A stretch of 64,000 nt of DNA from Antedon bifida (Eukaryota; Echinodermata; Crinoidea; Comatulida; Antedonidae). The notes beneath the pieces were generated by a model. It was not told where the DNA came from and searched no databases. It was given only the letters and a program-made list of their open reading frames with translations. Both the position numbers and the translations under genes were made by a program. The stretch covers positions 1,550,001 through 1,614,000 of the forward strand of contig OY727093.1 of assembly GCA_963402885.1 (NCBI GenBank), given 5' to 3'. This document shows positions 1 to 64,000 of the stretch, one piece after another (within the stretch, counting starts at the first letter, position 1; the number at the start of each line of letters is the position of its first letter).

Positions 1-944
1 AAGTAGTACTTCTGCTACAAATACAAGCTAAATTGAGTAAAGAAATGACCGTACCTCCATCTTCTGACAATTATTGGTAAAAATGTTGATGTGTTATAAA
101 GGAAACAATAGGAACATGATAGGATTTTATATATATATTTCTATTCTTAATGCCTTTTGTGGAAAAAAAAAACATGGAAAATCAGCTATTTAGCAATTTT
201 TATTTGAGAGAAGCAATTATTGTACTTTTATGACCCAATGAAGAGAGGCGTTGTAGTTAGCTATAAATTCTTATCAAATTAGTAGCCTATAACCAGAGAA
301 ATATATTATTTTCACTTTTACTTGGTCAGCTGTCTTTCTTGGAAAAGCTTGCTGCCACACAGAAGGAGTCTGTGTCATTAAAATGATGTACATCCTATCA
401 GTTTTAACTCGTTAATACTCAATGTGAACACAATGTACATTATTATATTTGATTAAAGCATGGACAAGAATAAATGTACTATTCTCATCAGAAATAATCA
501 GTTAAAAAAGAAAAAACAGATAGGTCCATTCACTCTATCTTCCCAATCCTAACTCCCTTCCAACCCCGAAATCCCTCCCAACCCCTTAACCACCTCCCAA
601 CATCTATCTCCCTCCCAACCACCTAAACATCTTGTATCCGTCCCTGCTGTGTATGCTATAATGCATTGTTTAAAAAGTTTCTGTTCCATCATATTCATCA
701 CAATAGTATAAAGAAATGAATTAACAATAATGCTTTGTACAAGACGCTTAATAATGAAACCATTTTCACTACATGTTTATTTCGCTTTAGTTGACGCTGA
801 TAAAACCGACAATACTAATTTATATTTTGTTTTTCTTTTGATTTATTCATAAAGGTATAGATATCTTACGCTTAACATATGGTTTTGTTTGATACACTGT
901 TTGGCAGCTTCGAAATGGTTAATTTGAGCTAATTAGGCGGAGCA

Positions 945-979
945 TATAAATGCGATTTATGCAGAGTGTTTGTTCAGCC
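945..979 (+). promoter_or_regulatory. Possible TATA/initiator core promoter
   Basis: A TATAAA box at 945-950 is followed 31 bases later by an initiator-like TTCAGCC with its A at 976. The spacing fits an RNA polymerase II core promoter. No first exon could be recognised downstream, so this is only a candidate and may be chance in AT-rich DNA. Confidence 0.2.
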
Positions 980-3900
980 GTAGGGGGTTATTATTGCTGA
1001 AATTGTAGTCAATGTTTTGGAGGCCTTGGTATTTCCGTTTCACCGACCCAAGTGTTAGTTGTTGTTGGGTTAAATTAGAGCAGAATTGGTTTATTAATGA
1101 TGACAATATGTACTTGCTTTTGAGGTTGCTCAGGCACCTATATTTGTCAGAATCGTACACTTTACAAGGATTTATAAATGTTTTAATTTTATCAAAGATA
1201 TTTCATTCTTTTGTGTTATCTTGCCTGCAATTCATTTTGATGGTATTAATGATTTATTATTTCTCCATTTTCTGTTCAAGGCTAGACAAATAAAATATTA
1301 CTGAAAAAATAATAAACATATATTTGCTTTTTCAAGGTGTTGTGATTATCAACACTTAGAGCAAATACAGTAGTAGAACTTTAATTAGGGGGATCAAAAT
1401 AAGTGTCCCCTTAATAAGGTGCCCTTCAATAGGAGTTGGTCGTAGTATTAAACTTAAAAAAAAAACTATTTAAAAAGATATCACTCCTTGTTCATTTCGT
1501 AGGAAAGTGTCCCCTTATATAGGCCTACCAACATAAAGTACAGAGTACTGTACTTTATTGTACAGCATATCACATTATAGCCTATAGTCTACTGTATATC
1601 ATTACATTGTTTAGCTCTATGATACACATTTCTATTCCTCAATGATAAAAAGAAATCATTACCGGTGTAATTAGTGCCCGAATTAGTGTTTCCAAACCAG
1701 CATTACCATGTTGTCTTTGTCTATGCTGTGAGGAATGTTATTCCTAGTCGACTAATAGATCTTTGCTACAGGCATCATTCCAATGGTAATCACTAGTATA
1801 TTGTGACAAATAAGTTTTAATTATTATTTTAAAAAGCTGTTACTAATCTGGTAATTTGGGTAAGATTGCTTATATCCTGCTGCCAATCACAGGTGTCAAC
1901 AACAATGATTTATGTTTATCAATCAACTGACAGTTTTCATCAGTCAATCATTCTTATAATCCTTTTATATTGTTACTTATCAGAATTTTAGGGAGAGAAT
2001 ATGGTATAGGTCTAGTGTATATGGTAGGCCTACAGTCAATTCTGTACAATTTTTTGCTATTACACGCATTCATTACACACAGGCATTGCTTGAAATCCAC
2101 GATAACAACCCAGCAATTTACTAATAGATTTTTAATTTTATATTAGTTGAAAATTTCAAAACTAGTTAATGTTTGCTTGTTGTAATTTTTGAAAAGTAGT
2201 TACTTTTTTAATTCTGTAATTTGAACTGTTCATAGAATCAAGTTACCAAAAATGATTTTTGACAACTAAAAAAGTTATCTATCTAGTATCTATGTTTTGG
2301 TTTTAAAACAGTAGTTTCTTTTCAAGCACATTTTTTGTAATTCCAATTTTGTCCGAATCTGAACAGAATTATTTTAATGAGGTTTTGAATGTTGTCTGAC
2401 GTTCATCTAAATTTCGCTATCATAAGACTAAACCATTGACGTAGATTTGGCTATTGCATTTAAGATTTCTAGAAATTGTACTTAGTTATAAATGTGTTTA
2501 AATGACAATTCTACTGAAAGATGAATCTCTGGCAATCAAGCATTTTAAATGATATGATTTGAGTGGTGTACTCCTCCCGCCCTTTAGAATAATATATCTT
2601 ATTTTACAATTTATCATAATTTTGTTTCTTTAATATTAAAAAATAAAATTGAATTTACTTATTAGTAAAGCATCTGGTAGAATGGACAAAATTATAGTAT
2701 TATAATTGTTTTCAATTTTTAATTCTTTTATTCATTAGTCAGTGGCGCCAGTGGATTTGCTGAAGGTAATATTCAGGAAAATGTTCACATTAATCTGAGA
2801 TTCTGCAGAGAGTTGTCAATCAATTTATCTATTGTATTAAAACATTCTATGTTGCCAGAAATCATTTACTTCAAATCTTTGTAATTGATCCGTGTCAAAT
2901 GTCACATGGGTTAACATATAATTTTGGATGATTACATTGGATTATTTAAATGTATTTTTTGTACCAGCTACTGTAGCATAATGTAAAGGATGCAGTATAC
3001 CAAGAAATTCTTATTAGAAAAAATATAGTTACTGCAGTAACTGCAGTAGAGTAGTTTACATGGTTCCATAATAGAGGTAATCTAAATCTAAACAGGTAAT
3101 ACTAATAATAATGTAATTATATTATTGCATAAAAAGAAATGTTACCTCTGTAACGTATCGATATTGAAATGAAAAACTGATTTTATGTTCACTAATTCAT
3201 TACATTTATCTGGGTATTTAGCAGCAAAACATACCATATGTTGTGCATTTAGTTTGCAACCTCTTTTTAACCTCTGTTAATTCAAATATACATTGACATT
3301 TTCTGACTTAACGCAAATCAGTGCATGGAGAACTGCTTATTAATTCAATTAGTTTCATAAAATATCACTTAAATGATTGTGTGATATTTTAGCTTCTAAT
3401 TAACATAACATGAGGTCATGACCTTTCATTATCCATCGAGCAAGTGGATGTCTTGTATTGAACCTAATGGTTGAACAAACTAGAAACGAAAAACATTTCA
3501 CGTTGTTGTAGGCGTTTACTTCTCTATTGTTCTCCACTGCTCCTCCCTTCCCTGTGCCTGCTTTCTGCCTCCAAAAAGTCTTTTTTAATATTTATTCTGT
3601 ATTTGGTGAAACAATAAATATTTTAGTTACTACTCTTATAATTATACAGTTTTTATTGTGAAAAAAGTCCTGAATATTTGATATTTAACAAAATTATAAA
3701 TAAGATTTATCATGTGTAGCTCAATCATCAACATAATACATTTTATTTTCATTATTCATAACAACACCTACTAAAGTTTCATCAAACTTGTTTGACAAAA
3801 AAGATGTGATGTATATAGATGAAAGATGAATATAGTAGTGATATCCTTAAATATGGTAGTGATATGAGATCATCTCCATATATGGGCACATCACATTTTT

Positions 3901-6508
3901 TTGTCACATACAATTTGATAGTGTAGACAGAGCTTTAGAAACCCCATTGTTATAGATTTTACAATATAAAAGTGTCATAAGCACATTTACAGTATTCCAA
4001 TTGTTTGCTGCATAATGTTGCTATTTAACTGACGTAAGTTACCACCAAAGCAAACACATCATAAAAAGATTTATCATAATATCCAACATGTCACATTATA
4101 CTCATTATACAGACATGAAAACTGTAAAAATACATTGATGGTCTTTGGAAAGTAAGCTACGGCATAAATGCATTATGAGTTGGCTTATGCCCATTGCCAT
4201 AGGAAAGCATCCGCCAAATTGGACGTCATTTTAAATGTCAGTTTGCAAATGTGTTGTTGAGTTTTCCGGGGCTGTCACATGGTGGAGGAAATGTACCTAC
4301 ACAGCTGATCTGTGTCACATGACACATATTTTGATGACAACAACACTTGTCATAAATTGTGATGAAACTTTATGCTCGTTTGTTCAGAAACTGTTAATAG
4401 ACATTTACCAAGGATTTTTTGGCACTTTCATTAGTGATTTTGACAATAGATAATCTTTTATGGTAAACATAAATAACATTATTTAGTTTTATAAATTTAA
4501 AATCAACTCTCTTTCATATTTTTTACTACTACAGCATTAAAAATACATTCTGAAATAAAGTTTTATGTGCGATGATGTTTGTTCTTTGGAGAGTTTACTG
4601 TCTGAAAATTGTTAAAAGTGAAAAAGAGAATAACATGATCTATTCAGTTAAAAACAGATGGCCTAGATTTAGAAATTATTCGCCAAATTAGTATTTGTCG
4701 GTCATAAATTAAAAATATGAAATTTTTTTCTAAGGGTATGTTCCGATGGATGGAGTTATGTTTTCGTATTTAATTTCGTTATTAAACTAACATCACAACA
4801 GCAAAGAGTACAGACCATATCTACAGTATATGGAGTTGTATGCCACTTCAAAGCTATGTAGGTCTGAACAGGCCCTAAGAAAACAACACATGTCAAACAT
4901 CAGTTCAATAATTACATTTTGTTTCTCCTGACAGTAATCTGAACTATGACCTAGATTTCAACCATTTATAATAAAATGTGAGAACATTTTGTAGTCTTTA
5001 TGGTCAGACATTTTGAACTAACCATACTTGTCACATTCAATTAACCTTCCATCATGTTTTCGGTTTCCTGCATCAAAATTTGAGGACAACAAAGAAATAT
5101 GAACAGGTTGTAAATGACATATTCATTGGTGTTGGCTATTTGACGACATCATTTCCTGTACCTTTCCAATCTTACAATACATTATTGACAGGGGTAAGGT
5201 CATGTTTGGCAGTTGCTTGACAATTATCAAAATCTATGTCAATCCCTTTAATACTCTTTCCATCCCCCTAGTTTTCATCGCAAACACATGTAATCTGTGT
5301 TTAGGAACTCAATTTTGATCTTGGCTGTCCTGTCCTAAACTACCCATAGGTAGGAGGCTCAGACTCAAAGGAGCCCATAAATAGGACATTAGATTAATTC
5401 AGCACTTAATTTCACAAATTGTAGGCCCTCTTCACCCCTATGTTATTTATTTATTCAAGATCCAGCAGTGTATCAAAACACCAATACAGGATCACCATAT
5501 AATATAAAATTTGATTTACATAAAAATGTATATTGAACATAAGAAAACAAACATGTTTATATATTTTTTTTAAATGACATTAAAGGTATTACAACAAAAA
5601 TGTCAATCAATGTGATGTGATGTATCATGTACTCGAATATATGCACTTGTGTGTTTTGTACAAAGACATAGACCTATTGTAGAAAGGAATAGTTAAAATA
5701 AAAGAAAATAATGAAAAAAGTGGATAATACATATAAAAGTATAAATATATATATATATATTTGACCGAGTTGTTTCGATCAAATCGTACTAAAGATAAAA
5801 GAAAGTACAAGAAAATAACAGAACAGAATAACAAGGGAATATATATTTGGATGAAGTGTAAAATCATTGTATTGATCATTTGAGAATGAAATGAATAAAA
5901 TAGTGGTTAACGCCACAAAAGAGAAAAAAAAAAAAAAAAATGTCAATCAATGTAACGAAACATATGAACCAACTCGTTACATGATCTGAAATCCAGGATC
6001 CACCGTTACTAACCACTGAGCAATATTATATTGCTTAAAACATATCTTATGAGGATGACATACAATATCTAAGCTAAGCTTTTTGTGCCATCCCGGAAAA
6101 TGTTCTATAAATCTGCAATGTCAATAGTTTACTGTTATCTTTGTATGTATTTTTTATAATGATTTTCCAAATTAATCTACTTAGCCAAGATGCAAAAAAA
6201 AACCGTCTTGTCATTTTTTTACAAAGAAAATTCCAATTTTGAAAATATATGAAGCAGATGGTGAAAATGATAATTTTTATAATGTATGCAAAGTAATTTG
6301 TCTGTTAATTGTTTGAAGTTTTCTATTTTCTTTTCATAATTGAAAGCCAGTGAATAATGCTGATACAAATTAATTATTATAATATTTAAAGTCACTTAAA
6401 AAGTCATAAAATTATTATACATTTTTAATAATAATTTATGTATTTGAATTTTAAAATTGTTTTTCCTAGATTGTGTATATTACAATTTTCTAATTTTCTA
6501 ACCATTTT

Positions 6509-6570
6509 CCTAATTTGCATGTAATATTCCTAATTTGCATGTAATATTCCTAATTTGCATGTAATATTTA
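6509..6570. repeat. Three-copy 20-bp repeat carrying an octamer motif
   Basis: Three perfect 20-bp tandem units each contain ATTTGCAT (513-520, 533-540 and 553-560 of the 6-kb block). This is the reverse complement of the POU-factor octamer ATGCAAAT. The period is close to two helical turns, so all sites would face the same side of the DNA. It may be a regulatory cluster or a chance expansion. Confidence 0.6.
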
Positions 6571-9500
6571 ATGTTAAATTCAAATTTGCTATAAAAAGGT
6601 AGCTCGAAAATATGTAGTGATTGATCTTTAAGAAAATAGAAAGAATTGCAAAAAGATATTTATCATATTTAGGTAAATTTTACTTTGCTTTTCAACTGTA
6701 TAATATTACAAATAAACACTGTTTCACCTGTTTGCTTTTACATAATATAATAATAATATCTGTTGTCGGTCAGCCAGCCACAATGTACAGCTTGTGACCA
6801 TCATGTCATGTCACATAACAACGCATGCCATTGGACAAATTCTACATCTTTTTATACATACGTCTTATTACCTATCATATGAATATAATAGAAAATCCTA
6901 TAGAATTGCGTAAATTAGGGGATGCTAACATCTGCCTCGTTTATCTACAAGTTCGTCCATAAAGCCTTTAATACAGCAATATATGCATCATTTTCTCAGC
7001 CATTAGAATTTTGATTTGATGTACTTCAGCCAATACTGTGTATTATTTTGTTAAATTGAAACTTAAAAATAACCAAATGGATGTATATTTGTACTGCAGG
7101 TACAGTAGGTTGCTATATATTATTTGTGGAGTCTGTTAAATCCTGAACCTCATGTCTGCTGTCTAAAGTTCGAAACCACCATTCCAACCATCAAAACAAA
7201 TGTATGTGCCCCCTCCCCTGAATGTCCTATTATGTTGCTTTGTCATCAGTCAACTATCCCCCTTTTCTTCCTTTTACACGTCAAACGTCTTTAGGACCTG
7301 GCTTAACATATTAACCATTTAATTGGAAGAATTAGGAACCAAGGCAGTTTTAAGAACCTACTGGCTAAAGTGATTTGCTTGCGTTCTGTAACCTCAAGGT
7401 TTCCTTTTCAAGCCACAGACAGGAAGACCTGAATGGGCTGTGAACCTCTTGAGTGTCAACCACTAGGCATCCTCTGAAACCATACAAACTTAGACAGGAA
7501 AACATTAACAGGTTATAAACCCATGATTGACAGCTTTTATTATATTTAATTTGTTTTGTTTAATTTTTTGTGTAAGTTTCTGACACAATCTGTGAACAAA
7601 TTAGCAACAAGTAAGTGGCTTGCTTAGGGAAGTTTAATATTTCATCTCCGATAAATAATGAGATTTTATTAATTTAATAATGAATGTTGCCCGCTTCAAA
7701 TGTTCTACTTTCTCTTTCTATTTTATAGTTTTTAGACAAAGGATGTTTTTGATGTTTTTACGCTATTCCTGCAAAGGTACTTTATGGTTTATTCCTATTT
7801 ATTATTCATTGGTGTTTATTCCAAATACATATACTGTATAACATTAAAAGGTAGCAGCATAATGCTAAATAGAGGAAGTGAAACAATGGGATTCAACAAG
7901 AAATAGAAACAAGGCCATATACAGTCGCGTGCGCAAATTTGAGTTAGTGTTTACCGACTGACCGACAGACCAACCAACCGACATAGTGAGCTGTAGAATC
8001 ACATTTGCTCATGACTAAAAATATTTCTGTAAAATCTTACAACCTGCTACTGGTGTGTTATGAAAAATTATAGAAATTGATTGACGGTTACAATTTCTAA
8101 ATGTGTGTAAGAAGTGCATGATATGTATGTATGCATTTTACTGTATACTAAAGTTTGAATTACCTGTGAGTCATTTGAGATAATGTGTGCTTTACTTAAT
8201 TTGGTTAACAGAACATGCATAGATATCATCTTCAAGGTTGTGGGAGGTATCACAAAGGAGAATACAACTTGCAACAAACGCTACAAAATAGTAAACAAAT
8301 AATTGCAAGAAATTGCAAGTGAGTGCTGTGTGTAGAAAACAGAAATTATTTAAGCCGTGGATCCAGGTTTTTGAAGAAAAAAAAGATTTGATTTCACCCA
8401 CAGGTAGCAGAAAGAAAGATGTAAACTTAGCCTAGGCTCATCTTAGGCCGATGTTTGTAGACAAACAATGACCTTTTTAAGAAGTTGCTGTTCATAAAAT
8501 TAATAGCTACTTGTTAGACATTTTTAGACTGTAAATGAGAGTCAATGTAAATATTATGTACAGTATTGTATATGACCGAGTATAGTATACAACATTAGGG
8601 AGTGTGATTTAATTTACTTGGATTGCATTAAAAATGTATTTACCAAAGTCTTCTGTCTGAATTTATTCTAAGTTAGTGGTTATGATTGGGTATGAGTGGA
8701 TACTCGATCATACACTACTGTACAAAGCGGTGACAGCCATTGAAACGACCAATACTGCGCCATGCTCCAATCGTATACGGTAACTATTTTTAATTTCATA
8801 CACATCAAAAAGCAAGTTTACTAGTCAATTGCAGGATAGAAAAAAAACTATATCACGCTTTACTTTATATTCACAGAAAATACAAGCTACAAAGAGTTAA
8901 GAATGTTGATATTTGGTATTTTTTACTAAATAATTCATGTTATCATTACTATGCTGCATTGCCACTATTGGGGAAAATTCCTTTGTACTGTAATATTGAA
9001 AGGTTTACTGAACACTAGAGGGAGACATTTAGATTAGTTATTAATTGGTAATCTAATATTGGCTAATATTAGCTAAAACAAAAATAATTTTCATTTTTAT
9101 TTTTTGTGGGCAGGGTGTAATATGTTTTTGATAGTGCTGTGCAGTAACTGCATCTAGCTTTTACCAAGAAAATATATTGTATCCTAAGAAATAAGGATAT
9201 TCTGTCTTTGAACCTCAATGACAAAATTGAATTAATCTATCCTAAATAATTGAGTTGAATGCGATGTGAAAAATTACAGTTCTGTATTATTTTAAAATTC
9301 TTCAGTAATAAAAATTTCGATCATATTTGTAATTTTTTAAGGTAAAAACATTTAGCAGTGAGGCAGTGAACATTACATATGGCGTTTCACATTACATACA
9401 CTTGATCTTTTAACAACATTCTAATGGCAGGTTGAGAAGACTACACAGGTCCCAAAGGTGGGTTAGGCTCCATAAAACCCCCAGGTCATGGATGATAGTA

Positions 9501-10972
9501 CTCATTTATGGGTCAAGGGATGCCTTCCAGCTTATGATCAGGATAGGCAACAAGAGCCTAGCATTCTTGATCAAGTCTTGAACCTGTTTGTTCAGTTATA
9601 ATAAGTTGAAATCTGAGGTGACACAGCCTGAGAGGAGTCTGTTTCCCTCCCTCAGGCATCTTCAGCATTTATCTAGTTCAGGGCTTGCATCTGTTATGTT
9701 TTATTTTTACACCTGAACTTACTTTAATGTGAAATGATTCTACCATTTGCTCATCATTTAATGTTCATAATTTCAAATGTGATATTAAATTATAGCTCAT
9801 TTGGGACTTGTCTTGGTATCTTGCTCTTGGTGTATTTCCTATCTTGACAGATTTATCGATTTCAACCTCTGTCCCTATAGTCATGATCATCGCTGACGAG
9901 TTCACACAAGACTCTACACTCCTTTATATATTATTTCATAGCTACTTTTAAGTAGTTGAATGTTTCATGTGTATGTCAGCCAATTTCTGATTTCAGATTT
10001 TTTTTCTTCATCCTTTCATTGATCTACTGTATTTTCAATGTTTTTTTTCCAATTCTTCTCAGTGCTCAGGAGGTCATGTAGCTGCTTAGTTTAAAGTCAT
10101 TATCAGATGTTTTCTAGATATCTACCCTTCAATGATTTGACAAATGTATACCTTTTTTGGATTCTATTTCTAATGCATCTTTAATAGCCAGGCCATTAGT
10201 ATATAGTCATATGAAAACTGTCTAGTATTGTTAAGGTTCATTTCCAAACTAGTATAATGTCAGATACGCTCATTATGGCACGCCAGGACGGACATAACCA
10301 TAGCACATTTAACTGTACATCTGAATGTCCTAGTTTAGATTTTCACAGCGTGAAGATGACAAGATAGCAATGTTGTCAAGAATGCATTTTGATTAGTAGC
10401 ACTTGAATGTAGTAATGTCAAAATGTGATGGTAATGAGCACATTTCTCTTGTTTATGTTGTAAATTGAAGATGATAAAAGATTGCTAGGTATTGAGTGAC
10501 TTTGTGGAATGTAATCACAAAGGATTTGGCTAATTAGAATATTTGTATGAGCTGTGGATAGACAAGTAGACCTATTTTGATGGGTTGGCTGAATCTCAAT
10601 AGAATAGAAACATTTCCTGAAAATGAATGTCGCTACTAACCAGTGAGTGTCAAATTGTTGGGCGTGAAAACTAATTTCTGTATAGAATTAAGCCATCTAT
10701 AATAGCACAAATCCAAAATGTATTACTCGATCTCCTTAAACTGTTTGAGATGGGACACTTTTTAATTTTCCTTCCTAGTTATTCGGTTATGTTTGGGTAT
10801 TTTGGAGAAAAAAGTGTGTTAATTGAGTAATTCTCGGCCATTTTCTCATAATCTGATCACAGGGGGCCAGATTCATTCATCAGCGGAAAATTACTTCCAT
10901 TTTATTGTCATAAGCACATAAAATTTTCATAGAAATTATGTTAAAGTATGTAAACGTAGATTGTGCAAACAG

Positions 10973-10981
10973 TATAAAAAA
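10973..10981 (+). promoter_or_regulatory. TATA box of the 11-kb candidate gene
   Basis: TATAAAAAA lies 56 bases before the proposed start codon at 11,029. Initiation about 30 bases downstream would give a 5' leader of roughly 25 bases. Two short upstream ATGs (11,017 and 11,025) open tiny frames of 3 and 14 codons, which weakens the case or implies leaky scanning. Confidence 0.3.
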
Positions 10982-11028
10982 CGGAGAAAACACTACAAAA
11001 ACTAAATCTGACAGCCATGTCACCATGA

Positions 11029-11941
11029 ATGGCAGCAGCACTACCGATCATCATGGTTTTACTAATTAGATGGTGCCTGCCAAGTTTTGGTAAGTAAACT
11101 GTTAATTTGTTTGTATGCCTCAATTTCATGTGTGCACATATTTCATACAGTAGTCAATCAACTATTTAAACTTCCATTAATATATAACAAAGAAATTAAA
11201 GTTCTTTAATTTTGAAAATCTGTTTGGTTAACTCATTAGGAGCCAAGTCCAAAGTTTATGTTAGCCTTTGTTGTGTTTATTTGTTGTGGTCATTAAAGTA
11301 CATTCTTGGTTTGGTTAAAAAGGTATTTCACCTTGTACCTCCTTCTGTAATTAACTGTAGAGTGGTTTATATCGGTCCTTGAACTCACAAAATAAACTAG
11401 CCTGCTGACCACTGGTCCAAGAGATGTTATAGATCAGGTGCAAGCAAATACTGCTACTGTAACTTTCCCAGGTGGATCCAGGGGCGAGGTCTACCGGGTC
11501 AGGGCACCACCTTATTTTTACAAGGTGCCCTTTTTTAGAGCTAAATAATTATATATTTGACCCTGAAAATGATTTATAATGGTCAGTTTATGTGATAATT
11601 TGAGATTTTGTTTAATGTTTTGTAACATGAGGAAATTGTTAAATTATTGATTAATTTCGTTCCTTTTTTTCTGAAATGTAACGGTGCATACAAGAAAATG
11701 CAGAAAACAGTCAATGATGATGTAATCTCACATGTCAGCAAGGTAATAATGAACATTTCTACCAGTTCTATCTTTAAATTGAACGCACCAAAGACAAAAT
11801 ATGTTTTGTAAAAATCAATGTCATGAACAAATAACATGAATGATTATAAAATTGTTCAATTATTAAATAATTAATTTCTTTTCAGGTGGATATATTTCTG
11901 AAATGCAATGGTGCAAAGACAATGGAATGGTGTCATTAAAG
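11029..11941 (+). CDS. Possible 5' end of a secreted-protein gene (two exons)
   Basis: Exon 1 (11,029-11,089) would encode 20 residues resembling a signal peptide: MAAALPIIMVLLIRW, then CLPSF. It ends at a GTAAGT donor in phase 1. Exon 2 (11,886-11,941) has a strong pyrimidine-rich TTTTCAG acceptor and matching phase, adds about 19 residues (GGYISEMQWCKDNGM and onward), and ends at a GTAATA donor in phase 0. The splice phases agree and a TATA box sits upstream. No third exon was found, so the product is unknown; the exon 2 peptide faintly recalls the start of C-type lectin-like domains, which is weak. It may be a real gene with long introns, a pseudogene or coincidence. A decayed copy of the exon 2 region lies at about 11,668. 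Confidence 0.3.
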
Positions 11942-11962
11942 GTAATAATGAACATTTCTTAT
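11665..11962 (+). repeat. Duplicated exon-like segment, first copy decayed
   Basis: The segment around 11,668-11,756 and that around 11,893-11,960 share the block TTTCTGAAATG, then a GGTGCA core, and end with the same GTAATAATGAACATTTCT. The second copy is the putative exon 2 of the 11-kb candidate. The first has an in-frame stop and no good acceptor. This looks like an old exon duplication with one dead copy. Confidence 0.4.
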
Positions 11963-12603
11963 TAAATCTTTTAAATTGTACTGTATGTACAGTGCCCCGT
12001 CCCAAAGACAAAACACATTTGTGGATAAATTATTTTTGAATGTAAAAAAAACACCTTATGCCTTTGTGAAAACATACTTAAGAAAGAAGGTCATACCTTA
12101 ATTATTTCACATTTTCACCATTATTGTCTGTCTATCTATTCAATTTCAATCAAGCGTCATTCCAATAAAGGCCTCTGTTTGATTATAATTAAACATGATG
12201 TCAATTGGTTTCAGACATTCAAAATAATAAATTCATTATTAACATTCTCATAAACAACATTCAAGGTCATTTTTTGTTAAATTTTCTTAACATTTTATTT
12301 AATCATTTGGTAGTCATGGCGATGTTTCTCCTCATCTAGTAATCTTCATTGTGAGATGCAGCAGTGTTTTCACTACATCTATTTTTTACCTGAGGCTAGC
12401 TATTTAGTTGTCAATAAAATATTGGTGCGAAAACATAAAAGTTGTTACACAGTTTTCAATTAATATTTTGTCCTACTTTATCTGAACTGTAAAAATGTTG
12501 TTTCTAAAATTAGAACAAAGCAAATATAGCTTAATACAATGGGTTTTTTTTATTCAAAGTAATAGGCATACCATAAATATTGTTGTAAGTGTCTTTAATA
12601 ATT

Positions 12604-12677
12604 CACACTGGTACTAACAGGTTTCCAGAATAAAGAAAAACACACTGGTACTAACAGGTTTCCAGAATAAAGAAAAA
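12604..12677. repeat. 37-bp perfect tandem duplication
   Basis: Two adjacent identical 37-bp units begin CACACTGGTACTAACAGG. The absence of divergence suggests a recent slippage or repair event. No coding role is seen. Confidence 0.85.
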
Positions 12678-12901
12678 AGGAGGCACAAAATTATTTATAA
12701 AGAATAAATTAAACAGTGACTACAAATAAAGAGATAAGAGAATACTAGATTGAGAATTCAACTTCTAATCATTTGAATCATTTTCAAGATGTTCTGCTAT
12801 TAAATCAAACAACTGCACATTACTGAACAAATTACACTTACAAGGAAGCACCATTCGCAGTGTGGGATTTTGAAAGGGATAGGCCAGTTACAGAATAACA
12901 C

Positions 12902-13220
12902 ATTGTTTATTTATTTTATTTATTTATAAACATATTTCTACTGGATGACAATATCAACGTTGTCCCACAAAGGGGACATTGTTGTTTTTCAAAAGGTCCA
13001 GCATAAAACATAACAATATACATAATTATATAATACATAGTTTCTTAAAAAATGCTAAAATTAAACAGTCTAAAAATACTAAAATGTGAGAACCATACAT
13101 TAAAAATACAAAATTATGATTAAAAATCCAAGTTAAAAAGATGTTCATAAAATTATTTAAAACATAGTTTCTTAAAAATAGTAAAAAATGTTAAAATTAA
13201 ACAGTCAAATTGTTCAAGTA
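12902..13220 (-). repeat. Probable retroelement 3' tail, reverse orientation
   Basis: A TTTATT-rich run at 12,905-12,930 (read on the minus strand as an AATAAA-type tail) is followed by a moderately complex segment. Further on, a block ending in GTTAAAATTAAACAGTC-like sequence occurs twice (about 13,037-13,085 and 13,163-13,207). The structure resembles a SINE or LINE 3' end inserted on the minus strand, but the family cannot be named. Confidence 0.3.
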
Positions 13221-13366
13221 AAGATACAATATGATAACATCATCATTTGGCATGATATTCAAGATATAATTTTATTTTATCCATTGAAAATTGGAAAAAC
13301 AAAAGTAATTTAATAATGAATTTAACACTAACGGCAAACAAATCATGGAGACCCTCATACAGGCTA

Positions 13367-13936
13367 ATGTAAAGTAGAGAGAGAGAGTTCTTCCATCGAT
13401 ACAAAAATGTAAAGTAGAGAGAGAGAGTTCTTCCATCGATACAAAAATGTAAAGTAGAGAGAGAGAGTTCTTCCATCGATACAAAAATGTAAAGTAGAGA
13501 GAGAGAGTTCTTCCATCGATACAAAAATGTAAAGTAGAGAGAGAGAGTTCTTCCATCGATACAAAAATGTAAAGTAGAGAGAGAGAGTTCTTCCATCGAT
13601 ACAAAAATGTAAAGTAGAGAGAGAGAGTTCTTCCATCGATACAAAAATGTAAAGTAGAGAGAGAGAGTTCTTCCATCGATACAAAAATGTAAAGTAGAGA
13701 GAGAGAGTTCTTCCATCGATACAAAAATGTAAAGTAGAGAGAGAGAGTTCTTCCATCGATACAAAAATGTAAAGTAGAGAGAGAGAGTTCTTCCATCGAT
13801 ACAAAAATGTAAAGTAGAGAGAGAGAGTTCTTCCATCGATACAAAAATGTAAAGTAGAGAGAGAGAGTTCTTCCATCGATACAAAAATGTAAAGTAGAGA
13901 GAGAGAGAGTTCTTCCATCGATACAAAAATGTAACT
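13367..13936. repeat. 40-bp minisatellite, about 14 copies
   Basis: About fourteen nearly identical copies of a 40-bp unit containing a GAGAGAGAGAG run and TTCTTCCATCGATAC. Only the last unit differs, by an extra GA. The minus strand is open in all three frames across the array because the unit holds no stop in any of the three registers. That explains long repetitive reading frames of up to about 227 codons, which are not genes. Confidence 0.95.
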
Positions 13937-16900
13937 GAAACCTTTCAGTTGTTGGATTAATTATCTTATTAAGGAATTAAATGATCAGTTCTTGAAGACA
14001 GATTTCAAGTTCATTTATCCTTTATAAGGCCATGGAAGCAATTAATTATACCTCAGTAGACTCAATCAATTAATTTATTCGTAGTTTATTATGTTTACGT
14101 TGCGGCGATTCTTAAAACGCAACTCAATTTCGCACATTAGCCTAGATATGGGTATTAGATTTCCCTCTATTAGGATCGAATTTCGTAATTGGAAGTTTGG
14201 ATACGCGATGATTACATCGCCTTTTGTTGTTGGTGTGTTTGTTTAAGGGTTACTCCTGTGGCTTTATTTCTTGATTTCAATTCAAGAATGATAAAGATTT
14301 AGAAAATGTCACTTGAATTGTGGGTAGAATTATTCACCACAAAAGGTATAGACCCTTTAAAAAATGTCAAGTGACCACGAGCACTTGTATTGTATTAGAA
14401 AAGATAGCCACCCGGTGCAGGTTTCAAATATAGTTTAAATTCTTTTTAGGACCATTTTGGTAATTTTGATACTCTATGATCAGAGTGCAATGGCAAACAC
14501 ACTATTTAGTTCTCTCTTATTTATTTAATTTATTTATTTCAACAAACTTGTCATTGGCATAACATGAATAGAATATAATACATGATTCAATGTTTTGTTT
14601 TAAATCATTATTTGAAGTCAGTTTTATACTATGTTAGTTAAACATAATGAGTGCATCTATTGGTTTTTAAAGAAATAGAAAAACAAAAATAAAATCCTAT
14701 TCTAGAGTAAATTGGAAAAATAAAGATATATTCCTTTCCTCCATTAAAGTTCCTCGCTATGTTTTTTTGCATTTTATGACACAGTAATTAGTAGAAATAC
14801 AATTAAAGAAGAAGTTTAAACAAATTTTGGTAGACTCTTATAAAAGATGAGGAGCAAATGTATTTTCTGTCGATTTTTATTCAGAATCTTATTATTGTGA
14901 TTTATTAGAAGAGACAAGATAATATAGCATGAATCCGAGGGAGGGTTCAGAGGTTCACGAGAGATCGTTTTTAGCTCTTTGATGATTTTCTTGGATTTCA
15001 GAATGTTGTCGTGGTGGTATGCTGTATAGAAAATATTAAGATTTTACTGTAGGATTATCACAGTATTCTGAGTATAACACTAACTGTAGTGAGAGGAAAT
15101 AAAGTGGTATGGTTTTTGCAAGAAAAGGGAACAATCTTTGTTCATGCCACAGGGTCATCAACGGCCTCTGTCAACCGTGCTGGTGGCTACGGCCCTGATA
15201 CATGATTTAAACCCTTTCCTATCTATATGAAACCGGTAACATTGTAGATAGGATCATTGTAGGAACTACACATCTACTACGCCATATTTTTTCACGTAGA
15301 GTTCCGTAAATATAAAACATGTCATGGGCCTTCCACCTTTTTTAAATTATGATAATATGGATGCTTTTTAAAAACTTTAAAAAATACAATAAAGTAATCA
15401 ATTAATATTATGATTATTTATTACTTTAATCAAATTTATAGACCTAATTTTCAGTGATGGTTATATTTCCTAACATTTATTATAACTAAAACTGTATTAT
15501 AAGCATAATAATTTTAGTCATTTTATTTTTACAGTTTTATAAAATGGAAAAACTTCACCGAGTAATTTTATATTATTATCTGTGCATTACTACTATGCCA
15601 TATTTTTTCACGTAGAGTTTCATAAATATAAAACATGCCATAGAATGGAAAAACTTGACGGAGTAGTTTTATATTATTATCTATACATAACAGACAACAT
15701 AATCAAAATAAGTGATCTAATCCAGCTACATGATTCATGAGTTTGTTCCACTCATTATCAAACATCGACTTCAGACTAAAGCTTCCCTCGGGATGCGGTA
15801 AAGGTCTTGCTTCTAATATGATTATTGATTTAGAAATTTGTAATCAAATAAGTTAGACAGGCATTATCCATCTCTGAATCATACAGAAATGTTTATATTA
15901 CTATATTTCTTCATGTGAAATGAAATAATTATTTGCATATTTTCAAATATATGTTAATTATTCATACATGCTTTATTCTCTTATCAATCATTTTGTATAA
16001 TGAATTTAAATTCATTTAAATTATTGATCAAATATAACATTTTAATTGAAAATACAGATGAATAATATAAAAACTTTGAATAGGCCATATTTTAAATAGT
16101 TTGAATACTTATTCACTTTTACCAAAAAAAAAGAGAACAAAATATTATGATTTCATTTTACAAAAAATATAAAATACATTTTAATTGTCTTCAAGGCAAT
16201 TTGTCTTCCAGTTGGTTATTTTTAAATTTAAATTATAAATTTATCGAGTAATATTTTGTTAGCGATCCAATTTTTGGGGTGTCAAAAATGACATGGCATG
16301 ACAAAGTGACATTAAAAAATCCCCCCCCCACCCCGGTATTTTCAGGGGGACAATCAGTTTGTCATTGATTATCAGTGCAACTGCCACATTGTGATATGTG
16401 TGTTCAATAACAACAGATCAAATGTTAATTAACTTCATCTCAAGATTAATATTGCAATGTACATGTTTGATGCTTTGTAATTAAAGTCACTTCAGACTCT
16501 TACACATTGTCAGATATATTTAAATATTTAAAGTAACTATCATGAATTCTGGATCCCTGAAGTAAAAAAAAAACTATTAAAATCAGGAAATCACAAATCT
16601 ATCTATGGTTTCATGCAACGTATGTTGAATAGTTGTATATATTCTTGTTGCTTGTGTTTGCAAACATATGCTCCATAACTCAAAAATGTATTGCAGATGG
16701 AAAAGTATCTTATATATTTAAGCTTAGAGTTTGCGAATTTTCTTTTTTCTTTTTCTGTCTGTACATTGGTTGATTTGGATGAAATTTTTCTGAAATAAAA
16801 TAAATGCAAAATGCTGTTCAAATGCTAATTCTCTGTATGGCTTGTGTACATAACATGATATTTTGTTCATGAATTTATGTAGTGTATTGAAGTGCAAACG

Positions 16901-17770
16901 AGATTAAAAACTATTCATTTTATATAATAAGCTATATACATGAGTTGTCCATTAACAGATAAGCTGGTGTCCCTTAATGTCAAATTGACATTGAATGTGC
17001 TGCTGTATGAGCAGAGCACATTGTTTGTTTTCTTCTCTTTAATGTTGTAACATCAATCATTCCTTTCATTTACATTTGATGACATCTGAACTTTGACATT
17101 AAGGTATTTTGGTTCTATTGTGAAAACATGTTGATTTAATAATTGGTAGTACTGTAGTTAATATTGTATCAACATTTTATATTTGGAACAAAATAATTAA
17201 ATATCAGAAATAGAGATATCACGTTCAAACATGGAGGTTTGAAACATAAAATGATTATTGCTTTTTAAAAAAAAATGTAAAAATATGAGTTTGTAAATTT
17301 TTGAAAACCAACAACTTTCCCAAATTTGAAAATTCTTAAAAAATAAAAGGAATTTCTTAATTAATCATTCCAAATATGTTTTTTTCTTATTTGAATAAAT
17401 TCACAAAGCATACTTAATGGAAAACATTTTCGAGCTAGCCCATTGTTTTTCGGTTTTAAGAGAGTTGAGAACAGAATTGGTTTCGTCTGAAAATTGATTT
17501 TTTTTTATATTTAAGTCTGTCATATACATAGTATAAGAAATTTATAAACATTCTGTGTATAAGAAATAGGCTCTTTTGATATTCATTGTTATTATAATGT
17601 TATTGGTGTCAACCTAACATACTGTAGGTCAGAATTTATTGTATTTATTATTGCTGTGACATGTTTATAGCTAAATATAAATTGATCAATTTAGTAAATT
17701 CAGGTCATGGAAATACTTTGCTGACTTCCAAAGTAGGTTGGAGTTCACAGCTTGGTAAATTAAAATGTAG
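13937..17770. other. Non-coding stretch without a recognisable gene
   Basis: AT-rich DNA with no supported exon. It holds a TTTATT-rich segment at 14,518-14,545 that may be the tail of a minus-strand retroelement, the repeat set at 15,274-15,700, and a C-run near 16,321-16,335. Nothing else could be assigned. Confidence 0.4.
15274..15700. repeat. Interspersed pair of short direct repeats
   Basis: A block starting CCATATTTTTTCACGTAGAG occurs at about 15,282 and 15,598. A second block starting ATGGAAAAACTT occurs at about 15,544 and 15,645. The order and spacing suggest a partial tandem duplication of roughly 100 bp plus an older, more distant copy. Function is unknown. Confidence 0.6.
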
Positions 17771-17981
17771 TTTGTATCATGATTTGTATCAAGATTTGTA
17801 TCATCAGGATTTGAATCATCATGATTTGTATCATCATGATTTGTATCATCATGATTTGTATCATCATGATTTGTATCATCATGATTTGTATCATCATGAT
17901 TTGTATCATCATGATTTGTATCATCATGATTTGTATCATCATGATTTGTATCATCATGATTTGTATCATCATGATTTGTAG
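17771..17981. repeat. 15-bp minisatellite
   Basis: About thirteen copies of a 15-bp unit GATTTGTATCATCAT; the first few are degenerate and the rest nearly identical. The length is a multiple of three and no register contains a stop on one or both strands, so repetitive reading frames of about 100 codons arise on both strands. These are not considered genes. Confidence 0.95.
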
Positions 17982-19301
17982 AATGGTTTAGAGAAGACTC
18001 CAGAACCATAGAGAGAGTTAACCTCGAACCTGTGTCATAAGGCTATGAATTATACTTTAACTGCTCGGCAACTCACTCCTCATTATATACCAAATATTAT
18101 CCGTTTTTTTCTTAGAAGTTTTCCATGCCCTGTCGTCTATCATCACTGGTCAAATCCAGTCGCATACTTTGAATGTACAATAAAAATTATGTAGAAAACA
18201 GTGAATAAACATAAGCAGCCTAGACACACTAAACATAGCTTGATATAGTAAAGAGCAAACATATTTATGTGTCTAATTTATTACTGTAATGAACACTAGA
18301 CAGTTGTGGATGTTTATACATGAGACAAACAATAATGGAGGATTGCTGCAGCTCCTCTCTCTTTTACCAACTGAGGTTTCATTGATTATTTATGTTGATG
18401 TGGCAGGTTGAAGATAGAATCAGTTTGTAGGGTACTGCAACTATCTTAACCCCATTATTATACATGCTAAGTTTGAGAGATCTACTTAAGATTTAAATGT
18501 TTCAGATGAACAATGTATATTAAATGAATACTATGTGAAAGGAGCTCTTTTTTGCCCAGATGCTCTCTTTTTTTCAGTCAAATTGTCCGTCAGTAAACCC
18601 AACATGTTCTTTAGTTACTTTTTTGTTCCTTCAACCATCTTCCCTCCCACTGTATGCTAGCTACTACATGCTGGATAGATAACCAGAGAGAAAAATGATT
18701 ACTGTGTTTAACATAAATCTGTATATTAACTAATATTAAAAAAGAAATTTACAAACGAAATAAATAGCCTTTGAACATAAATGGTTACTATAAAAGCTCA
18801 GATTGGATGTAGATGTCCAATATGATTATAGCCAATCGTCCACATCAGCAATGAATGTGACTTATACATCATCTAGGGATTTAAAATGTGATCTTAAAAA
18901 ATGTTGCATAAAATATGTTAGTTTACAGATGAAGAAGGTGACTAACCATTTAATATGCAAGAAAAGCTTAAATATAAATCACTTTTTTGTCACTTTATGT
19001 TTTCTAGATTTGAAAAGAAGACATCTATGGTAGTATCATTTTTTATAGATGTTACAATCAATTGCAATCAAAATCTGAGGTACACATCCACATCACATAC
19101 ATAACATTTTTTTAAACTATATAATTTTAAAAACAACACAGCAACTTTGTCTACTATATATCAGTTTATTGGTATCTTTTGCATTGTATTTTTTCAATAA
19201 CAGCGGGGCCATTAGATCTGCCTACTGATAGGCCTGAGATGGGATAGATAACTTTCCTCATTATTATCTGACTATAAATATAGCAAACCTTGTATTGATA
19301 T

Positions 19302-19377
19302 TTGCTTATCCTTGCCTCCTTAGATTTTTAAATGTATTTCGATTTTAAAGGCTAAATAAAGAATGAATGAATGAATG
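19302..19377 (+). mobile_element. 76-bp truncated LINE tail with target duplication
   Basis: A 76-bp insert ending AATAAAGAATGAATGAATG is flanked by a 5-bp direct repeat GATAT (19,297-19,301 and 19,378-19,382). The other flank of the tRNA array, at 20,931-20,955, carries the same sequence without the insert. This gives a filled-site/empty-site pair that fixes the insertion boundaries. It looks like a 5'-truncated non-LTR retrotransposon with a GAAT-type tail. Confidence 0.6.
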
Positions 19378-19591
19378 GATATCTTTATAGATCATGGCTC
19401 TTCAAACTTTCCTTATTATTATCTATATATATATATATATATATAATTACATAAAATATTTATTTTAATATAAAATACTGAAAGATGAGGGCGTATCAAT
19501 TTGAACTGAGGACTAGTGCTGTTCCGCCGTACCACGCCGAGAATGTTAAAGAGTCGTTATTATCCAATCGAGTTCGAACAATACCATGAAA

Positions 19592-19663
19592 GCCCCAGTG
19601 GTCTAATGGTTAGGACATCTGCATATCAAGCAGGCGGTCCGAGTTCGAGTCTCGGTTGGGGCG
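19592..19663 (+). tRNA. tRNA-Glu-like gene with ATC anticodon, copy 1
   Basis: The 72-nt sequence folds as a full cloverleaf: acceptor GCCCCAG/TTGGGGC, D-arm GTCTAATGGTTAGGAC, anticodon stem TCTGC/GCAGG, a 4-nt variable loop, T-stem CCGAG/CTCGG with loop TTCGAGT, and discriminator G. The anticodon loop ATATCAA puts ATC at positions 34-36, which would read the Asp codon GAT. The D-arm, length and variable loop match animal tRNA-Glu, which normally has CTC or TTC. Internal A and B boxes are present and TTTTT follows two bases after the 3' end. This is the first, slightly shorter unit. Confidence 0.75.
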
Positions 19664-19958
19664 ACTTTTTCTCATTCTCACAGATTTCCTCATCTTTATC
19701 GTTTCAAATTAATTAATTAAATTTCAGTATATCACCGGGCGGTTTAGAATTAATGTTCTTTGCCTCTTGTGTTTATATATATAAAAGTATCTCTTCGGAG
19801 ATCCCGCCTCGTGAATAAAAATACTGAAAGATGAGGGCGTATCAATTTGATCTCTGTTGCGCGTGCGTACAACTGAGGACTAGTGCTGTTCCGCCGTACC
19901 ACGCCGAGAATGTTAAAGAGTCGTTATTATCCAATCGAGTTCGAACAATACCATGAAA

Positions 19959-20030
19959 GCCCCAGTGGTCTAATGGTTAGGACATCTGCATATCAAGCAG
20001 GCGGTCCGAGTTCGAGTCTCGGTTGGGGCG
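19959..20030 (+). tRNA. tRNA-Glu-like gene with ATC anticodon, copy 2
   Basis: Identical over all 72 bases to the first copy, with the same ATC anticodon, discriminator G and following T-run. Perfect conservation of the gene along with its spacer shows unit-wide homogenisation rather than selection on the tRNA alone. Confidence 0.75.
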
Positions 20031-20325
20031 ACTTTTTCTCATTCTCACAGATTTCCTCATCTTTATCGTTTCAAATTAATTAATTAAATTTCAGTATATC
20101 ACCGGGCGGTTTAGAATTAATGTTCTTTGCCTCTTGTGTTTATATATATAAAAGTATCTCTTCGGAGATCCCGCCTCGTGAATAAAAATACTGAAAGATG
20201 AGGGCGTATCAATTTGATCTCTGTTGCGCGTGCGTACAACTGAGGACTAGTGCTGTTCCGCCGTACCACGCCGAGAATGTTAAAGAGTCGTTATTATCCA
20301 ATCGAGTTCGAACAATACCATGAAA

Positions 20326-20397
20326 GCCCCAGTGGTCTAATGGTTAGGACATCTGCATATCAAGCAGGCGGTCCGAGTTCGAGTCTCGGTTGGGGCG
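20326..20397 (+). tRNA. tRNA-Glu-like gene with ATC anticodon, copy 3
   Basis: Identical in sequence and flanks to copy 2, in the third 367-bp unit. B-box core GTTCGAGTC and T-run terminator are intact. Confidence 0.75.
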
Positions 20398-20692
20398 ACT
20401 TTTTCTCATTCTCACAGATTTCCTCATCTTTATCGTTTCAAATTAATTAATTAAATTTCAGTATATCACCGGGCGGTTTAGAATTAATGTTCTTTGCCTC
20501 TTGTGTTTATATATATAAAAGTATCTCTTCGGAGATCCCGCCTCGTGAATAAAAATACTGAAAGATGAGGGCGTATCAATTTGATCTCTGTTGCGCGTGC
20601 GTACAACTGAGGACTAGTGCTGTTCCGCCGTACCACGCCGAGAATGTTAAAGAGTCGTTATTATCCAATCGAGTTCGAACAATACCATGAAA

Positions 20693-20764
20693 GCCCCAGT
20701 GGTCTAATGGTTAGGACATCTGCATATCAAGCAGGCGGTCCGAGTTCGAGTCTCGGTTGGGGCG
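20693..20764 (+). tRNA. tRNA-Glu-like gene with ATC anticodon, copy 4
   Basis: Identical tRNA sequence in the last unit. One base differs about 14 bases past the 3' end (CATTATC instead of CATTCTC). The unit then runs out into AT-rich flank after the TATATATA stretch. Confidence 0.75.
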
Positions 20765-21156
20765 ACTTTTTCTCATTATCACAGATTTCCTCATCTTTAT
20801 CGTTTCAAATTAATTAATTAAATTTCAGTATATCACCGGGCGGTTTAGAATTAATGTTCTTTGCCTCTTGTGTTTATATATATAATTACATATATATTAT
20901 ATGATTATACAATATAAATATAGAAAAACCTTGTATTGATATCTTTATAGATCATTTAGCTGATATCATTATCTTGCTAAGTTAGGGTGATAGAATCATC
21001 GTAAAAGAATGTACAACTGTCGCCTACAGCTACAATGCTGGTGTCTAAAGTGGTAATATTATCCAACTAATGTCTCTGTTATTTAGTCATTCTGAACATA
21101 CTAATATCACTAGCAGGTTTTATATTTGGAAGAGTTATTTCTGTACAGATTATTTT

Positions 21157-21416
21157 GAGTGGAGTTGTGGCTTGGTGGTTATGATGCTTGGCTACCACTC
21201 CAGGGGTCCTGGGTGCAAGTCCCGTCACATGTCAGGATTTTTTCTAAGGACAAAGTTACAACTCTACTCCCAAAGACTTGTAATATTAATAAGACTTTGT
21301 TTATGTAGAGCATCTTGTGTATATGTTTGTCTTGTTAACCTCTGAGGGTCCCTAATGCAGCAATTGCTGGATGGATCACCCTCATTAAATATGGTAAAAA
21401 AATAAATAAATAAAAC
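21157..21416 (+). mobile_element. tRNA-derived SINE
   Basis: The 5' part (about 21,160-21,235) is tRNA-like, with an A-box-like TGGCTTGGTGG and a B-box-like GGTGCAAGTCC, but does not fold as a sound tRNA. It is followed by an unrelated body, a 3' segment GAGGGTCCCTAATGCAG...GGATGGATCACCCTC, and an AAATAAATAAATAAA tail. This is a SINE layout. A minus-strand copy of the same 3' domain lies at 22,842-22,925, which supports dispersed-repeat status. Confidence 0.65.
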
Positions 21417-22841
21417 AATACATAAACCAATTGGTAATCAAAGAGAAGAGTGAAATTTTACTATAATTTCACTCTTCCCTGGTATAAAGCGAAGATCCAA
21501 GACTACCCCACCCACTAATACAACTAAATGCATGTTACATTGCATAAACATGTTTAGTCCAAACAAATACATTTTTGTATTGGATGTTTTTAACCATTAC
21601 TAAGGATAACATTTAAACCAGTTATTTGAAATTTGTCCAAAAAAAACCAAATTAATGGAGGTAATTTATTCACACATTGAAAGTGAAACATACCTTATGA
21701 TACAAATTGATGTTGAAATGTTTTTAAAAACATAATTCATTATGCACATGATTAATGTTGTTATAGGTGTTTGATAGTGTGATAAATTCTTCTTTCAACT
21801 TTCACCAACTAGAATTCTCTGGGTGAGAGTGTAAAACTTTAAACTAAACCGCTTCTTTTTAAGAGGCCATAAACCAGTAGTAAAAGTTATATTTAGTGTT
21901 GTCTAAGATTATCACCATGTTAAATATATTTTACAACTGTTTTTAATAAATAATTTTAGATAATAAAATATAATTCGCTTACACCGCAGAGATATCTGCA
22001 ATACTTTATTCTTTTTTTATTTTTTAGTCAAAAAGCCTAAAAAATGAAAAGAAGAAGAAGAAAAACAATAAAATCAATTTTAAAGTGTGTTTATTTTCAT
22101 CACAATCAATTGAAGGTAAGTTATAGATAATATACAAATTAATTTCATGAAAATGGTAAAATAGATCCCTATAAAAATTCCAATATGTACAGTGGTCAGA
22201 TTCTGCTGTGGCAAAGACTGAAAAAACAATGATTTTTTCATAAGATTCTATGGCATATACAGTAGAAAATAACAGTTGCAATGGGTGTATTCCACTGTAG
22301 GTATACACTAGGACAAGGACCAAAAATAGCGATTTAAAAAAGAAGATTTGTGATTTGAGACCGATGCGATGGGTTATCCCAAGCTGCCCTCATACTACAG
22401 CAAGAGTTTAATGAATGTTGTAATTACATTTGTCATGATTTACAACTTTAACCTCTATTTGAGTTCAGATGCAAAGCTTTAAATTATGAAGAGAGATGGA
22501 CCAAATAAAAATGAGCATCTATAAATCACCTGGTAAGTATAAATTGCCTACTGTTACTGTAGAAATGTTTGACCCATGACCCATCAAAAACCTATGAAGC
22601 AGTAGAGTGTAACAAATTATATATATTAATTTTAAATAAATTTTGATTTTTAAAGTCATTAGGATTCCTCTTTTCTGGATATTTTTGTGTATAGCTCATG
22701 GCGCTGTGGAACAAAATGCTTCTCTCCTAAGGGTCACGTCATGTCAGCTATCATTCTTTCTCCTGTCCACAAGAGTGGCTATGTGTCACCTACAGGGGCG
22801 GCTCCGACATAGATTAGGGGGTGCTAAATATTTCATAAATG

Positions 22842-22925
22842 ATTTTATTTTTATTTTTATTTCAACAATATTTTATGAGGGTGGTCCATCCAGCATCAGC
22901 TGATCATTAGGGACCCTCAAACAAT
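22842..22925 (-). mobile_element. Truncated SINE 3' end, reverse orientation
   Basis: TATGAGGGTGGTCCATCCAGC...ATTAGGGACCCTCA is the reverse complement of the 3' domain of the SINE at 21,157-21,416 with modest divergence. The T-rich run just before it corresponds to its A-rich tail. The 5' tRNA-like head could not be recognised. Confidence 0.6.
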
Positions 22926-24204
22926 ACAAACAGTAAATACAAAATAAACTATAAAAACACAAAATTAACAAAGATATCAAAAATAAATATATATATATAT
23001 ATAAATATACAGTAGGCCTACAATGAAAACGATTCGTCGGGTTGCAGAAAAATAAAAATAGTAATTATTTTATTTTTAAAAGGTTCTTTAAAGTGCAAAC
23101 AAGCATTTTGTGTACACTGGACTGTTTTTAACACTCTCCTTTCATATATTTTGACTCATTTCCAATTTGAATTGAAATATCAGATTTATTTTTGATAATC
23201 GCGATTTATTTTAAATTTATATTTTTATTAAGTTTCATAAAGGGTCATTATTCTAGGTTATCAACATAATAACTATAGCAGATGGCAATCCTAGATAATG
23301 ACTCTTTAATGTTTTATGTTTAATTTTGTTGCCAAATAAAAATGAAGTGAAGTATTTTATATGCAATGTTCTTGTTGATACAAAATGTGATTTTCCGCAC
23401 ATTCTATTAACTTTAAGTAGAAGAATAATGGAATGAATATTTTATGATTTTTGGAAAATGATGGTAACCTAGATAAACTTCTTGATGATTATTCTTATAA
23501 TGTACATTTTATGTATTAATAAAAAAGAAATTCAAACTAAAACAAGCACTGGGGAGAGAAATGGAAATTTTATTTTACAGAAATTCACCAACATTTTCTT
23601 GGTACAAAGTAGAGGGCGCTATTGATGTTTAGTGGGGATTTGTTTGAAGAATAAAGAGAGTTTGTGTAGCAAAAAAAAGATATTAAATGTTGTATAAAAA
23701 ATGTATTAATTTTAATAGAAATTTAAATTTAATTTAAATGGCGATAAGACTGACAAAAGAGTACAGAGTTCCATATAAAGACAAAAATACAGTAGATTCT
23801 CTTGAATATGATGGATGGAAATGATGTTCCCAATCTATTTAAATTTATTCAGAGAATCTTGTGGTAAACATGTAATAAAATGATGCTATTAAACATTCTC
23901 AGTCAAAGTATAGCTTTTAAGAGGAAAGATTAAAACACATGCAGTTTATATAAATCTATTGAGAAACATTGTAATGAGATAGGTAGCAGGTGATTTGAAG
24001 AATGTAATGACCCATCTTTATCAAAGGTTCATTTGTTAAAAACCTTTGTTCCTCTGTCGTTTAATTGATATTAGTTGAATCCTATTCAATGCGTTGGTAG
24101 TTGATGATAAATATTTAACTTGTTAAATTCAATCATTTATAATCATATTATATTTGTCGTATATAGCTAGTATCTGAATTAAAACAAGTAACGAATAGGC
24201 ATAG

Positions 24205-24314
24205 AGCTTTTAATGGATCTAGAGTTGGAGAGACACGCCCTTTGGTGTGATTGACAGCTAGCTTTTAATGGATCTAGAGTTGGATGGACACACCCTTTGG
24301 TGTCATTGACAGCT
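24205..24314. repeat. 55-bp tandem duplication
   Basis: Two adjacent 55-bp copies begin AGCTTTTAATGGATCTAGAG and differ at a few positions. Each contains a CCCTTTGGTGT core. No function is apparent. Confidence 0.85.
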
Positions 24315-26950
24315 CTTTCTTTACTGCTCAATGTTTCATGTATCACTGAAAGGAATAAATAAATTAAATAACCATATAAGGAATAATGACATAGAAATAT
24401 CACATTTACATCAATATTTTTAGTGACACTTAGTCTTATCCTATTGCCGATTGGCTGCCATAATTTTAAGCATATTAGCTCAAAGACGGTAGTATAGGCT
24501 ACAACTACTAAATTATTTGTTTAAATAAATACCACAGTGGTTGTACAAATAATGCAAGGGGTCCATACTCCATTATGACCATGAAACTAACTGACTGTAA
24601 ACGATACTATATTGTTTGTCAATTTAACAATGAGGTAAAAATGACATTTGGTTGGTTGGTTTACTTATATTTTGATTTATATACAATTATACAATGAAGA
24701 TTTAATATTATTTTTAGGCATCTTTGGTTGTAATCTAAATAAATAAGTTGAGTAACCGATCATGGAAGAATGAACTACAGAGGAAAAACCTCCAAGAAAC
24801 ACAATTGTTAACAAGTCATGTGACAACATCAATATAAATTCAATCGTACAAACATGACATTTCACATCGGCCTACATATTAACTTGATTTACTCTATTGA
24901 GGGTTTATTAAACTTATTAATTATAAGTGAGTATAGATCTTGGATATCAGCAATGAAGGATGTTGCATCTTCAGTTGATTGTTATTTATTACTACATCAG
25001 ATGCTGCTGCAACTCAACGAATCTGTGGCTATTGACTTTAGATAGATTTGGCATTGAAGCTTTAACGTCATCGTCAACTGCGAATGCACGATTCAAAAAA
25101 TGTTCATGATGTTCAAGATTTTTACCATGTAAACCAAACTTCATTCGTATTAGCTTGAATTAAGTACATACTAACAAATTTGATTACAGATGATACTATG
25201 TTTTACAGTCACTTATAATCGTCAGTTCAACTTCTTTTTTAATTCTTTTCAATTATGCCCCCAACTATTTTCATAATTCTATCATTGCTTCTTTTACATA
25301 ATGTAAGCCTACTTTGTGTTATTCTAGTCTCCACATTGTCTCCCGAATTATGCACATTTAAAAGCAGTAGCTAAGCACATTTTAATGAGCCATAATAAAT
25401 GATTTTAATGTAACACCACATGCCATGGTAATTGTTTTTGTGAAAAAAACTCTTTTTTTTAATAACAGCAATGTCATATACATACTCATAATCTTTTCTT
25501 ATCAATATTATTATGATTAGGTATCATTATTACTAAATGATTTCCATTTTCATCAAATTTGTTTGTCATCTCTATCATCATCATCATCCTTATTATATTA
25601 ATTGTATATAGAATTTAACTTGTAAATATCATTACCTTATTGAATGAATGTATATTGAATCAAATTTGTATTAATGAATTGTTTCTTTATTTTGTTAAAT
25701 TTTTATTTTTATATTCTTGTTTAATGTACTGTTTAGGCATTCTGAATAATTGTAAACTCTTCATTTCAACCTTTGGTTGTTTTTGAGTATTTTATACTAG
25801 TGGTGTGTCAATTGTAATCAAATTTTAAAATTCCAATGCAAAAGATTAGGTTAAGTTTACCATTTTTCTTTTTCTAGATTCTCCCTCCACTGATCATCAG
25901 TTTTAGATCTCATCAAAATAATTCTGTCATGCCATATCACCTTTTTTTGTGCAATCAGGTTTACTGAGGAACTGCAATTTCTTTCTGGCTGTTTTACTTT
26001 ATCTGTTTTATTTAGCTTTTTGCTAATTTTATTTGTACCTTCATTGAGATCCTTTTGATCAATATAGGGCCTATAAACAATAATATATACATTTCAAGAT
26101 GTATGGTCAATTTTTGTTGAATATGCCATTTTAATGTTAATTAATCTTCATTTTTCATGTTTTTGGGGGACAAAACATCTTTAATTGCTCAGAAATATCT
26201 CTCTTGCAGTAGAATTGTAAAAGTTAAAAATCTGCAAGTTAGTTTTCAGATCACATGACTCTCGAGGATGACTCATAAGAGTGATTGTTATAAGTTTGCC
26301 TCTTTCTCTTTGAAAATTAATATCTGGAAGCAGAAGCCCTTCAGAATTGTCAGCATTTTAATAACAAGCATATGCTATTCATTTTGTGAGGTGAAATTAC
26401 AGTTGATATCTGGCCATTAACCTTACTTTATCCAGAGGGGTTAATCATTTAGGATGTTCACATCTATTTTTATATTTTTTTATTTTTTATTATAAATAAA
26501 TCTGTATAAATAAAGAGAAAAAAATGTTAAAAGTTGGCTGCTTATAATTTTTTGCCTATATTTTTAAAGCTGATTTATTCATGTGCAGCCTGTGCAGTGA
26601 TAGGTTTATTTTTTTGGCTATAACTTTAAAAAAAAAAATCATGTATTTTATTGTATTGCAAAAATATATTTAGAACAATTCACTGTAGATACAAAATAAT
26701 GACTGTAACGTTTTTGTAGCAATATTCAGATCTATGAAAATGAAAAACTTTTTTTGTTACAGAAGATAAAAACCACTTCGTGTACGTGTTAAAATGATGC
26801 TTATATTTTTGTTAAAATCTTTGTAAAATTGTTTTAATGTTTAATTGGAGATTTTAATACTAGCAGCTAATTAGTAAGGAAGAATTATTTACTGCTGCAA
26901 TTCAAGCTCTTGGAAAATCAACAGTGCGCCACCAACGTTGTGAATCTGAT

Positions 26951-26972
26951 CTTTTCTTACTTGGAGGCCAAA
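26951..26972 (+). promoter_or_regulatory. 5'-TOP start of RPL36A mRNA
   Basis: CTTTTCTTAC at 26,951-26,960 is a terminal oligopyrimidine tract that begins with C, as in ribosomal-protein mRNAs. It gives a 22-base leader directly before ATG. TOP mRNAs are translationally controlled by mTORC1/LARP1 in animals. Its placement supports the exon 1 model. Confidence 0.7.
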
Positions 26973-29141
<2,169 letters not shown>

Positions 29142-29350
29142 TCTGTGATGGGTAGCAAAGGATAACATCAATGAAATGATGATATTCAACCTGGAAACTC
29201 TTTAAAACAGCTAATTGTAATTCTTGATCTTGTATATTAAAAATAACAAAGTGAAAAAAATAATTTGTCTTGTTTGTTTGTTTATGGTTTTTAGAAAATA
29301 ATCCTGGATTGAATAGTAGACAGCAAGACCAAATACACAAATGCCAACCA

Positions 29351-29542
29351 TTAAGGCCAATTTACACAGACGAACGGTAACGATAATACAAATATAGAAT
29401 CTATGTTATTCCTTATGACCAATTACACAGAGCATAGAGCTGACAGGCGGTTTACCACTCGGGATAGATACAGATTCTACATGAGACAAGCGACGCGATT
29501 TTCCGCTTACCGTTACCGCTCATCTGTGTAAATTGGCCTTAA
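29351..29542. mobile_element. 192-bp TTAA-flanked MITE
   Basis: TTAA|GGCCAATTTACACAGA at the left is mirrored by TCTGTGTAAATTGGCC|TTAA at the right. The inverted repeat extends imperfectly to GGTAACG/CGTTACC. No coding capacity. TTAA target duplications are typical of piggyBac-type transposases. It lies between the RPL36A 3' end and the stop codon of the convergent gene A. Confidence 0.8.
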
Positions 29543-29902
29543 GACAAAATGTGTACTTGATAATATGCTCTTCACCCTCAGACTATTCCTAATATAGATG
29601 TTGAAAGTGTGGAGCTCAAAAAACAGTTGGGGTCCCACATCTCTACAAATTCATTGAACCCTGAGAATGAACATTGTACACACATCTGTTTAAAAATCAA
29701 ATTAAGAATTTATTTAAAAATGTTGGACATCGTCTTTGAAATTTACAGTTAAAGCAAATACGCAGTACAATGTATATACAGATTTGACATAAAATCACAA
29801 TTGCTGTACAATTTAAAATGAGCAACTGTATTGTTGCGGATATAATGAATAGTACTGTACATGTAGAGAAGTTTCTTGTCATTGGTAGCCTAGCTCAGAG
29901 AC

Positions 29903-32900
29903 TTATGGTTTGAAATCTGATGCATCAACAAGACATTTATTTTGCCTGTACATTTGTAGTAATTCCTTCCACTTGGGGTGAGTTTCAAGCATGTACTGGT
30001 TCCCTGTGAAGATAGAGCAAAATGTTACATATTCAATACATTTGTCTTCCAGTATGCCTGTTTCTATGTTGTTATTTCCTCTTTAATCCTTTCATGTTGT
30101 GCTTATTTAGTTCTTACCTATAAGAATGAGTCCTTTCTTAGCTCTGGTCAGTGCTACATTCATTTGGTTTTCATCAGCTATAAAACCTAAATTGGTCTTT
30201 ATCCATCTAATACTTGGTCTCTTTTCAATCTCAACTCTTGGTAATGACCGTACAGTTGACATGATTACATAATCACATTCGCTACCTATAGGGTATAAAT
30301 TGTTTCATCCGTTATTTCAAAATAGTATACTGTGCTAGTGTTTGCAATTTGTATGTTTCTCTTTGGATATGGATGTATTATTGATTTGTGCCTAGATTTG
30401 TTGTAGGTCTGTTAAAACATGAATATTATCTTGTAACCATACCTTGGCTAAGAACCACAGTTGAAACAAGAATTATTTCTTTTCCACATTTCTTAAGATC
30501 ATCTCTGATTCGTTGACATTGTAATCGATATTGAGACAGTATCATGATATCTTTAGGTTGCACTCCTTTATCCAGAAGTTTGCAAGCAATCCGGACCTAA
30601 AAAAATGTTAATTTTGTTCATTTTACCTCTTTAATTAATAATGAACAAACTTTGCAAAGATCTCTAAACCATGTTCACACCAAAAATGAAGATTCTAGGT
30701 CACCGAGAGTTTGAAAGAGACTCTAGTAACAATACATTAGGCTAGGAAATTCTACTGTTCTTGCTGAAAATGCTTTGTACCACAATGAGAATCACTAACC
30801 ACATGATCAACCTCCTGTGGGTTGCTTTTGCTTTGTTCTCCTCCTTCTAAACTTTTAACAGTCAGTGTCTCCTCTTTACCATACACATGGCAGAATAGAG
30901 TTGGACAACTAGAACCAGCTGGCCAAAACTGCTCTTGCCAGTTTTCGGTTTTACGATTTTTAACAGAATCGTCTGTCACCAATTTGTTTTTGTAGAAAGC
31001 GCTTGATGGAAACTCACAGATTTTTGGATGCTAAGAAGGAAAATGAATTAACGTCCAATTTAATTTGTACATTGTAATTTAATATAGTGGTGCAAGATAT
31101 ATTTTGATATCTATATTCTGTATGATAGCACCATATTTTTTCTAATGCTACAAATATACAGTACATTGAGTAGAGGTATAAATCGTTCAAATAGTGTTAA
31201 AATTGAAATACTGTATATAAATTAAAATAGTAGACTTACCATTCTGTACTGTATAGTTAACATCAGTGCCTTTTCCTCGTAACGCTCTAGTAGAGATATA
31301 CCCATACCTAAATCCTCTGCACGTCTCTCAGTAATGATTGGTCTGAAATGACATTTTGTAATTAACAGGACAAAACAAGTTTTCTAAACAAATTAAGTGA
31401 ATTATCGTAAACTGCCTATTCCTTTTCAACATTTCTGAATCATTCTTACCTCAACTGTTTGTGATCTCCAATAAGTACCACTTGGTAAGGTGAACACATA
31501 ACAAGAGGGATAAGAGACTCCGGTTCACTACACATCCCTGCTTCATCTATGATACACTGTCTAATATAATTTTTTTTATTGATAACGTTTGAACCAGCTG
31601 AATTGCAAGTTGCTAAGATGATTTTATATTTCTTAAGTTCTTCTCTCTGTAATTATTAAGAAGATTGTTATGTTAAAGATGTATTGTCCCTTGAAACACA
31701 AAAAAATGAAGGTCAAAATATTCTAAATTTAAATTGGCCATATCAAAGTAATATTAAAGTTATTCACTTTAAGTCGAAAATTCGAGCCAAAAGCAACCAG
31801 TTTACGTAATTAACAGGTAAATTAGTTGGATTACATTCCGTCTGGAAAATCGTCGCGAGCGAAAGTAAACAAAGATTTCAAACCACGAGTACGCATTATG
31901 CATATGCTAATTAGGATTGTTTACAACTCGTCACGGTTGAGAAGGTATTTTCACACAGATCGTGAGGAAGTTTTATGATTATGCATACAGAGACTAGCCA
32001 AACAAGCGCGTTTCATTATGGGATATGTTTTGATCGAAAACTTTGACTGGAAGTCAAAGTTATTTTTTTAACAAAAAAACGTCTGTATTTCAGTTAAATG
32101 ATTTTTTTTTTCGTCAAATTTTTGGTGATAGTTAATAACTATTATGATACTTCAAAATGACCCACCTTTTTTTGAAATCTGTTATTTTTTATTTTTTTGA
32201 AATTAGTCAAAGGGACAATACATCTTTAAAGATGATCGTATTTGTTTTGCTAATCAGGCTATGCCGATTCTGATCGCGACATCGAGCCAAACACTTGTTG
32301 CATTGCTTGTGTTTTAGGCAAGACACTTTACTTATGTTTGCCTCTCTCCACCAAATTGGTACCTGGTAAGGTCAAGACACAACTGCGCTTATTAATAGCT
32401 GCAACATTATGGAAGTATGTTTCCATACGTTTTTTATCCAAAATGGAATGAACTATTGTATATTATTATCGTTTAATTAAAGGATTCAGCTGATTTCAAT
32501 CTAAATTTACCTTTGCTGAACTTATCAGTTGATGATATGATTTTCTTCTTTCTTTAGGAACGACTTCACCTGGTTTTAGTTGTTGGAAATCATGATCTAC
32601 TTTCCTTATTTCAGCACTCTTTGAATTTTCATTGGTCCTGATGAGATAATGTAAGGCAATGTTGACATGGTCAGGGTCAGTAGAGGACTGTATGTCAGCT
32701 TTTTTTATATTTTTCTCCCATGGAAGTGGAAAATCTTTCTTCTCAATAGCTTCACTGTAAACTCGTACAACAGAAAGTCTTGGAAACTTCTTTAAATATC
32801 CTATTTTAAAACAAAATGTGTTTACGACTGGTTTAGTGATTTTATCTAAGGAAAGGCAATTTTATTTTAATCAAGAAAACGAATTGTTATTGCTTTTATG

Positions 32901-35900
32901 GTTCTATTCGAAGCTGTCAAAATGGGAATAAGTATTACCTGCAACAACATCAACAGACTTGTTAGATGGTCCACAGTAGAGAACCTGTGGCTGCCCTTTA
33001 CCAGTAGGTGATATTTGTGTGTTCATCTCGGAAAAGTAGTATGCTAGTTGTGCGCCTGTCACAGATTTTCCAGTTCCTTGATTTGTGAAATAAATAATTA
33101 AAAAGTTCAATAATGTAAGGTAAACTCCAAAACGCCATAGAATGTGTAAAATTATTGCAAGATTCTAAAGCCTAGACATTACATAGAGTTTTTTTTTCAG
33201 GAAAAGGTTTTCAGTGTACAATGCATTAATTTTGGGTAGTTACAGTATAAATTTTATTTAGGAAAATTGAGTTCTAAAGAGCTCAAAACACAAAACGTAT
33301 TTGTGTACCTGGAGGTCCTTGTATGACTGTAAATTGGTTTTCCAAAGCTGTAGTTATTGCCTGCTTTTGGACATTATTTGGTGGTGGCAAAGCTACATCA
33401 CTCATTTCTCCGACATCAATTGTTTTTGCAATTTCAAGAATTTGTTTCATAGCACCTAAAAAAAATGTATTTTAACATAAGTTTAAAATAAGAAAGAAAA
33501 AATCATTTTATATAATCATATAATTATCATGATCCTTCATCATGATAAGTTTTAGTCCGGTGGCAGGAGGGGGGAATCACCACCCGAAAGGGGACAAATT
33601 GCCATCCAACTTTTCTAGACCAGAATTTTCCGTAGATTACGAATATGGAAGGTAATCGATCAGGATAGGAAGCGTTTTCGAGATATAAGGGGTCAAAGTT
33701 CAAAATTGACCAATTACAACAATGTATTATGTATATGTATTATAACAAATTTATTGAAGCACAATTTGGTCTTTTATTACATTTTTATGATTATAATTGT
33801 CTATTCAATCACCTTATGAAAAAAAAATCCTTTGTAATTAAGGGTCAAATGTCAATATTGACCAATCATAGAACGTACCTATAAAACCAAATAAAAACTT
33901 ATATTTAATAAAAATTGGATGTTTTCTCATCCTGTTAATCAATCATACGCAATGTAAAAGAGCGAATACATCATTTCATCAGTTGACATAAGGTCAATTT
34001 CATCAGTTGACCTAAGGTCAAAGGTCAACATTTTAATACACGTATTAGTTAACAAATAAATGCAAAGTTGTCCAAACTATGATGATGATGGTTTTACAAG
34101 TAATCAAATTATTTGATTAGTAAAGTTATGTTATTTCATTATAATTTTGATTAATATAATTATAATTGATACTGTATTTAATCAAATCAGACTTTGATCA
34201 GGATAGGAAGCGAATAGGAAGAGATAAGAGGTCAAAGTTCAAAATTGACCAATTATAACAATGTATTATATCATACATGTATTATAACCAATTTATTGAA
34301 GTTCAATTTGGTCTTTTAATACATTTGTATGGTTATAGGTATCTATTCAGTCGCTTTATAAAACAAATACTTTTCAATTAAAGGTCAAATGTCAATATTG
34401 ACCAATCACACAATTTGCATATAAACCCAAATAAAAACTAACATTTAAGAAAATGTTATGTTTTATCACTCTGTTAAGACATCTATCAATCATACACAAT
34501 CAAAAGAGCACATTTATCATTACACAAGTTGACATAGGTCAAAGGTCAACATTTGAACAAGTGATATACTAAATAATGCAAAGTTATTCAAACTATGAGA
34601 TCGATGTTCATAAATGTAATCACGTTATTTGATCAGTGAAGTTATGGTATTTTTATATTTTTCTAGTGCGCATTATTTTAAATGTATTAATATAATACTG
34701 TAAAATAAATAATAAAATTAATTATTAATATTATGACTGTTATGATGTTAAAATGTTACGCTGACCTTCAATGATTTGCCACTATACAGTTGAATTTATT
34801 AGGGCTACAATATTCGTTTTTGGAAAATAAACTACTATTCATCTGAACCAGAGAATACCAATTCGTACAGGATAGGGCATAGGCAGATCCAGGTGGCCAA
34901 ACTCAATCCACAACTCACTACACAGACAGACCACAATTTTTATATAGCCACAGATAGTTTGGCCCATACAGGAAAGAGTTTCCTGTACACAAAAGATTCT
35001 AAAATAACCCATATGGATTTGCCCGAATGAACCCTCTAAGGACCCTTTTGGGATCTCTATGTGGTGTGCTACATAAGGCCCTGTATTAGAAATTAATATG
35101 GGGTAAATAGTTCATAGATGAACTATGGAATAAAACTAAAATGTTCACCCTCAATCTTTAAATAACATTTATGGATTTGCCCAAATGAACCCAAGGGCTG
35201 ATCCTTCATGGACCTTTCGGGGTTCTCTATGTGGGTCTACAAGAGACCCTATATTGGAAATACTGTATGTGGGGTGAAAATGTGGGTTCATAGAGATATA
35301 ATAAATATCCCTGTGCACCCTCGATCATCCATAAGAAACATTTTATGGATTTGCCAAAATTAACCTAAGGGCCGGTCGTTCTCCATGGATGGACATTAAG
35401 CCCCATAATGGAAATATAAGGGGTGACACTGTGAGTTCATATAGACAGGCGCGGCCCATGGAATAAAGCTGCCTGTGCACTCTCGATCCTTAAGGAACAC
35501 TTATGGATTTGCCAAAATTAACCCCCCAAAGGCCGGTCCTCCATGGATAGACATTAAGCCCCATAACGGAAATATAAGGAGTGACAATGTGGGTTTATAT
35601 AGACAGGCACATGGAATATAGCTGCCTGTGCACTCTCGATCCTTAAGTAACCGATTTATATTTTGCCTAAAATGAAACAACAGCAGGTCATCTATTTAGA
35701 CCCTTCTCTACTGTATGTTCAGTTCTACATTTGGCCCCTGTATCGGATCAATGCATTTGGCTACATACTGTGTTATAAATATATCGGGTAACTAAAACTG
35801 TAGGTTCCAATATTAAGCCATGGGAAAAGCCTGTCTGTGAACCCTCAATCCTTTTAAAAGGAACCCATATGGATTTGCCAAAATGAACCAAGGGTAACTT

Positions 35901-38460
35901 CTGAATTCTCTATGAACCGTACATTCCGTTTATTGGAGATACATGGATACCTGTTTGAAATTGCTCAAATGTTTCTGAAAGACATTGTACTGTATAGTAG
36001 TAGTATTCCCCTTCCACACCTCTTTGAATTAAATCCCCCCGATAGGCTCTTATGTACAGGATTTCAAAGCAATAATCACACTTGTATTTTTCAAGCAGTA
36101 TAATCTATTAGATTGAATAAAAATATCTATTATAAACAATTTGCCGTTAGAAATCTCTATGCCATGTCGTTATTTAGATGAGAAAAACAAGTCAAAGGTT
36201 AAAATTACAGAAAAATAGTGTTTCAGTCACTTTTTGAAAGAAATGTTGCATTATGGCAAGTATAAACATATATATTGTGAACAATTTGATACCAAAATTG
36301 GCTCCTTACAACAAATATTTATTAATTTATGTTTTTATAACCTTATTCAATTATGTCAAAGGTTAATAACCACACTTCCGGTCATTTTCAAGCAATATCA
36401 TCTGTTACACTGAATATAAATGTATATCTTGGGAACAATTTGCTCCTATTTTTAATTCTCTCCGACCTGCCGTTACTTAGATATAGCAAAAAGAGGTCAA
36501 AGGTCAAAATTGCTAAAAATGGGGTTTCCGGTCAATTTTACAAAGAACGTTCTGTTAGAGCTAATATAAACATATACATTGTGAACAATTTGACACCAAA
36601 ATTATCTCACTAGGTCCAGAATTTCCAGAGATATAGCAAGTTTTTATATTGGTCAATTTTGAACTTTGACCCCTTATATCTCGAAAACACTTCCTATCCT
36701 GATCGATTACCTTCCATATTCGTAATCTACGGAAAATTCTGGTCTAGAAAAGTTGGATGGCAATTTGTCCCCTTTCGGGTGGTGATATCCCCCCTCCTGC
36801 CACCGGACTATTTAGCATATGATAATGAGAAACCGAAAGAAAACATATACTGTAGAATTCAATCATCTATTTTTGCAAATGAGATGTCTTGTTGGATAGA
36901 AATTGGGCCAATAAAATTGTGTGTAATGACTTGATTGATTAATTCTAGATTAATCATGTTTCTCAAATGTTTTTTTTTTTATTTCATTTCAATAATTTAT
37001 TCATCCAAAAAAGAAATATTTAAAAAAAATAGGATAAAAAACATTAAAAGATGATTTTGTGTTCACATAAAATCAATCAATCAATCGTTTGATTTATATA
37101 CCGCCATTCCAACAGTCATTGCTCATGGCGCTGCGAAAAAATATCAGAAAATGTGAGTTTTGGATAGTGACTGGTTTAATCATGGTATTTGGTGAATGTG
37201 AACCTTCTAATTTCTATATAGGCCTAGTGTCATTGAATACCCACCTGTAAGTGTTTTCTGTCTTTTGGGTATTGCTCCTGTTCTAACAAATTTTGCCTCA
37301 TCACTAGCAGCTTCTAAAAGAAACAAACAATTTTAGATAAATTTTTGTAAGAACTTAAATTATGTAAGAAAAGAAAAAAAAATTATGAATGAAAACTTAT
37401 AACCAGCAGTTTACCAAACAAAATATACTTTAAGAAGCTTTTTTGGGTTTGATGGAATTTCCTAAAAAATACTTTTAATATACTACAATATACAATTAAG
37501 TTCATCAAAAGAATACTTACCATCTAATAGTCTGCCCGTCATAAGAACAATGTCTATGTTAAGTCGTGACTTGCCATTACTAAGACCTTTTACAGCATAT
37601 TCAAGCCACCTGTGGACATTTAGATTGAATTACATATCTTTAATAATTCACCTATTTATAGCCTTTCAACATTTCTGTTTTTGTATAAATGGTACCATAA
37701 TAAAATGTATATGCTGCCACAATCTTTAAATCCATAAGTTTCAAACATGGAGGTATAAATCTAATTTTATATTTCCATGTTTCAAATATTGTTACTTGTA
37801 AATTTGTGCTCCCAATTTTGTTTGTTTTTTATTGATTTCCTCACTAATCATCATTAACCAAAATGCAAACAGGCAGTCAAACGTACAAGATACTACAATT
37901 AGTTGTCAATTATTTTGTGTTGCATCTAAAAGGTGCACAGCAATAACCGGTTAAATTGTGTTCAACCCTCTATTGTTTGGGTCTTCCCTCTATTGTCTGG
38001 GTGTTTTGACTGATTTTCATGCTGCCATTTAACTGGTTAATTGAAATTCTGCTGCAAAGAAATTGTGGGGAATTTATTCAAACGGTTATTAATCGGCTAT
38101 TTTTTAAAGCAGAATTCAATTAAATGTTCGCAAAAAGCCAGCAACAACCTCAAATTTGATCATAGGTCTGTATTTTGATTGATGTGATTTTCAATTGCTT
38201 ACTGATCAGATTGTCCTTGTTGAATAAGCTCAATAGTACAAAGATGTTTTTTCTTTCGCTGTTGATAAAGTATACTCAATGGCAGTTTTGAGGCATTTAG
38301 TCTAATGACAATTTTTGCTGATTTACTTTCTTTTGAGTTGACAATCTCTGTTATGTAGCAGTGACCAACCCATGCATAGTTGACACCAGAAAGATTCTGA
38401 CCTTTGTGTGGTATGTAATCACCATAATAACGAACACATAAATAGTCAGAACATTTAAAT
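29903..38460 (-). CDS. SF1/UPF1-like helicase 2 exons of gene A
   Basis: Twelve exons from 38,460-38,203 to 30,003-29,903. Motifs: Q-motif-like LPPPNNVQKQAI, Walker A GPPGTGKS split across an intron (2653-2660), LYCGPSNKSVD, Walker B IIDEAGMC (2832-2835), GDHKQLRP, IQYRMHP, motif IV ILSQYRLQ, motif V STVVLSQGSECDYVI, and motif VI MNVALTRAKKGL. The protein ends SDFKP. This is the C-terminal helicase of the HELZ2 layout. Introns hold a 557-bp MITE, a SINE fragment and a 3.26-kb inverted-repeat element. Exon lengths match gene B except for in-frame differences. Confidence 0.93.
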
Positions 38461-41400
38461 CTGGAAAAAATTATTAAATATATTAATAAAAGTTTATGTA
38501 AAACAAGAATTACTTCTGACTATTGAAATGGATTAATCCAAAAAAAACTTGATCCTAGTAAAAAGGGGTTTGTTTGTCAATTTCAATTGTTATGTAATTT
38601 AAGTTCATGTTTCTAGACCTATATGTTGAAATATGAGGAAAGAATGTAAAAGATGATAATTACCTAATACTTCGTTGTTCGTAAAAGTTATCTTGTAGTT
38701 GAAACACGCCACTGTAATTATTTGAATCAAATGTCCAACTGATTGAGACATTTCGTATGATAAGACTTTCATCATCAGATACAGCCTTTGATGCAGATGC
38801 CATTGATAGCACTGCCAACCAACGTTGCTGATATGTACGTAAATTTTCCGCATCTCTCGGTTTCTTATTTGCTAATTGAGAGAAACATGTAACAGGATCA
38901 GAACGATGTTCTAAACATATGTCCAGTTCAGGTGTCAAGTTGAAGAGTTGGATTTTAGGTTCAGGAATTCCTCGTTTAAATTCTGCAGTAAGCACAACTT
39001 GAACTATATGTCCAGGAGAATATTCTCTTTCAAATTCTACAAAATGATGCCTGTTGCCATGTCTGTTTAAAACTTCTGATGTGACTTCTTTCTTCAACAG
39101 TTTTCCATTTGTACTTTTGACCATAGTTCTTTGGTTTTTTTCTTTTTCTTTAGTTTTAATTTCTTGGGCAGCATAATGCATTGCAGCTCGAATTTGATGG
39201 ATATCGTCATCTTCGATTCCAGAAAGAATTTCTTGCCAATAAGTACTGTTAAAAGTAACAACAAAACGGTTTGCATCCAACTCTCCTGCAATGCTGTCCA
39301 TTTTTGGTAGAGCCTCTTTGGGTTCTGCTTTTTCATCATATACTCTTTCCTTCCATATCAAACGGATAGTATCTTCTTTAACATCTGGTTTCTTCGATGG
39401 CTTTAACTTATTTAAACCCACAACTCTGTTATTGATTGGTATAACACTAGGAAAGTCAAAGGTAATACAGTTGTCTGATACTTGTTCCACAACAAGACGA
39501 CATGATATTGAAGACTCTTTCAATTTTAGAGCCATAGTTAACAACTTGGTGCTCTTTTCAAAAGCTGTAGCATTTGAAGACTGAATTGAACAGTTATAGC
39601 AGATGGAGCCAATTTCCTCTTCAGTATAAGGTATGTCTTGTTGGTTGATAGCTGCATCTATAAGGCGGTGCACAACAATGTCAATGTACCGTCTTATTGG
39701 AGATGTAAAGTGAGTGTAGAAGTCAACTTCAAGAGAATGATGTGCCAGATCTTGACCATTGGAAATGCTTTGACCAGAACATTTGTAATCTGACTTCTCT
39801 TGTATCATGTTGTAGTGTGCCATCATTACAGAGAGCTTTGGATGTTTAGTATCAGTACAAACAATCTGGATAATCTTCATCATTTCAGCAAGACTGGCAT
39901 CAGAACCTTGCTTGATGTTATTTACAATTCCAAACAAATGGTCCCATTCCCGTTTCTGCATTGTAATTGTGTTACTTTGTTCACCACATTTACAGGCATG
40001 ATCACAATTACACTGTGAAGAATCAACATAGCCTTTAAACTTTCCTAACATCTTTTTACTATTTCTGATATCTGCTAAGTGTTTTACTTGAAATTCCAGG
40101 AGCTTTTCAGGATCTGGTGAGAGTTGCCTCCTGAGTGGAACACATTGAGGAAACTTTTCCATCAGATACCCTGCAACAGCTTTGTTTGCAAGAACGATAA
40201 ACTCCTCAATCAATGAATGTGCAAGAGGACAAGATACCTCTTGTTCATCTTCATTGTATGAAAACCGGCCTTCCTTAAGGCGAGCTGCGCGAGTCTTCTG
40301 AGCTAATTCATTCAGTGCATGAATTGCACTTACAATGGATGGTTTTACATCATTGTTTCCATTGTGAATGATGTCTTCTACTTCTTTGTATGTGAATTTT
40401 TGTCTGGACTGAATGATAGATTTCACTATTTTAGAATGCAGACTATCATTTCTTATATCCATTAATACAGATATTGTTAACCTATCCTTTCCTGGAATTA
40501 AACTGCACAAGTTATTACTAAGTCTTGTTGGTAGCATGTTGATGGGTTCTTCTTGCATGGGATAATATGTAATGCCTCTTGTCTGTGCCTCTTCATCAAG
40601 CAATGTGTTGTTTCTTACAAAGTAGCTGACATCGGCGATGTGAACTCCTACTTTATAATGATCATCAGCAAGTTTATGTATGCTAAGTGCATCATCAATA
40701 TCTTGGCAACCCTTGGGGTCGATAGTAAATGTTTCAATGCTTCTTAAATCGGTTCTCTCTCTTATTTCATCTTCTGGAATTGTCCAATTTTCATGAAACT
40801 TGCTCTCAAGTTCTTCGCGAACTTTCTCCTTCCAGGTATCTTCAACACCATGTATAAGCTTTAGAATTCTAATCCCCTTTGCTTTGTTAGTGGCTGGAGG
40901 CAGCTCTTCTGTAACAAATCCCATTGGATATGTCATATCATCTAACCAATTCCAATAACGTACTACAAATAATTTATGAAAACGGTCCTTATTTTCCACC
41001 ACAACTTTGCGTTCAAAATAAAATGGCTTCTTACTGTTCAGCTGTTTGTTTAAGGTGTATATGTTTACAGTAACATCCTCAATTGGTGATTTGTTTTTAT
41101 CCTTTGTTACTATACAAAGTTTTGGGAAGTCTTTGTTTACAGGTACCATAAGGCTGTTACTATGCTGATCTAGCATGCAAACTAGCTCACGCAAGTAGGG
41201 GTCAGATGCTCTTTTCAAGATATGAACAACTCTTCCATATATTTCTGATGTGATTTCATCAACTTCAGCTTCTTTAATTTTGATAATAACATCATCATTG
41301 TTTAAAGCTTGCCCTCTATTATGCTTATTAGTGATTGAAATCCTATCTTCTTCTAAAGTAGTAGCATATGTCTTTCCTCGAACATCAACATGGAATTTGC

Positions 41401-44400
41401 ATCTCTTGTATTTTTCTGGTTCTGAATCGAGCAGTGATTCATATTTCTTGTCTTGTTCTGATTCTTCACTATGTATGTTAGGATTGTACTCAAAAAAATC
41501 AGCACCTTGAAGATTTGAATAGTCTGTATCAGGAACAAATAACTCTTTGACAAGCTTCTCTACTTCTCTTCTGGATTCATTCACATCGCTCTTGTAGTTG
41601 CTTTCCTGAGATACATCATCTGTCTGACTGTCTTTCTTAACTAGACCCCTGAGCACTTCTAAAATTGAATCATATTTTGCTTTCTTGTCATCTTTAGATT
41701 TGTTGTATTCATATTTATTTTTTCCTTCATCATCAAAGGTTTTAGCAACATCTATTGTGGTTAGAGGCGGGAAATCCTCTCTGATTTTAGCTGTCATCTT
41801 TTTCTTTGAAACATCCTTTTCTCCAGAGAGTTTGAATGGAGCAGCAATTCCAATATCTTTACGTATTTGTTGTAGGGTTAAATCATTTGCATACAAACTT
41901 TTATGCTGGTCGCATGTCTGGAGGAATTTCTTCCAAACATTTGAGCAATTGCCACGAATAGAATACATTGTTGTAGGATCTCCAACAACTACCAGAAGAG
42001 ATTTGGCTCTTGTGAATGCAGTGTTTAACATCTTTTCATCAGAAAGAAATCCATAATCATATCCTGCACTTTCATCCGGACTGCTGTATGTGGCATTAGC
42101 ATTCTTCTTTTCCAGTGCTGCTTTTGTTCGCACAACACTGATGAACAATGCTCGAAATTCTTTACCTTTAGACAACAATATATATATATTTAAATATATT
42201 AAGTAATTTAAAAAATAGTGATTAACAAGAAATCGATACAACAAATGTGAATAGGTTATGATGATTGGAGAGATTTTTAGATTAATAAGAAACTCTTTAC
42301 TAATGTATATGTGGCATCTTCAAGAAAAATCAGACATGAGTAGGAAACAGAGAAATACTGAAACTACATGATCCAAGATTTAAAATACGAAAAAAATACC
42401 ATGTGTACTCATGTGTACTTCCAGAAATATCACAGTTTAAATGTTTGGTTGTTATAATGATAGAATAATAAAATGACAAGTACAAAAAAATAAACAGGGC
42501 GTTTAGGTTTAGGCCTTAGTAAAGGGGTATTATGCACAATTTTTATGAAAAACAACCCATGCGAACACTTTCAATTTAAGCATAAAACATAATACTGTTT
42601 CAACTATCGTTTGTATTTGTAATTGTTCAGCCTTTTTTTGTTTTTGGCTGTATATACAAATCTACCTGCGACTTATGTCTGATTTCACTTACATATGTGC
42701 CACATATGTCAAAGATAATGTGCTGTATTTATACTAAAATTTAAAAAAATTTAATTAAAATTGATTGCAGGATAATTGTTTGCAGACAGTAAAGTACTTG
42801 TTAGGTTGATTTGTTTTAGCCACCAAATTGTTATGGTATGGTCTTAAATTACCTTGAATGTTTCTAACACTCTCCACAGCCACACCTGGCAAATGTCGCC
42901 TTCGGAGTTCACTACGAATTTCACGCACCTGAAATTTAAATTGTAAAGTAAGATTTTGCTATTTTTCATACCTTAAATAAAAAACAAATGAGGTTTACAT
43001 GCCTGACATCCATATGTTGTAACAACACCAATATCTTTTTTCATTCCCCATTCTGGCGGCCAGTTATTATAAAGATCTTCAACTCTGTTTCCAAGTTCTT
43101 TAGCTTCATCCCTATTGCAGTACGATGTTCCCACAAGACGATCTTTGCCCATGACTGCATAAAACGATAATGGGTACAGGGTGGGGTGTGGTGGATGCTC
43201 CTTCATTGAAATTAGCTTTGTTCCATAGAATGCTTCTGATACAAATGATAAAATTTCCTCACAGGTTCGGTAGTTGTAATGCAAAAATATAGTATTTTGG
43301 TCGCCTGTGTTTTCATAATGATCATGTAGGCGTTTTAGAATAGATTGATCAAATCCACCAATACGCGCTTCCTCAGAATAGACCTATAAAAATAATGTTG
43401 TATTACTGTTATGGCTTAAATTTACCATCTATAAACCAAAGTATAGTTTCAATTTGATATAGTACTACAGTATAAAATGTACGGACGGTAAATAGATGCT
43501 ATTATATGGTGGACACAGTACTTATATAAGCTATTTTAGACTTTTACAAACACCATAAGAATACTATTACCTTTGGACTCATTTGAATATGATCACCAGC
43601 AATTGCTACACATGTCTTCCTCTCTGCCATTGCTAACGGCATGATAGCTTGAGTCTCTAATGCCTGACCTGCCTCATCAATTAGTATGTGTGTGAAATGA
43701 CCTTTCAAGTTTAGTGATACTAATCTTAATGCCATATTAAGGGTACAGATGACAACTCTAGATCTCTTCACATCATCTCTGGTTGGTAGATTGATTGTAT
43801 TTTTGGTTTGGTCAATCAGACAATACTTTTGAACATGTGGATGTATGGTGTTAATGCGTCGTCTAGGTTGGTACACGCGAAGCAGCGTTGGTTTTGGTCC
43901 TACATGTTTTGGGTAGGTTTTGAGATATTCATCTAAATGTTTTGTAATGTACAGATCTGCCCCACTAAGTGATTAAAAATATAGAGTAATTAAAATGATA
44001 TAACATTTTCTATATTTCTTAGTAGTAGCTTGTAGTAGATGACAATATATATATTATATTTATACGCCATGGAATCTGGAGATTTGCTAGCCGATGTGAA
44101 AGGGGTATAAAAGTAATATTATATAGAAATAAGACAAGATACGGAATGAGCACTTTTTCTATGTAAGAACATAACCAAATTAATTTACAAACCTATTGGA
44201 CATGGTACAAATCAAAACTGTTGAGTCATCTTTAAGAAGGATCTTCTTTACAGACTCTGCCATGGTTCTTGTTTTTCCTGTACCAAACGGACCATATATG
44301 ACCAATGGCGGCCCGCTAATTGCTGGTGTTCCCGCCAAACACTGTATTACTTGTTCTTGGCCTTTGTTGTCGTTCTCTATTGGGAAATCATCTGGAATAT

Positions 44401-47400
44401 GCAATCTATCTCCTCGGGTTGGTAATACAGAATCAAGATTTGTTAAACTATCAATAGCGTAGTGCATTTGACAGAAAAGTAAACGGTCAAGCTGAAACTG
44501 AAACTCAATGCTTTTCGGGCCAGCTTCCAGTTGAAGTTTTTCTACAAATTTTGCGTTCAGGTTTACATAGATGTAATCTCCACTGATACTTTCATTGGAT
44601 ACAATTTTAAGTTCGTAAGCTTCATTTGATTCTGAATCAAATTTGCACAATACCGTTTGTACAGATTGCATGATAAGCTGGTTTGATTCAACGTCAAAGT
44701 TTATAGTTTCAGTTAAGTTTATTTTACCATAAAGTTCACCCTTTCGAGCAGTTAACAGTTCAGACGCAGCATAAGATTCAATTGTAATACTACTTAAAAT
44801 GTCCATCTGTGCCGTTGTGTCCAACCTATTGAAGAATTAAAAACATTATACATTTATATACTGTATCATTTTTTTCGATGTTGTATGCTGTATCATAGTG
44901 AAAGAAAAACCCACCAAAATAATAAACACTTTGTGATAGTTTGTGTATACCAAAGCATTGCTAGTAATCTTGGCACTCTTCCCTGGTTCCAATCCTCTCA
45001 ACGAGGTGCATTTTGTTGTTTTCTCCCCTAAATTGCTGTATGTCAAATTGTACAATGTAGTTTCAGAAATCTTTTAATTCATTATTCTAGCATCTGCCCC
45101 AACCAGTGCCACTGTAAAAGGTTATTGCCTAGGCATCAGGGAATGGTCCCTCCGGAGACAACTAAGTAAAAATATGCTATGTCACATACCTGTTAATCAT
45201 TTTCATTCTATCTCTCTCCTCCAAGTTCAACATTTTGTGCATCCTATGTTTGTAATTTTCCCGAGTTAGCTCGCCTTCATTCAAGTAATCGATATTTAGA
45301 TTGGCACCAGGTGGTTTGTACTTCCTTAAGAGGTCTTCGTCAGAAGAGCTGTGTTTAGTTGATCGGATTATCTCAGTATTACTTGTGTCCCAAATATATG
45401 TGGACTGACTTTTACTATTACTTTCACATTCACCTTCAGCACCAACATGAACTTTAAGTTCTCGAAACATAATTGGCTTCTTCCCAAAATCAAAGACAAC
45501 CCATTGATGGAAACTTCCAAGCTTGTGTGTGGTGAAATGTACATCTATGTTGTAGGCACCATATTCATCCATGATCATATTTCCAGGGCAAACCTGAGGT
45601 CTAACTTCTTGTTCTGGACGTGACAAGAAAAACTGCAAGCGATGTTCATCGTGTAGTAAGCCAATACGTTTTAGCCTTCCTTTCTAAAGATTAGTAATGA
45701 TTTTTTTAGTCAAATTAAATAATGTCTATAATATGTTTTCACCAAAATTAGATTTTATTTCATTGATTTTTTAAATTTATTTCTTGTTTAGATATTCTTT
45801 AAAGAAAATCTGAATATGGGGAAAGCACCAACCCAAGTGAACTTGTGTATTTAAAAAAAAATTAACTTCACTTACTTCAGTACATTTCACCTGAAAATGC
45901 CAACAGCCTTTAAATGTGTCATCAGACTTGGCATCAATAAAACAGTCAAGTTTGCTGTCACAAGAAATCCAAATGTTTGGCAAATCTTTTTCAGTCATCT
46001 AAAAATATTTATTTAATAGCATTAACAACCATTACATTAATATGATTCTATTTCTATTCATTTGGTCATGTGGGAATAAAGCAATTGATACAGTACAGTA
46101 TGACCCCATTTACATCAACGATTTTATAGGCTTTAAACTATGACCGTGTGCGTTTACACTACACAGGGCACTATACGGAGTGCTGACCTGAGGCTTGCAA
46201 ATGCCGGCCCAAAGCCTACTCTACGGTAGGATCAAAATTGTAGCGGCTCAAGACCGACTCTGTTATTCCCAGAGTGTTTATTTACTTATATACTGTTGGC
46301 TTGGAGCTGGCTAATACCAAATGTGTATAATGGAGTTTTGTATAGGGAATGCCCTCTACTAAAAATTAGAGTTCAAGGCAACCAGCACAATATAAGATTT
46401 CCTTATTATTATTAGTCATTCAGATCAAAACGTAATAGTACATATACTTTATTTTGGCTTACTTTTTACTTTAATTTCTCTTTAGCTTTGTTTTGTTATG
46501 TAATTTGAAAGTTGTAAACATACAGTTTTCAATTTGTTATTAAATTATCCATATATAGCCAAATTACTTATAATAATGTTAATTACTGTAGGCCCCTACT
46601 GTGTAAACAAAAAATTCATCTATATAAACTGTACTCTTACTATATCTGCCCTAATAAATGCTGAGTTGTACTCATCCAAGAGTTGGTCCATGAATGTGAA
46701 GAGTTTACTCTCCTTTTTCTCTCGTTTCATCATTCGATATTCGTGTCGTTCTTTCCATTCTTCCAATTCTTCCTGAGTATGTGCCTGCATGCATTGGTTG
46801 TTAGCTGGTTCTGCATTAGAGTAGGGGCAATTATTCTCCTTGTTTCTAACAATAATAAAAAATACATATATAGTTAAATATTACTGTCATCTACGCACCA
46901 TTTTGTTGTGTTTTTGTTGTGTGCTTAACAAAATAAGACGTTGATGATTATAATAATAATGATGAAGATGATGACGATGACGGCTACGGTGACAATAAAA
47001 GTATAAAATATAATAACAATATATTTATTTTATAGTGTTTTTTTTAACATTTAAATGAAGTTTAGTTTATTAATCTAATCTTGATATATATATATAAAAA
47101 TAAAATACCCTATTACCTATCACACATAACAAAAAGACCATTGACAATTTTAAGAGGTGGATTTCGATGTTTCCAATTTCTGTCAGTGTCGGAGTCAACC
47201 CACTTTTTGTGTTCCAAAGTGCTGATGTGGGAAAGCAGCAAATCAAAATCAATCTCACAATAATAACAATGGAGATTTACAGGAATGCTCTGAGAGCTTA
47301 CTTGTTGATTAGTTTGCAGTGTGCCCGATACTTCTGTAGCAGGTGTGGATGTGTGAACCCTTTCAATATTCTGTGCTTTCTGGGTCTGATCCTGTTCAGC

Positions 47401-50400
47401 AAAATGCACATCAGAAAAACTACCAAATGACAAGCCAACAAGCTGTTGGGGTTGCTGCCAGTAAGTGGGTACTTCAACTGGTGACATGGTATTACTTAAT
47501 TTCACACTTTTTCCATTTAGCTTATCAAGAGCAGCAATGTATATTTGTTGATCAAACTGTGTCTCCCAAGTCTCTTCAAACTCCTGTCGGTGTTTCTCTG
47601 AAAAAAGTATTCCTGCTATATCTTTGAGAAGTTGTCCACTTTGATGCAGTTTCCAGAGATTTGTAAGGCCATTGGGATCAACAAAAGTCACATGAAATAC
47701 TATGGATCCCTTTGTTATTTCAACAAATTGACAATTACGGAATAAAAGGTAACCTATCAAATTATTCTCCTTGTCATAACATACTGCTCTAATGTCTTCA
47801 TCTGTAAACTGTCTTTTTGGAGATGGTAGATCTTCAGAATCTTCAGCTTTGCGTTTTTCTACAGAAACGGTTACTTGAGCACCTTTAGTTAAAACATACA
47901 TATACATTTTCATTAAAACATTTTTATTAAAAATATCAAATAAGCCTAATGGGTAATGTGATTTTAGGACTCAATGAAACAATCAGTGTGCGATGCATAT
48001 TCAATTACTAAAATACTGTATATAATTTATTTTAGACAACAATGGCATTGTAGTATGGAACGCCTCCTCTGCCTTCAGTTCACATTTATCATGCAGTACA
48101 CACCAATGGTCATGCAGTACACACCAATGGTCATGCAGTACACACCAAACATCATGCAGTACACACCAATCGTCATGCAGTACACACCAAACATCATGCA
48201 GTACACACCAATCGTCATGCAGTACACACCAATCGTCATGCAGTACACACCAATCGTCATGCAGTACACACCAATCGTCATGCAGTCAAATATTGCGTAA
48301 TTTATACCGCCACCTATCGACAAAATCGAATATCACGTGACGTTTATTAGACGGCTGTAAAACTAAGGCTATTCAAACATTATAATACAGCAACTCACGC
48401 TGTCTACTACTACACCGCACATGCTTTATGAGTAAAATGGCTGGAAAAACTATTACAGAAATCTTGGAATCTATAGGACGTAAAGCATGTGCGGTGTAGT
48501 TGTAGACAGCGTGAGTTGCTGTAGTATAATGTTTGAATAGCCTTAGTTTTACAGCCGTCTAATAAACGTCACGTGATATTCGATTTTGTCGATAGGTGGC
48601 GGTATAAATTACGCAATATTTGACTGAATGATGATTGGTGTGTACTGCATGACGATTGCTGACGATTGCATGACGATTGCTGTGTACTGCATGACGATTG
48701 GTGTGTACTGCATGATGTTTGGTGTGTACTGCATGACGATTGGTGTGTACTGCATGATGTTTGGTGTGTACTGCATGACGATTGGTGTGTACTGCATGAC
48801 CATTGGTGTGTACTGCATGACAATTGGTGTGTACTGCATGATAAATGTGAACTGAAGGCAGAGGAGGCGTTCCATATTGTAGGAGTAGTAAACAGTAAAA
48901 AACAAAATACATACAATTGCCAAGTAGATGATTCTTAGCTGTTTGGTTAAGACATTTTGCAAACCTCATTATTTTTTTTTTTTTATCTTCAAGAAGTTTT
49001 TCTTTTTCCAGATGGAATACTAAGTCCCAAGCAGTTTTGAAATCATCTTTGTTTAATCTGTAGTTCGCAGTAATATCACTTAAGTCATCTTCTTCAACTT
49101 CTCGTAATGCCATAAACAAGTTTTTCCGATATTCTGACAGCCTTTTTTGCACTGCATTTTGATTATTTATACTACTTCCTTCAAAAATATATTTAGTTAC
49201 AAGGTCCTTTGCTTTTATCAACTCTGAAATTTCTGCTATTTCCCATAAAAGATGAACATCATTATGTAGTATATAACCACGTTCCTCTAATGAATTTAAT
49301 AACTCATTTCCTTTATTTGTAGCTTTGAGGTCACTTAAAGGCAGATGATCAAATAAGCAAAACCTTAACCATTTGCATTTGTGAGATTCATATAGTTTAC
49401 TGAAGTCAGATTTCAAGTCCATAAACTTCTCATCAGCTTCATCATTTGCCATTTCACAAAATGTTTCTGTCTGCAAAAAATGGTTGAAAATTGTTATGTG
49501 CAAATATGATAATATAAAAGAAAAAACAAGGCAACCATTTAATATATATTTAAACTTTATTAAAAAAAATTTGAAATATTGATAGTCAAATGCTTGTATA
49601 TAAATTGTTCAGGACAAGCAGGAGCTGAGCAGTTATTAAGTGTGTGTCAGAAATGCTTACTTACATATTGTGGATAATAAATGTAATATGTAGATACAGT
49701 AGGCAGCAGCGATGGTGGATCAACAAGAGGAGCTGTTAAGTGTTCAGCTACAATAATATTATTGTTTTGTCCTTCACATTCCCCTACCTTAAAATTTATG
49801 TGTCTCCAAGGTTTACAAAATATTATCCATGGAGAAAAAAGTTTACTGCTAAATACATTTTTTTTAATGGGCTAAACTGAGCCTTTATGGCATTACGAGC
49901 TACTGATAGCCAGCCAAAGAGAATTAAACCACCAAGGTATGATGGGAAATGATGCTATAGTGCGTGAGAACAAAGGTGTAGGCTATTGTATTGTGTTACA
50001 ACATGTGAATGAAAGAAAAAAGATGCTTAATATTTCAGGTAGAGGGCGCATCCACCGGAAGTTTACTTGGTGATTTACAGGATTTATTTTTTGTTAGTGG
50101 CACACATATTCTTCTTTAGTGGTGCAACAAAAATAAAAAAATAAAACAATGAGGTAAAAAAGAAAAGCAAATCATTTACATACACTAATTACAAAAAAAA
50201 GAAATAACAAGGCTATACCCAATATATAGATAAATAAATAAAGAAATCATGGAGGTAATTTTTTACAAAAATGTAATTAAAATTCAGTTTAAAATAAAAA
50301 CCTTATAAAGAAAAAAGTATGAAGTGCATTACTATGGAGCATGTGCAGTTTACAATTCAATTCAAATGGTAATATAATTTAAATTGCTAGCAGGTGTATA

Positions 50401-50943
50401 GTATTGTGAAAATTAATGCATATAGTATAATTACAAACAGGCCTGCTGCAAAAAGGAAATAAGAAAGACAAATTATATAATTAGGTGGTAATTGTATTAG
50501 TCATTTTGATTTGATTTTCTGAAAAAAAATTGGTTGGGTAAAGTATACTGGTTAAAGTGCACAGATAGGTCAGTAAAGTTCCAATTAGTCTATATATTAT
50601 TATTGATACATACTTACAGATTTACTTCTTTGCATGCATTTCTCCCAGTTTCTCTTCAAAACTCATTTACTCAAAAGTATGATTTTGTTAAATGCTCCTT
50701 TATTATCAAAAGAGAGCAGCCTTTATTGTTGCGGAGATAATAGGCCTACTGTAGCGACTATAATTATACAATAAATTATACTCTACAGTATTGTGATAAA
50801 CCCAAGCCACACTGAACAAGAACCAAAGGTCTATGGTATACCCATGGACAATTTCTCCATGGGTATACAGATAGAATAAATGAAGGTGTATGATTATTTA
50901 CGTTGCTTCCTCTATGATTAGGCTGCGAATCAACCACTTCCAT
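29903..50943 (-). CDS. HELZ2-like helicase-RNB protein with tandem death-effector domains (gene A)
   Basis: Large multi-exon gene of the HELZ2 family: RNA helicases with a 3'-5' RNB exonuclease, which in vertebrates are interferon-induced nuclear-receptor coactivators and exoribonucleases. Coding exons (5' to 3'): 50943-50902, 49787-49665, 49470-48915, 47882-47117, 46845-46641, 45998-45876, 45683-45190, 45035-44928, 44825-44193, 43964-43571, 43383-43003, 42928-42853, 42165-38664, 38460-38203, 37609-37521, 37313-37245, 33455-33309, 33076-32939, 32800-32511, 31646-31450, 31342-31240, 31030-30800, 30596-30443, 30285-30118, 30003-29903. All phases agree, giving about 3,115 residues (human HELZ2 is about 2,650). 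Domains: two DEDs (about 73-240), zinc fingers (446-518), helicase 1 (about 860-1,320), RNB (about 1,770-2,200), helicase 2 (about 2,590-3,090). The first two exons are the least certain; a shorter start at residue 62 (49,452) is possible. No frameshifts or in-frame stops were found. Confidence 0.88.
31673..32229. mobile_element. 557-bp TTAA-flanked MITE in a gene A intron
   Basis: TTAA|AGATGTATTGTCCCTT on the left is mirrored by AAGGGACAATACATCT|TTAA on the right: a perfect terminal inverted repeat of about 16 bases plus TTAA target duplication. No open frame of note. A degenerate relative lies at 59,666-59,975 in a different intron of gene B, so insertion was independent. Confidence 0.8.
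32262..32480 (+). mobile_element. SINE fragment
   Basis: The stretch GTTTTAGGCAAGACACTTTA followed by TGCCTCTCTCCACC and GGTACCTGG matches the core found in many invertebrate tRNA-derived SINEs ('gggcaagacactttac...cctctccacc...ggtacctgg'). Ends are not clear. It sits in the gene A intron next to the 557-bp MITE. Confidence 0.5.
33553..36810. mobile_element. 3.26-kb terminal-inverted-repeat element in a gene A intron
   Basis: Both ends carry an inverted repeat of about 160 bases that starts TAGTCCGGTGGCAGG and runs through TTCTAGACCAGAATTTTCC, with only a few mismatches. Inside are a direct duplication with period about 540 (33,658 and 34,196), about five degenerate units of 170-210 bp with ATGGATTTGCC (35,015-35,880), and about three units with TGTGAACAATTTGA (36,260-36,600). 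No transposase was seen. A TTT target duplication is possible but ambiguous. The matching intron of gene B is only 130 bases and lacks it, so insertion postdates the duplication or was lost in B. Confidence 0.75.
37070..37150. repeat. Retroelement-like fragment
   Basis: ATCAATCAATCAATCG followed by TTTATATACCGCCATTCC and CTCATGGCGCT resembles the 3' ends of dispersed invertebrate repeats. A similar CTCATGGCGCTG occurs near 22,695. Boundaries and family are unknown. Confidence 0.3.
38036..38130. repeat. Imperfect inverted repeat in a gene A intron
   Basis: TTAATTGAAATTCTGCTGCAAAG is mirrored, with one base missing, by AGCAGAATTCAATTAA about 60 bases on. It may be a short hairpin MITE remnant. 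Confidence 0.4.
38664..42165 (-). CDS. Large exon with RNB exoribonuclease domain (gene A)
   Basis: A 3,502-base exon of 1,166 full codons. It begins with the end of helicase 1 (motifs V-VI, FTRAK), passes an acidic, lysine-rich linker, then a cold-shock-like segment and the RNB domain. TIDPKGCQDIDDAL carries aspartates at relative positions 0, +6, +8 and +9 (about 1783, 1789, 1791, 1792), matching the four metal-binding Asp of RNase II/R. The HFTSPIRRYIDIVVHR block matches the family's conserved FTSPIRRY..HR. The domain is therefore predicted to be an active 3'-5' hydrolytic exoribonuclease. A cysteine-rich insert CNCDHACKCGEQ lies inside. The exon then continues into the region before helicase 2. 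Antisense open frames here are shadows. Confidence 0.93.
42853..44825 (-). CDS. SF1/UPF1-like helicase 1 exons of gene A
   Basis: Exons 44,825-44,193, 43,964-43,571, 43,383-43,003 and 42,928-42,853, continued by the start of the RNB exon. Motifs: Walker A GPFGTGKT (984-991), Ib-like CTMSNSGAD, Walker B ILIDEAGQ (1,110-1,117), motif III GDHIQMSP, the NYRT motif, motif IV GVVTTYGCQ, motif V VRNIQGKEFRALFISVVRT, and motif VI NTAFTRAKSLLVVVG. All are diagnostic of UPF1-like SF1 helicases. The third exon ends CAG|GCATGT, so its donor is GC rather than GT; this is the only way to keep the frame into VREIRSELRR. ATP-binding residues look intact. Confidence 0.9.
44928..45998 (-). CDS. Linker exons between zinc fingers and helicase 1 (gene A)
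   Basis: Three exons: 45,998-45,876 (41 codons, has C-D-S-K-L-D-C and GCWHFQVKC), 45,683-45,190 (164 codons), and 45,035-44,928 (36 codons, LRGLEPGKSAKI). The middle exon contains FHQWVVFDFGKKP, a beta-rich segment seen before the helicase cores of MOV10/HELZ-type proteins. All are in frame with canonical GT-AG introns. Their separate function is unknown; in related helicases this region forms regulatory beta-barrel and stalk elements. Confidence 0.75.
46641..47882 (-). CDS. Zinc-finger exons of gene A
   Basis: Exons 47,882-47,117 and 46,845-46,641. The first starts with a basic KRK...PKR cluster (a possible bipartite nuclear signal at about residues 250-264). It ends with a C2H2-like finger CYYC-x9-H-x5-H (446-465) and a NWKHRNPP segment. 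A C494-x7-C502-x11-C514-x3-H518 finger spans the exon junction and is followed by QEELEEWKERHEYR, the 'AH..EEL..W..R' layout typical of HELZ/HELZ2 fingers. Such fingers probably bind RNA or protein partners. The split of the finger across an intron with phase agreement strongly supports the join. Confidence 0.8.
48054..48876. mobile_element. Foldback transposable element in a gene A intron
   Basis: An 823-bp palindromic element. The left arm (48,054-48,428) and right arm (48,481-48,876) are inverted copies that begin TATGGAACGCCTCCTCTGCC and include a 21-bp minisatellite (CATGCAGTACACACCAAT-type units; about nine on the left and ten on the right). They run inward to GCACATGCTTTA. The 52-base centre is unique. 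A 6-bp direct repeat TTGTAG flanks it (48,048-48,053 and 48,877-48,882), which fits a target-site duplication. This is the organisation of foldback elements. Open frames in the arms (about 80-117 codons) are minisatellite artefacts. Confidence 0.85.
48915..49470 (-). CDS. Tandem death-effector-domain exon of gene A
   Basis: A 185-codon exon with acceptor TTTTTTGCAG and donor GTATGT in phase 1. It encodes two helical-bundle units. The first has the DED pattern WLRFCLFDHLPLSDL, LLNSLEERGYI, then LIKAKDLV, where the xDL part of the DED RxDL motif is kept but the Arg position is Ala with Lys neighbours. The second begins EYRKNLFMALREV and contains LVFHLEKEKLL, which resembles the second DED of caspase-8/cFLIP (YR..L....EV). 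DEDs mediate homotypic assembly in death-receptor and RIG-I-like signalling. A methionine at 49,452 could serve as an alternative start. The downstream intron (47,883-48,914) contains the foldback element. Domain identity rests on pattern recognition, not a profile search. Confidence 0.65.
49665..49787 (-). CDS. Candidate second coding exon of gene A
   Basis: A 41-codon frame beginning VGECEGQNNN and ending STYYIYYPQY is followed by a strong GTAAGT donor and is in frame with the DED exon. The acceptor is uncertain: TTTTAAG at 49,788 gives phase 0, while ATTGTAG at 49,748 would give a phase-1 exon of 83 bases that needs a different upstream exon. The open frame extends further upstream, so boundaries rest on splice signals alone. 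Confidence 0.45.
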
Positions 50944-51472
50944 TTTAACTTAAGGTCAAATAATAAAATAGGGCCCACTATTTTTAATGGGTAGTTGCAG
51001 GTTTAAAATTGCTATTGTTTATTATTAAATAGGCCTATATAACTAATAATTTAGTTTAAGTTGTTTTAAAATTATGTTTAAATGTGTTGTAGGACCCCTC
51101 GGAAGAGCAGTTTATATTTTATTACTGAGAGGGCTATCCTACTGAAAGAAAACGAAATAAAAGAAAACAAAATAAATCAACTTTTTGCAACAACATTGAT
51201 ACACATTGAACAGTGTAGAAGCAGAATTGTTTTAAAAAGGTCGTGACTTTTTCATGATTGTTACAAGACCTAAACTAAGAATTGTTTATGACTATTGTAA
51301 TAAAAATAGTATTTTCCTATGTAAAATTGAAAAATTGTCATAAGGAAATTTAAGGTCAATTTAGGTGAATTTCCTATCTTTACTACATTAAAAATAAAAA
51401 CAACAAAAAAAGAAATTGTTAAAATGGGTATATGGTGAGTGAAAGCACAGTTTTTTTTTTATTTATTTATTA
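49788..51472. other. Region upstream of gene A, no further gene
   Basis: Apart from the candidate first exon at 50,902-50,943 there is no supported coding sequence. A long open frame continues on the minus strand upstream of 49,787, to about 49,920, without any start or good splice site. The promoter of gene A should lie here or further right; no clear TATA box or interferon-type element was recognised. Confidence 0.35.
50902..50943 (-). CDS. Candidate first coding exon of gene A
   Basis: ATG at 50,943-50,941 in a good context (AAAATGG) opens a 14-codon frame, MEVVDSQPNHRGSN, ending exactly at a GTAAAT donor in phase 0. It joins in frame to the exon at 49,787-49,665 if the weak TTTTAAG acceptor there is used. 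The joined peptide is hydrophilic and then proline-rich, as expected for a disordered N-terminus. This is inferred only; the mRNA could start elsewhere. Confidence 0.4.
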
Positions 51473-51473
51473 A

Positions 51474-54400
51474 AACAAACAAACCAATTTGCAGCAAATC
51501 TACTGAATTACATGGTAAGGAACAATATACATTCAAAAGACAAGAAAAGTAATGGTCATCATTAAAAAAAAATTATCGCAATTACAAAAAATATGTAAAA
51601 ACATAGTCAATTTCAAGATTCAGATTCAAGTATTTTCATTATTGCTTAATTACAGTATAAATATATATAATTTATATAAGTTGCAGTATTTACATTTATT
51701 TATTAAGGTTTACATCAGTTGACTTCAGACAATAAAATAATTACAATAATACATTTACAACAACATTAAAAGCAAAATTAAATGAGAATTAAAAATAAAA
51801 TGAATACAGTTTTATTATAGTATAGATTATTTTCTATGCTTGTTTTAATCAAGAACTAGTAGTTATCTTACTTATTTTTACCCTCCTGTAATCAGGTTTA
51901 CAGTTATTCAGTATGTGAAAAAAACTATTGTATTAGTTTTAGGCATTTCAGGTAGTCTAAATAGTTTGAGGCATATCACCAACAATTCAATGTGAAGTCA
52001 CTGTACTTGGATCACTTTTTTTTTAAATTTTCAATTTTCCCAATTATTTTTATTATGTGTGGATTATACAAACTTTAAAAAAATCACAATTATTATGTTA
52101 ATACCATCATAATTTATTACATATCATAATTATAACCATTATTACATCACCATTAATTAAACATTGTCATAATTACATATTAAAATACATTTTCAACAAA
52201 TTACAACTTTAAAAATTATGTAAAATTACTATTTCATAATTTTACAGTAAAGCTACTTACAATAACAATTTTAAAAATGTTTAAAAATATACATAATAGA
52301 AATATATTTTCTGTGTTTCATTAAGTATATTCAATAAAAATAAGTCTTAGTGGATGAAAGGAAGAAATGATCGAGTACATTGATGAATCAAATCACAAAC
52401 TAATAGTGGACCAATTGAAAGAATCTGTATCTGTATAATATATGTGTAATAATTAATGCATTGTAAAATCTTTGGATATTTTAGTTAAAATCTAAATGAT
52501 GATAACAAAATAATTAATTTTTATCTAAAGTAGTTATTAAGATTTTAACCTGCCTGTTAGTGGCGATGATTTACTGTTGGTCTGGAATGAAATAAAATTA
52601 AAAATAACAAAATAAAATTTAAATAAAACAAAATAATTGTTCACATAGTTTTAAAATGTAGTTTACATATCATTACGATTTCCATTTATGAAGATCCAAA
52701 AGTTTATATAGATTTTACAAAGCGCAATTTTTTACGCACGCGGTGCGCACGTAGCGTTAAAAACATATTTTTTTCTCTTGAATTATATTTTTCAAGCCTT
52801 TCCTAGTAATTTTGAAAACAATTTAGACCTTTTCCAGTTTAAATAACGCCATATGAACACGTTGAATTAGACAATTTGTGCGCGTTTTTTATGAAAAAGC
52901 TTAAAAAATCGTCAAAATTATGTCTTTTTTTAAACAGTCATAGTTTCTAAAGTAAACCGTGAACCGTTTATTTTTATTACAAAATCTAGAAGTTGATGAG
53001 TTGTAGATATCGGATCATGCATCGATAAGGCTAAAAAAACATTGTGACGTCATCGTATGGCCACACAAACAAACCAATTTGCAGCAAATCTACTGAATTA
53101 CATGGTAAGGAACAATATACATTCAAAAGACAAGAAAAGTAATGGTCATCATTAAAAAAAAATTGTCGCAATTACAAAAAATATGTAAAAACATAGTCAA
53201 TTTCAAGATTCAGATTCAAGTATTTTCATTATTGCTTAATTACAGTATAAATATATATAATTTATATAAGTTGCAGTATTTACATTTATTTATTAAGGTT
53301 TACATCAGTTGACTTCAGACAATAAAATAATTACAATAATACATTTACAACAACATTAAAAGCAAAATTAAATGAGAATTAAAAATAAAATGAATACAGT
53401 TTTATTATAGTATAGATTATTTTCTATGCTTGTTTTAATCAAGAACTAGTAGTTATCTTACTTATTTTTACCCTCCTGTAATCAGGTTTACAGTTATTCA
53501 GTATGTGAAAAAAACTATTGTATTAGTTTTAGGCATTTCAGGTAGTCTAAATAGTTTGAGGCATATCACCAACAATTCAATGTGAAGTCACTGTACTTGG
53601 ATCACTTTTTTTTTTAATTTTCAATTTTCCCAATTATTTTTATTATGTGTGGATTATACAAACTTTAAAAAAATCGCGCACGTAGCGTTAAAAACATATT
53701 TTTTTCTCTTGAATTATATTTTTCAAGCCTTTCCTAGTAATTTTGAAAACAATTTAGACCTTTTCCAGTTTAAATAACGCCATATGAACACGTTGAATTA
53801 GACAATTTGTGCGCGTTTTTTATGAAAAAGCTTAAAAAATCGTCAAAATTATGTCTTTTTTTAAACAGTCATAGTTTCTAAAGTAAACCGTGAACCGTTT
53901 ATTTTTATTACAAAATCTAGAAGTTGATGAGTTGTAGATATCGGATCATGCATCGATAAGGCTAAAAAAACATTGTGACGTCATCGTATGGCCACACAAA
54001 CAAACCAATTTGCAGCAAATCTACTGAATTACATGGTAAGGAACAATATACATTCAAAAGACAAGAAAAGTAATGGTCATCATTAAAAAAAAATTGTCGC
54101 AATTACAAAAAATATGTAAAAACATAGTCAATTTCAAGATTCAGATTCAAGTATTTTCATTATTGCTTAATTACAGTATAAATATATATAATTTATATAA
54201 GTTGCAGTATTTACATTTATTTATTAAGGTTTACATCAGTTGACTTCAGACAATAAAATAATTACAATAATACATTTACAACAACATTAAAAGCAAAATT
54301 AAATGAGAATTAAAAATAAAATGAATACAGTTTTATTATAGTATAGATTATTTTCTATGCTTGTTTTAATCAAGAACTAGTAGTTATCTTACTTATTTTT

Positions 54401-55590
54401 ACCCTCCTGTAATCAGGTTTACAGTTATTCAGTATGTGAAAAAAACTATTGTATTAGTTTTAGGCATTTCAGGTAGTCTAAATAGTTTGAGGCATATCAC
54501 CAACAATTCAATGTGAAGTCACTGTACTTGGATCACTTTTTTTTTTAATTTTCAATTTTCCCAATTATTTTTATTATGTGTGGATTATACAAACTTTAAA
54601 AAAATCACAATTATTATGTTAATACCATCATAATTTATTACATATCATAATTATAACCATTATTACATCACCATTAATTAAACATTGTCATAATTACATA
54701 TTAAAATACATTTTCAACAAATTACAACTTTAAAAATTATGTAAAATTACTATTTCATAATTTTACAGTAAAGCTACTTACAATAACAATTTTAAAAATG
54801 TTTAAAAATATACATAATAGAAATATATTTTCTGTGTTTCATTAAGTATATTCAATAAAAATAAGTCTTAGTGGATGAAAGGAAGAAATGATCGAGTACA
54901 TTGATGAATCAAATCACAAACTAATAGTGGACCAATTGAAAGAATCTGTATCTGTATAATATATGTGTAATAATTAATGCATTGTAAAATCTTTGGATAT
55001 TTTAGTTAAAATCTAAATGATGATAACAAAATAATTAATTTTTATCTAAAGTAGTTATTAAGATTTTAACCTGCCTGTTAGTGGCGATGATTTACTGTTG
55101 GTCTGGAATGAAATAAAATTAAAAATAACAAAATAAAATTTAAATAAAACAAAATAATTGTTCACATAGTTTTAAAATGTAGTTTACATATCATTACGAT
55201 TTCCATTTATGAAGATCCAAAAGTTTATATAGATTTTACAAAGCGCAATTTTTTACGCACGCGGTGCGCACGTAGCGTTAAAAACATATTTTTTTCTCTT
55301 GAATTATATTTTTCAAGCCTTTCCTAGTAATTTTGAAAACAATTTAGACCTTTTCCAGTTTAAATAACGCCATATGAACACGTTGAATTAGACAATTTGT
55401 GCGCGTTTTTTATGAAAAAGCTTAAAAAATCGTCAAAATTATGTCTTTTTTTAAACAGTCATAGTTTCTAAAGTAAACCGTGAACCGTTTATTTTTATTA
55501 CAAAATCTAGAAGTTGATGAGTTGTAGATATTGGATCATGCATCGATAAGGCTAAAAAAACATTGTGACGTCATCGTATGGCCACACGAA
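51474..55590. repeat. Tandem triplication of a 1.59-kb unit, middle copy deleted
   Basis: The block beginning AACAAACAAACCAATTTGC occurs at about 51,476, 53,066 and 53,997, giving periods of 1,590 and 931 bases. Each unit ends with a 320-base segment starting GCGCACGTAGCGTT and ending TGTGACGTCATCG-TATGGCCACAC. The middle unit lacks 659 bases (about 52,088-52,746 of the first unit). The copies differ at only a few bases, so the event is recent or an assembly artefact. No coding content. It occupies most of the spacer between genes A and B. Confidence 0.9.
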
Positions 55591-56170
55591 TGTAAAATAT
55601 AGGATTTTTGTCTCTTTCGTTATTGCTCATCACATTCAATGGAGCGCATCACGCTTATCTGTATTCCTTTTTCTCCTACATTTATATATTGTGTAGGTCA
55701 AGCAACTTTCTTTAGCATGAGATAAAAATATTTTAATTTTTATGACGTCATCATGCCTAAAAATGTTAATTACGTGGGTCATTAATTTCATCTTTACAGT
55801 AAATTTTAATATGTAATGGCTCGTAAGAATAAAACGTGATAATCACGATTAAAACGTTTTCTGGAAGCTATTGGATTGTAGATACGAATTCATGTAAACA
55901 TTTTGCCAATCGGATGTTGTGACGTCATCATATGGCCAGTTGAATAAAAAAAGTCGTATTTTCATATTTTGCGTAATAGTTCATCACATTTAAAAGGGTG
56001 CACATCTATATTTTAAGTATTCAAATTTCTTCTACACGTTAATATGTTGTTCCTGAGATAATTTTCTTCTGAAATTGCTATCTAAGTGTTTTATTTTGAT
56101 ACCGTCGCCATGTTAAAAATTGGAATAAATGGCGGGTCCCGTAATTTCACCTATTCTACACTGTATGTAA
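55591..56170. repeat. Divergent continuation of the 320-bp segment
   Basis: Two more degenerate copies follow the triplication, recognised by TATGACGTCATCATG (55,741) and GTTGTGACGTCATCATATGGCC (55,914), with similar flanks such as 'TCATCACATT(C/T)AA'. It suggests an older tandem family from which the recent triplication grew. Confidence 0.55.
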
Positions 56171-56497
56171 TATGTATACAGATTATACTGTTTGCATGTA
56201 TATACTATATGACACAAAATTGACAGAATTCAGCACTAACAGCATATCATATTTTTCAGTTCTTGTCATAATGCCATAATCTTTATCTGTGTGCAATATT
56301 CCAACGTATGACGTGCACGTGGCGTTTGTCGTGGTGCGGATAACTAACTCGTCAAAGTGACGAGTTTCATGTCTAGTTTGACTTAGTAATGTTAGGTTTG
56401 CAGTACACCATGTGTTTCCAAAGGAACTAAAGTATGGTTGAGAATGTCTCTTGTTTCTTCTTTACTGGTCGGATGTTCTGTTGATCATTTTCTAAAC
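56171..56497. other. 3' flank of gene B
   Basis: Short AT-rich stretch between the repeat family and the stop codon of gene B. No gene was seen. It must hold the gene B 3' UTR on the minus strand; no strong AATAAA signal was confirmed. Confidence 0.3.
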
Positions 56498-59400
56498 TTA
56501 AGGTTTGAATTCTGATGCGTATTCAACAAGACATTTATTTTGCCTGTACATTTGTAGTAATTCCTTCCACTTGGGGTGAGTTTGAAGCAAGTACTGGTTC
56601 CCTGTAAAGAAAACAAAATGTCATGAGGTAAACCACCAGTGCACTTTTTGTAAATTATTCTTATTTCTAATTCTCTCTTAATCTTTTTAAAAACTGCCAA
56701 AACACATTGTTAGTATTACTATTAATTGTTTCTTCCTATACAAGAATTACTTTTGTAAATGAAAAAGGAGCCCAAACCAAAATTGGAGAGCTAACTTCTC
56801 TCATAGTACTTACCTATAAGAATGAGTCCTTTCTTGGCCCTGGTCAGTGCTACATTCATTTGGTTTTCATCAGTTATAAAACCTAAGTTCATCTTCATCC
56901 ATCGAACACTTGGTCTCTTTTCAATCTCAACTCTTGGTAATGAACGTACAGTTGACATGATTACGTAATCACATTCACTTCCTAGTGGATGGAAATAAAT
57001 TTGTTTAATGCCAAAAAAAAAGTTTCATAGTATTATATTGCAATCTGTAGTTTGTTTTTCTATTTATGTGCATGGAGAAAAACTAATCACATTCTGTGAG
57101 GAAATAAATAAATCTTTCGTATTTTGTTTCCCATATTTGAAAAGTACAGATTAAAGTACTCTGGTCAGAGAAGTAAATATGCCTGTTACTTTTGTCTGTT
57201 CATGTCTAACAAGTTCATGTACATATATCAGAAATTAATTGACCTTGACTGAGAACCACAGTTGAGACTTGAACCTCCTCTATTCCACACACTTTCAGAT
57301 CATCTCTGATTCGTTGACATTGCAAGCGATACTGCGATAGTATCAAAATATCTTTAGGTTTCACTCCCTTTTCCAGCAGTTTACAAGCAATTCTCACCTA
57401 CATAAAATTTTAATTGACAACATTTAGTATTAAAAGTACAATTTGTATCATAACAGTAATAGTTGTACAAAGATTTAGGCCTAAAACTAAATGGTCACTG
57501 ATCACAAGGCCCATATGTAACAATTAATGCAAACTTTTATAAACACCACACCCATCAACCCCTTCCTCCTGTGTACATCAAAGTAGATTACTAACCACAT
57601 GATACACCTCTTGTGGGTTGCTTTTGCTTTGTTCACCTCCCTCTGAGCTATTAACAGTCAGTGTCTCCTCTTTTCCATACACGTGACAGAACACAGTTGG
57701 ACAACTTGAACCAGCTGGCCAAAACTTTCTTTGCCAGTTTTTATTTTTGCAATGTTTAATAGAATCATCTGTCACTAATTTGTTATCATAAAAAGCTCTT
57801 GATGGAAACTCACAGATTTTTGGATGCTAAAAGAAGCAGAAAACAAAATTATAAAATTAAGTAAACAACATGAAAATAAGATGGAATCAATTTAGGGAAC
57901 AAACTGTACCAATAAATAGACCCTCACTAGGCCTAGTAATGAAATGACTAATTAGGAGTTTCTATTATTTATTGTCTTGAAATATATAAATTGAAAATAG
58001 TAGACTAACCATTCTGTACTGTATAGTTAACATCATTGTCTTTGCCTCATAACGCTCTAGTAGAGATATACCCATACCTAAATCCTCTGCACGTCTCTCA
58101 GTAATGATTGGCCTGTAAATGAATATAACTATACTTTACGTTTTTTTTTAAATGACAATGCAAGTTCAAACAAATTTATAATGTGAATTATCTTAACTGC
58201 TCTTGTCAATGATTGTAATTGTTCATCTGGTTTGTAATTATTTAATGAAGTGTAAACAATTCATTTTATCAAACCAATTACAACAGATTAGATGGTAAAA
58301 ACCTTCTTTTCTTGACGGTTTGTTGTTCCTTTCACGAACAACTTCTTTAGAAGAATGACTACCTGTAATTAGACTAATTAACTTCTAGAGAGGGCCAGGT
58401 TTGTCTAATTACAGGGTCATGTATGTTTCTGAATTCTAGATTTTTTGTCATGCACTTTCATTCTTACCTCAACTGTTTGTGATCTCCAATAAGTACAACT
58501 TGGTAAGGTGAACACATAACAAGAGGGATAAGAGACTCAGGTTCACTACACATCCCTGCTTCATCTATGATACACTGTATAATACTGCAGTATTCTTTGA
58601 CACAATTGGAGCCTGTTGATTTGCAAGTTGCTAGGATGATTTTATGTTTCTTAAGTTCTTCTTCCTGCAAATTATTAGGAATAGCATATATGGTAATGCT
58701 TAACTGAAAAATTAATTTTGTTTTATACAAAAGTCTCATGATCTGAACAAAATTTGAGTTTACCTTTGCTAAATCTATCAGTTTTAAATATCTTGATTTT
58801 GTTTCCTCAGTAATGACTGTTTCTGGTCTCAGTTGTCGAAATTCTTGATCAAACTTGCATATTTCAGCACTCTTTGAATTGTCACCAGTTCTGATGAGAT
58901 GATGTAATGCAACGTTGACATGATCAGGGTCAGTAGAGGACTGTATATCGGCTTTTTTCCCGATGTTTTTCTCCCATGGCAATGGAAAATCTTTCTTTTC
59001 AATAGTTTCACTGTAAACTCGAACAGTAGATAATTCTGGAAACTTTTTAAAATATCCTAATAATAAAACAAACATTTCTCATTCTCTCATTATAAGCAGT
59101 AAGATTCATAACATATTCAATGCATGCAATGAATTTATATACATGACCAACAGGTTAATGTTGTAAGTGGTAGTCTGTCTATTATGTTATCGAATTAATA
59201 ATTTATCAAAAACGATTACCTGCCACAACATCGACAGACTTATTGGATGGTCCGCAGTAGAGAACCTGTGGCCTGCCTTTACCAGTAGGTGGTATTTGTG
59301 TGTTCATCTCAGAAAAATAGTATGCTAATTGCACTCCTGTCACTGTTTTTCCAGTTCCTAAGTAAATAATAACAATGACAAATTTTCTTTGTATGATACA

Positions 59401-62400
59401 TAGTGTATCGACAATGATATAAATATTATAACAAATAACAATATTAATTTGAAAGAAAAAGGAGAAAAACACATTTTGAATACAATAAATCATTATACAG
59501 TTTTCTGTTAATAGGTGTTACTTTACTAAAAGCCCTAACAAGTATTTATCATTGCCTTTTAAGTACTTCAAGCCCAATGTTTACATATTCATAAATATTT
59601 TTGTTTCATATTGTATTACTGTCTAGTAGACAGTGTTTACATACTTTTAAAAATACATGTTTAACCTAAAGATGTAATGTCTCCAAAACACATGAAAAAT
59701 GAAGATTAATTAATCAGACTTAATAAAGTATAATCACTTCCGAGTAAAAGAATAAGAAAAAAATTGTTTTCACTTATAAAATGACAAAATATAATTTCAA
59801 CCAAAAAATCAATTGACTGACTATATTTTGCTTTAAATTACATTTTTTCAGGTAAATAATTTTTTATTCGACCCAATTTTTGGTAAAAATAGATCTATTT
59901 GTGACATTGAAATGCAATATTCAAAAACAAAAAAATGTAAGAATTATTTTTTCAGGAGACATCAGAGCTTTTTTTTTCAGAAAAGGTTCCTAATGTATAA
60001 TTCATTCATTTCATTTGGACTGTATGAATTTTATTACCTGGAGGACCCTGTATAACTGTAAATGTGTTTTCTAAAGCTGTCTTTATAGCTTGCTTTTGGA
60101 CTTCATTTGGTGGTGGCAACGCTACGCCACTTATTTCTTTAACTTGAATAGATTTTGCAATTTCAGGAATTAGTTTCATAGCATCTCCTGAAAAAAAGAA
60201 ACACATGTTAAATTATGTTGATGAAACCTCATTTTGTGTTTTTTTTGTACTTGAAAAGCCTCTGCTATTTTTCCATAATTCCTGAAATATTATTGAAAAT
60301 ATTTTGTAGTTGAGTACCTGTAGGGTTTGCCTGTCTTTTGGGTATTGCTCCAGTTTTAACAAATTGTGCCTTATCACGACTAATAACTAAAAAAAAAATT
60401 AAGAATGAACTTAAACGTTAACACTGAAGAATTATGAACAAAATAATAACAATTTAAGGCTAAAATACAAGGCTGGTGTTATCAAAGAAAAAAAAATTAT
60501 AACTAGCAGTTTTACAAAATACACTTACAAAGCTGTTCATATGCAATTTTTTCTACTAAGTGTCAATAAATAAATAATAATTCTAGCCAAACATAAACCT
60601 AACCTAACCTTGGATATATTTGCAAGAAAATAAAATTTAAATCTTATTTAAATTATACAATTAAGAATACTTACCATCTTTTCTTCCACCCTTCAAAGAA
60701 ACAATGTCTTCGTTAAGCTTTGATTCGGTAAGACATTTTACAGCATCTTCAAGCTGCCTGTATGAATAATAAATTAAATTAGTTTAATGATTCATTCAAA
60801 TTTATAGCCTTTCAACCTTTAATGTTTGTATACTTACTGATATAAATGTTTTAATACATATGGCATGGCATGGCATATGAACGGCTTACCTAAAATGCAT
60901 CTCCTCTGACCTTGTTGCAAATCCTAAGCGATTTTGGACTTGGATCAAGTGTAAACAAAAAACTACATCAAATGCAATAAGTATCTCTAATGGGGTTAGG
61001 GTTGCTGACAGCCCGCAAGCAAAAGCCACACTATTTAACAACTTTTTTGTTTCAGCTTTCTCGGACTCCAGAGATACCCCTATTGCCGAGCATTTAGATC
61101 TGCCTGAACTCAACGTTGATGTCCACCAAACGTGCGCTTTATCTTTCTCGCATCCAACCATCTTTCAATTTCTGTTCAATTATTTACAACTCATTCTCTG
61201 CTTCTCAAGCCTCCAGAATAGATCGGACCCATAACAAGTTCTTGCGCTTTATCGGCCCAGCAGCCAACCTGCCTCCTATTGTTTCCCCGACATCTAGGAG
61301 AGCAAGACAGGATTTGCACTTCCTGTATAAATGTCTTACTTCTAAGTTTGATTGTTATTATCTTGTTTCATTATTTTAATGTTCCTGTTCGTAATCTTCG
61401 TAGTAAACCCTTTCTTCATGTTAAATATTGTCGTGTCAATGTTTGTAAAAATGGTATTTTCTGTAGACTCTCGTAATTGTACAATTCTTGTCTTTTAAAA
61501 AATAATTCTTTAGATATCTTTATCTGTAATTTCTCCCAATTTAAATGTATTATTAATGAAATTATTTAAATAATCTTCAAATTTTTGTATATACAGTATT
61601 TATATTGGCTTATATTTTATAGTTTAGTTATTTTATTTTCAACCTGTTATTGGTGTTTTACACTGTTGGCTTGAAATAAAGAATAAATAAAGAATAATGA
61701 CAATTTTTAAATCATCAAGTTTCAGATGAAGTATTAATAGTTTGGCTAGAGGGTGAACTCCAAAAGTAGGGGGGCCCAGGAATATGGCTGCAGCAGTAAC
61801 CTTTGATGCTCTAATCATGCCACAGTCATGTTACAGTAGGACTACATCTTTACAAATAATCAAGTTAACTTCAACAAAACAAGCTTCCTTCTTTAGTTAA
61901 TGTGGATCAAAATACTTACTTATCAGATTTTCTTTTTTCAATGACTTCAATAGTACAAAGATGTTTCTTCTTTTGTTGTGGATAAAGTATACTCCATGGC
62001 AGTTTTGAGGCAGACTGATTTAGTCTTATGACAATCTTTGTTGATTCCCTATCATTTGAGGTGACCTCTGTTATGTAGCAGTGGCCAACCCATGCATAGT
62101 TGACACCAGAAAGATTCTGATCTTTGTGGTATTTGTAATCACCTCGATACCGAACACATAGATAGTCAGAACTGTTCAATCTGAAACAAATTGTTAAATT
62201 GTATATTAAAATACAGTAAATGCTTGAAAAGAATTAGAAAAAGTTTAAACCTAAAAATTCGTCCCAGTAGAAAGGAGTAAATATTATATCAAACTAATTG
62301 TCATGAAAGTTCATGTACAAGCTGAATTAAAACAGTGTGGGGAATGAGGAAGTTTTAGAAAAATAAAGTGGGAAAGAATAGATTTTTGGTATAGAAATGT

Positions 62401-64000
62401 TGAATTTATGTTATTTATAAAGAGACCCAGAGAATGTATTCATGTGAAAAGCCACACAAGATTTGATGGACTGATTGTGTACATATATGGCCAAGATACA
62501 ATAATCAATATTGCTGCCAGGTCATATCCTGTAAATTTACCTTGGGGACAACAAATGGGGGTAAAAAAGGAATTGGCTCTTGACATTATTTTGGAGTGGC
62601 TTTTCACATGAATAAATTCTCTTGGCGCTCGGTTTCAAATGAAATGCAATACAATTACCTTATACTTCGTTCTGCACAAAAGTTAGCCTTTAGGTGAAAC
62701 ACACCATTGTAAATCTGTTTATCTGAATCAAATTTCCAATCGATTGATACATTTCGTATGATGAGGCTGTTATCTTCAGATACAGCGTTTGATGCAGATG
62801 CCATTGATAGTACTGCCAACCAACGTTTCTGATATGTAGGTATGTCTTTCGCACCTCTGGGTTTCTTATTTGCTAACTGAGAGAAACATGTAACAGGATC
62901 AGAACGATGTTCTAAACATATGTCCAGTTCAGGTGTCAAGTTGAAGAGTTGGATTTTAGGTTCAGGAATTCCTCGTTCAAATCCTGCAATCAACACAACT
63001 TGAACAACATGCCCGGATGAATATTCTCTTTCAAACTCCACAAAATGACATCTATTTCCATGTCTGTCTACAATTTCTGATGTGACTTCTTTCTTCAACA
63101 ATTTTCCATTCTCACTTTTACCTATAGTTCTTTGGTTTTTTTCTTTTTCTTTAGTTTCAATTTCTTGGGCAGCATAATGCATTGCAGCTCGAATTTGATG
63201 GATATCGTTATCTTCAATTCCAGAAAGAATTTCTTGCCAATGAGTACTGTTAAAAGTAACAACAAAACGGTTTGCATCTAGTTCTCCTGCAGTGCTGTCC
63301 ATTTTTGGTAGGACCTCTTCGGGTTTCGTGTTTGCATCATATATTCTTTGTTTCCATTTCAAATGGATAGTATCATTATTAACGTCTTGTTGCTTAGATG
63401 GCTTTAACTTATTTAAACCAACAACTCTGTTATTGATTGGTATAACACTAGGAAAGTCAAAGGTAATCCATTTGTCAGATACTTGCTCCACAACAAGAAG
63501 ACATGAAATTGAAGACTCTTTTAATTTTAGAGTCATTGTTAACAACTTGGTTCTCTTTTCAAAAGTTGTAGCATTTGAAAACTGTATTGATGCGTGATAG
63601 CAGATAGAACCAATTTCCTCTTCAGTATAAGGTATGTCTTGTTGGTTGATAGCTGCATCTATAAGGCGGTGCACAACTATGTCAATGTAACGTCTTATTG
63701 GAGATGTAAAGTGAGTGTAGAAATCAACTTCAAGAGAATGATGTGCCAGATCTCGACCATCGGAAATGCTTTGACCAGAACATTTGTAATCCGACTTCTC
63801 TTGAATCATGTAGTAGTGTGCCATCATCACAGAGAGCTTTGGGTGTTTATTATCAGTACAAACAATCTGGATAATCTTCATCATTTCAGCAAGACTGGCA
63901 TCGGAACCTTGCTTGATATTATTTACAATTTCCACCAACTGGTTCCATTCCCGTGTCTGCATTGTAATTGTGTTACTTTGTTCACCACATTTACAGACAT
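56498..64000 (-). CDS. HELZ2-like helicase-RNB paralogue, 3' part (gene B, cut at right edge)
   Basis: Head-to-tail paralogue of gene A. Exons (5' to 3'): >64000-62659, 62180-61920, 60757-60675, 60386-60318, 60187-60038, 59357-59220, 59056-58764, 58664-58468, 58112-58010, 57826-57596, 57397-57244, 56981-56814, 56601-56498 (stop at 56,500-56,498). It has the C-terminal half of the RNB domain and all helicase 2 motifs: GPPGTGKT, IIDEAGMC, GDHKQLRP, QYRM, ILSQYRLQ, MNVALTRAK. Every intron position and phase equals gene A. Length differences are all multiples of three (for example 83 against 89, 150 against 147, 293 against 290), showing selection for frame. The donor of the 57,244 exon is a weak GTCAAT. 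The catalytic aspartates and N-terminus lie beyond 64,000, so whether B carries DEDs is unknown. Confidence 0.92.
59666..59975. mobile_element. Degenerate MITE in a gene B intron
   Basis: AAAGATGTAATGTCTCC at the left and GGAGACATCAGAGCTTT at the right are decayed versions of the terminal repeats of the 557-bp MITE at 31,673. Inner parts also match (for example AACACATGAAAAATGAAG and ATTCGACCCAATTTTTGG). No clear TTAA is left. It lies in a different intron from its relative in gene A. Confidence 0.55.
60885..61690 (+). mobile_element. Internally deleted LINE in a gene B intron, antisense
   Basis: The first part (60,893-61,125) encodes the segment between endonuclease and reverse transcriptase of a non-LTR element: NPKRFWTWIK, then KATLFNNFFVSAFS. 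The second part (61,118-61,460), in another frame, encodes the C-terminal end after the polymerase core: YLSRIQPSFNFCSIIY, THNKFLRFIGPA, VRNLRSKPF. The catalytic core is missing, so an internal deletion near 61,115-61,125 joined the two. The 3' tail is AATAAAGAATAAATAAAGAATAA. Frames are broken again near 61,379. The element is dead. Confidence 0.75.
62659..64000 (-). CDS. RNB exon of gene B, partial
   Basis: The frame is open from the window edge to a GTAATT donor at 62,658. It holds a CKCGEQ cysteine segment, the HFTSPIRRYIDIVVHR block of RNase II/R proteins, and the linker toward helicase 2. It aligns along its full length to the 3' third of the gene A RNB exon with high identity. It is intact with no stops. 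The four-aspartate motif would lie further upstream, outside the window. Confidence 0.93.

Follow-up and report, generated by a model that had tools for sequence, protein, structure and literature searches.

The window, a stretch of 64,000 nucleotides from the crinoid Antedon bifida (contig OY727093.1, positions 1,550,001 to 1,614,000), carries on its minus strand a HELZ2-type gene that very likely begins with an exon encoding a tandem death-effector domain (DED). HELZ2 is an antiviral enzyme that unwinds RNA and degrades it, and human caspase-8 assembles its cell-death signalling complexes through a tandem DED. The spliced model of the fused gene has 21 coding exons and 2995 residues with zero internal stops, and reads zinc fingers, helicase, RNB exoribonuclease and helicase in that order. 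Splice sites were picked by eye for an open frame and for fit to relatives and paralogs; the result is a model and not a transcript. The gene looks intact, and its splicing in the animal is inferred from this model. The coordinates of the features are collected in Table 1.

Table 1. Features of the fused gene, in window positions.
Feature	Position	Strand	Remarks
Exon 1 coding part, tandem DED, residues 1-179	48915..49452	-	phase-1 GTATGT donor; Pfam, profile, structure; exon starts 49470
DED1, six helices, model residues 2-92	49177..49449	-	Pfam, structure
DED2, helices from residue 107 to 177	48922..49134	-	profile and structure, not Pfam alone
Coding exon 2: TRADD-N-like domain, linker, C2H2-like zinc finger	47117..47882	-	
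TRADD-N-like domain	47491..47880	-	Pfam PF20694 short of the gathering score; beta-alpha-beta-beta-alpha-beta model of moderate confidence
C2H2-like zinc finger CYYC..H..H	47200..47268	-	aligned with finger of HELZ2-like P0003
Coding exon 3: CCCH-like finger (46779-46829)	46641..46845	-	finger by eye
Coding exons 4 and 5, before helicase 1	45190..45998	-	MOV-10 Ig-like, weak (E=0.005, under the cut-off)
Coding exons 6-9: most of helicase 1	42853..44825	-	Walker A GPFGTGKT, DEAGQA; GC donor in exon 8
Coding exon 10: helicase 1 end, OB_HELZ2 (41207-41458), RNB exoribonuclease (39644-40756)	38664..42165	-	with IDPKGCQDIDDA
Coding exons 11-21: helicase 2	29903..38460	-	Walker A GPPGTGKS, DEAGMC; stop codon at 29903 end

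Gene model and enzyme part

Exon 1 is bounded by the acceptor TTTTTTGCAG, with its first base at 49470, and by the GTATGT donor after 48915. The probable start codon is the ATG at 49452. The N-termini of two relatives, P0002 and P0008, read MAN- like that of the window gene; that of P0001 reads MDF-. The coding part of exon 1 contains 179 residues and one spare base, and its phase matches the start of exon 2 at 47882 (phase 1). In the alignment with P0001 and P0002, HELZ2-like gene models of Antedon mediterranea, the columns at the exon 1/exon 2 junction are gapless. These and the other relatives' gene models are predictions. GT-AG borders are found at 19/20 introns of the model and GC-AG borders at 1/20, the intron after exon 8 (window 42929-43002). 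The GC-AG join fits P0002, whose model skips the intron; the P0001 model appears to read into it. An exon candidate at 45073 was dropped, since exon 5 runs on into exon 6 in frame.

Pfam matches in the enzyme part comprise AAA_11/AAA_12 for helicase 1, OB_HELZ2 (E=4e-16), RNB (E=1.3e-78) and a second AAA_11/AAA_12. The RNB acidic motif IDPKGCQDIDDA, the Walker A sequences GPFGTGKT and GPPGTGKS and two DEAG boxes are present; the acidic motif and the Walker boxes are catalytic motifs. With two helicases flanking OB_HELZ2 and RNB, the enzyme part is of HELZ2 type and is a predicted exoribonuclease.

Several other features were seen in the window. Intron 1 contains a large inverted repeat (48054-48876), with arms of 346 nt that are 96 percent complementary and a 52 nt spacer, built round 21-bp tandem repeats; it is probably a mobile or hairpin element. 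At 19504-20885 lies a 367-bp tandem repeat of 3.8 copies with four tRNA-Asp-like genes of anticodon ATC, which is unusual. Fourteen near-perfect 40-bp repeats at 13366-13934 are open in three minus-strand frames, and the long open reading frames there are therefore spurious.

The N-terminal DED and TRADD-N-like domains

Exon 1 matched Pfam PF01335 with E=2.9e-6 and 27.9 bits. The score lies below the curated gathering score of 35.9 and was counted against the assignment. Two stretches of the exon were matched at E up to 10 and one at E up to 1; since a single stretch remains, Pfam alone supports DED1 only. The relative P0012 scores 36.9 bits against the same family, above its cut-off. With a 7-row profile built from six DED proteins that have no HELZ2 part, exon 1 scored 172 bits across both DEDs; 1000 shuffled sequences gave at most 9.3 bits. 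A second profile, of the 10 other rows of alignment A2, gave 220 bits vs 13.5 for shuffles. Among 1398 six-frame fragments searched with both DED profiles, none besides exon 1 reached E below 0.3. The 11-row profile A2 showed a colinear match to caspase-8 over positions 10-173 (E=1.3e-5). A 3-row profile, A1, covering the DED plus TRADD-N region did not find a DED in the PDB, and this was counted against. The predicted structure of exon 1 (pLDDT 89) consists of two six-helix bundles arranged as in caspase-8, and its best PDB matches are caspase-8 tandem DEDs. A Phe-Leu patch on helix 2 and the RxDL charge motif are DED hallmarks. RF is retained in 9/11 rows of A2; the window exon has the DL but lacks the Arg of RxDL, a point also counted against. 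Pfam (for DED1), profiles and predicted structure together confirm that exon 1 encodes a tandem DED.

Structures of cFLIP and vFLIP are also among the matches, and in these proteins too a tandem DED stands without an active caspase. The tandem DED of the window gene might thus be a decoy or brake of the cFLIP kind, restraining caspase activation in DED assemblies while the enzyme part degrades RNA. Caspase-8 is, however, closest both by sequence and by structure, and cFLIP was reached by profile only at E=0.46 or worse; moreover, the fold cannot distinguish an activator from an inhibitor. We regard a brake as unlikely.

Downstream of the DEDs, PF20694 was matched in 4/4 rows at E up to 1. The window protein gave E=1.2e-4 and 22.2 bits, below the cut-off of 23.7. 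Among five predicted models of this stretch the best had a pLDDT of 67.7 and the other four 40.7 to 62.6. The order of elements, beta-alpha-beta-beta-alpha-beta, agrees with the ACT/RRM-like fold given for TRADD-N in PMC8195603. Foldseek returned no significant match for the model (best E=0.047, not TRADD), and a profile search of solved structures with the same stretch gave no match. Exon 2 thus probably carries a TRADD-N domain, on sequence and modelling evidence that falls short of proof, and the N-terminal module would then be DED-DED-TRADD-N. The C2H2-like finger further along exon 2 is 62 percent identical over 39 residues to that of P0003. Because this HELZ2 zinc finger lies in the same exon, the TRADD-N-like domain is tied to HELZ2 with no splicing assumed, and one splice is required for the DEDs.

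The initial annotation had read exon 1 as two DED-like bundles. Profile and structure uphold this reading, both bundles being six-helical in the predicted structure, and in Pfam DED1 falls short of the gathering score. It had also joined exon 1, through the phase-1 GTATGT donor, to the zinc-finger exon at 47882; this junction is present in the sequence. The proposed fusion to a HELZ2-type helicase-RNB-helicase protein is reproduced by the in-frame 21-exon model and recurs in P0001 and P0002. The order DED-DED-zinc finger-helicase-RNB-helicase was right in its parts and incomplete, the probable TRADD-N domain of exon 2 having been missed.

Related proteins and the spread of the fusion

A search with model residues 1-480 matched 7 proteins. 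P0001 and P0002 cover 98 and 100 percent of the 480 residues, with 68 and 52 percent identity respectively. The remaining five, P0004 of Antedon, P0003 and three echinoid HELZ2 proteins, cover 20-26 percent. P0001, P0002 and P0003 all differ from the window gene. In the precomputed Pfam annotation of P0001 and P0002 a DED is missing, which was counted against the fusion. In a fresh Pfam scan a DED was found in P0002 (E=1.3e-4) and TRADD-like_N in P0001 (E=0.035); the absence of a DED from P0001, among the 25 of 29 families listed, was likewise counted against. A full-length alignment search, in which only the 7992 candidates sharing most words were scored, yielded 107 proteins, chiefly of RNase R-like type. 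When 116 proteins were scanned with the DED profile, 10 were above threshold, namely nine rows of the profile itself and P0032. The only HELZ2-length DED proteins among those scanned were P0001 and P0002. No DED was found in the 11 other HELZ2-like proteins scanned (five vertebrate, three echinoid, one oyster, P0004 and P0003). The earlier statement that vertebrate HELZ2 has no DED agrees with the five vertebrate proteins of this set.

A search with the N-terminal module identified P0008, a 366-residue A. mediterranea protein labelled isoform X2, which aligned as DED-DED-TRADD-N over the full query. Its residues 344-363 are identical at 17/20 positions to residues 3-22 of P0003, and at 12/19 to P0004. 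P0008 therefore appears to carry DED-DED-TRADD-N and, near its C-terminus, a stretch matching the first residues of HELZ2. Six other A. mediterranea proteins from this search aligned over both DEDs and have no HELZ2 part. The whole of P0014 gave zero Pfam matches. A different crinoid DED architecture was seen in P0032 and P0011 of A. mediterranea, where the DEDs lie C-terminal to another region; in P0032 this region has a precomputed Pfam match, PF16095.

The existence of a short DED-DED-TRADD-N protein such as P0008 raises the possibility that the DED exon is part of another gene or isoform, of DED-TRADD-N type, and that its fusion to HELZ2 is an artefact of the gene models or a rare readthrough. 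The relatives' models are, moreover, predicted, and that of P0001 has odd inserts. Against this, the single exon 47882-47117 encodes both TRADD-N and the HELZ2 zinc finger, the module is joined to HELZ2 in the P0001 and P0002 models, and the end of P0008 itself matches the start of P0003. An artefact is weakened as an explanation because the two domains share an exon and P0001, P0002 and P0008 all carry the module beside HELZ2 sequence. We consider it highly improbable, and the DED-HELZ2 fusion is very likely real.

In a tree of 12 HELZ2-like rows, in which the oyster branch is long and calls for caution, the window gene and P0001-P0004 were grouped with support of 100/100. The three fused rows were not resolved as one clade; 2 changes were required, and one origin was obtained in 44 percent of 200 bootstrap trees. 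The fusion may thus have had one or more origins. Upstream on the same strand, at window 56501-64000, lie exons for the RNB end and helicase 2 of another HELZ2-like gene. Its RNB-end segment is 83-86 percent identical to P0001-P0003, and its N-terminus is outside the window.

Conservation of the fused proteins was compared part by part. In the DED exon the window gene is 53 percent identical to P0001 and 58 percent to P0002, and these two are 56 percent identical to each other; in exon 6 the respective values are 96, 68 and 68 percent, and in RNB 83, 86 and 89 percent. The exon 2 linker was lower still, at 40 percent, in 2/3 pairs. The DED exon is among the least conserved parts of the fused proteins. 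Its low identity could be due to adaptation, to gene conversion affecting the middle exons or to weak constraint.

Possible function and comparison with known systems

In humans, HELZ2 is stimulated by interferon; it digests single-stranded RNA in the 3'-5' direction in vitro and reduces LINE-1 RNA, and for retrotransposition, mutations in its helicases outweigh those in its RNase (PMC9839780). In the crinoid gene, the N-terminus of a HELZ2 like P0003 or P0004, which is longer and has CCCH-type fingers, would have been replaced by the DED-DED-TRADD-N module. The two helicases and the RNB exonuclease would act as in the human protein, binding foreign or transposon RNA, unwinding it and degrading it. 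The tandem DED would serve as an oligomerisation arm, like the tandem CARDs of RIG-I, which present signalling domains when clustered on RNA. Clustering on RNA would then allow the DEDs to nucleate a helical assembly with caspase-8/FADD-like partners or with the animal's other DED proteins, and RNA decay would be linked to a death or inflammatory signal. The title of 5l08 describes filaments formed by the tandem DEDs of caspase-8. We give about an even chance to the proposal that an RNA-clustered HELZ2-type protein couples, through its tandem DED, the decay of RNA to death or inflammatory signalling. The RNA-triggered assembly, its partners and an immune role are inferred.

A further-reaching form of this proposal is that crinoids evolved a single-chain receptor-effector of RNA surveillance. 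On RNA that it cannot clear, this exoribonuclease-helicase would polymerise through its own tandem DEDs and elicit a caspase-8-like death or inflammatory response, and pressure from pathogens would make the DED exon diverge quickly from one paralog to another. This form seems fairly unlikely. The identity of 53-58 percent in the DED exon vs 83-89 percent in RNB was counted against the signalling proposal, as relaxed constraint may fit these values as well as adaptation does.

PMC8195603 describes lineage-specific expansions of DED-TRADD-N modules, joined in cnidarians and brachiopods to numerous effectors such as Mov10, DDX60, RIG-I-like receptors, Piwi, NYN and HEPN; echinoderms are given 18-23 copies of the DEDD2 clade, and the fusions to RNA helicases and RNases are proposed there to be immune proteins. 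The same paper predicts that the variable C-terminal domains on DED-TRADD-N constant regions act as effectors. HELZ2 is itself an enzyme, and the module could accordingly be a recruitment tag only, bringing an RNA-degrading effector to the death-fold/TRAF scaffolds of other sensors without signalling of its own. Such a tag is a fairly unlikely account. The fusion of HELZ2 with a tandem DED like that of caspase-8 and, probably, a TRADD-N domain is a natural experiment in the possible wiring of RNA decay to cell death.

The initial annotation had presented the protein as a possible undescribed innate-immune effector. This was overstated, as DED-TRADD-N fused to RNA helicases and RNases is already on record in PMC8195603. 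The main text of that paper has zero occurrences of HELZ, RNB, Antedon or tandem DED; its data tables could include a HELZ2 fusion that is unnamed or labelled Mov10. Within the collection of papers searched, none joined HELZ2 with a death effector domain, or a death effector domain with a crinoid.

With vertebrate and echinoderm HELZ2 the window gene shares the helicase-OB-RNB-helicase order, the RNB and Walker motifs and the zinc fingers before helicase 1; it differs from the 11 HELZ2-like proteins without a DED in having a tandem DED. Unlike caspase-8 and cFLIP, to whose tandem DEDs it is about 18 percent identical, the window protein has no caspase or pseudocaspase domain after the DEDs. 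RIG-I-like receptors of lophotrochozoans, with grafted DED and Death domains (PMC8998645), likewise place death-fold domains ahead of an RNA helicase; they have a RIG-I-type helicase, a C-terminal RD and no nuclease, whereas the window protein has two AAA_11/AAA_12 helicases and RNB. A further parallel is to the DEDD2-clade and NCOA6-clade fusions of PMC8195603, which have a DED plus TRADD-N module and, in the DEDD2 clade, RNA helicases and RNases (Mov10 and DDX60 included) as partners in lineage-specific expansions. Compared with the fusions described in that text, the window gene differs in its two DEDs, its HELZ2 partner with an RNB exoribonuclease and its crinoid host. What appears new here is a tandem DED with a probable TRADD-N domain on a HELZ2 exoribonuclease in a crinoid, the theme of DED-TRADD-N joined to a helicase or RNase being already known; that theme now takes in a crinoid and an RNB exoribonuclease.
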